From Paracoccus sediminicola (GTDB taxonomy: Bacteria; Pseudomonadota; Alphaproteobacteria; Rhodobacterales; Rhodobacteraceae), in NCBI RefSeq assembly GCF_027912835.1, contig NZ_CP115768.1:1240001-1304000 (forward strand): a stretch of 64,000 nt of DNA. Reading direction: 5' to 3'. Position 1 is the stretch's first letter, and every line of letters starts with the position of its first letter. Made by a program: the position numbers and the translations under genes. Positions 1-64,000 of this stretch are shown here, piece by piece. Below the pieces are notes generated by a model. It had not been told where the DNA came from. It ran no database searches and was given only the letters and a program-made list of their open reading frames with translations.

Positions 1-62
1 GGCAGCGGGGCAGCGCCGAGCGCGGCGATCCCGGCAATGGCGCTGAGCGAGGCAAGCCGCAT
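1..62 (-). CDS. Start of a secreted or membrane protein, truncated by the window edge
   Basis: Only about the first 20 codons are present. They begin with ATG seven bases downstream of the clpX stop and read MRLASLSAIAGIAALGAAPL, which looks like the basic start and hydrophobic core of a signal peptide. The gene lies on the clpX strand and so may be the last gene of the clpP-clpX transcription unit. The function cannot be told from so little sequence. Confidence 0.5.
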   Translation of the reverse strand, partial: MRLASLSAIAGIAALGAAPL

Positions 63-69
63 CGGCGCG

Positions 70-1332
<1,263 letters not shown>

Positions 1333-1460
1333 GCTTCGTCCTTAGTCCTGGGCGGGCGAGCCCTGCGGGCACCCCCAGATTTGGTCGGCCCATGTTAGGG
1401 GTGCTGCCCCCATGTCTCAATCCCCAAACCGCATCGCCGGGCACTTGGCCCGGCGCCGGA

Positions 1461-2093
1461 TCACTTCGATTCGGGATCGGCCTTGCCGCGCGGGCTCAGC
1501 ACTTCGTCGATGAGCCCCCATTCCTTCGCCTCTTCGGGCGACATGAAGCGATCACGCTCGAGCGCCTCCTCGACGGCTTTCAGCGTCTGTCCGGTATGGT
1601 GCACATAGATTTCGTTCAGGCGCTGCTTGAGCTTTTCGGTCTCGCGCGCATGGATCAGGATGTCGGTCGCCTGGCCCTGGAACCCACCCGAGGGCTGGTG
1701 AACCATGATGCGACTGTTGGGCAGCGCGTAACGCTGGCCCTTTTCGCCCGCGCAGAGCAGCAGCGATCCCATCGAAGACGCCTGCCCGATCACCAGCGTC
1801 GAGACGCGCGGGCGGATATACTGCATCGTGTCATAGATCGACAGCCCCGAGGTTACCACGCCGCCGGGGCTGTTGATATACATCGAGATTTCCTTGGACG
1901 GGTTTTCCGCCTCAAGGAACAGAAGCTGCGCGCAGATCAGCGTCGACATGCCGTCATGCACCGGCCCCGAAACGAAGATGATCCGCTCCTTCAGCAGCCG
2001 CGAGAAAATATCGTAGGCCCGTTCCCCGCGCGAGGTCTGTTCGACCACCATGGGGACGAGCGTATTCATGTAGTGTTCTGCCGGATCGCTCAT
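1461..2093 (-). CDS. clpP: ClpP, ATP-dependent Clp protease proteolytic subunit
   Basis: Serine peptidase that forms the tetradecameric chamber of ClpXP/ClpAP. The start chosen gives [20 protein letters not shown], preceded by a GGAAG ribosome site. A longer frame upstream has no family similarity. Catalytic Ser107 sits in GQASSMGS and His132 in MVHQPSGG; the Asp is expected near 181. The 210-residue length fits. It is transcribed divergently from pth and upstream of clpX. Confidence 0.98.
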
Positions 2094-2258
2094 CAATCTT
2101 CCTTGCCCGATTGCCTCTGCCCTGTCGAGTCGAGGACGCAAGGGACCTCGTGTCAGAGCGGTCTTCTACCTACCAAAGGTTGACAGAGTCTTAGTAACGC
2201 CCGATCTCATCCGCAAGGGATGCGAAGCATTTGAAAGAGATCGCCTGAAGGAGCCGAA

Positions 2259-2975
2259 ATGAAACTGATCGTGGGGCTTGGCAATCCGGGACCGAAATAC
2301 GCCGGAAATCGCCATAATATCGGCTTCATGGCCGTGGACCGCATCGCGGAGGATCACGGTTTCGGAACGTGGCGCGCGCGGTTGCAGGGGCAGATGACCG
2401 AAGGCCGGCTTGGCGATGAGCGGGTGGCGCTGCTGAAACCCGGCACCTTCATGAATCTCTCCGGTCAGTCGGTGGGCGAGGCGATGCGCTATCTCAAGCT
2501 CGGCCCGGGTGACGTCATCGTCTTTCATGACGAGCTGGACCTTGCGCCCGGCAAGTGCCGCGTGAAAACCGGCGGCGGGCATGCCGGGCATAACGGGCTG
2601 CGCTCGATTCATCAGCATATCGGCGAGGCGTATCAGCGGGTTCGGCTGGGGATCGGACATCCGGGCCACAAGGACAGGGTCGCGCCCTATGTGCTCTCGG
2701 ATTTCGCCAAGGCAGATGCGGCCTGGCTGGACGATCTTCTGCGCGGCATCTCGGACGGGGCGGAGGCTCTGGCAGCGGACGATGCGCCGGGGTTTCAGAA
2801 CAAGGTGGCGTTGCGGGTCAACCCGGGGCGCGCTGAACCCTCACACCGCGCAACCGGATCGCCCGCGACACCGTCAGAGAAAGCGTCTGCGGCCCCGGCG
2901 GATCGCGCGGCCGAACCGGACCAGCCACAAAGCTTCGCCGACAAGCTGCAATCCCTCGCCAGCCGGTTTCGCTGA
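2259..2975 (+). CDS. pth: Peptidyl-tRNA hydrolase
   Basis: Cleaves peptidyl-tRNA released from stalled ribosomes and recycles tRNA. The family signature is visible at the N-terminus (LIVGLGNPGPKYAGNRHN, catalytic His19), with the downstream FMNLSGQSV and GGGHAGHNGLRS segments. At 238 residues it is longer than the roughly 190-residue core; the last 45 or so residues are a Pro/Ala/Glu-rich tail. A short purine-rich GGAG lies upstream of the ATG. It is divergent from clpP. Confidence 0.97.
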   Translation: MKLIVGLGNPGPKYAGNRHNIGFMAVDRIAEDHGFGTWRARLQGQMTEGRLGDERVALLKPGTFMNLSGQSVGEAMRYLKLGPGDVIVFHDELDLAPGKCRVKTGGGHAGHNGLRSIHQHIGEAYQRVRLGIGHPGHKDRVAPYVLSDFAKADAAWLDDLLRGISDGAEALAADDAPGFQNKVALRVNPGRAEPSHRATGSPATPSEKASAAPADRAAEPDQPQSFADKLQSLASRFR

Positions 2976-3097
2976 GACCATACATTCGTCCGGCGCGTCG
3001 CGTCATCCGGCCCTGCGCCCGGTGTTCGCACCCTTTACACCACCGCGCGAAAGCGTGAGGCTGAAGGTCAACCGCACCCAGCGTGAGAGGCCCGCTC

Positions 3098-3469
3098 ATG
3101 GAACCATCGCTGAACGTTCTGGGCGGCCCGCTCGAGGCCTGCTCGATGGACCCGCTGACCGGGTTCTATCGCGACGGCTGCTGCAACACCGGCCCCGAGG
3201 ATCGGGGCAGCCACACGGTCTGCGTCATCGTCACGGCAGAGTTCCTGGCCCTGTCGAAATATCTGGGCAATGACCTGTCGACACCGCGCCCGGAATTCCG
3301 TTTTTCCGGCCTGACACCCGGCGATCGCTGGTGCCTCTGCGCGGCACGGTTTCTTCAGGCAGCACAGGAATATGCGGCGCCGAAAGTGGTGCTCGAGGCC
3401 ACCCATGCACGGGCAATTGAAGTCGTCCCGCTGGAACTTTTGCACGCCCACGCCGTCGAGAACCGGTAA
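3098..3469 (+). CDS. DUF2237 family protein
   Basis: A 123-residue conserved protein of unknown biochemical role. It starts MEPSLNVLGGPLEACSMDPLTGFYRDGCC and has several conserved Cys, including GRDGCC-type and CLCA segments that could bind metal or be redox-active. The internal ATG was chosen over a start five codons upstream because family members begin with this LNVLGGPL block. It follows pth by about 120 bp and may be cotranscribed. The family assignment comes from recognised sequence pattern; the function is not established. Confidence 0.85.
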   Translation: MEPSLNVLGGPLEACSMDPLTGFYRDGCCNTGPEDRGSHTVCVIVTAEFLALSKYLGNDLSTPRPEFRFSGLTPGDRWCLCAARFLQAAQEYAAPKVVLEATHARAIEVVPLELLHAHAVENR

Positions 3470-3491
3470 CCGGACACATCACGAGACCCGA

Positions 3492-4133
3492 ATGCTCCGC
3501 CCTGCCCTTCGCCGACATATGGCCACGATATTGCTGGCCGCCTTTGCAGCCCTTCCCGCCCTGGCTCTCGATCAGGCGGGCAACGGGGATTTCACACTCG
3601 ACGACGGCGCTGCCCTTCATGCTGCAGATGCCGACAAGCTTTCGCTGCTCGATCTGCATGTCGGCGCTGCGCTGCGCGAGGCTCTGAGCGGCGGCGAGAA
3701 CGGCGATGTGGCGCAGCTTGTCGAGGCGCTTGGCGGCCGCCCCTTGCCGATGAGCGAGGCGCGGGCGGCGCTAGAGGGCGATTGGAAATGCCGGATGATG
3801 AAGGCAGGCGATCTGTCACCGCTGGTGGTCTATGACGATTTTGATTGCCGCATCCGGGGCAACAGCTTCGAGAAGCTCAGCGGCTCTCAGCGCACGCGCG
3901 GCACGCTTCACGAAGATGACGGCCGGGTGGTCTATCTGGGCACGGGCTTCGTGGCGGGAATCGACGTCCCCGCCTATCCCGATCTGCCCGCAGCTCCGCT
4001 GGGCAGCGCCGCGTCCGGGCAGATCTGGGCCGATATCGGCATCGTCGAGGCGGTCTCGGACCGAAAAGCGCGGATCATCTTTCCGGACCCGGATCTCGAA
4101 TCGCGGATGAACCTGCTCTTTCTGACCCGTTAA
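3492..4133 (+). CDS. DUF4893-like secreted protein
   Basis: A 213-residue protein with a clear N-terminal signal peptide: basic MLRPALRRH, then a hydrophobic run ending in LPALALD. The mature part contains WKCRMMK and DDFDCRI, two Cys that could form a periplasmic disulfide, matching my recollection of DUF4893. It starts 22 bp after the DUF2237 gene, so the two are probably cotranscribed. Its stop codon overlaps that of trpB tail to tail inside the palindrome GTTAAC. No function can be assigned. Confidence 0.75.
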
Positions 4134-5356
4134 CCGCCCGCGTCGATCTCCACCCCGAGATTCTTCGCGACGGTGAAGATATCCTTGTCGCCACGCCCCG
4201 ACAGGTTCAGCACGATGAGGTGATCCTTCGGAAGATCCGGGGCGATCTTGGTGATGTGGGCAAGCGCGTGACTCGGTTCGAGGGCCGGGATGATGCCTTC
4301 GGTCCAGCATAAAAGCTGGAACGCCTCCAGCGCCTCATCATCCGTGACATAGACATATTCCGCACGTCCCTGTTCGTGCAGCCAGGCATGTTCCGGCCCG
4401 ATGCCGGGATAGTCCAGCCCGGCGCTGATCGAATGCCCGTCAAGGATCTGCCCGGCCTCGTCCTGCAACAGATAGGTGCGGTTGCCATGCAGAACCCCTG
4501 CCCGCCCGCCGGTCAGCGAGGCGCAATGTTCCATTCGCTCATCGACGCCGTGGCCGCCTGCCTCGACCCCGATGATCCGCACCTCGGGATCGTCGAGAAA
4601 CGGGTGGAACAGCCCCATCGCGTTCGATCCCCCGCCGATGCAGGCGATGACCGTATCGGGCAGCCGACCTTCGGCGCGCATGATCTGGTCCCGCGTCTCG
4701 CGCCCGATCACCGCCTGGAAATCGCGCACCATGCGCGGATAGGGATGCGGCCCGGCCACCGTGCCGATGCAATAGAAGGTGTCGCGCACATTGGTCACCC
4801 AATCGCGCAGCGCATCGTTCATCGCATCCTTCAGCGTCCCCTTGCCCGAACTGACCGAGACCACCTCGGCCCCCAGAAGACGCATCCGGAACACATTCGG
4901 CGCCTGACGCTCGACATCCTTCGCCCCCATATAGACCACGCATTTCAACCCGAAGCGCGCGCAGACCGTTGCGGTGGCGACGCCGTGCTGCCCGGCCCCG
5001 GTCTCGGCGATGATCCGGGTCTTGCCCATGCGCCGCGCCAGCAGGATCTGGCCCAGCACGTTGTTGATCTTGTGGCTGCCGGTGTGGTTCAGCTCTTCGC
5101 GCTTGAGATAGATCTTCGCCCCGCCGAGTTCTTCGGTCAGGCGCGGCGCGAAATAAAGCGGGCTGGGCCGGCCCACGTAATGTTCCCAGAGATCCGACAT
5201 CTCGGCCGCAAAGTCGGGATCGTTGCGCGCCCGGTCATATTCCGCCTCGAGATCGAGGATCAGTGGCATCAGCGTCTCGGATACGAAGCGCCCGCCGAAA
5301 ATCCCGAAGCGCCCCTGCTCGTCCGGGCCCTGGCTAAGAGAATTGATCCGCTCCAT
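4130..5356 (-). CDS. trpB: Tryptophan synthase beta chain
   Basis: PLP enzyme that condenses indole with L-serine to give tryptophan, working as an alpha2beta2 complex with TrpA. The PLP lysine is Lys96 in HTGSHKINN, and the phosphate-binding GGGSNAMG loop and the C-terminal SGRGDKD are present. Of two adjacent ATGs the second was chosen, because AGGAGG lies six bases upstream of it; an apparent extension further upstream is not family-like. The length of 408 residues is normal. trpA and trpF, often adjacent in alphaproteobacteria, are not in the window. Confidence 0.98.
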
Positions 5357-5455
5357 CATGCGCCTCCTATGCGTTGCGCCGGTGGTATCGAAACGCCGCT
5401 GCGCGGGCAAGCCGGGCTTGCGCAACATTCCGTCGCAGGCTAGCACGTCGCGGTC

Positions 5456-5545
5456 GGAGGAGTGGCAGAGTGGTTTAATGCACCGGTCTTGAAAACCGAC
5501 GTGGGGGAGACTCCACCGTGGGTTCGAATCCCACCTCCTCCGCCA
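5456..5545 (+). tRNA. tRNA-Ser (anticodon TGA)
   Basis: A 90-nt class II tRNA. The acceptor stem GGAGGAG pairs with CTCCTCC, with discriminator G and an encoded CCA. The anticodon loop CTTGAAA gives anticodon TGA (UCA codons). There is a long variable arm (GTGGGGGAGACTCCAC) and the T arm GGGTTCGAATCCC. tRNA-Ser genes are common island integration sites, and accessory DNA begins downstream, but I could not find a second copy of its 3' end in the window. Confidence 0.98.
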
Positions 5546-6150
5546 CTATCACCATTTCGAACCCGTTCATGCCGCGCGTCCGAGGCAGAATTTCCACTGT
5601 TTTCAAAGGGGTTTGCCGGATGGGTGCGAACTGCTGAGACGCGGGGCCGCAGCGATTTCCGTCTCTGTATGGCCGGCAGTCTCTGGTCGGGCGAACCGCG
5701 TCGATTCCGGTTCGGTTGAAAATTTCTGCGCCTTTCCAATGGTCTGCCTCGCAACCCCGCCAAAACTGCACGCCATGTTTCCAATGCTATCGACCGAAAC
5801 AGAGACCGAACATGCAGGAGGCGTAGCCGCGAGGTACGCTGGCCGACTGGCGCGTAGTTATGGCGGTGAACTCAACACCGTGGAAGTTGGTCTGATACGA
5901 GAGCAACATCCGCAGCGTGAACGCGGAACGCCAGTCTTACGGTCGCCCGGTGAACGCTTGCCTGCGCAACGCATGACACGGGTCGAAAGCGCTTTCCATG
6001 AGCCAAATGGCTTCATGCGCGAAGGCATGATTTGCTGGCTGACGGGGAGCCTCTGGGCTGTTAGTCGTGAAGCCGACGAAAGCCGAACCGTTGCGCATGT
6101 CTCAACGAAACCTATAGGTCTCGAGCGAGAGTAACGAAAGGGAAGTAATA
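5546..6150 (+). other. 605-bp stretch without a convincing gene
   Basis: No reading frame here has protein-like composition. A 173-codon frame (5613-6134) has no recognisable family, no good ribosome site and erratic codon use. The last 30 bases become purine-rich and carry AAGGGAAG just before the GTG of the next gene. The stretch may be the scar or left flank of an island inserted next to tRNA-Ser, but no repeat supports that. Confidence 0.5.
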
Positions 6151-7284
6151 GTGGCTTCTAGAGCGTTTCAGCCAGAATCAGAATTCGAGCGGCAACTGGT
6201 TGACGCACTGAGTGAGGTTGGCATTCAGGTAGTTCCAGGCTTTCGAGTAAAAACCGGCGATAATCGTTGGTTTCAGACAGATATCTATATTTCCTCACCC
6301 CAAAGAGCGGTCGTTGAGATCAAGTCTTTGGGCTTGCGATCGGCGCGTATGGTTCTTTCCCAAGCGCGAAGCCAGATGGAGGCTGTTCGCGAGGCATTCG
6401 AAGATCAAGTAATTTGCATTGTAGTGCTCTTTGGCTCCGAGCAGCCCAAGGGTATCACGGCTGAAGAAGCGGACTGGCTTGAAATCGTGGCTGCACCTGG
6501 CGAGGATGGCGCATTAGTTGCTGCACGCACTATCAGAGAGCGCCTGTTCGCGCCGATTCCGGCGGATCGCCTCGCTATGCTGAGCAGTGAGCAACTGGCG
6601 GACTCCCTTCCAGGGACTGGGCCTCTTGCGGATGTCTTGGTGAATTTCCGAACTCGGATTCCAGATGAAGCATTTCAAGTGTTGAGGCTAGAGGGCGAGA
6701 ATTTCTTCAGGGAATACGCCAGCGGACACTATACTACGTCTGCTCTTTGCGTTGGGCGCATGCTAGAATTTGTAGTATACACACTGGCGAAGGCCTGGAA
6801 TGTTCCCATCAGCAAGCGAACCATCAAGCTTCTCGAGGATCTCGAAGGCAAGTTCAACGCACTCTCAAAATCGATCGTTGAGTATGCGTATGCTGAAAGT
6901 GCATCCGAAAAGGAAAAGGCCGAAGGAATCCTCCGAAAGGAGGTTGCAAACTTCAACGCGAGTTTGGCCGAGTCTACGATGTTGTTGCATAGGGATCATG
7001 AGAAAATCGATACTGATTACCCGATCAATATCCTGTCGATTCTGAGGGATATCAGAAAGAGATTCGCGAGGATTGAGACTGTCAGAAAAGAGGTCGACGT
7101 CCTTTCCAAAGGCAGCCTGATCGCCGACGTTCAAAGCATGCGAAACCGCGCCGCGCACGCGGACACATCGGGCACTCGCACGGAATATGACCAGGCAGAT
7201 ATCGACTCGATGCTCGAGAACCTTCGCGCCATCCTTTTCCATTTGGGAAATATCGCCGACGCAATCGACCGAGAGTCTGCGTAA
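6151..7284 (+). CDS. Predicted PD-(D/E)xK nuclease with HEPN-like C-terminal domain
   Basis: A 377-residue protein starting at GTG behind an AAGGGAAG ribosome site. The N-terminal domain (about 10-150) has the layout of a PD-(D/E)xK nuclease: Asp44 in QTDIYI, then Glu56 and Lys58 in VVEIKS, then alternating strands including VICIVVLFG. The middle and C-terminal part is helical (about 185-370), with a coiled-coil-rich section and RNRAAH at 331-336, matching the HEPN RNxxxH motif and resembling DUF4145-type domains. This pairing suggests a nucleic-acid-cutting defence or abortive-infection protein; that is inference. Base composition is lower in GC than the neighbours, consistent with transfer. 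It lies just outside the recombinase operon, so it may be host-side or prophage cargo. Confidence 0.65.
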   Translation: MASRAFQPESEFERQLVDALSEVGIQVVPGFRVKTGDNRWFQTDIYISSPQRAVVEIKSLGLRSARMVLSQARSQMEAVREAFEDQVICIVVLFGSEQPKGITAEEADWLEIVAAPGEDGALVAARTIRERLFAPIPADRLAMLSSEQLADSLPGTGPLADVLVNFRTRIPDEAFQVLRLEGENFFREYASGHYTTSALCVGRMLEFVVYTLAKAWNVPISKRTIKLLEDLEGKFNALSKSIVEYAYAESASEKEKAEGILRKEVANFNASLAESTMLLHRDHEKIDTDYPINILSILRDIRKRFARIETVRKEVDVLSKGSLIADVQSMRNRAAHADTSGTRTEYDQADIDSMLENLRAILFHLGNIADAIDRESA

Positions 7285-7352
7285 GGAGGCACGTCGGTCG
7301 GGTCGATACTCGGACTTGAGACGTGTCTCTGAAATGCAAGGCAGAGCAAGGC

Positions 7353-7736
7353 TTAGCCGAACACTCGCGCCGGCTGCTCGTCCCACGGCAGGGATGCGAC
7401 GAAGCACAGGTCGTAGAGGCTGATCGCGCTGGGCTCGCGGCGCACGACCAGCCGCTCGAGGACGTCCGGCGCCAGCCATGCGAGGCGTAGGAGGCGGCTG
7501 ACATAGCGGTCGGACAGCCCCTCCTCGGCGGCGAGATCGGCGATGGTGGTGACCTCGCCGCGCTCCATCCGCTTCCGCCACGCCCATGCCCGGCCGATGG
7601 CGCGCAGCACGTAGGGATCCTGTCCCGGCGGAGGCTCCGACGCCTCGATGTCCTTCGGCGGCAGGATACGGGGCCGGCCGCCGCGTTTGCGGACCGTGAG
7701 CGGGATGTGGATGCGGATGGTCTCGTTCGCGGGCAT
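7353..7736 (-). CDS. Helix-turn-helix protein of the recombinase operon
   Basis: A 127-residue protein with the HTH-like segment TIADLAAEEGLSDRYVSRLLRLAWLAPDV around residues 63-92, similar in style to ParB/KorB-type HTH segments. The N-terminus is basic and Pro-rich. The ATG overlaps the recombinase stop by one base (TGATG), so translation is probably coupled. It may act as a recombination directionality or regulatory factor for the serine recombinase; that role is inferred only from position. Confidence 0.75.
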   Translation of the reverse strand: MPANETIRIHIPLTVRKRGGRPRILPPKDIEASEPPPGQDPYVLRAIGRAWAWRKRMERGEVTTIADLAAEEGLSDRYVSRLLRLAWLAPDVLERLVVRREPSAISLYDLCFVASLPWDEQPARVFG

Positions 7737-9061
7737 CAGGCGGCGTCCTCCTGCGCGGGCGTCATCAGGCTCGCCAGCGCGCCGTGCCCGTCATGGCGCA
7801 GGTCGATGTCCAACCCGTCCTCGCCCACCGTCACGCGCGCCACGAGCAGTTGGACGACGCGGGCTTGCTCGGCCGGGATCAGCGCCTTCCAGAGACCGTC
7901 GAACTGCGTCAGTGCGGCGGTCACGGTGCCCTCGTCGAGGTCGGGCCGCTCCTTCTTCAAGGCGCGCGCGGTGCGCGCGATGATCTCCGGCGTGCGCAGC
8001 AGCCGCCGGATTTCTCCGATAACCGCTTCCTCGACCATGGCGGCGGGCAGCCGCTGCGGCCCGCGCAGCTCGGCCGTCGGGCGCTTCTGGATCACGTCCA
8101 TCGAGACGTAGTAGCAGTACCGCCTGTTCCCCTTCTTCGTGTGGTGCGGGGTCATCGCGGCGCCAGTCTCGGTGAAGATCAGCCCGCGCAGCAGCGCCGG
8201 TTCGGTGCTCCGGGTGCGTCCGGCCCGCTGGTTTCGGTTGCCGGCCAGCACGGCATGGGCCGCGTCCCACAACGCTGCATCCACGATGGGCTCGTGCATG
8301 CCGGGATAGGTCTCGTCCTTGTGGGTGATCTCGCCGCGGTAGATGCGGTTGTGCAGCAGCTTGTAGAGCGCCCCGCGGTCGATGGGCCGGCCGCGCTTGG
8401 ACCGGATGCCGCGGGCGTTCAGTTCCCGGATCACGGCAGCGGTGGAATCCGAGCGCGCGAAGAGCTCGAACATGGTCCGGACCTGCGCCGCCTCGGCCTC
8501 GTTCACGATCAGCTTGCGGTCGACCACGTCGTAGCCGAGCGGCACGTAGCCGCCCATCCACATGCCCTTCTTCTTCGAGGCAGCGACCTTGTCGCGGATC
8601 CGTTCGCCGATCACCTCGCGCTCGAACTGGGCGAAGCTGAGCAGGATGTTCAGCGTCAGCCGGCCCTTCGATGTGGTCGTGTTGAAGGACTGAGTGACGG
8701 ACACGAAGGTGACGCCGTGGCGGTCGAAGATCTCGACCAGCTTGGAGAAATCCATCAGCGCCCGGCTGAGGCGGTCGATCTTGTAGACCACGACCACGTC
8801 GATCAGCCCGTCCTCGACATCGGCGATCAGCTGCTTTAGCGCGGGGCGGTCCAGCGTGCCGCCGGAGAATCCGCCGTCATCGTACCGCTCGCGCAGGCAC
8901 GCCCAGCCCTCGGCGCGCTGGCTGGCGATGTAGGCCTCACAGGCCTCGCGCTGCGCGTCGAGGCTGTTGAACTCCATGTCGAGCCCTTCCTCGCTCGACT
9001 TGCGGGTGTAGATGGCGCAGCGCAGGCGGCGCGCCGGTTCGGTCTGGGACTTTCTGGTCAT
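7736..9061 (-). CDS. Large serine recombinase (phage integrase type)
   Basis: A 441-residue site-specific recombinase. The N-terminal resolvase domain has the catalytic Ser in AIYTRKSSEEGLD (residues 17-28) and the YKIDRLSR helix. The recombinase domain follows (GYVPLGYDV... ALYKLLHNRIYRGEI), then a C-terminal region with a reduced zinc-ribbon-like part and a helical end. The ATG overlaps the upstream DUF2924 stop by 4 bp. It is the likely integrase of the prophage. Serine integrases sit next to attP, which would place one prophage end near 7285-7352. Confidence 0.95.
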   Translation of the reverse strand: MTRKSQTEPARRLRCAIYTRKSSEEGLDMEFNSLDAQREACEAYIASQRAEGWACLRERYDDGGFSGGTLDRPALKQLIADVEDGLIDVVVVYKIDRLSRALMDFSKLVEIFDRHGVTFVSVTQSFNTTTSKGRLTLNILLSFAQFEREVIGERIRDKVAASKKKGMWMGGYVPLGYDVVDRKLIVNEAEAAQVRTMFELFARSDSTAAVIRELNARGIRSKRGRPIDRGALYKLLHNRIYRGEITHKDETYPGMHEPIVDAALWDAAHAVLAGNRNQRAGRTRSTEPALLRGLIFTETGAAMTPHHTKKGNRRYCYYVSMDVIQKRPTAELRGPQRLPAAMVEEAVIGEIRRLLRTPEIIARTARALKKERPDLDEGTVTAALTQFDGLWKALIPAEQARVVQLLVARVTVGEDGLDIDLRHDGHGALASLMTPAQEDAA

Positions 9062-9555
9062 CGGGCGCCTCCGGTCCGATCGAGCCCGAAGAACCGCCAG
9101 CCATTCCAGTGTGCGCCGGTGATCGCGCGCACGGCGGCCGAGAGCGACTTGAAGCGCCGGCCCTGCCATTCGAAGCCGTCCGCCAGAACGGTGACCATGT
9201 GCTCCTTGCCACCCCACTCGCGGACCAGCTTCGTGCCGGGCGCTGGCTTGCGCGGATCCGCCACCATGCCGCCCAGCTTGCCGTTCATGACCTCGTCGGC
9301 CAGCGCATCGAGCGTGCGGCGCGTCTCCCGGCGCAGCCCGCCATGGGCCAGTTCCTGGATGCGGTAGCCAAGCCGAAGCTCGAGGTGGCCGCGGCTGGCG
9401 TTCGGCGCGCGTTCCCCGAAGATGGCCTGCCACTTCTCCTGCAACTCAGGCACCGTCATCGCCTTAAGCGCCGACAGTTCGGCCAGGACGTCGATCATCT
9501 TCGCCTGGCGCGCGGGCGCAGCCTTCGTGCCTGATTTCCTTGTGCTTTTCCTCAT
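9058..9555 (-). CDS. DUF2924 family protein
   Basis: A 165-residue protein with the family core: a helical part (LSALKAMTVPELQEKWQAIFG) followed by a small beta-rich DNA-binding-like module (GFEWQGRRFKSLSAAVRAITG, NGWRFFGL). The N-terminus is Lys/Arg-rich. DUF2924 genes regularly precede serine recombinases in alphaproteobacterial prophages, and here both ends overlap neighbours by 4 bp. An accessory role in recombination is likely but not shown. Confidence 0.9.
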   Translation of the reverse strand: MRKSTRKSGTKAAPARQAKMIDVLAELSALKAMTVPELQEKWQAIFGERAPNASRGHLELRLGYRIQELAHGGLRRETRRTLDALADEVMNGKLGGMVADPRKPAPGTKLVREWGGKEHMVTVLADGFEWQGRRFKSLSAAVRAITGAHWNGWRFFGLDRTGGAR

Positions 9556-9770
9556 GCGTCGTCTCCAACTCGGTTGCGAACCTTTCTCCGACGACGGCGT
9601 CTGAGGGCGAGAATGTCCAGCGAACTGTCTCCGTCGAACGGAGAATTCTCGTTCGTTTTCGGCGGGTTGCTGCGCGCGATGGCGCCGACGAGGATGCCGG
9701 CCAGTTCCGCCAGCCGCTCATCGGTGGTGAGCGTGTCGGCGGGCGGCGCGAAAGTGATGTCGTCTGGCAT
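9552..9770 (-). CDS. Small hypothetical protein, first gene of recombinase operon
   Basis: A 72-residue protein starting MPDDITFAPPADTLTTDERLAELAGILVGAIAR and ending in a highly basic RRRRRRKVRNR stretch. Its stop overlaps the DUF2924 start by 4 bp, which is the best evidence that it is real. The function is unknown; the Arg-rich tail suggests nucleic acid contact. Confidence 0.7.
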   Translation of the reverse strand: MPDDITFAPPADTLTTDERLAELAGILVGAIARSNPPKTNENSPFDGDSSLDILALRRRRRRKVRNRVGDDA

Positions 9771-9901
9771 GGGGAGCGAACCTCCTGAGGCGGTTTGCTC
9801 CTTCGTGGCGGCGTGCGGCGTGGAAGTTCAAGTCAAAACAGGTTGCTTTCGCAGTTGCGAGTAATGCGGCGTGTAGAGTGGTACTCGAACCTAGAAAAAA
9901 C

Positions 9902-11881
9902 TCAGAACATCGACTCTAACTCGCCAAGTGAAACACGAACTTTATCAAAATAGTGATCGTCAACATCTTTTGAATGCGCGTCGTAGCGTGACCTGTTAAC
10001 CACGTCCATATGATACTCAAACTCTGTCTTGCTCATTTCAAGAGAGTTCTCAAACTTTTCCCAGAACCCCAAGATTATAGACTTGAGCTCATCAAAATAT
10101 AAGGGGCTTGCGCCTTCCGCCAAAAGATCATCGAAGCCCATCCCAGAGAGACCACCTTGCCTTTTCGATGGAAACTTCGACAAGAGACTCTCAAGACGAT
10201 TGGATTTCGAGAATTGTATCGAAAAGACAGTCTTGATGTGCGTTCGGACCCTTCTTTCAAGTGCGTTGCGTCTTTTTGATATCTCAGCGAGGCGATCTTC
10301 ATTGCCAAGAAGTCTCGTAGGCTTTGCCTTCTTTGAGAAGTACCTCTCGACTATTCCGATATTGAAAAAGCTACCCTCGACACCCCTCTTGAGAACGCCG
10401 TAGCCATAAAGGTGCTCTAGCAGACTTGTGTCATGGTGCGCGTAGGAGTTGAAACTATCCACATCTCCTTGGCCGATATACTCAAGCATCAAGTGCTCGT
10501 CGGGGTACTGCTCTTCAAGCAGCCCCACAACAGATGATACGTAGCTGTCGGACTCGTTAGTGTATTCGTTGACGCCTAGAGCATACAGCGTGCGATCAAC
10601 CACTATGGGCCTCTCACGTGCTGCGTCGGCAATAAAGCTGCACGCATAACGGGTCAGAAACGGGTGTCCGCCGAAGTCTTGAAACAGCTTCACCCGGGTC
10701 TCTGCATCAAACTCGACACCCATGATAGCACCTAAGTCTCCAACCATCTCCGAAACCTGCCCAGGCGTAAACATCGGGATAAAGCGCTTCTCCACATTCC
10801 CGTAAAGGGGGTTGTCACTCTCGAAGAGCTTAACTGCCTCAATGCAATGCGGATTGGTCCCTACGATCAGATACACGATAGGTGACGATGCGCTTTGGAA
10901 TGCAGCTCGCATTGACTGCCAGAAGAGTAGGAAGTCACGCTCTTTGTTCCAGTGCTCTGATGATGCCGTGCCCGGGGCAATCCGCTCAATTTCGTCAAAA
11001 AGGATTGCAACAAACGCTTTCTTTGCTTGCTTCGATATAATTCGGACGTCCTCAGAAAAAGTTGTTGCCGCGTCTTTTGTGCTATAAGCTGTGTCATCTC
11101 CGATCCGGTGTTTAACGGAGAGGGTGGACTTCAGCTCAGAAGCTATATGCCGCAAGAGCTCATTCCAGCGTAGCTGGTGAACCGACGGCGACTGACAATC
11201 AATCGAAACACTTGTGCCACTTCGAGTGGCAAGTGCTCGGCTTACTCCGGATATAAGTGAGGTCTTTCCACTTCTGCGCAGTCCGAATAAGCCAAAATTC
11301 TCTCCCGAGGCTAGCTTTGCAGAGATTTCATTTATGATATCAGAACGGCCATAGAAGTAGAGCTCGCTACGCAGTGGCGAAGACATTGAAAAGAGATCCC
11401 TCGAGAAGGTGAACTCTCGTACTCTTCCAATAATATCGGACTCCTGAGTGGCGAGGGAGAATTCGCTGAAGTGATAAGGGATCACTACTGGCGCATCTGG
11501 TCGGCTCTCAAATAAATCCTTGAGCTTCTTGCTGATATTTGCGTCTCCGCTGACGAGAATCCTCGCTACCTTCTCAATTCGAAAGTCTTCTGAGCTCTGT
11601 TCGATGATATGGTCGAACGCATCTATCGACCGCGGTTGAAACTCAACGTAGGAAGAGAATACGACCAAGACTTCACGATCAGTGTGAAGAATTCCACGCA
11701 TCTTCCCGCAGGGCTTGATAAGTGCATAGCGGTACTGGCTTTTCTGGTTGCCGATGGTGATTTCGCCGTATCGCGTAAGATGAAACATCTGCTCCATACG
11801 GCGCAGGACCCTCTGCTCCTGAGGATCAAAGATCGTAATATCGAACTTTGGGTGGCGACCTGGCTGCACCTCGCTCATCAT
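9902..11881 (-). CDS. P-loop (STAND/AAA-like) ATPase with HEPN-like C-terminus, cargo gene
   Basis: A 659-residue protein. ATG at 11881 was chosen because AGGAG lies nine bases upstream; a TTG three codons earlier abuts that site. An N-terminal domain of about 180 residues has no recognisable family. A P-loop NTPase follows with Walker A GLRRSGKTS near 200-208, Walker B AILFDEIER near 295 and the sensor-like IVYLIVGTNP. A winged-helix-like segment (LLEHLYGYGVLKRG) comes next, then a helical tail with VVNRSRYDAH, resembling Swt1-type HEPN motifs. Base composition is clearly AT-richer than the flanking phage genes, indicating recent acquisition. Position between integrase operon and repressor is a typical cargo slot; a defence role is inferred. 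Confidence 0.7.
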   Translation of the reverse strand: MMSEVQPGRHPKFDITIFDPQEQRVLRRMEQMFHLTRYGEITIGNQKSQYRYALIKPCGKMRGILHTDREVLVVFSSYVEFQPRSIDAFDHIIEQSSEDFRIEKVARILVSGDANISKKLKDLFESRPDAPVVIPYHFSEFSLATQESDIIGRVREFTFSRDLFSMSSPLRSELYFYGRSDIINEISAKLASGENFGLFGLRRSGKTSLISGVSRALATRSGTSVSIDCQSPSVHQLRWNELLRHIASELKSTLSVKHRIGDDTAYSTKDAATTFSEDVRIISKQAKKAFVAILFDEIERIAPGTASSEHWNKERDFLLFWQSMRAAFQSASSPIVYLIVGTNPHCIEAVKLFESDNPLYGNVEKRFIPMFTPGQVSEMVGDLGAIMGVEFDAETRVKLFQDFGGHPFLTRYACSFIADAARERPIVVDRTLYALGVNEYTNESDSYVSSVVGLLEEQYPDEHLMLEYIGQGDVDSFNSYAHHDTSLLEHLYGYGVLKRGVEGSFFNIGIVERYFSKKAKPTRLLGNEDRLAEISKRRNALERRVRTHIKTVFSIQFSKSNRLESLLSKFPSKRQGGLSGMGFDDLLAEGASPLYFDELKSIILGFWEKFENSLEMSKTEFEYHMDVVNRSRYDAHSKDVDDHYFDKVRVSLGELESMF

Positions 11882-12048
11882 ATTCGCCAACTCCTATGTG
11901 CTTGTACGCGATCATTCTCTCATAGCGCCCGCACGGTTGCTCAACAACGATAAACTCTACTGTATGCTGTCGCCTGAAGGAGGACGATCGGCACGTCTTT
12001 GCATGGGCCTGCGAGCTGATCTGCTAGCCAGAGGAAGCCGGTGGACGG
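11882..12048. other. Intergenic region between cargo ATPase and repressor
   Basis: 167 bp without a gene. It should carry the promoter for the minus-strand ATPase and the 3' end of the repressor transcript. AT-rich stretches (AACAACGATAAACTC) are present, but no promoter can be assigned with confidence. Confidence 0.35.
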
Positions 12049-12726
12049 TCAAATCTCCCGCGCGAACCAACGGATGCGGCCGACGATGTGGATCTCGTCG
12101 GCCGTTCGCTCGTAGGGGCTGTAGAAGCCGTTGTCCGAGATGACGCGCACGGCGGGAGGGTCGCTGTTCGGGATGTGCTCGAGCCGTTTGGCCACCAGCC
12201 CCATGCCGTCGTCCAGCACGAAGATCCCCGGCGGGTTCGGCGCGCGGCGCGCCATGTCGACAAGCACCGTGTCGCCGTCGAGCAGCGTGGGCGCCATGCT
12301 GTCGCCTTCCACATGCATGATCCGGAGCTGGGAGGGGCTGGCCTTCAGGCTGTGCCGGATCCAGGACCGGCGGAAGTGGTAGGCGCGGCCGGCGGGATCC
12401 TCATGCTCCTCGACAACGGCGCCGCCGCCCATGGACGGGCGGGGGCTGGCATGTGCGATCGAGACGAAGGCCTCGTCCGGGTTCTCGATGAAGGGGGGCG
12501 TGCCCTCGACATCTCCCATCCCGTGGATCAGCCAATCGCGGTCGACCTTGAGGACACGGGCGACCTCGGCCAGCCGGTCGATGCCGGGGCGGGATGATCG
12601 TCCGCGCAGGATGTCGTAGACGAAGGAGCGGTTCACGCCGGCCATCTCGGCGACATGGGCGGGGCTGAGGCCGAGCTGGTTGGCCCGGGCCCTGAGACGG
12701 TCGGCAAGCGTGTGATGCTCGTTCAT
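12049..12726 (-). CDS. Prophage repressor, XRE HTH plus S24/LexA-type peptidase domain
   Basis: A 225-residue CI-type repressor. The N-terminal HTH (SPAHVAEMAGVNRSFVYDILRG, about residues 18-39) is followed by a linker and a S24 peptidase fold. The nucleophile Ser is in VEGDSMAPTLLDGD, and the lysine is probably in LVAKRLEHI. Such proteins hold lysogeny by binding operators and self-cleave with RecA after DNA damage. The ATG was chosen at MNEHHTLADRL; an open frame upstream is not protein-like. It is divergent from the early gene at 12835, with tandem 10-bp repeats between. Confidence 0.93.
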   Translation of the reverse strand: MNEHHTLADRLRARANQLGLSPAHVAEMAGVNRSFVYDILRGRSSRPGIDRLAEVARVLKVDRDWLIHGMGDVEGTPPFIENPDEAFVSIAHASPRPSMGGGAVVEEHEDPAGRAYHFRRSWIRHSLKASPSQLRIMHVEGDSMAPTLLDGDTVLVDMARRAPNPPGIFVLDDGMGLVAKRLEHIPNSDPPAVRVISDNGFYSPYERTADEIHIVGRIRWFAREI

Positions 12727-12744
12727 GTTTCCCCACCCATCTGT

Positions 12745-12784
12745 GGATAAAATAGGATAAAATCGGATTGATCGACGGCCGTCA
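12745..12784. promoter_or_regulatory. Candidate repressor operator: tandem 10-bp repeats plus palindrome
   Basis: Two adjacent copies of GGATAAAAT(A/C) begin at 12745 and 12755, with a partial third (GGATTGATCG) at 12765. They are spaced exactly 10 bp, one helical turn. They are followed by the perfect palindrome GACGGCCGTC at 12774-12783. The block lies in the 108-bp gap between the divergent repressor and early gene, so it is the expected place for operators and both promoters. Confidence 0.6.
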
Positions 12785-12834
12785 AGCGAATAAGAACAGA
12801 AGGTAAACATCAGGCAGAGGTATCGGAGGGGCGA

Positions 12835-13518
12835 GTGCACACCGACAAGCTGTATTTCACGCTCCCCGAGGTGCTCGAGCGCTGGCGGATTTCCGAGACG
12901 GACCTCGTCTACCTGGCCGAGAACGACAAGCTCCGGCTGTCGGTGCGCGTCTTCGGCGAGCCGGTCGAGTTCGGCGACTACGAGGAGGGCCAGGACGGCG
13001 AGCGGTTCCGCGCGCCGTGGGAGCAGAAGCCCTTCAGCGGGCTGCTCGACCTGCACGCCTGCGACGTCTTCCAGCTGTTCCGCTGCGGCGAGCTCTATGT
13101 CAGCGAGTTCCGCACGCCGCGCGCGGACTATGCGTCGCTCTATGGCGAGGCCAAGCCGGTCTTCGTGATGATCGGCGATCTGCTGCTAAGGCGCGAGGAA
13201 CGTGATCGTTTCAAGCTGCAGTCTGGGTTTTCCTCCGGGGGCTCGGCGATCGAGGAGAGCACCTTCATCGCTTCGGCCGACTACCAGGAGGTGCGCTGTA
13301 ACAGCTACCGCTTCCGGCTCGGCCCGATCCAGGCGCAGGTCGTCCGCGCGCTGCACGAGGCCGCGCAGCGGGGCGAGGCGTGGCAGAGCGGCAAGGCCAT
13401 CCTGTCCTCGGCCGGCTCGAAGAGCTTGCGCATGGCCGACGTCTTCAAGTCGCAGAAGGACTGGCGGCAGCTGATCCGCTCCGACCGCCGCGGCGGCTAC
13501 CGTCTGAACATCGACTGA
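12835..13518 (+). CDS. Phage early protein of unknown function
   Basis: A 227-residue protein starting at GTG behind TCGGAGGGGCGA. The N-terminus (LYFTLPEVLERWRISETDLVYLAENDKL) looks like a helix-turn-helix of the MerR/excisionase kind, and the C-terminal part (ADVFKSQKDWRQLI, GGYRLNID) may be a second winged-helix. It is the first rightward gene after the operator region, so it is a candidate early regulator. I recognise no named family. Confidence 0.75.
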   Translation: MHTDKLYFTLPEVLERWRISETDLVYLAENDKLRLSVRVFGEPVEFGDYEEGQDGERFRAPWEQKPFSGLLDLHACDVFQLFRCGELYVSEFRTPRADYASLYGEAKPVFVMIGDLLLRREERDRFKLQSGFSSGGSAIEESTFIASADYQEVRCNSYRFRLGPIQAQVVRALHEAAQRGEAWQSGKAILSSAGSKSLRMADVFKSQKDWRQLIRSDRRGGYRLNID

Positions 13519-13695
13519 CTCGCCAGCCATCCCCTATGCGCAGTCCCTGATTGCGCTCGGTGTGGGATCGGCTGGGCGATGGAGGGGGATGACGATCCCA
13601 CAGCGAGCCGTCCAAGCCTGTCTTGCAAGGCCATATCCATCCCCCTCTGCATCCCCCTGCGATCCTGACGACATCCCATAGCGGGATTTCGCAAT
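13519..13695. other. Leader region without a gene
   Basis: About 180 bp between the early protein and the AlpA-like gene. It contains short inverted repeats, for example TCCC-ATAGC-GGGA, and repeated CATCCCCCT units. No coding frame is evident. It may carry a promoter or attenuator for the downstream replication genes. Confidence 0.4.
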
Positions 13696-13726
13696 CTCTC
13701 TCCGAAGCACACGCAAACGGAGAGAG
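13696..13726 (+). promoter_or_regulatory. Perfect inverted repeat covering the ribosome-binding site of the next gene
   Basis: CTCTCTCCG at 13696-13704 is the exact reverse complement of CGGAGAGAG at 13718-13726, with a 13-nt loop. The 3' arm contains the Shine-Dalgarno sequence GGAGAGAG immediately before the ATG at 13730. In mRNA the hairpin would bury the ribosome site. This suggests translational control or attenuation of the AlpA-like gene and the coupled genes after it. Confidence 0.6.
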
Positions 13727-13729
13727 CCG

Positions 13730-13942
13730 ATGCAGCAGAAGCATTGCCTGAACCAGAAGGAACTCGCCCGACGCTGGACGATCTCGCATCGCACGCTGGA
13801 GCGCTGGCGGTGGGCGGGTGAAGGCCCCGCCTACATGAAGATCGGCGGCCGGGTCGTCTACCGGCTCGAGGACATCGTCGCCTTCGAGCGCGACCAGCTC
13901 CAGCACACGATGGACACCCAGCCGCGCGCGGGAGCGGCCTGA
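13730..13942 (+). CDS. AlpA/excisionase-like MerR-type HTH protein
   Basis: A 70-residue DNA-binding protein. NQKELARRWTISHRTLERWRWAGEGPAYMKIGGRVVYRLEDIVAFE (described by parts) gives a helix-turn-helix near residues 8-28 and the wing typical of MerR/excisionase-like HTH_17 proteins near 33-52. It could be an excisionase or a transcription activator. Its stop overlaps the start of the next gene (TGATG). Confidence 0.88.
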   Translation: MQQKHCLNQKELARRWTISHRTLERWRWAGEGPAYMKIGGRVVYRLEDIVAFERDQLQHTMDTQPRAGAA

Positions 13943-14304
13943 TGGGACGCCTGTCGCCCATTACCGAGGCCGAGTTCGTGCCGCTGCACGGCGCGAACGG
14001 GCCGGGGCTCGAAGAGGTCGGGCTCGCCGCCTGGATCGCGCAGGCCGAACCCGGCGAGGCGCTGGTCTATCACCGCGGCTTCCTCGCCGTCGACGCCACG
14101 TCGGTCATCTCGAAGCTGCCGGCGGACCGGCAACGCACGCTGCAACTGGTGGCGGCCGCGGCCCGCCGCGCGGCCGAGCAGAACCTCGTCCATCTCGTGC
14201 AGTCCCGGCTCGGCCCCGACGCCTTTGCCTACATCGCCGTCGCCCGCCCGAAGCCAGGCCCACCGGGAGCTGCGCTCTCGATGCGCCTGCTTGAGGCCGC
14301 CTGA
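13942..14304 (+). CDS. Phage hypothetical protein
   Basis: A 120-residue protein coupled to the HTH gene by a one-base overlap. It starts MGRLSPITEAEFVPLHGANG; no motif is recognised. The middle section LVYHRGFLAVDATSV and the helical TLQLVAAAARRAAEQN suggest a small globular fold with a helical hairpin. Context is the start of the early recombination/replication operon. Confidence 0.7.
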   Translation: MGRLSPITEAEFVPLHGANGPGLEEVGLAAWIAQAEPGEALVYHRGFLAVDATSVISKLPADRQRTLQLVAAAARRAAEQNLVHLVQSRLGPDAFAYIAVARPKPGPPGAALSMRLLEAA

Positions 14305-14331
14305 ACCCCATTCCCCATTCCGGAGACCCCA

Positions 14332-14820
14332 ATGCCCTTTCCCGAGAACACACCCACGCCCGATGACCTGCCGCGCCTCAGCCCGCAGGAGATCGCCGGG
14401 CTGCCCGTCGAACTGCTGGCCATCCTTCAGCGCGAGATCGACGAGCGCCTGAAACGCGACAAGGCCGCGAAGACCCGGCTCGATGCCGCGCTGACCGTCC
14501 GCTACGCCACCCGCGCCGCCGAGGAGCGGCAGGCGCAGGCCAAGGACACGGGCACGGTCCGCTTCGACGACGGCGATTTCACCGTGGTCGCCGATCTGCC
14601 GAAGCGCGTCGAGTGGGACCAGTCCCAGCTCGCGGCCATGGTCGAGCGGATCCGCGCGGCCGGGGACGACCCGGCCGAGTATCTCGACATCGCCTTCAAG
14701 GTGCCCGAGCGCAAATACGCGGCCTGGCCCGATGCGATCCGCCAGGGTTTCGAGCCCGCGCGGACAGTGAAGACCGGCGCGCTGAAGGTCGAGATCCGGC
14801 CGCAGGGAGGCGATGCATGA
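14332..14820 (+). CDS. Phage hypothetical protein preceding the Sak4-like gene
   Basis: A 162-residue acidic/charged protein. Its N-terminal half is helical (AGLPVELLAILQREIDERLKRDKAAK) and its C-terminal half has a compact WPDAIRQGFEPARTVK segment. It overlaps the Sak4-like gene by 4 bp, which supports both being real and coupled. A recombination-accessory role is possible from position only. Confidence 0.75.
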   Translation: MPFPENTPTPDDLPRLSPQEIAGLPVELLAILQREIDERLKRDKAAKTRLDAALTVRYATRAAEERQAQAKDTGTVRFDDGDFTVVADLPKRVEWDQSQLAAMVERIRAAGDDPAEYLDIAFKVPERKYAAWPDAIRQGFEPARTVKTGALKVEIRPQGGDA

Positions 14821-15695
14821 GCCTCCCGATCATCAGCGCCGACGAGCGGCTGGCCGAGGTGCGCGGCGTGAAGGCCGCCGTCTTCGGCCCGAGCGGGGTC
14901 GGCAAGACCACGCTTCTGCGCACGCTCCGGGCCTCGACCACGCTGTTTTTCGACCTCGAGGCCGGCGATCTCGCCATCGAGGGGGTGGCAATCGACACGA
15001 TCCGCCCGCGCACCTGGCGGGAATGCCGCGACTTCGCGGTGTTCATCGGCGGCCCGAACCCGGCGCTGCGCACGGACCAGCCCTACAGCGAGGACCATTA
15101 CCAGGCGATCTGCCAGAAGTACGGCGATCCGAAGGTGCTGGAGAAGTACGACACGGTCTTCATCGACTCGATCACCGTGGCAGGACGGCTCTGCTTCCAG
15201 TGGTGCAAGGGTCAGCCGGAAGCGCATTCCGACAAGACCGGCAAGCCGGACGTCCGCGGGGCCTACGGTCTGCACGGGCGCGAGATGATCGCCTGGCTCA
15301 CCCACCTCCAGCACACGCGGGCGAAGAACGTGATCTTCGTCGGGATCCTCGACGAGAAATTCGACGACTTCAATCGCAAGGTCTTCGTTCCGCAGATCGA
15401 CGGATCGAAGACCGGGCTCGAGCTGCCCGGCATCGTCGACGAGGTGCTGACGCTCACCTCGCTGCCCGACGACAACGGCGTGCCGCAGCGGGTCTTCGTC
15501 TGCCACACGCAGAACAGCTGGGGCTACCCGGCAAAGGACCGCTCCGGCCGGCTCGACCTGCTGGAACCGCCGCATCTCGGCCGGCTCATCGAGAAGATCC
15601 GCCAGCCGCTGTCGATCGATGCACGCCCGCTCGTGACGGACGCGCCGCGCATGCCGGCGCCGGCCGCGACCCCTCAAACCGATCCCACCAACTGA
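14817..15695 (+). CDS. Sak4-like RecA-fold ATPase (phage single-strand annealing/recombination)
   Basis: A 292-residue AAA_24-type ATPase. Walker A GPSGVGKTTLL is at about residues 25-35, the acidic FFDLEAGD strand follows, and TVFIDSITVAG is the Walker B. A HLQHT/NVIFVGI stretch and VCHTQNSWGYPAKDRSG follow, as in Sak4 proteins. These work with single-stranded DNA-binding and annealing partners in phage recombination. The start is set by the ATGA overlap with the preceding gene. Confidence 0.85.
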   Translation: MSLPIISADERLAEVRGVKAAVFGPSGVGKTTLLRTLRASTTLFFDLEAGDLAIEGVAIDTIRPRTWRECRDFAVFIGGPNPALRTDQPYSEDHYQAICQKYGDPKVLEKYDTVFIDSITVAGRLCFQWCKGQPEAHSDKTGKPDVRGAYGLHGREMIAWLTHLQHTRAKNVIFVGILDEKFDDFNRKVFVPQIDGSKTGLELPGIVDEVLTLTSLPDDNGVPQRVFVCHTQNSWGYPAKDRSGRLDLLEPPHLGRLIEKIRQPLSIDARPLVTDAPRMPAPAATPQTDPTN

Positions 15696-15709
15696 AAGGA
15701 CCCCACGCC

Positions 15710-16309
15710 ATGACCGGTCTCTGGAACGATTTCAACGACGCGCAGTCCAACACGAACCTGATCCCCAAGGGGACGCTCGCCAAGGTGCGCCTGACCATCC
15801 GCCCCGGCGGCTTCGACGATCCCTCGCAGGGCTGGACCGGGGGTTATGCCACCCGCGGCTCCACCGGTGCGGTGTATCTCAACGGCGAGTTCACGGTGAC
15901 CGAGGGCCCCTATGCCCGGCGCAAGATCTTCACGCTGATCGGGTTGCACAGCCCCAAGGGTCCGGACTGGGCCAATATGGGCCGTAGTCTCGTCCGCGGC
16001 ATGCTGAACTCGGCGCGCGGGATTTCCGACAAGGACACCTCGCCCGAGACGCAGGCCGCACGTCTGATCAACGGCTTCGCCGACCTTGACGGGCTGGAGT
16101 TCGTCGCGCGCATCGACATTGGCTCCGATGCGATGGGCGAGGACAAGAACGAGATCCGTGCCGCGGTGACGCCCGACCATCGCGACTATGCGCAGGTCAT
16201 GGGCACGGCCGGCCACGGCTATCAGCCGCCATCGCAGCCCGCGCCGCAGCCGGCGGCACCGCAGCCGACCGCTCCGGCGGCTCCCGGCCGCCCGGCCTGG
16301 GCGCAGTGA
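15710..16309 (+). CDS. Phage protein, possible ssDNA-binding partner of Sak4
   Basis: A 199-residue protein. The first 150 residues look beta-rich (LAKVRLTIRPGG, GAVYLNGEFTV, LEFVARIDIG) and the C-terminal 40 residues are Pro/Ala/Gln-rich. A disordered tail after an OB-like core is typical of phage SSB-like proteins, but I see no diagnostic motif. It sits between the Sak4-like ATPase and the helicase. The SSB idea is inference. Confidence 0.7.
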   Translation: MTGLWNDFNDAQSNTNLIPKGTLAKVRLTIRPGGFDDPSQGWTGGYATRGSTGAVYLNGEFTVTEGPYARRKIFTLIGLHSPKGPDWANMGRSLVRGMLNSARGISDKDTSPETQAARLINGFADLDGLEFVARIDIGSDAMGEDKNEIRAAVTPDHRDYAQVMGTAGHGYQPPSQPAPQPAAPQPTAPAAPGRPAWAQ

Positions 16310-16319
16310 GGGGCGTCCG

Positions 16320-17987
16320 ATGCGGCTGCGTCCCCGCCAGAAAGTCTTCGTGGAGCGCAGCCTCGCTGCGCTCTCGAAGCACGGCAACACGCTCGGCGTC
16401 GCGCCCACGGGCGCGGGCAAGACCATCATGCTGTCCGCGGTCACCGGCAAGCTGGTGGAGAAGACGGCGGCCAAGGCCTGCGTTCTCGCCCATCGCGACG
16501 AGCTGACCGGCCAGAACCGCGCGAAGTTCGGCCGGGTCAATCCGGAAGTAACCACCTCCGTGGTGGATGCCGGCTCGAAGTCGTGGGCTGGCCAGGTCAC
16601 CTTCGCCATGGCGCCGACGCTGTCTCGTTCGCCGAGCCTGAAGGCGATGCCCAAGCTCGATCTGCTGGTGATCGACGAGGCGCATCACGCGGTGGCCGAC
16701 AGCTATCGTCGGATCATCGACCGCGTTCGCGACGCCAATCCCGAAGCCCGCATCTTCGGCGTCACGGCGACGCCCAACCGCGGCGACCGGAAAGGGCTGC
16801 GCGAGGTTTTCGACAATGTCGGCGACCAGGTCACGCTGGCCGAACTGATCGCGTCTGGTCACCTCGTCCCACCGCGCACCTTCGTGATCGATGTGGGCGT
16901 GCAGGAGAAGTTGCGTGCCGTGCGCAAGACCGCGTCCGACTACGACATGGGCGCGGTTGCGGAGATCATGAACCGCGCACCGATCACGGAGGAGGTCATC
17001 CGGCACTGGCGCGAGAAGGCCGGCGACCGCCAGACCGTGGTCTTCTGCTCGACCGTCGCCCACGCGGAAAACGTCGCCGAAGCCTTCAATGACAACGGGA
17101 TCCCCGCCGGCGTCATCCACGGCGACCTCGGCTCCGAGACGCGCCGCCGGATCCTCGCAGCCTACGCCTCTGGCGAAACGCAGGTCGTCGTCAACGTGGC
17201 GGTGCTGACCGAAGGCTGGGATCACCCGCCCACCCCCAGCGTGGTGCTGCTGCGGCCGAGCTCCTGCAAGTCGACCATGATCCAGATGGTCGGGCGCGGC
17301 CTCCGCACCGTCGACCCGGCCGAGCACCCCGGCATCGTTAAGACCGACTGCATCGTGCTGGATTTCGGCATCTCGAGCCTGACGCACGGCACGCTGGAGC
17401 AGGACGTCGATCTCGACGGCCGCGATCCCACACCGTGCGACGCGCCGACGAAGACCTGCCCGGAATGCGAAGCGACGGTCCCGCTCGCAGCCCGCCAATG
17501 CCCGATCTGCGGATACGAGTTCCTGAGCGACGGGGAGCCGCCGCTCGAAAGCGTGGTCATGTCCGAGATCGACCTCCTGAGGCGCTCCAGCTTCGCCTGG
17601 GAGGATCTGTTCGATGACGAGTCCGCGCTCATGGCGAGCGGGTTCAATGCCTGGGGCGGCGTGTTCTTCCTCGAGGGGCGCTGGCACGCCGTAGGCGGTG
17701 GCAAGAATGAGCGGACGCGCCTCCTCGGCGTGGGCGAGCGCACCGTCTGTCTGGCGCAGGCCGACGACTGGCTGAACGAACACGAGACCGACGAGAGCGC
17801 CTTCAAGTCCCAGCGCTGGCTGGGCCAGGCGCCGACGGAGAAGCAGCTGCAATACCTCTCGCCCGCGCAGCGGCAGGATTACGGGCTCACGCGCTACCGC
17901 GCCTCGGCGCTGATCACCTTCCAGTTCAACCGGCGCGACATTCGGCGTCTCGTGATGTCGGCCGCGCCCGAGCGGAGGGCGGCGTGA
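16320..17987 (+). CDS. DEAD/DEAH-box SF2 helicase
   Basis: A 555-residue helicase. Motif I is APTGAGKT (about 30-37), motif II VIDEAHH, motif III-like TATPNRGD and motif VI QMVGRGLR. After the helicase core a zinc-ribbon with CPEC and CPIC pairs lies near residue 380, then a C-terminal domain of about 150 residues. It is similar in type to phage UvsW/RadD-like helicases for recombination-dependent replication. It follows the Sak4 block by 10 bp and overlaps the next gene. Confidence 0.93.
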   Translation: MRLRPRQKVFVERSLAALSKHGNTLGVAPTGAGKTIMLSAVTGKLVEKTAAKACVLAHRDELTGQNRAKFGRVNPEVTTSVVDAGSKSWAGQVTFAMAPTLSRSPSLKAMPKLDLLVIDEAHHAVADSYRRIIDRVRDANPEARIFGVTATPNRGDRKGLREVFDNVGDQVTLAELIASGHLVPPRTFVIDVGVQEKLRAVRKTASDYDMGAVAEIMNRAPITEEVIRHWREKAGDRQTVVFCSTVAHAENVAEAFNDNGIPAGVIHGDLGSETRRRILAAYASGETQVVVNVAVLTEGWDHPPTPSVVLLRPSSCKSTMIQMVGRGLRTVDPAEHPGIVKTDCIVLDFGISSLTHGTLEQDVDLDGRDPTPCDAPTKTCPECEATVPLAARQCPICGYEFLSDGEPPLESVVMSEIDLLRRSSFAWEDLFDDESALMASGFNAWGGVFFLEGRWHAVGGGKNERTRLLGVGERTVCLAQADDWLNEHETDESAFKSQRWLGQAPTEKQLQYLSPAQRQDYGLTRYRASALITFQFNRRDIRRLVMSAAPERRAA

Positions 17988-18412
17988 ACCATGTCGCGCA
18001 AGTCCCATCCCCGCCCGCAGCGGCTCCGGATCGACCGGGCTTTGATCGCCTCTGGCATCCGCGCCCGGTGCTTTGCGCCGTCTGCACCGCGCGCACCCGC
18101 GGCTTCGGCTGGTTCGATCCCCACCGGCCGCGCCCAACCCGCACCCGCCGCTGGTTCTGCTCCATGGGCTGCCAGGCGGCCTTCACCCGCAAAGCAAAGA
18201 GAGGAATGAGCATGGTCGATTTCACCGAAGAGGAAACCCAGGCGTTGCCCGCCGTCATGCGCGCGCTCGCACCCGAGATGGAGCGGATCGGCTGGGACCG
18301 GCCACTGGGCCAGCTGACCCAGAACGACATGCACCGGCTGATCGTCACGACCATCGAGGCCTTCCGGGACGAAATGGCGGAGATCGCCGCCGAGGCGGAG
18401 ATCCCGTTCTGA
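17984..18412 (+). CDS. Small zinc-finger-like phage protein (DUF6511-like)
   Basis: A 142-residue protein with GTG start overlapping the helicase stop (GTGA). CAVC and the WFCSMGCQ segment give four Cys that could bind zinc (about residues 30-60). The C-terminal half is helical and acidic and ends in EIPF. It resembles proteins annotated DUF6511 in Rhodobacterales phages as I recall. Function unknown. Confidence 0.75.
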   Translation: MNHVAQVPSPPAAAPDRPGFDRLWHPRPVLCAVCTARTRGFGWFDPHRPRPTRTRRWFCSMGCQAAFTRKAKRGMSMVDFTEEETQALPAVMRALAPEMERIGWDRPLGQLTQNDMHRLIVTTIEAFRDEMAEIAAEAEIPF

Positions 18413-19170
18413 TGCTGGACTTCAATCATCGCCCCGGCATCGCCGAGCGCATCAATGCGGCCGTGGACGCCGCGCTCGAAGCCGAGCGCGCGGCGACGCA
18501 ACCGCGCGATTACCTCGGCGCGTCCCGGCTGGGCCATGCCTGCGAGCGCGCGCTGCAGTTCGAATTCGCGCGCGCGCCGAAGGACGAGGGCCAGGACTTT
18601 TCCGGGCGGTCGCTCCGGATCTTCGCGATCGGGCATGAACTCGAGGATCTCGCCATCCGCTGGCTTCGGGCGGCGGGGCTCGATCTGGTCACCCAGAAGC
18701 GGGAAGGCGTCCAGTTCGGCTTCTCCGTCGCGGGCGGGCGCATCCGTGGCCATGTCGACGGAATCGTCGTCGAGGCCCCAGCGGCGTTGGGGCTGCGCAC
18801 CCCGGCGCTCTGGGAGTGCAAGACCATGAACGCGAAGAACTGGCACGAGACGGTGGCCAAGGGCGTGACCGTGGCGAAGCCGGTCTACGCCGCCCAGATC
18901 GCGCTCTACCAAGCCTACATGGAAGCGACGGTGCCGGGCATCTCGGCCAACCCGGCGCTCTTCACCGCGATCAACAAGGACACTGCCGAGCTGCACCACG
19001 AGCTCGTGTCCTTCGACGCCGACCTTGCGCAGCGAATGTCGGACCGGGGCGTGCGGATCCTGCGAGCCACCGACGCGGGAGAGTTGCTGCCGCGCGTGGC
19101 CCAGAACCGCGACTTCTTCGAGTGCCGGTTCTGCCCGTGGGCCGAGCGCTGCTGGAGCCTGCCGGCATGA
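18412..19170 (+). CDS. RecB/Cas4-like PD-(D/E)xK nuclease
   Basis: A 252-residue protein. The nuclease core is visible: GASRLGHACERALQFEF (a Cas4-like N-terminal Cys region), GHVDGIV with the catalytic Asp, then WECKTMNAKNW with Glu-x-Lys. The C-terminal ECRFCPWAERCW adds Cys residues, so an Fe-S cluster of the Cas4/AddB type is possible. It overlaps both neighbours by 1-4 bp in the early operon and probably processes DNA ends in phage recombination. Confidence 0.88.
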   Translation: MLDFNHRPGIAERINAAVDAALEAERAATQPRDYLGASRLGHACERALQFEFARAPKDEGQDFSGRSLRIFAIGHELEDLAIRWLRAAGLDLVTQKREGVQFGFSVAGGRIRGHVDGIVVEAPAALGLRTPALWECKTMNAKNWHETVAKGVTVAKPVYAAQIALYQAYMEATVPGISANPALFTAINKDTAELHHELVSFDADLAQRMSDRGVRILRATDAGELLPRVAQNRDFFECRFCPWAERCWSLPA

Positions 19171-21455
19171 GCGACGACAACATCATCCACTTCAATCCCT
19201 GGCGCGATTTCAACGATGCGGCGCCCTTGGACGATCCCTTTGCGGTCGAACCGTACGCGGACCAGATCGCCTGCTTCGTCGACGTGGTCTTCGGCTATTC
19301 CGAGGGCCTGATCCCGGTCCGCGGTTTCGTGGACAAGGGTCAGGGCAAGGATGGCCGCCCGCACAACATCTGGATCGACGCGGATGCCACCGCGCCGGAG
19401 AAGCTCACTACCTTCGCCGGCTGGGCGGCGCGCGAGGGCGCGGCGGTCTACGTCATTCCCGGCACGGTGGCGGAGACGGGCCAGGCCCGCGCCGCGGATG
19501 TCCTGCAGATGCAGAGCCTCGTGGTCGATCTCGACTCGGGCGACATCCCGGCCAAGCTCGATCACCTCCTCCACCATCTCGGCAGGCCGACCCTGATCGT
19601 CGAGAGCGGCGGGCGCTCGCCCGAGGGCGCGACCAAGCTCCATGTCTGGTGGAAGCTGACCGAACCTGCTGAGGGCCTAGATCTCGACCGGCTCTGCCAG
19701 CTGCGCGGCGAGATCGCGCTGAAGGTCGGCGGCGATACCCATTTCCGCTCGGCCCACCAGCCGATCCGTGTGCCCGGCACGGTCTATCACAAGGGCGGGC
19801 TCACCCGGCTGGTGCAGATCCGCGAGGCGACCGAACTCGAGGTCGATCTCGCCGAAATGGCCGAGCGCATCTCCGACATGCCGCCCATGCCCGGCGTCGG
19901 CATGGCCACGGCCGAGCCCCGCGAGAAACCCGCGATCGACGACGTGCTGGCAACCCCGGTGCACGAGGGCGGCACGGACGACTGGTCGCGTTTCGAGGGC
20001 GCCTCGGCCGCCATCGGCTATTTCCTGCGGCTGGTCCACGAGGGCCGGATATCGATGGACGAGGGCTGGGCGGCGATCTGCGGCTACAACGCCGCGATGC
20101 TGCGCCCGTCGTGGCCGCTCGACCGGCTTAAGCGCGAGACGAACCGCCTTTGGGAGCTGCACATCAAGCGGCACGGGCCGCCGCTGGTCCGCCTCGACAG
20201 CGCGTCGCCTGCGCAGATGGACCTGCCGACCTTCACGCTGGGCGCGCTCCTCGACGACGCGAGCCCGATGCCGGACGACATCATCGGTCCCCGCGTGCTG
20301 ACGCCGGGCGGGCTCCTGGTGCTGGGCGGCGCGCCCAAGGTGGGCAAGAGCGATCTGCTGATCGCATTGCTCGTGCATATGGCGGCGGGCGCGCCCTTCC
20401 TCGGCTTCACTCCGCCGCGGCCGCTGCGGATCTTCTACCTGCAGGCCGAGATCCAGTATCACTACCTGCGCGAGCGCATGCAGCAGATCGGCCTGCCGCC
20501 AGAGCTGATCGCGGCCGCGCGCGACAACCTGATCGTTACGCCGAAGCTGCGGATGCTGCTCGATGCCGAGGGCAGTGCGCGCGTGGCCGAGGCCATCAGG
20601 GCCGCGTTCCCCGACGATCCGCTCGACATCCTGTGCATCGACCCGATCCGGAACCTCTTCGACGGTGGCCCGGACGGCGACGGCGAGAACGACAACGCCG
20701 CCATGATGTTCTTCCTCAAGGACCGGGTCGAGGTCCTGCGCGACCACGTCAATCCCGACTGCGGGGTGATCCTCGTCCACCACACCAAGAAGCTGTCGAA
20801 GCACGAGGTAAAGGAGGACCCGTTCCTGGCGCTCTCCGGCGCCAGCGCGCTCCGGAGCTTCTACACAACAGGTCTGATCCTGTACCGGCCCGACGAAGAG
20901 GCCAGCGAGCGCCGGCTGGAGATCGAGCTGCGCAACGGGCCCGCGCTGCCTGCCAAGGTGGTCGACAAGCTGAATGGCACCTGGACCGAGCTCACCCCGA
21001 GCAGCGAGCGGCTGGTGCGCAAGGATCTGGGCGCCAGGCATGACGCGGAGCGGGATCGCAAGAACCTGGTCGTCCTCGGGCTGATCTTCGACGAGGCGGC
21101 CGAGGGACGGCTCTACACCGCCACCCAGTTCGCCGAGGCGTTCGAGAACCAGCACGATCTGGGCGGGCGCTACAGCATCCGCGAACGGCTCGCGGTCCTC
21201 GCCACCAAGGGGCAGATCAAGTTCCGCCGGAATTTCGCGGAGCACGGCTTCCCCGGTACGCAATCGCATTTCGGGTATCTCGTCGTCCGGGACATGCGCT
21301 TCGGCCGCGATCCCGTCATCGACGCCGAGACCGGCGAGGTTCTCGACGAGGGCGTAGCGGTCCTACCGACCCATTACAAATGCCCCCATTCCGGCCGCGC
21401 GCGCGAGGTCGAGAACCCCTCCGTCTGGGTCTATCCGGAGGAGGCGCATGACTGA
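19167..21455 (+). CDS. Phage primase-helicase (AEP-like primase plus RecA-fold ATPase)
   Basis: A 762-residue replication protein. The N-terminal half contains VVDLDSGD (DxD metal ligands) and KLHVWW, compatible with an archaeo-eukaryotic primase domain. The second half has Walker A GGAPKVGKSD (about residue 390), Walker B ILCIDPIRN and GVILVHHTKK, typical of RepA/AAA_25 hexameric helicases. The last 130 residues look like a winged-helix plus tail. ATGA overlap fixes the start. It should prime and unwind at the phage origin, and a candidate origin follows directly. Confidence 0.88.
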   Translation: MSDDNIIHFNPWRDFNDAAPLDDPFAVEPYADQIACFVDVVFGYSEGLIPVRGFVDKGQGKDGRPHNIWIDADATAPEKLTTFAGWAAREGAAVYVIPGTVAETGQARAADVLQMQSLVVDLDSGDIPAKLDHLLHHLGRPTLIVESGGRSPEGATKLHVWWKLTEPAEGLDLDRLCQLRGEIALKVGGDTHFRSAHQPIRVPGTVYHKGGLTRLVQIREATELEVDLAEMAERISDMPPMPGVGMATAEPREKPAIDDVLATPVHEGGTDDWSRFEGASAAIGYFLRLVHEGRISMDEGWAAICGYNAAMLRPSWPLDRLKRETNRLWELHIKRHGPPLVRLDSASPAQMDLPTFTLGALLDDASPMPDDIIGPRVLTPGGLLVLGGAPKVGKSDLLIALLVHMAAGAPFLGFTPPRPLRIFYLQAEIQYHYLRERMQQIGLPPELIAAARDNLIVTPKLRMLLDAEGSARVAEAIRAAFPDDPLDILCIDPIRNLFDGGPDGDGENDNAAMMFFLKDRVEVLRDHVNPDCGVILVHHTKKLSKHEVKEDPFLALSGASALRSFYTTGLILYRPDEEASERRLEIELRNGPALPAKVVDKLNGTWTELTPSSERLVRKDLGARHDAERDRKNLVVLGLIFDEAAEGRLYTATQFAEAFENQHDLGGRYSIRERLAVLATKGQIKFRRNFAEHGFPGTQSHFGYLVVRDMRFGRDPVIDAETGEVLDEGVAVLPTHYKCPHSGRAREVENPSVWVYPEEAHD

Positions 21456-21690
21456 CTTCCTCATCATGAGCGCGGCCTTCCTCATCCTCACCCCTTCCTC
21501 ATGGCTCAATGAAATCAATGGGTTGGGCATGAAGATGAGAAAGGTCTTCCTCATCGGCCCCTCTCATCGCTCGACCCGTAAAAGCGCAATGAAAACAGTG
21601 CGCTACGCCCAAAACATGAGGCGAGTGGGGAAGCCCCCATACTACGTATGGAGAGGCCAACCGGCAGGGTTGGCCTCTCCTCCCATACGT
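21456..21690. other. Candidate phage replication origin: iteron-like repeats and long hairpin
   Basis: Four direct copies of CTTCCTCAT lie at 21456, 21477, 21494 and 21546. A long hairpin follows at 21644-21690: ACGTATGG and AGAGGCCAACC pair with GGTTGGCCTCT and CCATACGT, with a 5-nt loop and a 4-nt bulge. The block occupies a 367-bp gap after the primase-helicase gene in which I see no gene. Repeats plus a stem beside the initiator-type gene is the usual form of a phage origin. A transcription terminator or structured RNA is the alternative. Confidence 0.5.
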
Positions 21691-21822
21691 CGAGGGGTAT
21701 CCGCGCGCGCGGGGCTCGACGCTCTCTTCACATCCCGATCCGACGACGGCGGCCCCGTACCGCAAAGCACCAGGCCGCCGTCGTCTTCCACCCGAGCAGC
21801 CAACCAGAAGAGGAGACCACCC

Positions 21823-22359
21823 ATGGCTGACCTGACTCTCGCCACCTCCGCTCGTGAGGCAATCCCCGATCTGCCTGTCGCGCATCGTGCCGATCGCACC
21901 TTGCTCGCGCTCGATCTCGGCAACACCACGGGGTGGGCCCTGCACGGAGCCGACGGCCTGATCACCTCCGGCACCGTGTCTTTCCGTCCTGGTCGCTTCG
22001 ATGGCGGCGGCATGCGCTACCTGCGCTTCACCAACTGGCTGGCTGAGTTGGATCGGCTCTCCGGGCCTATTGCTGCAATCTGGTTCGAGGAGGTCCGCCG
22101 CCACGCCGGCACGGACGCGGCCCATGTCTACGGCGGGCTGATGGCCACACTCACCTCCTGGGCCGAGCTGCGCGGCGTGCCCTACGAGGGCGTCCCGGTG
22201 GGCACGATCTAGCGCTTCGCCACCGGCAAGGGCAACGCCAACAAGGACGCCATGATCGCGGCCGCCCGGGCACGCGGGTTCAGCCCGGCCGACGACAACG
22301 AGGCCGATGCCATCGCGATCCTGTTCTGGGCGCTGGAAACCAAGGGAGGCATCCAATGA
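21823..22359 (+). pseudogene. RuvC-like Holliday-junction resolvase interrupted by an in-frame TAG
   Basis: AGGAGA precedes the ATG. The frame reads LLALDLGNTTGWALHG, the first acidic strand of the RuvC fold, then WFEEVRRHAGTDAAHVYGG. At 22210-22212 it meets TAG. The same frame continues RFATGKGNANKDAMIAAARA and DDNEADAIAILFWALE, the conserved helix and last acidic residues of the family, to a TGA at 22357. So one substitution (from AAG or CAG) separates it from a full 178-residue resolvase. Without readthrough the product lacks two catalytic acids. Confidence 0.88.
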
Positions 22360-22553
22360 GGTGGCATCCCAAGGGCTATGGAGGCCATCGCCGCGGCCCC
22401 GAGCAGATACGGCGCGAAGGGTGGAAGGAGCAAGGCATCTTCGCGGTTTCGCTTGACGACCAGAGACTTACTTGGCCTGAGCGGGAACTGGTACGGCAAC
22501 TCGGCGAGCGTCTCTACGGCGCGCGCCCCTCGGAACAGGAGGTGCAGCGATGA
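22356..22553 (+). CDS. Small phage hypothetical protein
   Basis: A 65-residue charged protein overlapping the resolvase stop (ATGA-type) and the next gene by 4 bp, which argues that it is real. It contains GIFAVSLDDQRLTWPERELVRQLGERLYG. No function is recognised. Confidence 0.7.
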   Translation: MRWHPKGYGGHRRGPEQIRREGWKEQGIFAVSLDDQRLTWPERELVRQLGERLYGARPSEQEVQR

Positions 22554-22978
22554 CGGACTGGACCCCGGCAATGGTCGAGGAGCGGCTCGCCGTGGCGGCC
22601 CTCGTGCTGAAACGCATGCCCGAGCCGCGGCGGCAGGGATACTTCAGCACATGGCCCGAGATCGTCCACAGCTTCGGCGACAAGGTCGGCCAGGAACCGA
22701 AACCGATGCGCGTGCTGCCCTCGCCGCAGGATATCAGCCGGATGGAGGAGACCCTGACCTGGACGGCGTGCCTCGAGCCGCTCGACGGCAAGATCGTCTG
22801 GATGAAGGCGCATGGCGAGCGCTGGAAGGAGATCTGCTGGGCGGTCGGTCTTCGGCGGTCCGCGGCGCATCAGCACTGGCAATACGGGCTTTCGGTGATC
22901 GCGCTGACGCTCAACAGGCGGTCGTTCAATCGCAGCCTGTCGAAGCGCAAGGTGATCGCGCTGGCCGCTGGCGCGTAA
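22550..22978 (+). CDS. DUF6362-like phage protein with C-terminal HTH-like region
   Basis: A 142-residue protein beginning MTDWTPAMVEERLAVAALVL. The region WKEICWAVGLRRSAAHQHW looks like a helix-turn-helix, as in sigma-like or terminase-small-like regulators. It matches my recollection of DUF6362 proteins of Rhodobacterales prophages. It is the last gene of the early operon before a 420-bp gap, so a late-gene regulator is possible. Confidence 0.75.
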   Translation: MTDWTPAMVEERLAVAALVLKRMPEPRRQGYFSTWPEIVHSFGDKVGQEPKPMRVLPSPQDISRMEETLTWTACLEPLDGKIVWMKAHGERWKEICWAVGLRRSAAHQHWQYGLSVIALTLNRRSFNRSLSKRKVIALAAGA

Positions 22979-23399
22979 GCCCATGGGCACAATAGGAAAG
23001 TGTCCGCCGGACAGTTTTCGCTAAGGCAAAAACGGCTCTCCCGGGTTAGAAACCGGATATACTCGGGAGAGGCGCGCGCGGGACGGCTCGCGCATGTGGT
23101 CTCCCGGATCCAGCGCGGTATCCAGCCGGCGTCCGAGCCGCCAACCCATTGAAGTCAATGGTTCCTTCCTGGCGACTATGTATGCTGGCGGGCTTGGCGC
23201 GATATTTCGCCAGCGACAGGGCCGGATTTTTGGGAAGCCACCCGGATCCCGGATCCACCCGACCCCCGCGCGAACCCCAATGAACGCAGGTCTTCGGACC
23301 GGATGCCTCGGACGCCGCTGGACCCCTCGTGGAGTCCGGCGTGGCATCCGGACTCCGGACTCCGGCCGGTATCCACTAATCGACGGAAACCACCCGCCC
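22979..23399. other. 421-bp non-coding region rich in inverted repeats
   Basis: No protein-like frame. At 23001-23018 TGTCC-GCC-GGACA is followed by TTTT, a weak intrinsic terminator for the early operon. At about 23037-23070 CTCTCCCG and CGGGAGAG form an 8-bp inverted repeat around an inner GGTT/AACC. Further on are GGATCCCGGATCC and tandem CCGGACT units. An open frame from 23094 into the methyltransferase is in phase but unlike protein. The region probably holds the terminator, a promoter and perhaps a packaging or regulatory site. Confidence 0.4.
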
Positions 23400-24722
23400 A
23401 TGACGCTGAGCTTCGCCCCCGAGCGGATCGAGACCTGGCCGCTGGCCAAGCTCCAGCCCTACGCAAAGAACGCGAAGGTGCATGGCGCCGACCAGGTCGC
23501 GAAGATCGCCGCCAGCATGGCCGCGTTCGGCTGGACCGTGCCCTGCCTTGTCGGCGAGGACGGCGAACTGATCGCGGGCCACGGTCGCGTGCTCGCTGCC
23601 ACGCAGCTCGGGCTGACCGAAGCGCCGGTGATCGTGCTCGGGCACCTGACAGAGGCGCAGCGGCAGGCCTATCGGATCGCGGACAACAAGCTGACGGAAC
23701 TCGGCAGCTGGGACGAGGCCCTGCTCTCGGCCGAGCTGCAGGACTTGCTCGCGGACGACTACGACCTGTCGCTGGTCGGCTTCTCCGACGGCGAGCTGGA
23801 CACGCTGCTGGCCTTCGATTCGGACGGGGGCGGTGAAGAAGAAGGTGGCGCCGGAGGCTCCGTGCCGCCGGTGACCATCCCCGAGCCGCCGCGTAATCCG
23901 GCCTCGCGCACCGGCGATCTGTGGATCCTTGGCGATCACCGTCTGCTCTGCGGCGACAGCACCAGCGCGACCGACGTGCGCCGCCTGATGAACGGCGAGC
24001 GCGCAATCCTGTTCGCGACCGACCCGCCGTATCTGGTGGACTATGACGGCTCGAACCACCCGACCCGAAACAAGGATTGGTCAGCGTCCTACGGCACGAC
24101 CTGGGACGACAGTTCGCAGGGGGCGGAACTCTATGACGGCTTCATTGCCGCCGCCGTGGCGGAAGCCATCACCGACGATGCGGCCTGGTATTGCTGGCAC
24201 GCCTCGCGCCGCCAGGCGATGCTCGACGCCTGCTGGGAAAAGGCGGGCGCCTTCGTGCACCAGCAGATCATCTGGGTGAAGGACCGCGGGGTGCTGACCC
24301 GGTCGCATTACCTCTGGAAGCACGAACCCTGCATCATGGGCTGGCGCCGCCCGAACCGCCCGCCGAAGGTGGCCGAGCAGACGCTGCCATCGACCTGGGA
24401 GATGCCGTCCTTCGCGAAGGACGATCGCCCCGACCACCCGACGCCGAAACCGCTGGACGCCTTCGGGATCCCGATGCGGCAGCACGTCGCCCGCAGCGGG
24501 CTATGCTACGAGCCCTTCTCCGGTTCCGGCTCGCAGATCATGGCGGGCGAGGCCAACGGTCGGCGCGTCTTCGCGATGGAGATCAGCCCGGCCTATGTCG
24601 ATGTCGCCGTGGAGCGCTGGCAGGCCGAAACCGGCAAGAACGCGACCCTTGACGGCGACGGCCGGACCTTCGCCGAGGTGAAGGCCGAGCGGCTGGGCGA
24701 AAAGGCCGATGCGGCTGCCTGA
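23400..24722 (+). CDS. ParB-like domain plus N6-adenine/N4-cytosine DNA methyltransferase
   Basis: A 440-residue protein. The N-terminal ParB/Srx-like domain (LQPYAKNAKVHGADQVAKI, VGEDGELIAGHGRVLAA, RIADNKLTELG) occupies residues 10-110. The methyltransferase domain has the catalytic DPPY motif in FATDPPYLVDY near 203 and the SAM-binding FSGSGSQIMAGE near the C-terminus, an order of motif IV before I (beta class). Phages use such enzymes to modify their DNA against host restriction. It overlaps the cytosine methyltransferase start. The ATG after CCACCCGCCC was chosen because the domain begins there. Confidence 0.92.
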   Translation: MTLSFAPERIETWPLAKLQPYAKNAKVHGADQVAKIAASMAAFGWTVPCLVGEDGELIAGHGRVLAATQLGLTEAPVIVLGHLTEAQRQAYRIADNKLTELGSWDEALLSAELQDLLADDYDLSLVGFSDGELDTLLAFDSDGGGEEEGGAGGSVPPVTIPEPPRNPASRTGDLWILGDHRLLCGDSTSATDVRRLMNGERAILFATDPPYLVDYDGSNHPTRNKDWSASYGTTWDDSSQGAELYDGFIAAAVAEAITDDAAWYCWHASRRQAMLDACWEKAGAFVHQQIIWVKDRGVLTRSHYLWKHEPCIMGWRRPNRPPKVAEQTLPSTWEMPSFAKDDRPDHPTPKPLDAFGIPMRQHVARSGLCYEPFSGSGSQIMAGEANGRRVFAMEISPAYVDVAVERWQAETGKNATLDGDGRTFAEVKAERLGEKADAAA

Positions 24723-25711
24723 TGGCCGTCTACTACAACGCTGTCGATCCCGCCGCATGTGCCTGGCTGCGGGAGCTGATCGCGGCCGGACACCTGCCCG
24801 CGGGCGAGGTGGACGAGCGGTCCATCCTTGAGGTGGAGCCCGCCGACGTGCGCGGCTTCGCGCAATGCCATTTCTTCGCCGGAATCGGCGGCTGGCCCCA
24901 CGCGCTGCGCCTCGCCGGCGTGGCCGGGGATCTGTCCGTCTGGACCGGCTCGCCGCCCTGCCAGCCCTTCAGTCAGGCCGGTCAGCGCAAGGGACAGGAC
25001 GATGAACGCCACCTCGCCCCGGCTTTCCTTCGGCTCGTCGCAGCTTGCCGCCCGGAGCTCGTCTTCGGCGAGCAGGTCGCGAGCGCGGCAGTGCTCGGAC
25101 CGGTTGGCAGAAAGTCTCGCCCGGCAGTTGAGGGCCCGGCTGGCTGGGCGTGGTTCGACGCTCTGGCGGCTGACCTGGAAACGGCATCCTACGCCGTCGC
25201 GGCGGCCGATCTGCCGGCTGCGGGCATCGGCGCGCCGCACATCCGCCAGCGGTTGTTCTTCGGCGCCGTTGCCATGGACACAGTCACTCGCGGGCTGGGC
25301 GACGGCATCGGCGAGGGACCACAAGGACGGGTCGGAATGCCGGGCGGTGCCGACAAACGCGTTGCTGGGTCGGCAGGTCTGGCTCGCGGGCTGGCCGACG
25401 GCGATGGTAGGCTCGCCCGCCACGGAGCGATACAACGCGGCCGGCAACACCGATGCAAGCCGCAGGACGGTGAAGCTGGTCGACTGGTCGAAGGCGCCGA
25501 CCTCGCCGGAACCGATGCGACGGACGGCGTCTGGCGAGATCCGGACTGGCTCCTCTGCCGCGATGGCCGCTGGCCGCCCGTTGAGTCCGGAACATTCCCG
25601 CTGGCTGATGGGATATCCGGCCGCATGGGGCTCTTGCGGGGCTATGGCAATGCGATCGTGCCGCCGCTCGCGGCGGAGTTCGTGACGGCGTTTCTGGAGA
25701 GCCTGCGATGA
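24722..25711 (+). CDS. DNA (cytosine-5) methyltransferase
   Basis: A 329-residue C5 methylase. Motif I is FFAGIGGWPHALR (about 51-63), motif IV SPPCQPFSQAGQ holds the catalytic Cys, motif VI appears as GEQVAS (EQV rather than the usual ENV), motif VIII is RQRLFF and motif X GYGNAIVPP. It overlaps the adenine methylase by one base and the next gene by 4 bp. No cognate endonuclease is adjacent, so it is probably an orphan anti-restriction methylase. Confidence 0.9.
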   Translation: MAVYYNAVDPAACAWLRELIAAGHLPAGEVDERSILEVEPADVRGFAQCHFFAGIGGWPHALRLAGVAGDLSVWTGSPPCQPFSQAGQRKGQDDERHLAPAFLRLVAACRPELVFGEQVASAAVLGPVGRKSRPAVEGPAGWAWFDALAADLETASYAVAAADLPAAGIGAPHIRQRLFFGAVAMDTVTRGLGDGIGEGPQGRVGMPGGADKRVAGSAGLARGLADGDGRLARHGAIQRGRQHRCKPQDGEAGRLVEGADLAGTDATDGVWRDPDWLLCRDGRWPPVESGTFPLADGISGRMGLLRGYGNAIVPPLAAEFVTAFLESLR

Positions 25712-26046
25712 AACAGAGCCGGACCATGTCGATGGTCGAGGCCGCGGCAAACGTTGTCGTCGGATACGGTTTGGCCATCGCCACGCAGATCGTCGTGTTC
25801 CCGTGGTTCGGGATCGAGACGGGTCTCGCGGAGCATCTGACCATCGGCCTCGCCTTCGTCGGCGTGTCGCTGGCGCGGGGCTATCTGCTGCGCAGGCTGT
25901 TCGAGACGGTCCGGATGCGTAAATTATCAACAGAGCGAATGCAGGTAGGTCAATACTTGCAGCGGAAGCCCAAGTCAAAAACGAACGATGTCGCCACCGA
26001 CGTGGATGGCCCCTCCGAACTAGCAGTAGGAAGCAAACCTTGGTAG
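25708..26046 (+). CDS. DUF7220-like small membrane protein with foreign C-terminal end
   Basis: A 112-residue protein. The first 70 residues have two hydrophobic segments (ANVVVGYGLAIATQIVVFPWF and LTIGLAFVGVSLARGYLL) and the RRLFETVR end seen in phage DUF7220-like proteins. After about residue 70 the composition changes to polar, AT-rich sequence unlike the family, at the point where GC drops (about 25920). The tail was probably created by insertion of the following cargo gene. It ends in TAG, unlike the core phage genes. Confidence 0.65.
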   Translation: MKQSRTMSMVEAAANVVVGYGLAIATQIVVFPWFGIETGLAEHLTIGLAFVGVSLARGYLLRRLFETVRMRKLSTERMQVGQYLQRKPKSKTNDVATDVDGPSELAVGSKPW

Positions 26047-26048
26047 GT

Positions 26049-26534
26049 TTAGAACCGAATACAGAGGTATGGAACACCGATATATGCGCATTCCGATGCC
26101 CGATTGGCCCCCGATACTGGGTCAGGAGTTCCTAAAAGAGTTTCTCCGCATGTATGGCAAAAATGAGGATGGATGTTGTTCACTCCGACCACCACCTCAT
26201 CGTCCTCTCTCTCTCGTGTGATTAAATCTCTAACGATGCTCTCATGCTCTCTTAGGGCATCCAGTACGAACTGGAAAAATGTATAAGTGTGCTTGTTTGG
26301 GCAAACCAAATCCCTGAAATACATCTCCTCGAATTTGAGGCCTAGGTGCTTGTGAACGTTATCGAGTACAGCATCGCTCACTGGGAATATATCATCATAC
26401 CTATTTAGCATGTATGATTTTATCTGGTCATACGTATCAAGGGATATGCGGAAATGCCTTTGTGTGGTTCGATCGTTCTCAACGAATTCCTTTAATTCTT
26501 GAAAAGTCGCCGGCTGTAGCTCCATTTTATCCAA
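26049..26534 (-). CDS. AT-rich cargo gene, predicted zinc-binding protein
   Basis: A 161-residue protein on the opposite strand to the phage late genes. TTG is the likely start, with GGGAG seven bases upstream; an ATG three codons in is the alternative. Two Cys/His clusters, CPNKHTYTF and HFCHTCGE, could bind zinc. The N-terminal half is helical. Base composition is much lower in GC than neighbours and the gene sits between the methyltransferase block and terminase, a typical moron position. No family recognised. Confidence 0.6.
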   Translation of the reverse strand: MDKMELQPATFQELKEFVENDRTTQRHFRISLDTYDQIKSYMLNRYDDIFPVSDAVLDNVHKHLGLKFEEMYFRDLVCPNKHTYTFFQFVLDALREHESIVRDLITREREDDEVVVGVNNIHPHFCHTCGETLLGTPDPVSGANRASECAYIGVPYLCIRF

Positions 26535-26730
26535 AGCAGATCTCCCAACATCATAAATTGCCTTCCGAGCGCCTCAGACCGGCGCGACGCATCACGCACC
26601 ACCCTTCTTATCAGAAAAAGTGTCTCCGGTCGACCTGTTGGAAACCACTCATTAGGCCCGCCTCATGCGGCGCCTTCTACGACCCCGAGCCGCGCAGGGC
26701 GCGCGCCGGGAGTTCCGGCTGGGCCGGAGA
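26535..26730. other. Intergenic region between two minus-strand genes
   Basis: About 196 bp without a gene. It should hold the promoter of the AT-rich cargo gene; GC returns to phage level near 26650. No specific site identified. Confidence 0.3.
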
Positions 26731-27003
26731 TCAGCGGGCGTGTTCGCCCTCGCCGAAGGCGCTGTCGGTGATGCTTTTCAGGAGGCTGGCGTAGTGTTCG
26801 AGGGTGCCGACATGGCCCCAGTTCACCTCGTCGGGGTGGGCGTTGAAGTGGTCGTCGCTGAGCGCCTGCAGTCGGGCGAGCATCTCGTCGATCTCGGCCT
26901 TCTTGCCGATGAAGGCATTCATGGCTGCTTCCTTGTTCCGGCGCGCTTTCTCGGCGCGGAGTTCGTGGCGCGGGGTGGTGATCGGGTTCAGGCGGCTGGT
27001 CAT
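26731..27003 (-). CDS. Small phage hypothetical protein, divergent from terminase
   Basis: A 90-residue helical protein starting MTSRLNPITTPRHELRAEKARRN with GGAG upstream. It contains the acidic DDHFNAHPDEVNWGHVGTLEHY. It is transcribed away from the terminase genes. The function is unknown; it may regulate late genes, judging by its position alone. Confidence 0.65.
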   Translation of the reverse strand: MTSRLNPITTPRHELRAEKARRNKEAAMNAFIGKKAEIDEMLARLQALSDDHFNAHPDEVNWGHVGTLEHYASLLKSITDSAFGEGEHAR

Positions 27004-27064
27004 CGTCGTGGCTCCGGGTGAGTTGCATCGTCCTTGTGATCGGAAGTTCGCTCCACGCGCCCGG

Positions 27065-27081
27065 CTTATCAACTCGATAAG
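27065..27081. promoter_or_regulatory. Inverted repeat in divergent promoter region
   Basis: CTTATC-AACTC-GATAAG, a perfect 6-bp inverted repeat, lies in the 110-bp AT-richer gap between the small minus-strand gene and the terminase small subunit. TTGACT follows at 27085 and could be a -35 element for the late operon. Operator function is inferred. Confidence 0.4.
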
Positions 27082-27113
27082 CACTTGACTTTGAATGATA
27101 ATCGGGGCTGGCA

Positions 27114-27671
27114 ATGCAGGGCATGAGCGAGCGCCAGTACGCCGCCCATGTCGGGCTGTCGCGCGGTGCGATCCAGAAGGCAAAGGCCGCCGGCCGGCTC
27201 GTCCTGCACGAGGATGGCAGCATTGATGCCACGGCCTCGGACCGGATGCGGGCGGAAGCGACGGACCCGTCGAAGACCGGGAAGACTGCAGCGCCTAAGC
27301 TGAAGCCGGTACCCGAGGCCGCGGTTTCGGCTGTCGGCGACACGCTGAAGGAACAGGGGCTCGCCGCACCCGCGACGGGTGGAGGGACGACCTTCCTGCA
27401 AGCGAAGACGGCGCACGAGGTGCTGAAGGCGCAGGAGCGGCGCATCCGGCTCGCGAAGCTGAAGGGCGAACTGGTCGATCGCGACCGCGCCACGGCGCTG
27501 GTCTTCCGGCTCGCGCGCGAGGAACGCGACGCGTGGGTCAACTGGCCGGCGCGGGTGGCTGCGCTGATGGCGGCGGAGTTGGGAACGGAGACGGCGGCCA
27601 TGCAGAAGGTTCTGGAGGCCCATGTCCGCGCCCATCTCGAGGAACTCGCCCAGCCCCGGATTGCCCTCTGA
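27114..27671 (+). CDS. Terminase small subunit
   Basis: A 185-residue protein with an N-terminal HTH (SERQYAAHVGLSRGAIQKAKAAGRL), a linker rich in Lys/Pro/Ala, and a C-terminal helical part (RLARLKGE-type, VFRLAREERDAWVNWPARVAALMAAEL). This is the Nu1/terminase-small layout: DNA recognition followed by contact to the large subunit. It directly precedes and overlaps the large terminase by about 50 bp. Confidence 0.8.
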   Translation: MQGMSERQYAAHVGLSRGAIQKAKAAGRLVLHEDGSIDATASDRMRAEATDPSKTGKTAAPKLKPVPEAAVSAVGDTLKEQGLAAPATGGGTTFLQAKTAHEVLKAQERRIRLAKLKGELVDRDRATALVFRLAREERDAWVNWPARVAALMAAELGTETAAMQKVLEAHVRAHLEELAQPRIAL

Positions 27672-29616
27672 CGAGCTCACGCAGTTCGACGGGGCCGATG
27701 CGCTGCTCCGGGCCTGGGGCCGCGGCCTCACGCCCGATCCCTGGCTGACCGTCTCGGAATGGTCGGACAGGCATCGCTGGCTGAGCTCGCGTGCGAGCGC
27801 CGAGCCCGGCCGCTACCGCACCGAGCGCACGCCCTACATGCGCGCGATCATGGACGCACTCAGCCCGGGCGATCCGACGCAACGGGTCGTGTTCATGAAG
27901 GCCGCGCAGGTTGGCGCGACCGAGGCGGGCAACAACTGGATCGGCTTCGTGATCCACCACGCGCCGGGGCCGATGCTCGCCGTCCAGCCGACGGTGGAAC
28001 TCGCCAAGCGCAACTCGCGCCAGCGGATCGATCCGCTGATCGAGGAAAGCCCGGCGCTGAAGGAACGCGTCCGCCCGGCGCGGGCGCGCGACAGCGGCAA
28101 CACGCAGCTGTCGAAGGATTTCCCGGGCGGCGTGCTGGTGATGACCGGCGCCAACTCGGCCGTGGGCCTGCGCTCGATGCCGGCGCGCTACGTCTTCCTC
28201 GACGAGGTCGACGCCTATCCGGCATCGGCCGACTAGGAAGGCGACCCGGTCGGGCTCGCCGAAGCGCGCTCGCTGACCTTCGCGCACCGGCGCAAGGTCC
28301 TCCTGGTCTCGACGCCGACCATCCGCGGCGTCAGCCGGATCGAGCGCGAATACGAGGCGAGCGACCAGCGCCGCTTCTTCGTGCCGTGCCCATATTGCGG
28401 CGCGATGCCGTGGCTGCGGTTCGAGCGGCTGCGCTGGGAGAAGGGCAAACCGGAGACGGCGGCGTACCATTGCGATGCCTGCGAGAAGCGGATCGAGGAG
28501 CACCACAAGCCCGCGATGCTGGCCGGGGGCGAGTGGCGGGCGACCGCAGAGGCCCGCGATGCGCGCACGGTGGGGTTTCATCTCTCGGCGCTCTATTCGC
28601 CGCCGGGGTGGAAGAGCTGGGCCGACATCGCGCGGGACAAGGAGACGGCGACGGGATCGGACGAGGCAGAACGCGTGTTCCGCAACACGGTGCTCGGCGA
28701 GACCTGGATCGAGACCGGCGACGCGCCGGACTGGCAGCGGATCGCCGAGCGGCGCGAGGACTGGCCGGCGGGGACCGTTCCCGCGGGTGGTCTGTTCCTG
28801 ACCGCGGGCGCAGACGTGCAGAAGGACCGGATCGAGGTCGATGTCTGGGCCTGGGGCCGCGGGCTGGAGAGCTGGCTGGTCGATCACGTGGTGATCGAGG
28901 GCGGCCCGGCGCATCCCGATTGCTGGGAGGCGCTGACCGATCTCTTGGGGCGCAACTGGCGGCATGCCGGTGGCGCGGAGCTGGGTCTGGCGCGGTTCGC
29001 CATCGACACCGGCTATGATACCGCGGCGGTCTATGGCTGGGCCCGCTCGGTCGGCTTCGCGCAGGTGGCGCCGGTCAAGGGGCTCGAAGGGTTCAACCGG
29101 GCGAGCCCGGTCTCCGGGCCGACCTTCGTCGACGCCACCGCGGGCGGGAAACGCCTGCGTCGCGGCGCGCGGCTCTGGACCGTGGCCACTTCGACCTTCA
29201 AGGCCGAGACCTATCGCTTCCTGCGGTTGGCCCGGCCGACTGCAGAAGAGCTGGAGGAAGGTGCTGCGTTCCCGCCCGGCACGGTGCATCTGCCCGGCTG
29301 GGCTGACACCGAGTGGATCAAGCAGCTGACGGCCGAGCAGTTGGTGACCTTCCGCAACCGCCGCGGCTTCGCGAAGCTCGAATGGCAGAAGCTCCGCGAG
29401 CGCAACGAGGCGCTGGACTGCCGGGTCTATGCCCGCGCCGCCGCCTGGATCGCGGGCGCGGATCGCTGGCCCGAAGCGACATGGGCCGATCTCGAAGCGC
29501 AACTCGGCGTGCCGAGCGGCATGGACAGCCCGGCCGCAATGATCGGGCGACCCGACGCAGGCACGCAAGGCAAGCGTCGCTCCGACTGGCTCGGGCGGCG
29601 GGAAGGATGGTTCTGA
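27622..29616 (+). pseudogene. Terminase large subunit (GpA type) interrupted by an in-frame TAG
   Basis: GGAGG precedes the ATG. The ATPase part runs VVFMKAAQVGATEAGNNW (Walker A-like) and YVFLDEVDAYPASAD (Walker B), then meets TAG at codon 205 (28234-28236). The frame continues EGDPVGLAEARSLTF and LLVSTPTIRG (motif III), a zinc-like CPYC/CDAC pair, and the nuclease half with ADVQKDRIEVDVWAWG and FAIDTGYDT to the normal C-terminus near residue 664. Relatives have Glu or a similar residue where TAG occurs (GAG to TAG). Without readthrough there is no packaging motor or headful nuclease. Everything else looks intact. Confidence 0.92.
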
Positions 29617-29618
29617 AG

Positions 29619-29825
29619 ATGGCGGACTGGACGGAAGCGGAACTGGCGGCGCTCCGGCGCGCCTATGCGAGCGGGACGACGCGGGTGAGCTACGACGGCA
29701 AGACCGTGGACTACGGCTCGGCCGAGGATCTGCTCGGGCGCATCCGCACTATCGAGCGCCAGATCGCCGGGGCGACCGCACGGCCCATCGCGGGCTTCGC
29801 CGGCTTCTCGCGCGGGGATCGCTGA
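29619..29825 (+). CDS. gpW-like head-tail joining protein
   Basis: A 68-residue protein starting MADWTEAELAALRRAYASG, the same length and position (between terminase and portal) as lambda gpW. It contains two helices flanking a short hairpin (TRVSYDGKTVDYGS). An ATG four codons upstream is possible. It overlaps the portal start by one base. Confidence 0.85.
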   Translation: MADWTEAELAALRRAYASGTTRVSYDGKTVDYGSAEDLLGRIRTIERQIAGATARPIAGFAGFSRGDR

Positions 29826-31336
29826 TGGTCTCCTGGCTCGACAGGGCCATCGCCTCGGTCGCCCCGCGCACGGCCACGCGGCGCGTGCTGGCGCGGCAGG
29901 CCTTCGAGGGGCTTGCCCGCTCCTACGAGGGGGCGGCGCGGGGACGGCGCACGGATGGCTGGCACGCGCCGGGATCCTCGGCCGATGCCGAGATCGGCCG
30001 GGCCGGGGCGCTGCTGCGGGACCGGATGCGGGACCTGGTGCGCAACAACCCGCATGCCGCAAAGGCGGTGTCGGTGCTTGTCAACAACATCGTCGGCGCC
30101 GGGATCATGCCGCGCGCGGCGAGCGGCGACGCCGCGCTCGACCGCGAGGTGGACCGGCTCTTCGAGATCTGGGCGCGCGGCTGCGATGCCGATGGCCAGC
30201 TCGTCTTCTATGGGCTGCAGACGCTTGCCTGCCGGGAGATGGTGGAGGCCGGCGAGGTGCTGGTCCGCCGCCGTCCGCGCCGTCCCGGCGACGGCGTGAT
30301 GCCGCCCGTCCAGCTGCAGCTCCTCGAGGCCGACTTCCTCGACGCCACGCGCAACGGCGCGCTCGGCGCGGGCCAGGCGGTGCAGGGCATCGAGTTCGAC
30401 GCGCTCGGCCGGCGCCGGGCCTACTGGCTCTTCGGTGCGCATCCCGGCGACGCGACGCTCAGCCTGACGGGCGGGCTCACCAGCCGCGCGGTGCCGGCCA
30501 GCGAGATCGCCCATGTCTACGAGAAGCAGCGCACGCAGGCGCGCGGCGTGCCCTGGGGCGCGCCGGTGATCCGGGCCCTGCGCGATCTCGATGACTACGA
30601 GGTGGCCGAGATCGTCCGCAAGAAGACCGAGGCCTGCGTCACCGCCATCGTCTTCGGCGACGAGGAAGCGCAGCAGGGTATCGCGCCCGCGGTGGTCGAT
30701 GCAGACGGCAACCGCGTCGAGCAATTCGAGCCGGGGCTGATCGCCTATGCCCGTGGCGGCAAGGACATCCGCTTCAACCAGCCTGCGGCCACCGGCGGCT
30801 ACGGCGAGTACAAGCGGGCGAGCCTGCACACGATCTCGGCCGGTTTCCGCGTGCCCTACGAGTTGCTGACCGGCGATCTCAGCCAGGTGAACTACTCGTC
30901 GATCCGCGCGGGGCTCGTGGAGTTCCGCCGCATGATCGACGCGGTGCAGTGGCAGCTCTTCATCCCGATGTTCTGCGCGCCGGTCTGGCGCTGGTTCACC
31001 GAGGCCGCATGGGCGGCAGGGCGGATCCCGACGCCGGACGTGCCGGTGGAATGGTCGCCGCCGAAGTTCGAGGCGGTCGATCCGCAGAAGGACGCGATGG
31101 CCGACCTGCTGGCCATCCGGTCCGGCACCATGACGCTCGCCGAGGCCATCGCCCGGCAGGGTCGCAACCCCGACGCGGTACTGGCCGAGATTGCGGCCAC
31201 GAACGCCAGGCTCGACGAGCTGGGTCTCGTGCTCGACAGCGACCCGCGCCGCGTCACCAAGACCGGCAGCGCGCAGGCCAATGCGCCGGCCGACCCCGCG
31301 ACCGATCCAGACGATCCGGAAACTGACGCGGCCTGA
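29825..31336 (+). CDS. Portal protein (lambda gpB type)
   Basis: A 503-residue portal. Family features include MRDLVRNNPHAAKAVSVLVNNIVG, LLEADFLDA, EIAHVYEKQRTQARGVPWGAPVI and YELLTGDLSQVNYSSIRAGLVEFRR. Twelve copies form the DNA channel at the capsid vertex. The last 40 residues are a polar Ala/Pro/Asp-rich tail. The frame is uninterrupted, unlike the terminase before it and the capsid after it. Confidence 0.95.
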   Translation: MVSWLDRAIASVAPRTATRRVLARQAFEGLARSYEGAARGRRTDGWHAPGSSADAEIGRAGALLRDRMRDLVRNNPHAAKAVSVLVNNIVGAGIMPRAASGDAALDREVDRLFEIWARGCDADGQLVFYGLQTLACREMVEAGEVLVRRRPRRPGDGVMPPVQLQLLEADFLDATRNGALGAGQAVQGIEFDALGRRRAYWLFGAHPGDATLSLTGGLTSRAVPASEIAHVYEKQRTQARGVPWGAPVIRALRDLDDYEVAEIVRKKTEACVTAIVFGDEEAQQGIAPAVVDADGNRVEQFEPGLIAYARGGKDIRFNQPAATGGYGEYKRASLHTISAGFRVPYELLTGDLSQVNYSSIRAGLVEFRRMIDAVQWQLFIPMFCAPVWRWFTEAAWAAGRIPTPDVPVEWSPPKFEAVDPQKDAMADLLAIRSGTMTLAEAIARQGRNPDAVLAEIAATNARLDELGLVLDSDPRRVTKTGSAQANAPADPATDPDDPETDAA

Positions 31337-31349
31337 CGAGGATCCACAC

Positions 31350-33408
31350 ATGGAGCAGACGATCGAACTGCCGGCGTTCCGCCGGTCGGCGGAGCTTGCG
31401 CCGAACAGCATCGACCCGGAGACCCGCAGTGTCGAGGTGATCTGGTCGACCGGCGCCCGCGTGCGGCGCGCCGCGCTCTTTGGCGAGCCGCATGACGAGG
31501 AGCTCAGCATGGCGCCCGAGCATGTGCGGCTCGAGCGGCTGAACGCGGGCGCGCCGTTCCTCAAGGTGCACGAGGCGCACGATCTCGACGCGGTGATCGG
31601 CTCGGTCGTGCCGGGCTCGGCCCGGATCGAGAACGGACAGGGCATCGCCCGCATCCGGCTCTCCGAGCGCGACGCGGTCGGTGACATCTGGCGCGACATC
31701 GAGGCCGGGCAGATCCGCGGTCTCCATCGGCTACCAGGTCCACCGCTTCGAGATCTCGAAGCCCGACGGCCAGCGGGAACTCTGGCGCGCGGTGGACTGG
31801 ACCCCGTTCGAGATCTCCGCGGTGCCCGTGGGCGCCGACCCCGCCGCCGGCTTCCGCGCCAAGGGCGAACATCACGACTGCGTCCTCCACCGCCGGGACG
31901 CCCCCACCGAGCAAGGAGCATCCCCGATGACGGACACGACCCAGACCCCGGCCGCGACGGCCGAGCAGAAGAGCGAAACCGCAGTGCCCGAGGAGACGAG
32001 CATGACCGAAGACAAGACCGGCGCTGCCGAGACGCAGACCCGCGCCGCCGAGACCAAGCCCAAGGCGAAGCCCGCGCCCGACCCGGCGCCGGAGGATCGC
32101 GCCCGCAGCGTCGACACCGACGCGCTGGTCAGCGAGGCCCGCGCGCAGGAGCGCGAGCGCGTCTCCACGATCCACGGGCTGGCCCACAAGCTGCATCTCG
32201 AGCGCGGCTTCGCCGACGACCTGATCAAGCGCGGCGTCTCCATCGACGAGGCGCGCCGACTGATCCTCGACCAGGTCGCGGCCAAGGCGGATGAGACGCG
32301 GACGTTCCCCCATGTCTCGATCCCGCTCGGCGGGCGGGACGCCACGGTCACGCGGCGCGAGGCGATCTCCAGCGCGCTCCTGCATCGCTACAGCCCCACG
32401 CTCTTCCCGCTGGAAGACGCCGCCCGCGAATACCGCGGCATGACGCTGATGGAGCTCGCCCGCGAAAGCCTCGAGACGGCGGGCGCCACCACCCGCGGCC
32501 TCTCGCGCGACGAGGTGGCGACGCGGGCGCTGCATTCGACCTCGGACTTCCCCGAGATCCTCGCCGCGGTCACCAACAAGACCCTGCGCCAGGCCTACGA
32601 GGCCTATCCGCGAACCTTCCCGCTCTTCTGCCGGCAGGTGCTCGCCACCGACTTCAAGGCCATGCACCGGGTCCAGCTCGGCGAGGCGCCGCAGCTGCTG
32701 AAGGTCGGCGAGAGCGGCGAGTTCAAGCGCGGCACCCTCGGCGAGAGCAAGGAGAGCTACCGGATCGAGACCTACGGCCGCGTTGTCGCAATCACCCGGC
32801 AGGTGCTGATCAACGACGATCTCGACGCCTTCACGCGCATCCCGGCGATGTACGGCAACTCCATCGCCCAGCTTGAGTCGGACGTGGTCTGGGACATCGT
32901 GACGTCGAACCCGGCGATGGCGGACGGCACGGCGCTCTTCCACTCGACCCACAAGAACCTCGCCGGCAGCGGCGCGGCGCTCGGAGTGGACAGCGTGGGC
33001 CTCGCGCGCGCGGCGATGCGAAAGCAGACCGGCCTTGACAAGAAGACGGTGCTGAACATCCGGCCCGCTTTCCTGATCGTGCCGGCGGCGCTGGAACTGA
33101 AGGCCGAGCAGCTGATCGCCCAGAACCTCGTGCCCGCTCAGAGCGGCAACGTGGTGCCGCAGTCGATCCGGACGCTCTCGCCTATCGCCGAGCCGCGGCT
33201 CGACGCGGCAAGCGAGACGGCCTGGTACCTGGCGGCGAGCCCGAACCAGATCGACACCATCGAGTACGCCTATCTCGAGGGCCAGCAGGGCGCCTACATC
33301 GAGACCCGCAACGGCTTCGACGTCGACGGCGTCGAGATCAAGTGCCGTCTCGATTTCGGCGCCAAGGCCATCGACTGGCGCGGCCTCTACAAGAACCCCG
33401 GCGCGTGA
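31350..33408 (+). pseudogene. Prohead protease/major capsid protein fusion with a frameshift
   Basis: The first frame (MEQTIELPAFRRSAEL...) encodes the S78-type protease N-terminus, including FLKVHEAHDLDAVIGSV. Near 31718-31722 (CGCGGTCTCC) it goes out of phase. The continuation lies one frame over: VSIGYQVHRFEI, WTPFEISAVPVGADPAAGF, then a Glu/Lys/Ala-rich linker and an HK97-type capsid domain ending FGAKAIDWRGLYKNPGA. One inserted G, or a deleted GT unit, explains the shift. Intact relatives form a protein of about 685 residues. As read, neither the protease C-terminal half nor the capsid is made in frame, unless the second frame initiates internally, for example at 31927. Confidence 0.88.
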
Positions 33409-33493
33409 GCCGGGCCATCCCCTGAAGCCTGATCCCTGACGCACGGGCGGTCCCGATGGGCCGCCCGTCGTCGTTCCGCGAAAGGAATGCGCG

Positions 33494-33829
33494 ATGAAGA
33501 ACTACGTCCAGCCCAGCGCCACCCTCACCCTGACGGCACCCTATGCCGTGACCTCCGGCGACGGCCTGCTCGTCGGCGCCATCTTCGGCGTGGCAGCCGG
33601 CGATGCCGCGAGCGGCGCCACCGTCGAGGCGGCGCTCACCGGCGTCTTCGACCTCACCAAGATCGGCTCGCAGGCTTGGACCGTCGGCGCCAAGGTGTAC
33701 TGGGACGACACCAACAAGCGCTGCACCACTGTCGCGACCGACAACACCCTCATCGGCGTCGCCGTCGAGGCGGTGGCCGGCGGCGCCGGCGACACCATCG
33801 GCCGGGTGCGCCTGAACGGCAGCTTCTGA
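33494..33829 (+). CDS. DUF2190-like capsid decoration protein
   Basis: A 111-residue Gly/Ala/Thr-rich protein with AAAGGA upstream of the ATG. The sequence ALTGVFDLTKIGSQAWTVGAKVYWDDTNKRCTT is characteristic of the DUF2190 family of capsid-decorating or RecA/RadA-like annotated phage proteins. It lies directly after the capsid gene and one base overlaps the next gene. Confidence 0.82.
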   Translation: MKNYVQPSATLTLTAPYAVTSGDGLLVGAIFGVAAGDAASGATVEAALTGVFDLTKIGSQAWTVGAKVYWDDTNKRCTTVATDNTLIGVAVEAVAGGAGDTIGRVRLNGSF

Positions 33830-34140
33830 TGACCGCCTTCGCCGCCGCCGTCGACGCGCTCTTCGCCGACGCGCATCTCGCGCGCGACGTCGTCTATACC
33901 GCCGAGGGCGGCGCGCCGTCGCTGGTCCGCGCGATCCCGCGCAGGCCCGACGACATCACCGGCTTTGGCGAGATGCGCATCTGGTCGGAAACCACTCGGC
34001 TGGATCTGCGCCTCGCCGAGGTGCCGAACCCGCGCCCCGGCGACCGCATCGAGATCGACGGCGAGGCCTTCCTCATCCAGGGCGAGCCCGTCCGCGACCG
34101 CGAGCGGCTCGTCTGGACCGTGGACCTGAGGCCGGCGTGA
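33829..34140 (+). CDS. Head-tail connector/stopper-like protein
   Basis: A 103-residue protein with beta-rich C-terminal half (NPRPGDRIEIDGEAFLIQGEPV), as in small head-completion proteins. It sits between the decoration protein and the tail-completion gene, with one- and four-base overlaps at its two ends. The specific role is inferred from order. Confidence 0.75.
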   Translation: MTAFAAAVDALFADAHLARDVVYTAEGGAPSLVRAIPRRPDDITGFGEMRIWSETTRLDLRLAEVPNPRPGDRIEIDGEAFLIQGEPVRDRERLVWTVDLRPA

Positions 34141-34769
34141 AGCTGAAGCTCGATATCACCCCGGACCTCGTCGCCGCTATGGCCGCCGAGGTGAAGGCCG
34201 GTGAGAAGGCCGTTACCGCCGCCATGCGCGAGGCCGGCACCGGGCTGAAGACCGCTTGGCGCAGCCAGATCACCGGCGCGGGGCTCGGCCGGCGGCTTGC
34301 CAACTCGATCCGCAGCCACACCTACCCGAAGGCTGGCGAGAGCCTGAACGCCGCGGCGCTCGTGTGGTCCAAGGCGCCGGTCATCGTCGGCGCCCACGAC
34401 ACCGGGCCGCTTATCCGCTCGAAAGACGGGTTCTGGCTCGCGATCCCGACCGAGGCCGCGGGGCGAGGCCTTCGAGGCGGCAAGATCACCCCCGGCGAGT
34501 GGGAACGGCGCCGCGGCCTGCGCCTGCGCTTCGTCTACCGCCGCAGGGGCCCGAGCCTGCTCATCGCCGACCGTGCCCGGATCAACACCCGCGGCCAGGC
34601 GGTGGCGTCGCGCTCGAAGACCGGCCGCAATCAGGTGTCCGCGCCGATCTTCCTGCTGGTCCCCCAGGTCAAGCTGCCGAAGCGGCTCGATCTGGACCGT
34701 GACGCCGAGCGGGCGCTCGACAGTGTGCCGGGGTTGATCGTGGCGAACTGGGTGGAGGGGAGGTTTTGA
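34137..34769 (+). CDS. DUF6441-like phage neck/tail protein
   Basis: A 210-residue protein with GTG start overlapping the previous stop. The N-terminal helices (TPDLVAAMAAEVKAGEKAVTAAMREAGTG) and VIVGAHDTGPLIRSKDGFWLAIP resemble a family I recall as DUF6441. The gene lies where a HK97 gp10-like tail-joining protein is expected. The last gene before the cargo insertion. Confidence 0.75.
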   Translation: MKLKLDITPDLVAAMAAEVKAGEKAVTAAMREAGTGLKTAWRSQITGAGLGRRLANSIRSHTYPKAGESLNAAALVWSKAPVIVGAHDTGPLIRSKDGFWLAIPTEAAGRGLRGGKITPGEWERRRGLRLRFVYRRRGPSLLIADRARINTRGQAVASRSKTGRNQVSAPIFLLVPQVKLPKRLDLDRDAERALDSVPGLIVANWVEGRF

Positions 34770-34923
34770 ACTCAGCTCTGCGGACATTACTGCCGCTGGC
34801 CCAAAAGCCTTAAGTCACCGCAACAGCACAAAATCGGACATTGCCCCGGCTGCTTCTAAATCATCTGAAGTGTGAAAGCAGTTATTCCAGGCTAAGTGGG
34901 AGCGTAGTGATCGGCTGCAAACA
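34770..34923. other. Intergenic region at left edge of cargo insertion
   Basis: 154 bp, AT-richer than the phage genes, between convergent genes. No hairpin-plus-T-run terminator is clear. It marks the left limit of the inserted cargo. Confidence 0.35.
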
Positions 34924-35721
34924 TTACTTGAAGAAGTCGCGCATTGAGCCAAATACCGTTGTCCGTAGTGGATGTGGGTCGCGAATTCGATCTGAGAGGG
35001 TCCTGAGATCATGATTCAGGCGCTTCGCCGCATTTTCTAGCAGTTCCGTTTCTGCTTTCCGTTCTGCTTGGCGATCCTCGTGCAGTTTCAGAATGAATTC
35101 TTGCATCGTGCCTTCATACATCATGTCATCACGAATGTAGAGACTGTGCGTTTTTCCGCGTTCTGTCGCAGTGTCTATCGCTAGATATGTGTCGTCTTCC
35201 AGGGACGCCAAGACCGCTTCAACTTTGGCGCGTGACATGGTGACAAAATCGGAAATGGACAAAGTGCGGACTCTGTACGAGGAGCCTTTCTGTCTGGTTG
35301 AATCTCGATGGCGGTCGAATTGGACCTCCACTTCTGGTGCGTGTATGTCCTCCACCTCCTTCCGAATTTTGCTCGATGCAACTAGTGCTTCTGTCTCAGT
35401 TTCCAGGAAGCGTCTCACCAGTGCCGGTGGAAGCAAATTGTTTGACCCATCGTGTTCACCCTCTCTGACGCAAGGTGCATAGGTATCGCCTATTAACTTA
35501 TAGTGCGACCAGTATCGAAGTTGTCGACGTTCGATTGAGCTGAAAAGGTCTTTGAAATGAGTGTATATATCCTCATACTTCTTACGAACGATTGATCTGT
35601 CGGCTCTCTCCTTGCCCACGCGAACTCCAATGGAGAATACGATCACGCTAACGACTAGACTGACTGCCGCCGAACTCAAAAGGTTCACCAACCAAGCAGG
35701 AATTGTAACTCCAGAAATCAC
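34924..35721 (-). CDS. Cargo gene: single-pass membrane protein with cytoplasmic coiled-coil domain
   Basis: A 265-residue protein read opposite to the phage late genes. GTG at 35721 is preferred because GGAGG lies seven bases upstream; a GTG seven codons earlier lacks such a site. Residues about 6-30 (PAWLVNLLSSAAVSLVVSVIVFSIGV) form one transmembrane helix. The rest is soluble and largely helical, with charged repeats near the C-terminus (LHEDRQAERKAETELLENAAKRL). The location between neck and tail genes, lower GC and own promoter region mark it as a moron. Superinfection exclusion or defence is possible; no family recognised. Confidence 0.65.
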   Translation of the reverse strand: MISGVTIPAWLVNLLSSAAVSLVVSVIVFSIGVRVGKERADRSIVRKKYEDIYTHFKDLFSSIERRQLRYWSHYKLIGDTYAPCVREGEHDGSNNLLPPALVRRFLETETEALVASSKIRKEVEDIHAPEVEVQFDRHRDSTRQKGSSYRVRTLSISDFVTMSRAKVEAVLASLEDDTYLAIDTATERGKTHSLYIRDDMMYEGTMQEFILKLHEDRQAERKAETELLENAAKRLNHDLRTLSDRIRDPHPLRTTVFGSMRDFFK

Positions 35722-35765
35722 GATGCGTCCTCCGGCAGGCACAAATGCATAGAGATACCGGCTTG

Positions 35766-35785
35766 GTACCTAGTATGATAGGTAC
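35766..35785. promoter_or_regulatory. Perfect palindrome upstream of the membrane cargo gene
   Basis: GTACCTA-GTATGA-TAGGTAC is a perfect 7-bp inverted repeat about 45 bp upstream of the minus-strand cargo gene start. The AT-rich centre reads TATCAT on the minus strand, and could be a -10 element covered by the palindrome. It looks like an operator that lets the cargo gene be expressed independently of the late operon. Confidence 0.5.
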
Positions 35786-35898
35786 TGTCGAACGCTACGT
35801 GCGATTTCGTCTAGGATCGGACATTCATACGGGTCGCAGCACCCGGAACTCTGGGCTCTCTCGCGACCTTCTCCGCACCTGCACGATAGCAAACATCC

Positions 35899-36318
35899 AT
35901 GCCCACACCCCGCGAAACCATCCTCGCCGCGCTGCATGCGCGGCTCTCGGCGCTGCCCACGACCGCGCTCCGTGGCGAGGTGCTGCCCGAGCGCGTGCCG
36001 TCTGAGGGTCTGCTGATCCTCCGCGATGGCGAGCCCGGAGAACCGGAGGTTACGCTGTCGCCCCTGCGCTACCACTATCAGCACCTAGCCGAGATCGAGG
36101 CGGTCGTGCAGGGCGCCGCCCGTGACGCGGCCTTCGACACGCTGATCGGAAGCATCGGCACTGCACTCGCCGCCGACCGAACGCTGGGCGGACTCTGCGA
36201 CTGGGTCGAGGCGGAAGCGCCGCGCCCGGTCGATCTGCCGGTCGAGAGCGCGGCCAGCCTGAAGGCCGCCGTGATCGCGGTCGTGCTGCACTATTCCACG
36301 GCCGACCCGCTGGCCTGA
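35899..36318 (+). CDS. Tail terminator/minor tail protein-like
   Basis: A 139-residue protein starting MPTPRETILAALHARLSALP. It has the layout of small tail-terminator proteins: an N-terminal helix, a beta region (GLLILRDGEPGEPEVTLSPLRYHYQHLAEIEAVVQG) and a helical centre. It resumes the phage late order after the cargo gene and precedes the tail tube gene by 24 bp. Confidence 0.75.
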   Translation: MPTPRETILAALHARLSALPTTALRGEVLPERVPSEGLLILRDGEPGEPEVTLSPLRYHYQHLAEIEAVVQGAARDAAFDTLIGSIGTALAADRTLGGLCDWVEAEAPRPVDLPVESAASLKAAVIAVVLHYSTADPLA

Positions 36319-36342
36319 CCCCGACAACCCGAGGAGAACACG

Positions 36343-37284
36343 ATGGCACGAGCCCAGGGGGCGCGGGCGCTGATGGCGCTTGCGTTCGAGACGACCTATG
36401 GAACGCCGCCCGCGAGCGGCTTCATCCGCATGCCCTTCGCCAGCTCCTCGCTGGGGGCGGAGCAGCCGCTCCTCAACTCTGAACTTCTCGGCTATGGCCG
36501 CGATCCGCTGGCGCCGATCAAGGACGCGGTGACGGCTGACGGCGATGTCGTCGTGCCGCTCGACGCCGAGGCCTTCGGCTTCTGGCTGAAGGCGGCCTTC
36601 GGCACGCCGACGACCGCGGGCGCGGAGGCCCCGTACACCCACGAGTTCCAGTCGGGGTCCTGGACGCTGCCCAGCATGTCGATCGAGACCGGCATGCCGG
36701 AGGTGCCGCGCTACGCGATGTATTCCGGCTGCGTGCTCGACCAGATCACCTGGCAGATGCAGCGCTCGGGGCTGCTCACTGCGACCGCGCGGCTGGTGGC
36801 ACAGGGTGAGACGGTGGGCACGACGACCAGCGCCGGGACGCTTGCGGCGCTGGAACTGAAGCGTTTCGGCCATTTCAACGGGGCGATCACCCGAAATGGT
36901 TCTGCGCTCGGCAACGTGGTCTCGGCCGAGATCACCTACGCCAACAACCTCGACCGCATCGAGACCATCCGCTCGGACGGGCGTATCGACGGCGCGGACC
37001 CGTCCATCGCCGCGCTGACCGGCTCCATCGAGGTGCGTTTCGCCGACAGCACGCTGGTGACGCAGGCCATCAACGGCGAGGCCTGCGAGATGGAGTTCGC
37101 CTACGTCCTGCCGTCCGGCGAGAGCTTCACCTTCACCGTGCACGCCGTCTACCTGCCGCGCCCGCGCATCGAGATTTCCGGGCCGCAGGGCGTGCAGGCC
37201 ACCTTCGACTGGCAGGCCGCCCGCGTCAGCGTGGTCGGCCGAATTTGCACCGCGACTCTCGTGAATGATGTGGAGACCTATTGA
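36343..37284 (+). CDS. Phage tail tube protein
   Basis: A 313-residue protein with GAGGAG before the ATG. It begins MARAQGARALMALAFETTYGTPP, a pattern common in siphophage tail tube proteins, and is rich in beta strands with a C-terminal EFAYVLPSGESFTFTVHAVYLPRPR. It is placed directly before the tail-assembly chaperone and tape measure. One-base overlap with the next gene. Confidence 0.88.
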   Translation: MARAQGARALMALAFETTYGTPPASGFIRMPFASSSLGAEQPLLNSELLGYGRDPLAPIKDAVTADGDVVVPLDAEAFGFWLKAAFGTPTTAGAEAPYTHEFQSGSWTLPSMSIETGMPEVPRYAMYSGCVLDQITWQMQRSGLLTATARLVAQGETVGTTTSAGTLAALELKRFGHFNGAITRNGSALGNVVSAEITYANNLDRIETIRSDGRIDGADPSIAALTGSIEVRFADSTLVTQAINGEACEMEFAYVLPSGESFTFTVHAVYLPRPRIEISGPQGVQATFDWQAARVSVVGRICTATLVNDVETY

Positions 37285-37721
37285 TGCTCACGCTGGACCT
37301 GTCGAACGCACCCCGCTGGCACGATCTGGCGCCGGGCGTGCGCGTGCAGTTGCGCCCGCTTACCACCGCTCTGATGGTGGCGACCCGCAGCGACCCGGCC
37401 GTCGAGACGGTGCCCGATGAGGCTTCCGACGAGGAGCGCGCTGTCGCCTTCGCCAAGGCGCTGGCCTGCCGCGCTGTGCTCTCCTGGGAGGGCATTGGCG
37501 ATGCCGACGACCAGCCGATCGCTCCCAGCCCAGAGGCCATCGACGCGCTGCTCGACGTCTGGCCGATCTTCGAGGCGTTCCAACTGACCTATGTCTCCAA
37601 GGGCCTGCTGCTGGAACAGGAAAAAAACGTCTCCGCGCTCTCGCCGAATGGTCCTTCGGCGGGGGCGAGCGATACTGCGAAGCCTGCACGCAAATCTGCC
37701 CGGACTGCCCGGCGCGGCTGA
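37284..37721 (+). CDS. Tail assembly chaperone, zero-frame product (gpG-like)
   Basis: A 145-residue product. It carries MLTLDLSNAPRWHDLAPGVRVQLRPLTTALM and a helical core. At codons 113-115 (GAA AAA AAC) the mRNA has the slippery heptamer A AAA AAC. Zero-frame translation continues 30 residues of low-complexity Ser/Ala/Lys sequence to a TGA at 37719. It corresponds to lambda gpG or the RcGTA equivalent between tube and tape measure. Confidence 0.85.
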   Translation: MLTLDLSNAPRWHDLAPGVRVQLRPLTTALMVATRSDPAVETVPDEASDEERAVAFAKALACRAVLSWEGIGDADDQPIAPSPEAIDALLDVWPIFEAFQLTYVSKGLLLEQEKNVSALSPNGPSAGASDTAKPARKSARTARRG

Positions 37722-37948
37722 ACCGTCCGCTGACCCATGAGGGCTGGCAGGTCTGGGACCTGGTCGGCCGTCTCGGCGGCCAACTCCGCGTGCTGCCCGG
37801 AGCCGTCGTCGGCTGGGATTTGACCGCGGCGCTGTCGCTCGGAGACGCGCTCGGCGTCCCGCCCAGTGCCGCGGCCGAACTGCTGCCCGTCATCGAAGCG
37901 GTGATGGTCGCCAAACTCAACGAACAGATGGAACGTCCCGATGGCTGA
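37284..37948 (+). CDS. Tail assembly chaperone, -1 frameshift product (gpGT-like)
   Basis: After slipping back one base on A AAA AAC (37622-37628) the ribosome reads KK-RLRALAEWSFGGGERYC and stays open for 106 codons to TGA at 37946. The extension carries CEACTQICPDC, a four-Cys putative zinc-binding knuckle, then a helical end (AAELLPVIEAVMVAKLNEQM). The stop lies inside the tape measure start, as expected for gpT-like domains. The fusion would be about 221 residues. The alternatives are a separate gene with no visible start or a one-base error in the A7 run. Confidence 0.75.
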
Positions 37949-40358
37949 AAAGCGTGTGTCCGTCCGCCTCGCCGCGGTCGGCGGGCGACAGGTGCGCGCC
38001 GAGCTGGAAGGTGTCGGCGAGGCTGGCGCCCGCGGCTTCGGCCTGCTCAGCCGCGAGATGGAGGCGGCCAACGCTCGGCTCGCGGGCCTCGCGCGCCGTG
38101 TGCGCGTTGCAGCTGCAGCGGCCGTCGCCGCTGCCACGGCGGCGGGCGTCGCGATGGTGCGCTCCGGCCTTCAGACGGTGGACGCGCAGGCCAAGCTCGC
38201 CCAATCGCTCGGCACCACCGTCGCCTCGATCCAGACGCTCGAGCGTGCGGGCGAACTGGCCGGCGTGTCGATGTCCGGCATCGAGCAGGCGACCAAGGAT
38301 CTGACGCGCCGGCTCAGCCAGGCGGCCGCCGGGAGCGGTCCCGCGGCCGATGCGCTGGACCGGCTGGGGCTCTCGGCCAACGAGCTGATCGCATTGCCGC
38401 TGGACCAGCGGGTCGGCGCCATCAACGCTGCCATCGAGGAGTTCGTGCCGGTTGCCGAACGTGCGGCGGTCGCGGGCCAGCTTTTCGGCGAAGAAGGCTC
38501 CATCGCCATGTCGCGGATCGACACCGCGACGCTGCGCCAGGCGACCGAGGACGTGCGCGCCTTCGGGGTTGTCGTCTCGGAGCAGGATGCCGACCAGATC
38601 GAGCGGACGAACGACGCCATCTCCCGGCTGGGGCTAATCTGGCGCGGTCTGTCAAACCAGCTTGCGGTCGCCGCAGCGCCTGCGCTGGAAGCCGTCGCCG
38701 ATGCCATGGCGGCGCTGGCGAGCCGCACCGGGCCGCTCGGCATCGCGATCCGCAGTCTCTTCGATAACATCGGCCGCCTGACCACCTACGCCGCCACCTT
38801 CGCCGCGTTCCTCGCGGGCCGCTGGGGCGCTGGCATGGCCGCTGCTGCACTGTCAGTGCGCGGCCTAGCCACGGCGCTCGTCGTCCTGCGCGGCGCGCTG
38901 ATCCGCACCGGCATCGGCGCGCTGATCGTCGGCGCGGGCGAGCTCGTCTACCAGTTCACGCGCCTCGTCTCCGGTGCGGGCGGCTTCGGCGAAGCGATGT
39001 CCCTCCTGAAGGACCTCGCGGTCGAGGTCTGGGAGCAGATCCGCATGGGCGCGGCGGCGGCGGGCGCGGCCGCCACGGCGATGTTCTTCGACCTGAAGGC
39101 GGACGCTGCGTCGGCCATGCAGAGCGCCATCGAGAGCGTGGTCGGTTTCGGGAATGCGGCGGCGAACACGTTCGAGGGCGCCTACGAGGCGATCAAGGCG
39201 ATCTGGGGCGTGCTGCCCGCAGCCATCGGCGATCTGGCGTTCCAGGCCGCCAACAGCCTCGTCGATGGCGTCGAGGCGATGCTGAACGGCGTGGTCTTGC
39301 GCATCAACGGCTTCATCTGCGGCATCAATCAGGGGCTCGAAGCCCTCGGGTCCGAGCGGCGCATCTCGCTGGTGCCCGACCTCGACCTCGGCGAGATCGA
39401 GAACCGCTTCGAGGGTGCGGCGACGGCCGCGACCACCGCCGCTCAGGCGGCTTTCGACCGCGCCTTCGAGGACAACCCACTCACCGCACCAGACCTCGGA
39501 CTGACGGACGCGGCCAACCGCGCGCTCGAGTCCGCCAATCTCTATCGCGGCGCCGCGCGCGATCTGGCCGAGGGGACCCGTGCCCCGCTGGAAAGCTGGC
39601 AGGCGCTCAGCGATGCCGTGCGGGGAACCGACGAGGACGGCGCCGACGCGCTCGCCGACGCCGCAGCTGCGGCAGAGCGCTTCGAGGCCGCGCTCGATGG
39701 TGCAAGACAGGTGGCCACCGATGCCGGCGCTGCGGCGGGTGCTGCTGCCGTTGCTGCAGAGCCCAACGGTGAGACAGCCGTCGCGGGCTGGCAGGCGGTC
39801 ACGGCGGCACTCTCCGACTATGCCAGCAAGGCGCGTCAGATCGGCGGCGACATCGGCCAGAGCCTCGTCGGCGCCTTCCAGTCCGCCGAGAACGCCGTGG
39901 GCCAGTTCGTGAAGACCGGCAAGCTGAACTTCCGCGACTTGGTCACCTCGCTGCTGGCCGATCTCGCCCAGCTCGCGGCGCGGCGGTTCATCCTCGGGCC
40001 GATCGCCAATGCACTCTCCGGCGTGTTCTCCGGTGCGGGCGGCATCTTCGCCAACGTCCTGCACGCAGGCGGGATGGTCGGATCGGCTGGACCCTCGCGG
40101 ATGGTCCCGGCCATGGCCTTTGCCGCCGCGCCACGGATGCATGCTGGCGGCATGGCAGGACTTCGCCACGACGAGGTGCCAGCGATCCTCCAGCGCGGCG
40201 AGCGGGTTCTGTCACGGCGGGAGGCGCAGGCCTACGGCGCGGGCGGCGGTGTCAACGTCACCATCATGGCCCGCGACGCCGAGAGCTTCCGGCAGTCCCG
40301 CACGCAAGTGGCGGCCGACATCGCCCGCGCAGTCTCGCTCGGGCGGAGGGGCATGTGA
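37941..40358 (+). CDS. Tail tape measure protein
   Basis: An 805-residue protein that sets tail length and is ejected at infection. The N-terminal helical part is Ala/Arg-rich (ATG at MAEKRVSVRLAAVGG), and the central hydrophobic segments (AATAMFF..., LVVLRGALIRTGIGALIVGAGELVY) fit membrane-inserting regions. The C-terminal glycine-rich part with LHAGGMVGSAGP and LQRGERVLSRREA is typical of lambda-like/GTA tape measures. It overlaps the -1 frame of the chaperone by 8 bp. Confidence 0.93.
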   Translation: MAEKRVSVRLAAVGGRQVRAELEGVGEAGARGFGLLSREMEAANARLAGLARRVRVAAAAAVAAATAAGVAMVRSGLQTVDAQAKLAQSLGTTVASIQTLERAGELAGVSMSGIEQATKDLTRRLSQAAAGSGPAADALDRLGLSANELIALPLDQRVGAINAAIEEFVPVAERAAVAGQLFGEEGSIAMSRIDTATLRQATEDVRAFGVVVSEQDADQIERTNDAISRLGLIWRGLSNQLAVAAAPALEAVADAMAALASRTGPLGIAIRSLFDNIGRLTTYAATFAAFLAGRWGAGMAAAALSVRGLATALVVLRGALIRTGIGALIVGAGELVYQFTRLVSGAGGFGEAMSLLKDLAVEVWEQIRMGAAAAGAAATAMFFDLKADAASAMQSAIESVVGFGNAAANTFEGAYEAIKAIWGVLPAAIGDLAFQAANSLVDGVEAMLNGVVLRINGFICGINQGLEALGSERRISLVPDLDLGEIENRFEGAATAATTAAQAAFDRAFEDNPLTAPDLGLTDAANRALESANLYRGAARDLAEGTRAPLESWQALSDAVRGTDEDGADALADAAAAAERFEAALDGARQVATDAGAAAGAAAVAAEPNGETAVAGWQAVTAALSDYASKARQIGGDIGQSLVGAFQSAENAVGQFVKTGKLNFRDLVTSLLADLAQLAARRFILGPIANALSGVFSGAGGIFANVLHAGGMVGSAGPSRMVPAMAFAAAPRMHAGGMAGLRHDEVPAILQRGERVLSRREAQAYGAGGGVNVTIMARDAESFRQSRTQVAADIARAVSLGRRGM

Positions 40359-40419
40359 GTGCGACCCCGCAAGTGGAAACCGGTTGCGGGGGCCAGAGCA
40401 CGAACCAAGGAGAGACTTG

Positions 40420-41046
40420 ATGGCGTTCCACGAGGTCCGGTTTCCCGACAACATCAGCCGTGGCGCACGGGGCGGGCCCGAGCGGCGCACCCAGATCGTC
40501 GAGCTCGCCTCTGGCGACGAGGAGCGCAACGCAAGCTGGGCCAACTCGCGACGCCGCTACGATGTCGCCTACGGCATCCGCCACGTGGACGATCTGGCGA
40601 CGGTGGTCGCCTTCTTCGAGGCGCGGAATGGGCGCCTACATGGCTTCCGGTTCAAGGACTGGGGCGACCACAAGTCCTGCCTGCCCTCGGGCACGCCATC
40701 GCCAACCGACCAGGCGCTCGGCACCGGCGACGGCGCGACGACCGCCTTCCAGCTGGTAAAGCGCTACGCCTCGGGCAGCCAGACCTGGACTCTGACGATC
40801 ACAAAGCCGGTCGCCGGCACGGTGCGCGTCGCGCTCGATGGCGCGGAACAGCTCGGCGGCTGGTCCGTCGACACGACCACCGGCGTCGTGACGTTCGATG
40901 GCGCGCCCGCTGAGGGCGTCGCCGTCACCGCGGGCTTCGAGTTCGACGTGCCAGTCCGTTTCGACACCGACTCGCTCGACGTGACGCTCGACCTCGAGCG
41001 GCTCGGCTCGATCACCTCAATTCCGCTTCTGGAGATCCGGCGATGA
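40420..41046 (+). CDS. DUF2460 distal tail protein (GTA gene 12 type)
   Basis: A 208-residue protein beginning MAFHEVRFPDNISRGARGGPERRTQ, the family signature, with the NGRLHGFRFKDW core and a C-terminal beta domain (PVRFDTDSLDVTLDLERLGSI). It is homologous to the RcGTA distal tail/hub component. AAGGAG lies upstream. In RcGTA the DUF2163 gene follows directly; here a lysis cassette intervenes. Confidence 0.93.
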   Translation: MAFHEVRFPDNISRGARGGPERRTQIVELASGDEERNASWANSRRRYDVAYGIRHVDDLATVVAFFEARNGRLHGFRFKDWGDHKSCLPSGTPSPTDQALGTGDGATTAFQLVKRYASGSQTWTLTITKPVAGTVRVALDGAEQLGGWSVDTTTGVVTFDGAPAEGVAVTAGFEFDVPVRFDTDSLDVTLDLERLGSITSIPLLEIRR

Positions 41047-41393
41047 ATGACACCGGCAGCTTCGTCGCCGCCGTGCTGCGCGAGCTCGCGGCCTCGACCG
41101 CCGTGATCCTCGCCGCCTGGGGCGCGCTCGGCGGGGCAACGAACGCGCTGACCACGAAGATGCGGCTGCGCGATGCGCTCCGGCACATCCTGCTCGGCGG
41201 GCTGATCGCAGCCGGGATGGGCAGCCTCTCCATGGCCGTGATCACCGCCTGGCTCAGCCTACCGCCCGAGGCGATCCCGGCGGGCGGGGCGGCAGGCTCG
41301 GCCGCCTATCTCGTCGGCGTCTTCGGTCCGGCCTTCATCGAGATGCTGCTGGCCCGCCTGCGCCGCGCCAACGAAGGCGGTGGCGATGAATGA
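41043..41393 (+). CDS. Holin-like membrane protein
   Basis: A 116-residue protein with three likely transmembrane segments: about 15-33 (STAVILAAWGALGGA), 48-72 (ILLGGLIAAGMGSLSMAVITAWL) and 83-103 (GAAGSAAYLVGVFGPAFIEML), and a charged C-terminus. This class I holin layout and its place before the lysozyme support the call. Overlaps neighbours by 4 and 8 bp. Confidence 0.7.
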   Translation: MNDTGSFVAAVLRELAASTAVILAAWGALGGATNALTTKMRLRDALRHILLGGLIAAGMGSLSMAVITAWLSLPPEAIPAGGAAGSAAYLVGVFGPAFIEMLLARLRRANEGGGDE

Positions 41394-41517
41394 CCTTCTC
41401 CGCCTCGCGCGCTCGCTCCGCTGCGACCCCGCCGATCCCCGGCAGGCCTTCCGCCACCGCCTGGCGGTCGGCCTCGCCGTCGCCTCTCTGATCCTGATCC
41501 TCTCGCTTCTCCGGTAA
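41386..41517 (+). CDS. 43-residue single-pass membrane protein of lysis cassette
   Basis: ATG GAATGA-coupled to the holin-like gene (8-bp overlap). It encodes MNDLLRLARSLRCDPADPRQ, then a basic stretch and a single hydrophobic segment LAVGLAVASLILILSLL ending in Arg. A pinholin, antiholin or lysis accessory is possible. The overlap and lysis context are the evidence that it is expressed. Confidence 0.6.
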   Translation: MNDLLRLARSLRCDPADPRQAFRHRLAVGLAVASLILILSLLR

Positions 41518-41521
41518 TCCC

Positions 41522-42178
41522 ATGCACATGACCGACCGGGGCCTGCTGGCCCTCGTCTGGCACGAAGGACTCGTGCCCGGACCCTATCTCGATGTGAAAC
41601 AGGTCTGGACCTTCGGCATCGGCCACACGGACGCGGCCGGGCCACCCGATCCGGCCACGATGCCGCGGGGCATGCCCGCCGATCTCGACGCCGGGATACG
41701 CGAGGCGTTCCGGGTCTTCCGCGCCGACCTCGCACAATATGAGGCTGCCGTCCTGCGCGCCGTGAAGGTGCCATTGGCGCCGCACGAGTTCGATGCGCTG
41801 GTCAGCTTTCACTACAACACCGGCGGCATCGCGAAGGCCGCGCTCACCCGGCACCTCAATGCCGGCAATCGCGTTGCAGCCGCCGGCACGTTTCTCAACT
41901 GGCGGAGACCGGCCTCGATCATTCCCCGCCGGGAGGCCGAGCGCGATCTGTTCCGGCATGGCCGCTATCCTGGCGGCACGATCCCGGTCTGGTCCGTAGA
42001 TCGCACAGGCCGCGTGGACTTCTCACGGCCGATCCGTCGCCTGACCGAGGATGAGGCGCTGGCCTTGGCTCGCGGGTTGTCACCGACAGCGCCCGTCCTC
42101 GACCCTTCACCCACAGCGCCGACCGGCTGGCTCGCCCGGCTTGCCGCCTTCTTCTCCACCCTGATCCAGAGGGCCTGA
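41522..42178 (+). CDS. Endolysin, T4-type lysozyme (GH24)
   Basis: A 218-residue muramidase. The catalytic triad spacing of T4 lysozyme is present exactly: Glu15 (WHEG), Asp24 (YLDVK) and Thr30 (VWTFGIGHT). FVSFHYNTGG-type and FLNWRRP segments follow. A C-terminal extension of about 60 residues ends in a hydrophobic TGWLARLAAFFSTLI helix that may bind membrane. It cleaves peptidoglycan after holin opening. Confidence 0.93.
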   Translation: MHMTDRGLLALVWHEGLVPGPYLDVKQVWTFGIGHTDAAGPPDPATMPRGMPADLDAGIREAFRVFRADLAQYEAAVLRAVKVPLAPHEFDALVSFHYNTGGIAKAALTRHLNAGNRVAAAGTFLNWRRPASIIPRREAERDLFRHGRYPGGTIPVWSVDRTGRVDFSRPIRRLTEDEALALARGLSPTAPVLDPSPTAPTGWLARLAAFFSTLIQRA

Positions 42179-42182
42179 TCCC

Positions 42183-42413
42183 ATGCGCTACGTTCGCCCC
42201 AACTCCATGACCTGGTGGGCGGGTCTGCTCGCCATGCTCACCGGCATCGCCTCTCTCGCTCTGCCCGCCACCGGGCCGCTCGGGGAACTCGCCCGCTTCG
42301 TCGCGCTGCTCGCCGGCTCGGGCGACGCCTCGCCCGCAGGGCTCATGTTCCTCGGTCTGGGCCTGATCGGCCTGCGCGACAGGATCGAGCGCGGGTTCCG
42401 CGGCGATGCTTGA
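42183..42413 (+). CDS. Small two-helix membrane protein (second holin-like)
   Basis: A 76-residue protein with two hydrophobic segments (WWAGLLAMLTGIASLAL and GLMFLGLGLIGL) separated by a short loop with GDAS, and the basic end RDRIERGFRGD. It fits a class II holin or antiholin. Starts five bases after the lysozyme stop. Confidence 0.65.
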   Translation: MRYVRPNSMTWWAGLLAMLTGIASLALPATGPLGELARFVALLAGSGDASPAGLMFLGLGLIGLRDRIERGFRGDA

Positions 42414-42507
42414 GTTCCTCGCAGGCTTGGTCTTGGGCGGCTTCCTCGGCGTCTTCGTCGCAGCCCTCTGCGCCGCCGCCGCGCGCGGGGAGCCGGACGA
42501 TGGCTGA
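42406..42507 (+). CDS. 33-residue membrane peptide of lysis cassette
   Basis: MLEFLAGLVLGGFLGVFVAALC followed by an Ala-rich and acidic end. It is almost entirely one transmembrane segment. It overlaps the preceding gene by 8 bp and the i-spanin-like gene by 8 bp. The overlaps suggest translation but it is too short for certainty. Confidence 0.45.
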   Translation: MLEFLAGLVLGGFLGVFVAALCAAAARGEPDDG

Positions 42508-42730
42508 TCTCCTGATCTGGCTGGTCGCGGCTTTCGGCGCAATCGGGGGCGTCGTCCTCGGCCGGCTCTGGGGCCGCGTCGAAGGGGAACGCGCAGGCAA
42601 ACGGGAGGCGGAACGCGATGCGATGGAAGACAAGAACAAGCGTGTCGAGCGCGGTCGGGATGCGGTTCGCGATGGCCGCGGCGCTGGCGATCCTGCTGGC
42701 CGGCTGCGCCGCAACGATGGTCGCTGGTGA
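42500..42730 (+). CDS. i-spanin-like (Rz) inner membrane protein
   Basis: A 76-residue protein. The N-terminus is one transmembrane segment (LLIWLVAAFGAIGGVVLGRLWG), followed by a charged, coiled-coil-prone region (RVEGERAGKREAERDAMEDKN). This is the Rz layout. A lipoprotein gene in another frame is nested in its 3' half, the normal Rz/Rz1 arrangement, which is the strongest evidence. Confidence 0.75.
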   Translation: MADLLIWLVAAFGAIGGVVLGRLWGRVEGERAGKREAERDAMEDKNKRVERGRDAVRDGRGAGDPAGRLRRNDGRW

Positions 42731-42860
42731 CGCTGGCCGCATAGCTTACGCGGAGGCGCGGCTTGCCCGACCGCCTGCCGAAACCGTCGCCACCGTGCCG
42801 CCTGCATGGGTGGACTGGATTGCCGATCTCGACGACCGCATGACGGGAACCTGCCGATGA
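42660..42860 (+). CDS. o-spanin-like (Rz1) lipoprotein nested in another frame
   Basis: A 66-residue protein starting MRFAMAAALAILLAGCAAT, a signal peptide ending in the lipobox LAGC. The mature part is short and Pro-containing. An ATG 14 codons upstream at 42618 is a possible longer start, but the chosen one gives a clean lipoprotein signal. It overlaps the Rz-like gene in a different frame and the DUF2163 gene by 4 bp. Together the pair would fuse inner and outer membranes. Confidence 0.75.
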   Translation: MRFAMAAALAILLAGCAATMVAGDAGRIAYAEARLARPPAETVATVPPAWVDWIADLDDRMTGTCR

Positions 42861-43741
42861 AATCCCTCTCGCCCGCCCTGCAGGCCCATCTCGACGAGGG
42901 CACGACGACGCTAGCCTGGTGCTGGCGGATCACTCGGGCCGACGGCGTCACCTTCGGTTTCACCGACCACGACCGGACGCTGAGTTTCGACGGCACGGAC
43001 TTCGAGCCCGAGAGCGGGTTGACCGCCTCCGAGGTCCGCTCTGGCTCGGACCTTTCGGTGGATGCGCAGGACGCGGAGGGCGTGCTGACCTCGGACCGGA
43101 TCACCGAGACCGACATCCTCGACGGCCGCTGGGACAACGCTGAGGTCGAGGTCTGGCGGGTGAACTGGGCGGACACTGGACAACGCGTGCTGATGCGCCG
43201 GGGCGCCATTGGTCAGATCCGGCGCGGGCGCTTGGCTTTCGTCGCCGAGGTGCGTTCGCTCGCGCATGTGCTCGGTCAGACGGTGGGGCGGACCTTCCAG
43301 GCGACCTGCGATGCCGTGCTAGGTGACGCGCGCTGCGCCGTCAATCTCGAGGATCCGGCCTACAAGGGCGCGGGCGCCGTCATCGATCTCCTGCGCGACC
43401 GGGCCTTCACCGCCTCAGGTCTCGGCGGCTTCACCTCCGGCTGGTTCACCTTCGGCACCATCGAGTGGTCCAGCGGTGCGAACGCGGGGCGTCGCGCGGA
43501 AGTGCTGGGCCATGACGTGTCGGACGGCATCGCGGTGCTAACCCTGCTCGAAGCACCGGTGCGCGCCATCGCCGAGGGCGACGGCTTCACGATCCGGGCC
43601 GGCTGCGACAAGCGGATCGAGACCTGCGGCGCCAAGTTCGCCAACACCGCCAACTTCCGCGGCTTTCCGCACATACCCGGCCAAGACACCATCCTGCGCT
43701 ATGCGACGAAGGACGGCGGGCACGAGGGGTCGGTGCTGTGA
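42857..43741 (+). CDS. DUF2163 tail protein (GTA gene 13 type)
   Basis: A 294-residue protein with FGFTDHDRTLSFDG, DNAEVEVWRVNW and the C-terminal IRAGCDKRIETCGAKFANTANFRGFPH(I/V)PG, the diagnostic Cys-rich end of DUF2163/phage_BR0599 domains. It forms the hub between tape measure and tail tip and overlaps the peptidase gene by 4 bp. Confidence 0.95.
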   Translation: MKSLSPALQAHLDEGTTTLAWCWRITRADGVTFGFTDHDRTLSFDGTDFEPESGLTASEVRSGSDLSVDAQDAEGVLTSDRITETDILDGRWDNAEVEVWRVNWADTGQRVLMRRGAIGQIRRGRLAFVAEVRSLAHVLGQTVGRTFQATCDAVLGDARCAVNLEDPAYKGAGAVIDLLRDRAFTASGLGGFTSGWFTFGTIEWSSGANAGRRAEVLGHDVSDGIAVLTLLEAPVRAIAEGDGFTIRAGCDKRIETCGAKFANTANFRGFPHIPGQDTILRYATKDGGHEGSVL

Positions 43742-44172
43742 ACGCCACTGATCCTCAGCGCGTCATCACCATTGCGCGCTCCTGGCTCGGCACGCCGTAT
43801 CACGACCAGGCGAGCCTCAGGGGTATCGGCTGCGACTGCCTCGGGCTCGCGCGGGGCGTCTGGCGCGAGGTCGTCGGCCCCGAGCCGTTCCCAATCCCGC
43901 CCTACAGCCGCGACTGGGGCGAGACCGGCCCGCGCGAGGTCCTGGCCGAGGGAGCGCGGCGCATGATGATCGAGGTGGCGCCCGACGAGGCTGCTCCCGG
44001 GGCGCTGGTCCTCTTCCGCATGAAGCCCCGTGCCATCGCCAAGCATGTCGGGATCCTGACGGCCCCCGACTTCTTCCTCCACGCCTATGAGCGGCTCGGC
44101 GTGATCGAGGAACCGCTCACCTACGCCTGGCGGCGGCGCACAGCCTTCGCCTTCCTGTTCCCGCAACGCTGA
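43738..44172 (+). CDS. NlpC/P60 tail peptidase (GTA gene 14 type)
   Basis: A 144-residue cell-wall peptidase. The catalytic Cys is in GIGCDCLGLARGVW and the His in AKHVGIL; the start is GTG overlapping the DUF2163 stop. In RcGTA the homologue is a tail-tip peptidoglycan hydrolase that lets the tail pass the wall. Confidence 0.93.
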   Translation: MNATDPQRVITIARSWLGTPYHDQASLRGIGCDCLGLARGVWREVVGPEPFPIPPYSRDWGETGPREVLAEGARRMMIEVAPDEAAPGALVLFRMKPRAIAKHVGILTAPDFFLHAYERLGVIEEPLTYAWRRRTAFAFLFPQR

Positions 44173-44181
44173 GACCCCGAA

Positions 44182-47100
44182 ATGGCCACCCTTGTTCTCG
44201 GCGCGGCCGGCGCCGCCATTGGCGGTTCGATCGGCGGGGCGATCCTCGGTGTCAGCGCTGCGACCATCGGCGGCTTCATCGGCTCCAGCATCGGCTCGGT
44301 CGTGGACAGCTGGATCATCTCGTCGCTGGCCCCGACCCAGCGCATCGAGGGCGCGCGGCTCGACACGCTGCGCATCACCTCGGCCACTGAAGGCGCGGTC
44401 ATCCCGCGGCTCTACGGTCGCATGCGGATGGGCGGCAACATCATCTGGGCGACGGATTTCCGCGAGGAGACCAAGACCACCACGCAGGGCGGCGGCAAGG
44501 GCGGCGGGGGCGGCAAGGTCAAGACCACCGAGTATCTCTACTACGCCAGCTTCGCCGTAGCGCTCTGCGAGGGGTCGATCACCGGCATCGGCCGCATCTG
44601 GGCCGACGGCAAGCCGGTGGACCTCTCCGGCGTCACCTGGCGCTGGTATCCCGGCGACGAGGCGCAGAGCCCCGATCCGTTCATTGCCGCGAAGATGGGC
44701 GCGGCCAGCACGCCCGTCTATCGCGGCACGGCCTATGTGGTCTTCGAGGAGCTGGCGCTCTCGACTTACGGCAACCGCCTGCCGCAGCTGTCCTTCGAGG
44801 TGTTCCGGCCGCTGGCCGATCCCGACACCGCCGAGGGACTGACCCGCGCCGTCACCATGATCCCGGCCTCGGGCGAGTTCACCTATGCGACGCAGGCGAT
44901 CCGCAAGACCGATGGCGGCGCGACGGTGCCCGAGAACCTGAATGCGCTCGCCGACTCCACCGACATGGTCGAAGCCCTCGACCGGCTGCAGGCGATGGCC
45001 CCGGCGGTCGAGAGCGTCAGCCTCGTGGTGGCGTGGTTCGGCTACGATCTTCGGGCGGGCTCCTGCAAGGTGCGGCCGGGCGTCGAGGTGTCGGCCAAAT
45101 CCACCACGCCCGCCAGCTGGTCGGTGAACGGCGTGAGCCGCGCAAGCGCTTTCCTCGTCAGCCGCGACGATCAGGATCGGCCAGTCTTTGGCGGCACGCC
45201 GTCCGACTTCGCGGTGGTGCAGGCCATCCAGGAGATGAAGGCGCGCGGGCTGCGCTTGACCTTCTACCCGTTCATCCTCATGGATGTGCCGCCTGGCAAC
45301 ACCCTGCCGAACCCGTATTCCGACAACGCCGCCGAGACCGGTCAGCCCGCGTTCCCCTGGCGCGGACGGATCACCTGTTCTCCGGCGGCAGGTTTCGCCG
45401 GGACCGTGGACAAGACCGCCACGGCCGCAAGCCAGGTCGCGGCGCTGTTCGGCGCGGCCACGCCTGCGAGCATCAGCGTCACCGGCGAGAGCGTCAGCTG
45501 GACCGGCACGCCCGGCGACTGGGGTCTGCGGCGCATGGTGCTGCACTACGCCCATCTCTGCGCGGCGGCGGGCGGGGTCGATGCTTTCCTGATCGGCTCC
45601 GAGATGCCGGGGCTGACGACGATCCGCTCGGGCGCCAGCACCTATCCGGCGGTGCAGGCCTATCGGGACCTGCTCGCGGATGTCCGCGCGATCCTCGGTT
45701 CGGGGACGAAGATCGGCTATGCGGCCGACTGGTCGGAATACTTCGGGCATCAGCCGGGCGACGGCAGCGGCGATGTGTACTTTCATCTCGATCCGCTCTG
45801 GGCGGACCCGGAGATCGATTTTGTCGGGATCGACAACTACATGCCGCTGTCGGACTGGCGCGACGGCTTCGAACATGCGGACGCGACCGAGGGCTGGCCC
45901 GCGATCTACGACCGGGCCTACCTGCAGGCGAACATCGCGGGTGGAGAAGGCTTCGACTGGTTCTACGCCAGCGCGGCCGATCGCTCCGCGCAGGTCCGGA
46001 CCGCGATCACTGATGGCGCCGCCGGCAAGCCATGGGTCTTCCGCTACAAGGATCTGCGCGCCTGGTGGTCGAACGCGCATTACGACCGCCCAGGCGGGGT
46101 GGAGAGCGGGACGCCGACCGCGTGGGCGCCGGAGTCCAAGCCGGTCTGGTTCACCGAGCTCGGATGCCCGGCCATCGACCGCGGTACGAACCAGCCCAAC
46201 GTCTTCTTCGACCCGAAGTCGTCGGAGAGCTTCGTGCCCTACTTCTCCCGCGGCTGGCGGGGCGATGCGATCCAGCGCGCCTATCTCGAGGCGACCTACC
46301 TCTTCTGGGGAGAGGCCGCGAACAACCCGCTGTCCTCGGTCTACGGCGGCCGCATGGTGCATGTCGCCGAATGTGCCGCCTGGACCTGGGATGCGCGGCC
46401 GTACCAGTTCTTTCCGGCGCTGACCGATGTCTGGACGGACGGCGGCAACTGGCGCCTGGGCCACTGGCTGGCCGGACGGCTCGGGGCCGTGTCGCTGGCC
46501 GCATTGGTCCGACATCTCTGCCTGCGCGCCGGGCTGCCCGAGGATCGCGTCGATGTCACCGGCCTGTGGGGCGCGGTCGAGGGCTACGCCATCGGCACAC
46601 TCGAGTCCCCGCGTGCGTCCATCACCACGCTCGCCCGCCACTTCGGATTCGACGCCGTCGAGACCGAAGGCGTGATCCGTTTCGTCATGCGCGGGCGCGC
46701 TGCCGTTGCGAGTGTGAGCCCCGACGATCTGGTGGCCGCCCGCGAGGGCGACGTGCTGGAGCTGACGCGCGGCCAGGAGACCGAACTGCCGCAGGCCCTG
46801 AAATGGCAGGTGGCTCGCGCCGACGAGGATTACGAGGCCGCGCAGGTCGAGGCCCGTCGCATCACCGTCGACACGACGCGCATCGCGTCCGAGTCTTTCC
46901 CGATGGCGGTCCCGCCCGAGGAAGCCGAACGGCGTTGCCGCCGCGCGCTGATGGAGGCCTGGACCGGTCGCGAGAGCGCGGTCTTCCGTCTGCCGCCGTC
47001 GTGCCTCGCGCTCGACCCGGCTGATGTCGTGTCGTTTGTCCATGACCGCCACGCCGTCCCACTGCGGTTCATTTCCATCGCCGATGCCGATGCGCGCGGT

Positions 47101-48147
47101 ATCGAGGCGGTCCGCGAGGACCGGGAAGCTTACGACTTCCCGCCCGGTGCGCCGCGGCCTTCGGCGCTGTCGCAGGCCGTCGTCTTCGGCGCACCCGAGG
47201 CGGTGCTGCTCGACCTGCCGCAGCTGACCGAGGACCAGCCGGCGCACCGGCCCTTTGCAGTGGCGCATGGCGTCCCTTAGCCCGGCGAGATCGCGGTGTT
47301 CCGCAGCCCCTCGATGGACGGCTTCGAACTGCTCACGAGCTGCGGGACGCGGGCGCGGATCGGCACTCTGGTCTCGGACTTGTACGCAGGGCCGACGTTG
47401 CGCTTCGACCTCGGCAAAGCGCTGATCGTCGATCTGCGCACCGGCACGCTTGAAAGCGTGACGGACCTGACCCTGTTCGGCGGCGCCAATGCGCTCGCCA
47501 TCGAGAGCGCGCCCGGCGTCTGGGAAATCGTGCAGGCAGGTGCGGCCGAGTTGCTGGCGCCGGGTCGGTATCGCCTGACCCGACTCCTGCGCGGCCAGCG
47601 CGGCACGGAAGGCGACATGGGCAATCCCGCGCCCGCCGGCGCGCGGGTTTTGGTGCTCGACGACAGCATCGCATCGCTGCCGATCGCCGAGGCCGATCTC
47701 GGCATCCCGTGGAACTGGCGCATCGGGCCCGCGAGCCGCCCGGTGGCCGACGAGACCTATGTCGCGCAGGCCTTCACGCCAGCGGGCGTCGGGCTGCGGC
47801 CGTTTTCCGTCACCCATGTCGAACAGCCGTGGCGCAGGCCGCGCACTTCCGGGGACCTCACCATCCGCTGGACGCGCCGGTCGCGTGCGCTAGCGGCTGA
47901 CAGCTGGGGCGGGCTCGAGGTGTCGCTGGGAGAAGAACTGGAAGCCTACGAGGTCGAGATCCTCGACGGCGCAACTGTGAAGCGGGTGCTGAGCACCGCC
48001 ACCACCAACGCGGTCTACACCGCCGCAGACCAGACCGCCGATTGGGGCGCGCCACTCGGCCCCGCCGACACACTCGACGTCCGCATCTCCCAGCTCTCCG
48101 CCCTAGTCGGGCGGGGCGCTCCCAAGATCGTCACGCTCTTCTTCTGA
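44182..48147 (+). pseudogene. GTA gene 15-type host-specificity tail-tip protein interrupted by an in-frame TAG
   Basis: The frame encodes a hydrophobic Gly/Ala-rich start, a phage tail domain, a TIM-barrel-like glycosidase part (VSLVVAWFGYDLRAG ... FDWFYASAADRSAQ ... VWFTELGCPAIDRG) and a tip domain. At codon 1033 (47278-47280) it meets TAG after VAHGVP. The same frame continues PGEIAVFRSPSMDGFELL through LTRLLRGQRGTEGD to IVTLFF, 288 more codons, the normal end of the family. Relatives have Trp here (VPWPG), so TGG to TAG. A truncated 1032-residue product would lack the C-terminal tip domains needed for receptor contact. Confidence 0.92.
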
Positions 48148-48157
48148 GGCTTTTCCC

Positions 48158-49234
48158 ATGTCCGACGCGACGACCCATCTGCTGCTGCCCTACATCCTGG
48201 CGGCGCAGGCCCAGAAGCATGTCACTCACAACGAGGCGCTGCGGATCCTCGACGGGCTCATCCAGCTCTCCGTGCTCGACCGGGATCTGACCGTGCCGCC
48301 CGCAAGTCCAGCCGATGGCGACCGCTACATCGTCGGCTCGGGCGCCACTGGCGACTGGTCGGGCTGGGACCTGAACGTGGCGCTCTGGACGGACGGAGCC
48401 TGGCTGCGCCTGCCGCCCCGGACCGGCTGGCGGGCGTGGGTCGAGGACGAGGGGCTGCTGCTGGTCTACAACGGCGCGGGCTGGATCGGGACGACGCCCG
48501 CGGCGCTGCAGAACATGGCGCTGCTGGACCTCGGCACCACGGCGGACGCCTCGAACCCGTTCTCGGCCAATCTGAATGCTGCGCTCTGGACGGCGAAGAC
48601 CGTTGCCGAGGGCGGCACCGGCGATCTGTTCTACACCATGAACAAGGAGGCTGCGGGCGACGACCTCGGTCTGACCCTGCAGACCAACTTCGTGACCAAG
48701 GCGCTGGTTGGGCTCTTCGGCTCGGACCGCTTCCGCCTCGCGGTCTCGGCCGACGGCAGCACCTTCTTCGACGGGCTCAGCGTCGACAACGCCACCGGCA
48801 TCGTCGACCAGCCACGGCTCCCGCGCTTCAAGGCCTACACGAACTACGACAACTATGTCGGCGTCGGGGCCTGGACGAAGATCGGCCTGAACAACACCGA
48901 CTACAACGACCAGGGGGCCTTCGACGCCGCGAACAATCGCTTCGTGGCGCCCACGGATGGCACCTACCTCTTCGGCGCCACGCTGCTCTACAAGATGAAC
49001 GCCAGCACGTCGGCGCGGATGAGCGGCCGGCTCGTGCTGAACGGCACGATCGAGATCCGCGGCTCGCGGGGCGAGATCAGCGGGGTGCATGTCTCCGAGG
49101 CGACAGCGCTCTGGTTGCAGACCATGGTTCCGCTAACCGCAGGCGATACCATCGAGTTGCAGGGGTATTTCCGTGTCGCGGACGGCTACTTCGCCGCTGA
49201 CCAGACATCTTTTTGGGGAACGAAGGTGGGGTGA
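48158..49234 (+). CDS. DUF2793 tail fibre with C-terminal C1q-like domain
   Basis: A 358-residue protein. The N-terminal DUF2793 part (LLLPYILAAQAQKHVTHNEALR, residues 7-28; WTDGAWLRLPPRTGWRAWVEDE) attaches to the tail tip. The C-terminal 130 residues (NNRFVAPTDGTYLFGATLLYK, GDTIELQGYF) have the jelly-roll pattern of C1q/TNF-like domains seen in phage receptor-binding proteins. It follows the tail-tip gene by 10 bp and is the last structural gene. Confidence 0.9.
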   Translation: MSDATTHLLLPYILAAQAQKHVTHNEALRILDGLIQLSVLDRDLTVPPASPADGDRYIVGSGATGDWSGWDLNVALWTDGAWLRLPPRTGWRAWVEDEGLLLVYNGAGWIGTTPAALQNMALLDLGTTADASNPFSANLNAALWTAKTVAEGGTGDLFYTMNKEAAGDDLGLTLQTNFVTKALVGLFGSDRFRLAVSADGSTFFDGLSVDNATGIVDQPRLPRFKAYTNYDNYVGVGAWTKIGLNNTDYNDQGAFDAANNRFVAPTDGTYLFGATLLYKMNASTSARMSGRLVLNGTIEIRGSRGEISGVHVSEATALWLQTMVPLTAGDTIELQGYFRVADGYFAADQTSFWGTKVG

Positions 49235-49302
49235 CCGAGGGCATAATCGTAAGCGGTGTTTATCTACTTGATAGTAAATGAGAATTAAGCGTCACTGGGG
49301 CC
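49235..49302. other. Short gap after the tail fibre, possible prophage right end
   Basis: 68 AT-richer bases (TTTATCTACTTGATAGTAAATGAG) between the fibre and a small gene. This drop in GC and the end of phage gene order suggest the prophage ends here or within the next 300 bp. No direct repeat with the left side was found. Confidence 0.35.
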
Positions 49303-49503
49303 ATGAATCCCAAATATCCCGACGTACATGTTCAGCTGTCCAACCAAAACGGTAATGCTTTCATGGTCATCGGCGTTTGCCTTAAGGCAGCTCGGGATGG
49401 CGGCTTGTCGCAGAACGAAATCGATACTTTCTTGAAGGAAGCGACCAGCGGAACAAACGAGGAGCTACTTCAAACAGCCATGCGGTGGTTTAGCTGCTGC
49501 TAA
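49303..49503 (+). CDS. Conserved small hypothetical protein
   Basis: A 66-residue protein beginning MNPKYPDVHVQLSNQNGNAFMVIG with a helical C-terminus (QNEIDTFLKEATSGTNEELLQTAMRWF). It matches a small conserved protein I recall from phages and plasmids. The terminal Cys-Cys is unusual. It stands alone between the fibre gene and the minus-strand defence operon; its role is unknown. Confidence 0.75.
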   Translation: MNPKYPDVHVQLSNQNGNAFMVIGVCLKAARDGGLSQNEIDTFLKEATSGTNEELLQTAMRWFSCC

Positions 49504-49545
49504 TCCAAACGTAGCGGAGGTCTGAGAATTCCGAATGCGCCCCCA

Positions 49546-51342
49546 TTACAGGGACTTGAAATAGAGGTGTATTTTTTCCGCCATCATCGTCCGGCGCTCT
49601 TCCAGAAAGTCATCGTAATCCGGAATTGAACCGTTCAGCACTGAGGCAGGAACACAATTGGTTTCAAGGTTGGCTCGCATCTCGTCTATATCCGCAATAC
49701 CGCCATACCGCTGCGATCCTCCGGAACATTGATCGGCTAGTTCAGAGAAATAGACGTCGGGCGACTTGTCGCCAATTGAAATATTGATCTCGCTTTGCGC
49801 AATTACGAAATTTGCGACCTGATTGTACCGAGCAGCCGTAAATCCACGCCCCTTCAGGTAGTTCTTGGGAAAAACATGGTGGACATCGCTGCGGTTCAAT
49901 AGCAGGTCTCGCACTGTTATATCCCTAGACAAGAAACCGAGATCCCCCAGCTTCGCTTGCGCCGCCTTGAAAGCCACAAAGGACGGCGTTGTGGATGCAG
50001 AGGAATTGAATTGCTGAGGCAGAAGGGCTGACCAGTAGTCATCCGATAGTTCAGATTGAATAACGGCGTTGGCATATTTTGCCAGCCCGTGCATCTCGAT
50101 TTGCCGAATGTCGTAGTCGAAAGAACTTTCAGCATTCCCTGAGTAGCGCCCGCGAAGAACAGACATGACGTACCAGCGCCGAACAAGGCGTTCAAGTTCC
50201 GCAGCATCCATCTTTTCGGCCCGGCCGCGCAGGTAGATGATGTACGCAGAATTGACCGCGTTTTTTGAACGGATCAGATTTGAAGTTACGAACCCTGCCG
50301 AGCGAAGGATCATCGTCAACCGGTCGAAATGGGTCTTGCTCATGAAGTTGAAGACTCCTTTTTTCAGACGTTCGAACGACGCCTCCGCGATCTCCTCTTC
50401 ATAGTCCCGGGTCTCGAAGTTGCGACCGGATAACAGCGCTACCAGATCCTGCAGTTTCCCGCGTCCGAACTCCGAGGTGAAGGCAACCCTCAGCATATCG
50501 GTGTAGGACGGATCGTAGAGATCGTCGTTGACGTTGCTCAGCCAACGCATCTTTTGGAAATATTCGGATTTCACGAATTCCGTATCGTTCTTCTCGATCC
50601 GCGGCATCGCTTCGGGGGAAACGGCCAGATGGCAGAAATAGTCAATCGCCTTGCGCAGCTGATTGCCACCATTTCGTTCGTCTGCAGCGATTTTCGACAT
50701 GACGAAATCCGCCTGGCTCAGCTGCGCGCCGGTAGAGTTTACCCGGATGAAGATCTCGGTCACCGTCTCGATATCCAGATGTTCGGCCAGTTCGATGACC
50801 CCGACATGGTTGTTCGTGATCTGCCATAGGCGCTGCAGGATGCCCGAAATCTCTTTGCGGTCTGCCTCGGGGTTGCGGGCAAGATAATCGTCCATCACGC
50901 CGATCAACCCGACCTCGGGCGAAAACACCTCGGCAATATCGGCAATCCATGTGGCATCCTTCTGGATCGCGGGGTTCGTCACCTCGAACTTCTGCTCAAG
51001 CGGGTTGAAGGCGATCCGGATCCTCCGCGTGCGGTAATCCTTGTCAATGACTTCCTGACCAAGCAGCGCCGCCATCAAGGCCGTTACCCGCTGCTGCCCG
51101 TCGATCAGAATCCGCTTGCCCGACGAGGTCGTTCCATCCTTCAGCCGCACCGTGGGGTTTCGCCAAGCGATCAGGTAGCCGACCGGATAGCCATTATAGA
51201 GCGAATCCAGCAGGTTCCGCACCTTTGTCGCGTCCCACACGAAAGGGCGTTGGATCTCGGGGATGGCGATCTCGCCGGATTTGACCCAGGTCAGCAGGGT
51301 TTCGATCGGATGCGGGGTGACGGAATAGCGTTGGGTGGCCAA
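49546..51342 (-). CDS. DUF262/GmrSD-like protein with C-terminal HNH-like domain
   Basis: A 598-residue protein. The N-terminal ParB-like DUF262 domain has [25 protein letters not shown] in pieces and the NTP-binding DGQQR at 81-85. The C-terminal DUF1524/HNH-like part has [11 protein letters not shown] and later [12 protein letters not shown]. This is the GmrS plus GmrD layout of type IV modification-dependent restriction enzymes, here in one chain. It is the last gene of the defence operon, nine bases after the HNH gene. It would cut modified phage DNA or serve as the effector of the operon; the latter is inferred. Confidence 0.88.
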
Positions 51343-51351
51343 GGGTCTTTC

Positions 51352-52107
51352 CTATTGTTGATCTTGCTGAAAAAGCGTCTCGCGGTGCCAGGTGAGCCGC
51401 TTGCGGTGCTCGGAGCCGAGCGGTATCGGGGCCTGCCAGCGCAGCGCCTCGCGGGCACCTTCGCTGAGGCCGGGCGAGAACATCGGCCGCCCCTCGTCGT
51501 CGAAACTGACCAGCCCCTTGTCAAAGGCTGCGTCCCACAGCGCCGACAGAAGCAGCCCGTTATGCACGTTTAGCCGCTCGGCATCGCTGTCACACAGCCT
51601 CCACGGGATGATGTGGCTGGCGCGTAGAAGAGGTGCGTCGGCGATGCCGGACAGAGGGCAGCGGCCTTGCCAGTAGTCCATTAGCGAGGCGCGAAAGATG
51701 TCCTGGCCCACCCGCCGCACCACCAGCCGCTCGGCCTCGGTGGCTTGCGGCAGGGTTTTCACCTTTTCGCGGAAGATCTCGAGCGGCGCATCGGGCAGGC
51801 TCGCGGCCAGCTGGTAGAGGCGCGGCATCACCGCATAAAGCGCGCCGAGATCGGCAAAGGCATAGCGGGCAAGGCCGGGGCCGGGCAACTCGGTTGGCGC
51901 GAGCTCGATCTCGGCGATCACGCCGGCGTGGTCCAGCGCCAGGAGCCAGCCCTCATCCCCCCGCGCCAGCCAGATCGCACCTTGCGCGGTGGTGGAGCCA
52001 TAGCGGCGCCAGCCCGCGTCTTCGCCATTGGTGCGGCGAAAGCCGTTCTGGAAGGCGAGCTTGTCGCATTCCTGGCGGGTGATGAAGGACTGGGGGGCCT
52101 CGATCAT
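51352..52107 (-). CDS. HNH endonuclease
   Basis: A 251-residue protein. The C-terminal half has the HNH_2-like fold: CPLSG, then ASHIIPWRLCDSD, LNVHNGLLLSALWDAAFDKGLVSFDD. The N-terminal 130 residues are a separate domain of unknown type. It is linked to the DUF262 gene by a 9-bp gap and to the peptidase gene by a 4-bp gap. It ends in TAG, showing that TAG is a normal stop in this genome. Confidence 0.85.
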   Translation of the reverse strand: MIEAPQSFITRQECDKLAFQNGFRRTNGEDAGWRRYGSTTAQGAIWLARGDEGWLLALDHAGVIAEIELAPTELPGPGLARYAFADLGALYAVMPRLYQLAASLPDAPLEIFREKVKTLPQATEAERLVVRRVGQDIFRASLMDYWQGRCPLSGIADAPLLRASHIIPWRLCDSDAERLNVHNGLLLSALWDAAFDKGLVSFDDEGRPMFSPGLSEGAREALRWQAPIPLGSEHRKRLTWHRETLFQQDQQ

Positions 52108-52111
52108 TGCC

Positions 52112-53266
52112 CTACGCCTTCTCGTTCCAGAGTTTTTGGGCGGAAAGACCCATCGCGGTCTCCACGGCGTTCGCGGTGCGGGTCACCGCGTAGAGGTTCA
52201 GATCCTCGAAGGCGCCCTTGTAGTTCGACAGGTAGCTCTCGCTCCTTGGCTCTAGCCCGTTGCGCATCGCCACCAGGTAGGCTGCCATCTCGGCTTCCAC
52301 TTCCATTAGCTCGTGAGGCGTGTCGCGCCGATCCGGTACGCGGCGTCCGTTGTCGGCTCCGAGGTGGCCGAGGTACAGGTGCGCAAGCTCATGGGCGACG
52401 GTCACGAAACGCGTCGGGGCGGCATGGTTCCGGTTGTAGGCCAGCTGGTAGACGTTCTTGCCCTTGTCGTTCTTCGCGCGGGCGAGCAGCCGGATCCAAC
52501 CCGCCTGGCCGTCTCCTGCGTCGAGCTGGACGAGGTCGATCTTCTCCTTGCTGATAGCCCGCATAAACTCGGCGAAGCGGTTGTCGCTTAAATTGCCGAA
52601 GGTCGGGAAGGAGAACGCATCGACCGGCAGGTCCTTGCCCTCGGTATCCTGCACGTCGAACACGAAGTCGACTGGCCCCTTCATGCGCAACACCAGGAGC
52701 GGCCGTGCGCCCTTTTTCGGCACGCGGCCGAACCGTTGCCACCAGTCATGCGCTGTCGCGGCATGCGTCAGGCCCGGTTTCTGAATGTGCAGCAGCATCG
52801 CGTTGAAAGGGGCGAATTCGCGCAGGCGAATGGTGAAGGTGAAAAGTTCGTGGATCGCTTCGCTGCTGTCATAGAGCTTTGTCGCCGCGATCAACTGGTC
52901 GATCAGGGCGCGCTCGGCCTCAGTTTTCGTGCCGGCTCCGTCGAACAGGTCGTTCTGCGCTTCGGGCGACGCAGGCGGTGTCAGCAGTGCATCGAGATCG
53001 AACTTCGGCGGGTAATCGACGAAGGTCTCATCTTCGACCCCCGGAGTAAAACCGCTGATCTCGCCTCGCCGGGCCTGCTCGACGAACAGGTCGAAATAAG
53101 GGCGGAAGCGTCGCTCCTGCTCGGGCTTCATGCCACCCTCGCGCATCAGGACGAGGATGGACTCGGCGTCCGGCGTCCAGTCGAAGCGCGAGTCGAAGAT
53201 CGATTGGACCGCGCCGCGGATAAAATCGGCCACTCGACCGTAGACGACGGGATCGATGGCCGGCAT
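52112..53266 (-). CDS. ImmA/IrrE family metallopeptidase with N-terminal ArdC-like region
   Basis: A 384-residue protein. The zinc peptidase motif HELAH is at 292-296 (VAHELAHLYLGHLG). The part before it (AFNAMLLHIQKPG, HDWWQRFGRVPKKGARPLLVL) resembles ArdC-type ssDNA-binding N-terminal domains. ImmA-type peptidases cleave repressors or toxins, so this may act as a sensor or switch for the operon. It starts 3 bp after the methylase stop. Confidence 0.85.
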   Translation of the reverse strand: MPAIDPVVYGRVADFIRGAVQSIFDSRFDWTPDAESILVLMREGGMKPEQERRFRPYFDLFVEQARRGEISGFTPGVEDETFVDYPPKFDLDALLTPPASPEAQNDLFDGAGTKTEAERALIDQLIAATKLYDSSEAIHELFTFTIRLREFAPFNAMLLHIQKPGLTHAATAHDWWQRFGRVPKKGARPLLVLRMKGPVDFVFDVQDTEGKDLPVDAFSFPTFGNLSDNRFAEFMRAISKEKIDLVQLDAGDGQAGWIRLLARAKNDKGKNVYQLAYNRNHAAPTRFVTVAHELAHLYLGHLGADNGRRVPDRRDTPHELMEVEAEMAAYLVAMRNGLEPRSESYLSNYKGAFEDLNLYAVTRTANAVETAMGLSAQKLWNEKA

Positions 53267-53269
53267 CGG

Positions 53270-56200
53270 TCACATCCCCATCGCCGTGAATTCACCGTTG
53301 GCGTCAAGGCGGTCCCACGCGGCGAGGACGAGGCGGCGGGTGCGGTATTCGCCGTGTTGGCGGATTTCATTCTCCTTGAGGACGCGGAAGGTTTCTGAGG
53401 GGTAGTCGGGACCCTTCACGTCGGCGGGGTCGAGGATGTAGCGCAGCTCATCGCGGGTCAGGCCGTAGGCGCGCGCAAAGAAGGCGTCGAGATCGGCGCG
53501 CAGGTGGGCGCGGCGGTTCTCGTCCCAGGCGAAGGGCGGGCCGTCGTAGCCCAGATCGCGGGCGAAGGGGGCGAGGCTGTGCGAGGCGTAGGTGAGTTCC
53601 AGCACCTTCGGGGTGATGAAGGCGAGGCGGGGTTCGGTGTAGAAGGCTGGGGGAAGAAACGGCAACTGCGAAAAGTTGTGCTTTCGAATGTCCGTGCCGC
53701 CAATCTTGAACCCACAAGTATAGTCAAGGCAGATCGAATTAAGGTTGGCTAGAACTGCCGAGGTAATTTCCTTTTTGCCTTGGACGCTCAATACCGACGC
53801 CGTGTCGTCTGTTGCAACCATGGGCAGGATCGCCGCAATCATCGTTCTAGAGTCAGTTGCACGCGCAATCCGCCTTATCGAGAGATGATACTTTGGATTC
53901 AAAAACTTCTTGGCTATTCTCTGCTCATAGTATTTCCGATCAACATACTTGTCTGATGCGTCCACATTTCCGCTCTGAATGTCCTCATTCGAGTGCATGC
54001 CGAGGATTGGGTCTATGGAGTATTGATTGAAAAAGGTCCCACGGAATACTGCAATCGTGTCAGCGGATGCCGGGGTATTCTGAAACTGTTCCAAGTCGTC
54101 TGAATTTGACGAAGTAAACACATTCTGATTTAGGATAAGCCAATCCTCGGTGCGCGGAATCTTCGCGACCAAGCCAAACATCTTCGCTGCTAGCTCGGCG
54201 TCTGCACGAGCCCGAAAAATTGGGGCGTTCTTGGTTATTGGGTTGATGGCGCTGATCTGCTCAGGCGAGAGAGTAAAGTTTCTTTCGATATCATTAATTT
54301 GACTTGGGTCAGAGAGGAAGAACGAGAAGGCTGCCTCATCTTCCTCAGCGCCAATAGTGAGCAGGCAAAATTTGTAGCTGCGGTGAACTGACGTGAAGAT
54401 GCCGTTTTTGTTCTCGAAATCGACAAGCTTTGAAAGGCGACGATCCTCGACAAGCGAAGCAAAGAAGGGAGCAGTAGTTGCATCCGTTGCTATGCCTGTA
54501 GGAACGATCACTCCAGCTCGGCGCCTTGCGAGCCCTGCGAACAGCTCAGCGAACAAGGAATAGGTATTAATCTTTCCTCGCGCGGAGAGTTCGAATCTAC
54601 CACTCTCCCGAGCAAATTCATTTGACGCGTCAAAGTTGCGTTTGTCCGCGATGTATTCGGCGTACGCGATGGAATTGGTCGCCTGAAGTTCAGAAATCGC
54701 GTGTTTTCGTGCAGCACCCGAAAGTGCACCAATCTCCGGTATGCGTGTGGAGAAATACTCCTCTTCTGAAAGTTGCACCACGTCCCACGGCGGATTGCCC
54801 AGCACCACGTCGAAGCCGCCGCGCTGCATCAGATCGGGGAACTCAAGCGGCCAATGCAGGGCGCGGGCGTTGCGTGCGGCCTTGGGCGCTTCGACCATCG
54901 CCTGGCGCATCTTCCCCTGATTGAGGGCCATCCACAGTTCCTCGGTCGTCGGCACGGTGCGGGCCGAAGCCCCCGCTGGTGCGCCGCCAACCTTGGGCAG
55001 CAGGAAGGCCGCCACATAGAGGTCCGCCGCCGCCTTGGCGCGGACAAAGGTCTGCCCCTTGCGCAGTTCCTTGAACCGCCTGGCCTTGGCGCCGATCTGC
55101 TCGACCGTATCCTCGGGCAGGTCACGGAAGCCCGAGAAATCCAACGCCAGCGGCTTCATCGCCGGCATGGCTGCCTGACCAGTGCCGAAGTCGAACCCGC
55201 CTTGCCCCGCCTTCACATCGCGATTGGCCTTGAGGTAGTATTTCGCGGTTTCCTTGTCGTCGCCGGTCAGCGGCTTGTAGGCGGCATCGGGAATGCCGTC
55301 CTGCAGCACCTGCAGGTCGAACACCCCCAGCAGCGCATCGCCGCAGCGGATCTGCGCATCGAAGAAGCCGAGGGGAAGGCCGGGGTCCACGGTCTCGATC
55401 CAGAGCGCGACCTTGGTCAGCTCCACCGCCATCGGGTTGCGGTCCACCCCATGGATGCAGCAGCGCGCGACATCGCGCAGCGCGTGGCGGAAATCGGCGA
55501 GCGAGGGCGTGCCCTCGGCCCGGATGCGCGCGAGCCGCGTGGCGATGCGGCGGGCGGCGGCCAGCAGGAAGTGGCCCGAGCCGCAGGCAGGGTCGATGAC
55601 CGAAAGCTTCAGCAGCGCCTTGGCGGGATCGTCCGCTTCAGCCTCGGTCTTGTCGAGCACGGGGTCGAGCGCGGTGTTGAGCAGCGCCTGAACGAGGCTG
55701 TCGGGAGTGTAGTATGAGCCGGTGGTCTTGCGCTGGTTTCCCTTTTGCTCGGCCGCCTCGGAGGCGAAGAGCAGTGTTTTGCCGTCGTCGCCCAGCTGCG
55801 GCTGGAGTTCGAGGAGGGATTCGTAGACGGAGCCCAGTTCTTCGGTCTCCATCGCGCGCCAGTTGACGGGGACCATGCCGGTTTTGTCCGACAGCCAGGA
55901 GAGGCGATAGAGCGCCTCCATGAAGGCCTTGTTGCGCAGGCGGGCGGTTTCCAGGTGGGGCAGACGGTCGTCGGCAAAGAGACCGCCGAGCGCCGGGAGG
56001 GCGAGTGCCTCCTGCCCGTGGGCGAGCGCGCGGAAGACGATCTTGATGCCTTCGTAGCGGTCGTGGTGCTTGTCCCACGTGGCGGCGCGGTAGCACTGCT
56101 TGCGCAGGGCGGCGAGGCTGTAGCCCTCGGCGTAGAGCGCGCGGGCCTCGGCTTTCGACTTCGTCGGGTGGAGGAGGTTCCGGTCCTCGGCGACCATCAG

Positions 56201-57061
56201 GAAGATCAGCCGGTAGACGAGGCGGAGGAGCTCGTTGAACCAGGTGGTGAGGTTCACCTCGCCGGATTTCAGTTTGGCCGCGAGTTCGGGGTTGGCTTCG
56301 AGGAAGCCCGAGCCCAGCACCTTGAGCGCGATCTGGACCTGGTCAGCCAGGCGGTCGCGCGCGGCCTCGCCCTCGCGCGAGCCAGCCTCGCGCCATCGCT
56401 CGAGCGGGCAGTCGGTGGCCGGGGTGTCAGCGGCGCCGAAGCGTGACCGGTGGATGATGAGCCAGAGCGCGGCAAACGACGCGATGTCTTCGGTCGAGAA
56501 GATCTGGGCGAGGTCGGCTTCGATGTAGGCGGGGCGCGTCAGGGACGCGTTGTCCCGCATGAGACGAAGATGGGTGCCGTTGGTGACGATCCCCCAGAGC
56601 GCTTCCTCGGTGTCGTTGAGGTAGTCCTGAATCGCGAAGGCCGGCGAGCGGGAACGGTCGATGGACAGGGTCGGGCTGCGGCGGTCCAACGTCTCGCTCG
56701 GCGGCACGACGACCAGCGGAACCCTGCCGCTGGCGATCATGGCGAGCGGCGCATCGGCCGGTGTTAGGTCGTCAAAACCGAAGGTCTCCTTGAAGAAGCC
56801 GGCAACGAAACGGCGGGTGGCGTCTTGAGATGGCGTGTCGAGCTTCGCGAAGGCATCGAAGTGGGATTGGCCGACACGGAACGCCGTCGAGATTTCCTCT
56901 CGGATCGTGAGGCCCTTGCGGACAGCATAGTCCTCCCGCGACTGTTCCGGTGCGTCCCGCTGGTCGATCTTGGCGATCATCGCCGGCGCGATCAGGTTGC
57001 CCTCGAGGCTGAGCGAGGGCCATGCCGACATGTCGGAGATCGGTTTGCGCGCCATTGTCAC
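53270..57061 (-). CDS. Eco57I/DrmMI-like adenine-specific DNA methylase
   Basis: A 1263-residue protein. The methyltransferase core has GSYYTPDSLV (motif X, 448-457), DPACGSGHF (motif I, from 490) and NPPW (motif IV, 756-759), the gamma-class N6-adenine order. The N-terminal 400 residues may bind DNA or partners; the C-terminal 500 include a target-recognition-type region, AT-richer in its DNA (about 53700-54700), suggesting exchange of the recognition domain. GTG start overlaps the helicase stop (GTGA). Size and neighbours match the class 1 DISARM methylase; a type IIG enzyme is the alternative, but no nuclease motif was seen. Confidence 0.88.
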   Translation of the reverse strand: MTMARKPISDMSAWPSLSLEGNLIAPAMIAKIDQRDAPEQSREDYAVRKGLTIREEISTAFRVGQSHFDAFAKLDTPSQDATRRFVAGFFKETFGFDDLTPADAPLAMIASGRVPLVVVPPSETLDRRSPTLSIDRSRSPAFAIQDYLNDTEEALWGIVTNGTHLRLMRDNASLTRPAYIEADLAQIFSTEDIASFAALWLIIHRSRFGAADTPATDCPLERWREAGSREGEAARDRLADQVQIALKVLGSGFLEANPELAAKLKSGEVNLTTWFNELLRLVYRLIFLMVAEDRNLLHPTKSKAEARALYAEGYSLAALRKQCYRAATWDKHHDRYEGIKIVFRALAHGQEALALPALGGLFADDRLPHLETARLRNKAFMEALYRLSWLSDKTGMVPVNWRAMETEELGSVYESLLELQPQLGDDGKTLLFASEAAEQKGNQRKTTGSYYTPDSLVQALLNTALDPVLDKTEAEADDPAKALLKLSVIDPACGSGHFLLAAARRIATRLARIRAEGTPSLADFRHALRDVARCCIHGVDRNPMAVELTKVALWIETVDPGLPLGFFDAQIRCGDALLGVFDLQVLQDGIPDAAYKPLTGDDKETAKYYLKANRDVKAGQGGFDFGTGQAAMPAMKPLALDFSGFRDLPEDTVEQIGAKARRFKELRKGQTFVRAKAAADLYVAAFLLPKVGGAPAGASARTVPTTEELWMALNQGKMRQAMVEAPKAARNARALHWPLEFPDLMQRGGFDVVLGNPPWDVVQLSEEEYFSTRIPEIGALSGAARKHAISELQATNSIAYAEYIADKRNFDASNEFARESGRFELSARGKINTYSLFAELFAGLARRRAGVIVPTGIATDATTAPFFASLVEDRRLSKLVDFENKNGIFTSVHRSYKFCLLTIGAEEDEAAFSFFLSDPSQINDIERNFTLSPEQISAINPITKNAPIFRARADAELAAKMFGLVAKIPRTEDWLILNQNVFTSSNSDDLEQFQNTPASADTIAVFRGTFFNQYSIDPILGMHSNEDIQSGNVDASDKYVDRKYYEQRIAKKFLNPKYHLSIRRIARATDSRTMIAAILPMVATDDTASVLSVQGKKEITSAVLANLNSICLDYTCGFKIGGTDIRKHNFSQLPFLPPAFYTEPRLAFITPKVLELTYASHSLAPFARDLGYDGPPFAWDENRRAHLRADLDAFFARAYGLTRDELRYILDPADVKGPDYPSETFRVLKENEIRQHGEYRTRRLVLAAWDRLDANGEFTAMGM

Positions 57062-59829
57062 ACCTTGCCCGGCATGAGGCCGAACAAGCCAATCACGTCG
57101 GGCGGAAGGACCGCTTCGACGCTGACGCGGGAGATGGAGCCGGCTGCGGCACGCAGGCGAGCATGATCTTCGACGAGTTCCGCTGCCCGCTGATTGACGA
57201 AGTCCGCCAAAGGTCCAGCGAGCAGGTCCGGCAGGTCCGCCTTAGCAGCATTGATCATCCGATCTCGTGCGATCGTCGCGAGATCGGCAGTGGCCGGCGT
57301 GCTGAGCATATTTCGGACGTCTTCGCCGGCCGCCACGACGGCTTTGCCCTGGAGGGCAACCAGCGCTGCTTCTTCGGCCAGAAGAAGCCGCTCCTTTCTG
57401 GCGTGGATCGTGAGCTTGTACCGGACACGTAGCAGAGCAACTCGCGTCATCGCCGAGACCGCTGTTGTCGGCCACGCACCGACACGGCCGATGCCGAGGT
57501 CCGGAAGCGCCTCCTGATCCAGTGACGCCTCGACAAGGCTCTCGGCGAGCGAGGCCGTCAGCGGATGCGTTCTCGTCAAGAGCGACGTGCCAGAGGGAGC
57601 AGGCTCCGCGGTTGCGAGCCTCACGGATTTCTCGAGACCGCGCTGTTCAAGCTTCTCCTTCAGGGTCTGCTGTAGCGCGTGAACGTGAGCGATGTAGATG
57701 TTCCGTTTCTTCTCGAGCGGGACACCGAACCGCGACATCGCGCGCTCGACGAAAAGCTTCGTATCATCCGGCGAGCCGAGCAGGCTTCTGACCTTGTCCC
57801 ACTCCGGCGCAACCTCATCGGGCTTCATCGCGTTCTGGGCAAACCTGGCACGCGATTTCTTCTCGTTCTCGCTGGCATCGCGCCAACGCGCTTCCATGAC
57901 CTTCGTGCCATCCTCGAGACGAAGGTCGAGAGTCAGCTGCTTGTGCCCACCACGGCGGAGCATCATTGCGGACATCAGGGCGTCTGTGACCGGCCCGCGT
58001 TCGTCGGGCAGCGGAACCGTCACCCCGGTTGCCTTCCTGATTTCCTCGGCTTTCCGCAGGATCACATCGAGGACGGCACCATCGATGGCGCTGTCCGGCG
58101 AGAACATCATGATCGAGCGAACCAGCTCGGCCGGCTGGCCGAAGCGGTCCACCCGTCCTTCACGCTGCTGGTGTCGGGTCGGATTCCACGAGAGATCGTA
58201 ATGTACGACCGTGTCGAAAAGCTGCTGCAGGTTGATGCCTTCCGAGAGGCAGTCGGTCGCCACCAGGATTCTCTGCGCACCTTCTTCCGCACCTTCCAGC
58301 GCCATCTCGGCAACACGATCGCGGCGTTCGTCCGGGGTCAGCTCACCAGTTACTGACTCGATGATCAGCTTTGGGAAAGCTCTCCGCAGGCCTGACTTCA
58401 CGTGTTCGGCGCTGGCCAAGTACCGGCAGAAGACGACCGGGTTGGCACCGCTCTTGATCAGCGGCTTGAGCGCACCGACGAGGGCATCGAGCTTCGGATC
58501 TTTCGCTTCAACGAGATCGCCAGCCTGATCAATGAGCGCACGGAGTGCGGTATCATCCGAGAATGCCGTGCTCGGTTCGATGTCCACTGCATCTTCGTCG
58601 TCGCCGTCTTCGTCATAGATCTGCGGTTCGAGACGGTCTGCTTCGTTGGAAGCACGATTTCTCAGCGCGCTCAACGCCGCGGCGGGCGAGGAACCGACGC
58701 AGCGCATGAGAGCTAGGGTGCCCCAGAACGCGAGGCGCTGATCCCTCTTTTGCTCTCCCGCTTTCGAGACCACCTCGAGGCAATAGTCCAGAACGGCTTC
58801 CTGGAACGCCAAGTGCTCGGGCGAGAGCCGGTAGGCATGCTCTGTGGTTTCGTGTTTCGGGAATGATCGGTCCTCGTGCCAATCGCCCTCGACGAGGTCC
58901 ACACGACGCCGCTGGACAAAGTGCCTTGCAAGGCGCTCTCGGTATCTCGCGCTTTCGAAGTCCAGCGTGGCGAAATCCTGGTCAATCAGTGAGAGCAGTC
59001 GCGCAAATGCTTCCTCGTCGCCCGAATGCGGTGTGGCCGTGAGCATGATGAACCGGCGCTCCGCGTCCTTCGCGAGCCCTTGTAGCAACTCGAAACGCTG
59101 CTGCTTTCCTTTGTGGGTGCCGACACAAGCGTGGGCTTCATCAACGATCACGAAGTCGGGACAGGCTCGGGCGAATCCCTCACGGCGCTTCTCGGCCTTG
59201 ATGTAATCAAGGCTGACAACCGTGTAGGGATAAGCGTCAAAGAGGGTCTGCGCGAGCGGCAGATTTCTCTCGAGGCGTGCCGCGGTACCGGAAGTCACCG
59301 CGACAGCGTCGATTCCGAACCGATCCTTGAGCTCGATGATCCATTGATCCACAAGGTGGGGCGGGCAGAGAACCGAGAATGCATCGACTTCGCCGCGGTC
59401 CATGAACTCCCGCAGGATCAAGCCCGCTTCGATGGTCTTGCCGATACCGACATCGTCAGCGATCAGCAGCCGAGGCACTTGGAGCCTGAGTGCCATAAGC
59501 AGTGGCACAAGCTGATATGTGCGAGGTTCGAATGCGAGCTGCGCGGCAGATCGGAACGGGCCGGCGCCGCGGCGAAGTGTGAGCCGCAGTGCGTCCGCCA
59601 AGAGCGCAGCCTTGGCTTGGACAGTAGTGCGCGCGCCCTCGGGGAGGTCGAACCGCGCCGCTTCGACCGAAGCGATTTCCAGTGTAGGATCCAGGACAAC
59701 AATGTCGTTTTCGTTTCCCGACAGCGGCCGAAGCGCAAGAACCCCCGCGCGTGGCGCAGGGAGGGCCACCCATTCTCGGCCGCGAGCCCGAACCAAATCG
59801 CCAGGTGAGAAACTCAGCACGATATTCAC
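57058..59829 (-). CDS. SNF2-family helicase, DISARM DrmD-like
   Basis: A 923-residue SF2 ATPase. FEPRTYQLVPLLMALRL (Q-like motif) is followed by DDVGIGKT (Walker A, 125-132), DEAH (230-233), TATPHSGDEEAF (motif III) and, in the second lobe, ATDCLSEGINLQ and HQQREGRVDRFGQ (motif VI). The C-terminal 250 residues are helical. The overall layout matches what I know as DrmD of class 1 DISARM. Both ends overlap neighbours by the 4-base GTGA, so the three large genes are translationally coupled. Confidence 0.88.
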   Translation of the reverse strand: MNIVLSFSPGDLVRARGREWVALPAPRAGVLALRPLSGNENDIVVLDPTLEIASVEAARFDLPEGARTTVQAKAALLADALRLTLRRGAGPFRSAAQLAFEPRTYQLVPLLMALRLQVPRLLIADDVGIGKTIEAGLILREFMDRGEVDAFSVLCPPHLVDQWIIELKDRFGIDAVAVTSGTAARLERNLPLAQTLFDAYPYTVVSLDYIKAEKRREGFARACPDFVIVDEAHACVGTHKGKQQRFELLQGLAKDAERRFIMLTATPHSGDEEAFARLLSLIDQDFATLDFESARYRERLARHFVQRRRVDLVEGDWHEDRSFPKHETTEHAYRLSPEHLAFQEAVLDYCLEVVSKAGEQKRDQRLAFWGTLALMRCVGSSPAAALSALRNRASNEADRLEPQIYDEDGDDEDAVDIEPSTAFSDDTALRALIDQAGDLVEAKDPKLDALVGALKPLIKSGANPVVFCRYLASAEHVKSGLRRAFPKLIIESVTGELTPDERRDRVAEMALEGAEEGAQRILVATDCLSEGINLQQLFDTVVHYDLSWNPTRHQQREGRVDRFGQPAELVRSIMMFSPDSAIDGAVLDVILRKAEEIRKATGVTVPLPDERGPVTDALMSAMMLRRGGHKQLTLDLRLEDGTKVMEARWRDASENEKKSRARFAQNAMKPDEVAPEWDKVRSLLGSPDDTKLFVERAMSRFGVPLEKKRNIYIAHVHALQQTLKEKLEQRGLEKSVRLATAEPAPSGTSLLTRTHPLTASLAESLVEASLDQEALPDLGIGRVGAWPTTAVSAMTRVALLRVRYKLTIHARKERLLLAEEAALVALQGKAVVAAGEDVRNMLSTPATADLATIARDRMINAAKADLPDLLAGPLADFVNQRAAELVEDHARLRAAAGSISRVSVEAVLPPDVIGLFGLMPGKV

Positions 59830-62800
59830 CCTTTCAATAGATCAATTAGCTGCTCAGGGACGCCGGCCTCGGTTGATGATGGCAAAGCGACGAGTTCCCA
59901 GCCTTTGTTGGTGGCTTCATTGGCCATGTCTGCGGAAACCGCCTCGCTCGTTGCGGCGACAAAGTGCCCGCGCCATACGAATTCGGCTTCCGCGCCGGCG
60001 AAGCTGAGGCCGATGGTGTCGACCTGCGGGAGACCAGCAGCCTCAAATGCCTTCAGCCACGGCGACGACGCGCCGTCTGGCGCGGCCCGCCGCTCAAGGA
60101 CCGTTCGGCCGCGCGCAAGGTCAACCAACAGCTGGGTAACCTCCTCGCTGCCGCGGTCGATCTGCTCATGGTCCGGCTGGTTGAAGTACGACAACAGGCA
60201 GCGGTAGCACCCTCTGACGCAGGCATCGTCGGCCTTCTCGGTCAGCAGGCTAGCGTCTCCGCTTGCGACCGCCGCGTCGATGTTCTCGAAGTGCATGAGC
60301 CCGAGTGTTGTCCGCGCGACCTCGCTGATCGCTTCTGGCTTATCCATCAGGCGCGTAAGAACACCGGCCCCTCCCTCCGTGGCTTCGTAGGCAAGGATGG
60401 CGCGGCGGTTGTCGCGAGCTGGAAGCGGCTCGCTTAGGATCTCGCCTTCTTCAAGCTGGTAGACGACCTCGATCCCCCGCAAGAGCGCATGCTGAACGGT
60501 GGTGATCGTGCTTGGGTCGAAGTCTTCCGGTTTCTTGAAGCGGAACAGAAGCGCGTTCTTGCGGTCCCTGACGATCGGCACGATCCGCACTGGCTTGACT
60601 ACATCGGGCGGAGCGTCGGTCTCCGCATCCTCGTCCTCAGATTTTGCCCAGTAGCCTGTGCGGGGATCGATATTGAAGCCGAAGACCGTCTGGTCCTTTC
60701 GGCGCTTCAGACCCTTGTTCAGACGACGAATCTCGGCGCTGTTGGCGTACTGCAGTGCGAGCAGAGAAGTCTCGCCGCATTTGAATTCCGCGTTCGTGAC
60801 CTGTAATTGATCGTCCTTCTTCGGCCACGAAAATACGGTCTGGATATCGAAGCCCTGCCGGACGCGCTCTTCATCGTTCGCGGTGATGCGCTCAGTAGGT
60901 GCGGCTTCCACATTGTCGATGCGGAGCGTGCGCTTGATGGGCACCTCTCCGGCCATATGTGTGTCGCAGCCATGGCAGCGCTCTACCTCTCCTTCGTGGC
61001 AGGCTCCGCAGTTGGCGCAAATGTAGATGTCCTTGGTCGCGAGCTCCGATCCGTCGCCCTCGCGAACCTCGGGAGGTAGCTTTGCCTTCATTACCCGGTA
61101 GGCGCGACCTTCGTGGTAGATCAGGCTTCGCGGTCCAAATTCCGATATCGCAAGAAAGCGCGCGCGAGAGAGGAACGAGCCGGTCTTTCCCTCGCCCGGC
61201 ACGAAGGCGTAGAGCGGCAGGCGTGGGAAATTATAGCCGGGCAGGAAGCCCTCCGTCGCGAGGTAGCGATACGAGTAGAAGTCTGATCCGTTCGATGCCT
61301 TTCCTTGCTCGAGGATCGCAATCTGGTCGCTGGCCTGCATCTGGGCCGCCTTGATCTTGCGGCGGTCGCCGGCCGAGAGACCTGTGATTTCCGAACGGGC
61401 GTTGGCTTCGGCCAGCTGCGTGCGCGCTGAATTGTAGAGCTCACGCCAGCGATCGAACGCGCGGTCGAATTCCTTCGGAGCGTTCATTGCTACATGAAGT
61501 ACAAACTCTTCCGGGTCCTCCATCCAAACAGGTAGCGCCCCTTGGTCGGCAGCCAGGATCTGTTCGAGTACTCTATGCATCGGAGCGCGCGCGCGGGAGA
61601 CAAGATCGGACTTGGAAATGGTGGTAAGGATCTCTTCCTTGAGCGGATATCGGTCACCACCAAGGTCGAGGATATCCGGGATATCCGGTTTAAGAGCGAG
61701 ACGGCTCTCAGCAAGCCAGACCGCATGCAGGTGCGAACGCACCAGTTCCTCGTTCGTGATGTCCAGCGCAGGCGGCCGCACGACACCCGCCACCATGTCA
61801 TTGCGACGCTCGAAGAAGTACTGGTCGTGTGGAGAGCCCGATGCGCAGTACGTCACCACAACCGCTGCCTGGCCAGACCGGCCCGAGCGGCCAGCACGCT
61901 GTGCGTAGTTGGCGGGCGTCGGGGGGACGTTCCTGAGATAAACTGCATTGAGCGCCGAGATGTCGACCCCAAGCTCCATGGTCGGCGAGCAGAACAGCGC
62001 TGGAAGGAACTGGTCGGATTCACCGGTGGTCTTGATTTCGGTCCGATACTCGGAGGTGCTGAGGTTTTCGAGGTCGTCGTCTTCGTACCTGAACCGCCAC
62101 TCACGCCATTCACGCTGCCTTTGGGAAACCTGCGCGGTATGCTCGCGCCCCTCCAACCCCCAATAGGCGCTGTGACCCGATGCCAGATCGTCCGCAATCG
62201 ATGCGTACAGATCGTGGAAGTATCTGTTTCCCCGCTGGCTCTCGTCGGAAAGCGCGGGCCCGGGTACAAGGCGGACGGCGGAGGGCGTCAGCCGCCAACC
62301 TACGAGATCAGCGTCGAGCTCAACCGGGACGATCAAGCCCTCATCTGCGAGCAGCTCAAGTAGGCGCGAGAAGAACTCAATGTAGTGATCCCGCCCGAGC
62401 TTCGCGCCCAGCACGCTCTTCTTGTTGATTAGCCGCGCAATGCGCGAGTTATGGCCGGCGCGAAGAAGGGTCTGTTCCTCACGAAGACCCACGGCGTTCT
62501 TTCCGGGTGCACGCAGAAGCAGCGACGACCGTCCGCGCGGTTTCTCCTTGGCATCTATCGCCCACGGAGCGCGCAACAGCGAACGTGATTTCTGCGCGAC
62601 ACCGTCCAGAACAGTCAGATCCAGGGCTTCCGTACTGACGGCCAGCCCTTCGAGCATTGCGCCCAGCACGCTCGCAAGCAGCAGGGCTCTCTGCTCTTCT
62701 GCTTGATCGCCGAGCTCGGGCAGGACTGTCATCAGCCTTTCCCGGTCTGATGCCATGTCGGCGACGCCGACGAACTCAACATCGAGAAGCTTCAGAACGG

Positions 62801-64000
62801 AGAGGCTGGGGTTGGTGTAGCGCCAACCCCTGCGGAGGTCAGTCCACACTCGGTGAGCCAGAACCTTTGCGAGTGCGCGCTGGGCATCTTCCCGAATGAC
62901 AGCGCCAGCCGATGGGTCGAGCATCCAATGAGCACGCGCGTCCTTGTTTGCAGACGTGAAGCCGAGCGCCTTGACGACGCTGAGACCGAACTCATCCTCG
63001 GTCAGCCCATCGGGGCCTGCTGCCATTATCGCCCGCAGAATGGCCCCACGCAGAAGGCTCACGAACAGAAAATCGTTGAAGTGGCCGGACTGAAGCGCCG
63101 CGTCTTGTCGATTGTCCGTAAACCCTAGCAGCTTGCGCTTTGTCTTTGGAACACCGCTCGTCGGCTTGTTCATCCACTCGAGAGCACTGGACACGAGAAG
63201 GGTCGTCGCGGAGCTCCTCCCTTCGCCAGAGAGGCCCGCCAGCTTACTGCGCTCACGCATCCCCTGGTTAGGCTCGTCCTTGCAGCAGAGGCAGAATGCA
63301 AACTTTCCAGGGATGAACCAGAACTCTCTCCCGCCGGCGCCATGGCGACCGTCTGGCGTCACGACATAGGAGATGGGTACGCGCTTCTTGCGATAGGACC
63401 GCAGCCGCTCGATGCCGTTGCGCTCTTCGAGCCAGCTCTCCGGGTAGCCGTTCAAGTCGCCATCGAAGGCGAAATCAGGATCATTGTCTGGAGCCGGGCA
63501 AAGATATCCCGCCACATCATCGTCGTCTTCGGTTTCCAGCGGCGTATCGTCGATATTGCGGGGAAGAAACCTGATGTGCCCGTCATCCTCGCTCTCGGTG
63601 ACGATGTGGTATTCGTGTCCGCAGTTCCTGCAGAAGCGTGTTGGGTAAAGCCGGTTACCCCGAGCATTGGGATCTTCGAGCTGGCCCTCGAACAGAACGG
63701 TGCGCGGCTTGTCCGTAAGCGTTGTGAAGATCTCACCAGCGCCGGAGATGAATCTGTGCAATTTGAATGCCAGGAACGCTCCGTCCCCCGTCCCACCGCG
63801 CTGATCTGCGGGAAGGCTTACCAGCGTCAGGAAGCCTTCTAGCTGTGTCCGACAACGCTCCGCGTCGACCCCACTGTCGTCGGCCAATCGTCTGACGGCG
63901 TCCTCGAAGGGGATGGGCTTCTTTCGTTTCAGCTCCAAGCCGTCATCGAGTCCGAGCGCAAGCTCCGCCCATACCGCGAGCGGGTGTTTTCTGAGCTGCT
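59826..64000 (-). CDS. Very large helicase with C-terminal DUF1998 domain, 5' end beyond the window
   Basis: At least 1391 residues; the frame is open to the window edge, so a TTG at 63938 is probably internal. Visible parts in order: CRNCGHEYH with a later CLCC (zinc-like), KRKLLGFTDNRQDAALQSGH (helicase motif IV region), LFCSPTMELGVDISALNAVYLRNV (motif V), QRAGRSGRSGQ (motif VI), the zinc-ribbon CANCGACHEGEVERCHGC, and the DUF1998 end with CVRGCYRCLLSYFNQPDHEQID (in parts). The DEAD-box lobe must lie upstream. This joins in one chain what DISARM splits as DrmA and DrmB, and also resembles Druantia DruE. It is the first visible gene of the operon. Confidence 0.88.
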   Translation of the reverse strand, partial: QLRKHPLAVWAELALGLDDGLELKRKKPIPFEDAVRRLADDSGVDAERCRTQLEGFLTLVSLPADQRGGTGDGAFLAFKLHRFISGAGEIFTTLTDKPRTVLFEGQLEDPNARGNRLYPTRFCRNCGHEYHIVTESEDDGHIRFLPRNIDDTPLETEDDDDVAGYLCPAPDNDPDFAFDGDLNGYPESWLEERNGIERLRSYRKKRVPISYVVTPDGRHGAGGREFWFIPGKFAFCLCCKDEPNQGMRERSKLAGLSGEGRSSATTLLVSSALEWMNKPTSGVPKTKRKLLGFTDNRQDAALQSGHFNDFLFVSLLRGAILRAIMAAGPDGLTEDEFGLSVVKALGFTSANKDARAHWMLDPSAGAVIREDAQRALAKVLAHRVWTDLRRGWRYTNPSLSVLKLLDVEFVGVADMASDRERLMTVLPELGDQAEEQRALLLASVLGAMLEGLAVSTEALDLTVLDGVAQKSRSLLRAPWAIDAKEKPRGRSSLLLRAPGKNAVGLREEQTLLRAGHNSRIARLINKKSVLGAKLGRDHYIEFFSRLLELLADEGLIVPVELDADLVGWRLTPSAVRLVPGPALSDESQRGNRYFHDLYASIADDLASGHSAYWGLEGREHTAQVSQRQREWREWRFRYEDDDLENLSTSEYRTEIKTTGESDQFLPALFCSPTMELGVDISALNAVYLRNVPPTPANYAQRAGRSGRSGQAAVVVTYCASGSPHDQYFFERRNDMVAGVVRPPALDITNEELVRSHLHAVWLAESRLALKPDIPDILDLGGDRYPLKEEILTTISKSDLVSRARAPMHRVLEQILAADQGALPVWMEDPEEFVLHVAMNAPKEFDRAFDRWRELYNSARTQLAEANARSEITGLSAGDRRKIKAAQMQASDQIAILEQGKASNGSDFYSYRYLATEGFLPGYNFPRLPLYAFVPGEGKTGSFLSRARFLAISEFGPRSLIYHEGRAYRVMKAKLPPEVREGDGSELATKDIYICANCGACHEGEVERCHGCDTHMAGEVPIKRTLRIDNVEAAPTERITANDEERVRQGFDIQTVFSWPKKDDQLQVTNAEFKCGETSLLALQYANSAEIRRLNKGLKRRKDQTVFGFNIDPRTGYWAKSEDEDAETDAPPDVVKPVRIVPIVRDRKNALLFRFKKPEDFDPSTITTVQHALLRGIEVVYQLEEGEILSEPLPARDNRRAILAYEATEGGAGVLTRLMDKPEAISEVARTTLGLMHFENIDAAVASGDASLLTEKADDACVRGCYRCLLSYFNQPDHEQIDRGSEEVTQLLVDLARGRTVLERRAAPDGASSPWLKAFEAAGLPQVDTIGLSFAGAEAEFVWRGHFVAATSEAVSADMANEATNKGWELVALPSSTEAGVPEQLIDLLKG

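Follow-up and report, generated by a model that had tools for sequence, protein, structure and literature searches.

Gene content and recurrence of the operon

The locus described here raises the question whether a tight row of helicase, methylase, peptidase and nuclease genes forms one defence system, to which known class it belongs and which of its proteins would cut DNA. In the window, i.e. the whole stretch of 64,000 nucleotides from Paracoccus sediminicola that was analysed, six genes follow each other on the minus strand. Reading the contig past the window end completed the first of them and added a seventh upstream. In gene order they encode a WYL regulator (295 amino acids, extrapolated positions 65003-65890, outside the window), the helicase YprA (1726 amino acids, start at extrapolated window position 65006, in-window part 59826..63998, with DEAD, Helicase_C and MZB/DUF1998 matches), an SNF2 helicase (57058-59829, 923 amino acids, SNF2 and Helicase_C matches), a methylase (53270-57061, 1263 amino acids, Eco57I/N6_Mtase match), an ImmA/IrrE peptidase (52112-53266, 384 amino acids, Peptidase_M78 family), an HNH endonuclease (51352-52107, 251 amino acids, HNH_2 family) and a DUF262 protein (49546-51342, 598 amino acids, GmrSD_N family). 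The WYL gene overlaps the start of yprA by 4 bp. Overlaps of 4 bp each also join the SNF2 gene to yprA (59826-59829) and the methylase gene to the SNF2 gene (57058-57061), both of which start with GTG, and the remaining in-window junctions are gaps of 9, 4 and 3 bp. A sequence-only reading of this DNA had described a coupled defence operon of six genes on one strand with this spacing, led by a helicase gene and combining a methylase with an effector tail, and our data bear this out.

Of 213 relatives of the SNF2 protein the best 80 were kept; 77 of these loci encode YprA, 79 the methylase and 64 HNH. Because these genes recur together, their association is not due to chance. Two of the three loci without YprA begin within the SNF2 gene, and in the third (L049) YprA is absent from the 1.2 kb present upstream. 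Fifteen of the 16 loci without HNH are contigs that end too early, the other one (L044) has a truncated methylase. The exact seven-gene order was found again in one of the 80 loci, that of Pararhizobium antarcticum (L054; 73% identity for YprA, 66% for IrrE and 30% for DUF262), so that among these 80 the recurrence considered in the earlier reading exists in this single relative. Judging from sequence, the seven genes likely make up an antiviral defence system of the ARMADA kind.

Relationship to ARMADA Type I and to MexAMORF1192P

In ARMADA Type I (Bell et al. 2025 preprint, PMC12458937), YprA comes first, followed by a BrxHII-like helicase and a PglX-like methylase. The operon shares this gene set and order with the yprA gene in front, and it also shares a YprA close to DruE (best profile scores of 269 bits for the Druantia DruE models and 51 bits for DrmA) and, putatively, a Vsr-like C-terminal domain. 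By profile matches the SNF2 protein is a SNF2/RapA-like, BrxHII/DrmD-like helicase, and the methylase is a PglX/DrmMI-like adenine DNA methyltransferase with DPACGSGH and NPPW motifs. Judged by gene set and order, the operon probably belongs to ARMADA Type I, as a form that bears HNH. It differs in a described trait that lies outside the definition of the type: the published C-terminal nuclease is predicted to be active (PMC12458937), whereas its residues are absent here. In a tree of selected loci, calculated without published ARMADA reference sequences, the window YprA joins the loci keeping these residues at 86.4/93. The main text of the preprint (PMC12458937) names no HNH, LmuB/SMC, ImmA/IrrE or DUF262 partners, and HNH and WYL appear in its reference list only.

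A four-protein version including HNH has been known since 2016, when a single passage and the legend of one figure presented it under the name MexAMORF1192P as a Type IIG-like restriction-modification system (Blow et al. 2016, PMC4752239). Its two translocases (one with DUF1998), its methylase-TRD protein and its separate HNH protein are all matched in our operon. The translocases are described there as 'flanking' the methylase whereas both precede it here, but the wording of the legend may be loose. Loss of Vsr residues, slot exchange, IrrE or a link to ARMADA are not mentioned in that passage and legend (PMC4752239). The arrangement, which had been supposed from the sequence to be new, is not wholly so: its core has the order of ARMADA Type I, and the version with HNH was on record. 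In this way a methylome observation on a four-protein restriction system is connected to a defence class that was named nine years later, in 2025. Going by its name, MexAMORF1192P may be the Methylorubrum extorquens AM1 locus of our set (L143).

Loss of the Vsr residues and presence of HNH

The Vsr-like domain of YprA (residues 1640-1726, 59829..60089, minus strand) lacks the D...DGxxH residues and is predicted from its sequence to be inactive. A Foldseek search with the YprA C terminus alone returned nothing at E<=0.001. The HNH protein, the near-constant fourth gene of the clade, has a catalytic domain (51355..51744, minus strand) homologous to the EVE-HNH endonuclease VcaM4I (E 6.7e-16 to 6YEX), and its residues H165, D192 and D196 align with H224, D250 and D254 of VcaM4I. 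They are invariant in all 39 sequences aligned (of 64 found). The likeness comprises this domain and the three catalytic residues, whereas the N-terminal domain differs from that of VcaM4I, with no EVE match in Pfam for our HNH protein. In the structural model, blocks of pLDDT 83-96 cover residues 1-100 while the HNH half was modelled poorly; for the N-terminal fold no PDB match was found at E<=0.001.

Retained Vsr residues and HNH largely exclude each other. The YprA C terminus was readable in 117 loci, which leaves out proteins shorter than 1290 amino acids or open at the 3' end (e.g. L119, L127, L128); only the last 135 residues were scored, and DL was also accepted at the DG position. The Vsr residues are missing in 94 loci, L144 being included although part of the motif remains. 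Of these, 77 encode HNH (among them the window itself, L002), 13 end with the contig (including the outgroup L129 although it retains a CDG...H motif) and 4 have no HNH. The residues are retained in 23 loci, 17 of them without HNH over at least 10.5 kb downstream and 6 at contig ends, and no HNH match was detected anywhere in these 23. Where the sequence was long enough, HNH is thus present in 77 of 81 loci without the Vsr residues versus 0 of 17 with them. The counts contain some redundancy, as L117/L033 and L118/L082 are seemingly the same contigs and L108-L111 close relatives; the 20 plasmid regions were chosen for spread, non-randomly, from 68 matching records (60 listed). Pfam DUF559 reached its cut-off in all 6 C termini given for the retaining group (of 23) and in none of 3 given for the other (of 94). 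In the YprA tree, whose tips are selected loci, the clade that lost the residues has a support of 100/100. Hydrogenimonas (L136) is grouped with the keepers at 98.2/92, yet it also lacks the residues, and an HNH_2 gene stands at the end of its gene row, as read from the other part of its plasmid (L150). We found no description in the literature of HNH-bearing loci without D...DGxxH in the Vsr-like domain of the helicase.

In our opinion the operon probably is an HNH-bearing ARMADA Type I system working as a translocase-driven restriction-modification system, with HNH cutting for the Vsr-like domain that has lost its residues. The methylase would mark one sequence in host DNA, both helicases would travel along unmarked DNA, and cleavage would fall to the separate HNH protein as the effector, in place of the domain fused to the helicase, which may now serve in structure or docking. 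The methylase may also act as the specificity factor, by analogy with BREX PglX. As the fused nuclease is seemingly dead in this branch and an HNH protein with its catalytic residues lies beside it, a single point mutation can probe the need for cutting. The way in which ARMADA and its helicase-based relatives destroy phage DNA becomes directly testable.

Alternatively, the methylase and the helicases could protect in a BREX-like manner without DNA cleavage, with HNH, IrrE and DUF262 as independent passengers of a defence island. The PglX/BrxHII-like parts and the variation of IrrE and DUF262 from locus to locus agree with this, as do tests of ARMADA II, which as far as the published main text goes gave non-abortive protection with the nuclease step not demonstrated. 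We regard this explanation as unlikely, since HNH occurs in 64 of the 80 loci with 15 of its 16 misses at contig ends, lies within the same tight gene row and accompanies the loss of the Vsr residues.

An exchangeable slot between methylase and HNH

In the window, the position between methylase and HNH is occupied by the ImmA/IrrE-type metallopeptidase, whose HExxH motif is intact. The idea that its N-terminal part is ArdC-like was rejected for want of a Pfam or PDB match. Of the 63 relatives whose methylase is complete, 36 carry an LmuB-like gene in this slot instead of IrrE (PADLOC 1.3e-19, 68.9 bits; Pfam DUF2326 4.5e-6, slightly below cut-off). It is present in 36/36 loci with methylases of at least 1443 amino acids and in 0/27 with at most 1335 (the methylase of L013, 1458 amino acids by an overcalled start, was taken as 1319 here and in the pair counts below). 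The window methylase is of the short form, without the C-terminal extension that accompanies LmuB. At short-methylase loci the slot may hold ImmA/IrrE or other genes; IrrE was found in 8 of 80 loci, with short methylases only. At some loci, e.g. L037, L055 and L060, the slot is empty yet HNH is present. DUF262 is a rare accessory (3 of 80). The last three genes therefore do not form one tail block as had been assumed, although none of them is simply absent elsewhere; it is the core that already has a name. We are aware of no published description, from our literature search, of slot exchange tied to methylase length, and this coupling offers a handle on the roles of the SMC-like and ImmA/IrrE partners.

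It might also be that HNH and the slot genes are a second-line module triggered on failure of the core, comparable to the SMC sensor and nuclease of Lamassu, in which the peptidase replaces the SMC protein here. The commonest slot gene is LmuB-like with HNH next after it, and IrrE accompanies short methylases only, but no LmuA/LmuC-type partner was identified and HNH is retained at the loci with an empty slot. This makes such a module quite improbable. In the translocase-driven restriction-modification system that we favour, IrrE may assume the control or licensing role which the LmuB-like protein would have in most relatives.

Variation of the methylase recognition region

Residues 961-1120 of the methylase (53702..54181, minus strand) are hypervariable, relatives sharing 13-28% identity with the window there. 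The values are 67-96% for residues 1-600, 36-54% for 761-960 and 65-83% for 1161-1240. On the basis of this profile, residues 961-1120 are taken as the putative core of the target recognition domain. Of the 72 locus pairs with YprA at least 95% identical, 65 show less than 50% methylase identity in residues 961-1130. Systems whose helicases are 95-97% identical differ in both the recognition region and HNH, a divergence of which we found no description in the literature. The idea that HNH recognises the site of the methylase was rejected, there being only a weak correlation.

More tentatively, and with somewhat less than even confidence, we suggest that cutting in ARMADA passed from the motor-fused nuclease to a separate HNH protein at least twice, once at the root of a large clade composed mostly of Alphaproteobacteria and once in Hydrogenimonas. 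This may have freed the downstream end as an exchange port, where near-identical motors are combined with differing recognition halves of the methylase, differing HNH genes and a control gene that may encode an SMC ATPase, an ImmA/IrrE peptidase or something else, and the SMC protein might dock on the methylase extension that is missing in the peptidase form.

Comparison with other helicase-containing systems

A rearranged class 1-like DISARM with a new nuclease/peptidase tail, as proposed in the sequence-only reading, is highly improbable and was rejected on the affinity of YprA and the gene structure: although the SNF2 helicase and the methylase are homologous to DrmD and DrmMI (250 bits to the PADLOC DrmD model, 248 bits to DrmMI), NCBIfam DrmD gives 275 bits against a cut-off of 610, YprA scores higher with DruE than with DrmA (269 vs 51 bits) and joins helicase and DUF1998 in one gene of 1726 amino acids where DISARM has separate DrmA and DrmB, DrmC is absent (no PLD match among the seven genes, as that reading had noted), and the order differs, YprA-first being that of ARMADA Type I.

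Druantia consists of DruE with DruH or DruM/F/G partners. Among the matches listed, DruE occurred in YprA only and no other Dru model was present, the lists for the SNF2 protein and the methylase comprising the best 25 of 40 and 43 matches, respectively. The SNF2 protein matches the PADLOC model PDLC02853 'DpdE' over residues 4-920 with 654 bits, although this label is apparently misleading for the operon, and YprA shows weaker DpdJ/DpdF matches (<=90 bits). All of these are helicase models, and no 7-deazaguanine modification genes are among the matches listed for the seven genes scanned. BrxC, PglZ, BrxA and BrxF of BREX type 3 are all absent from the seven genes. Carriage of the system by known phages was dropped as an idea, no relatives of the SNF2 protein being found in the viral_contigs or phages sets.

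Accessory genes and prophage surroundings

The DUF262 protein is GmrSD-like, with a DGQQR motif and a C-terminal HHxFP motif, and may serve as an additional arm directed at phage DNA that carries modifications. The WYL protein may be a BrxR-like regulator. In two genomes of the same genus (G006, G010), a WYL gene with 78-82% identity is followed by a BREX type 3 system at the same tail end of the prophage; we found no literature describing BREX type 3 at this site. The prophage tail end is marked by a phage tail-type gene (48158..49234, plus strand), which converges on the operon and is outside the system. A gene-transfer-agent context was dropped because single genomes of the genus contain as many as seven matches to this gene when partial matches are counted. 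PHROGs matches upstream of it are a tape measure and a tail protein, and tail-fibre families are among the weaker matches of the gene itself.

Operon structure and relation to known systems

A row of six genes runs on the minus strand from past position 64000 down to 49546 of the window. Neighbours overlap by 4 bp at two junctions and lie 3, 4 and 9 bp apart at the other three, which confirms the tight coupling on one strand proposed in the sequence-only reading, and Pfam and PADLOC agree with the assignments made there to an SNF2/RapA-like helicase (57058-59829), an Eco57I/PglX-type adenine methylase, an ImmA/IrrE peptidase (52112-53266), an HNH_2 nuclease and a GmrSD_N protein, all on the minus strand. 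Read on the contig beyond the window end, the leading YprA helicase is complete at 1726 aa, and a WYL-domain gene (295 aa) shares 4 bp with its start. The YprA gene fuses the helicase and the DUF1998 module; it scores 269 bits against Druantia DruE but only 51 bits against DISARM DrmA. PADLOC model PDLC02853 (label DpdE) covers residues 4-920 of the SNF2 protein (57058-59829) with 654 bits, so that automatic annotation would name this a Dpd gene.

The defence class ARMADA is defined, in the text available from the paper, by a YprA helicase of one branch, to which that of the window probably belongs, together with a PglX-like methylase and a BrxHII-like helicase; in Type I the YprA gene generally comes first, the BrxHII-like gene second and the methylase gene third (Bell et al. 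2025, PMC12458937). Our operon fits Type I in both gene set and order. Blow et al. 2016 (PMC4752239) outline a four-protein RM system, MexAMORF1192P, in which a methylase-TRD protein and an HNH endonuclease go with two translocases, of which one has DUF1998. As gene sets, core and core plus HNH are therefore both already known in outline. The available ARMADA text names no Lamassu, SMC, ImmA/IrrE or DUF262 partners, and HNH and WYL occur there in the reference list alone (PMC12458937). Three features were not found in the literature searched (running text of freely accessible papers): the pairing of Vsr loss with HNH, the length coupling between slot gene and methylase, and mosaics in which specificity ends have been reshuffled among motors.

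Conservation of the core and the HNH protein

From 213 relatives of the SNF2 protein the best 80 loci were retained; 77 of them have YprA, 79 the methylase and 64 HNH. Two of the three loci lacking YprA begin within SNF2; the third, L049, lacks it in 1.2 kb of upstream sequence. Fifteen of the 16 HNH-less loci are contig ends and the other, L044, has a truncated methylase. ImmA/IrrE occurs in only 8 of the 80 loci (one copy, in L036, cut by a contig end), a full-length relative of the window DUF262 protein in 3, and the identical seven-gene order recurs once, in Pararhizobium antarcticum (L054).

The catalytic half of the HNH protein resembles VcaM4I (6YEX, 6.7e-16). Its residues H165, D192 and D196, invariant in all 39 HNH proteins aligned (of 64 found), match VcaM4I H224, D250 and D254, whose alanine variants are described as drastically impaired (PMC7897488); the protein should thus be an active nuclease. 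Its N-terminal 100 residues have a predicted structure (pLDDT 83-96), and a search with this model gave no PDB match at E<=0.001.

The ARMADA YprA C-terminal domain is described, in the text available, as a predicted active Vsr-type nuclease (PMC12458937); the window protein lacks the Vsr residues (D...DGxxH), which distant relatives keep. In two of these, L139 and L140 (Nocardioides, Deinococcus), the next genes are annotated as McrC or McrB family.

Sixty-six loci have 3 kb or more of sequence upstream of YprA; a WYL gene (at least 85% of the query covered) stands there in 20. Seven of these 66 carry a different DUF262 gene there, distinct from that of the window; its 645-aa product (L026 of Paracoccus denitrificans DSM 413, 2890-4827, and six other loci) is 98-100% identical and lies between WYL and YprA, and YprA is likewise near-identical in these loci. 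Several WYL-less loci have an AAA_14/DUF4143 protein (PADLOC candidate PDC-S01) directly upstream of YprA (L021, 3473-4699, and its relatives in cluster c7, which has 12 members).

Putative recognition region and exchangeable slot

Relative to the window, methylases are 67-96% identical over residues 1-600 and 36-54% over 761-960; identity drops to 13-28% over 961-1120 and rises again to 65-83% over 1161-1240, a profile like that of a target recognition domain. In BREX the specificity factor is PglX, according to the available text of PMC11341690. Where YprA is at least 95% identical (72 locus pairs), the median identity was 0.97 for methylase residues 1-600, 0.30 for residues 961-1130 (below 0.5 in 65 pairs) and 0.81 for HNH (below 0.75 in 25); the slot class differed in 35. 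The window and L013, for instance, share 97% in YprA, 94% in methylase 1-600, 14% in the recognition region and 67% in HNH. Beyond YprA, HNH correlates weakly with the recognition region (r 0.15, p 0.002; p fell below 0.05 in 5 of the 12 tests of this kind, with r never above 0.15).

The slot between methylase and HNH, filled by ImmA/IrrE in the window, holds in many loci a gene of about 650 aa with similarity to PADLOC LmuB (68.9 bits, 1.3e-19). Among 63 loci with a complete methylase, this gene accompanies all 36 methylases of at least 1443 aa and none of the 27 of at most 1335 aa, the additional length being C-terminal in the examples compared. With short methylases the slot is either empty or occupied by IrrE or another gene (CBS domain, weakly UDG-like or unknown). 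Placing the LmuB state on a 58-locus YprA tree takes no fewer than 13 changes, against a mean of 18.6 and a minimum of 13 when labels are shuffled; hence this state changes often. Since an LmuB-like gene also stands behind the methylase in distant Vsr-keeping loci (L109-L112, L124, L149), the older occupant of the slot is probably the SMC partner. In seven aligned ImmA/IrrE proteins (A4; window 52112-53266) the C-terminal 275 residues are highly conserved but the N-terminal 110 very different, which suggests a swappable recognition part.

Proposed mechanism

We moderately favour a scheme in which the methylase would mark self, as its motifs, recognition region and the 2016 report indicate, the translocases would, judging by family, scan or pump unmarked DNA, and HNH, given its conservation and the Vsr loss, would cut. 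IrrE might, speculatively, gate or license in place of the SMC partner, and DUF262 may, from its family, add a type IV-like activity. The main rivals are a non-cutting, BREX-like mode and a Lamassu-like second line.

Genomic setting

The operon is convergent with a phage tail-type gene (48158-49234). Tail-protein matches adjoin 9 of the 80 loci and L121, convergent in every match listed. In two genomes of the same genus, G006 and G010, a tail gene with 91% identity is followed by BREX type 3 (BrxF, BrxC, PglXI, BrxHII, PglZ and BrxA in the PADLOC scan of G010; the same layout plus one gene in G006). We infer that this position is a defence slot at the end of a prophage. There, BREX type 3 is headed by a WYL gene 78% (G010) and 82% (G006, incomplete, cut by the stretch) identical to that of the window; the WYL gene therefore seems tied to the slot, not to one system. 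WYL/BrxR proteins are known beside many defence systems, according to the available text of PMC9122601. The prophage tail-end slot (48158-49546; loci L156, L157) is occupied by an operon of ARMADA type in the window, and by BREX type 3 in the two same-genus genomes.
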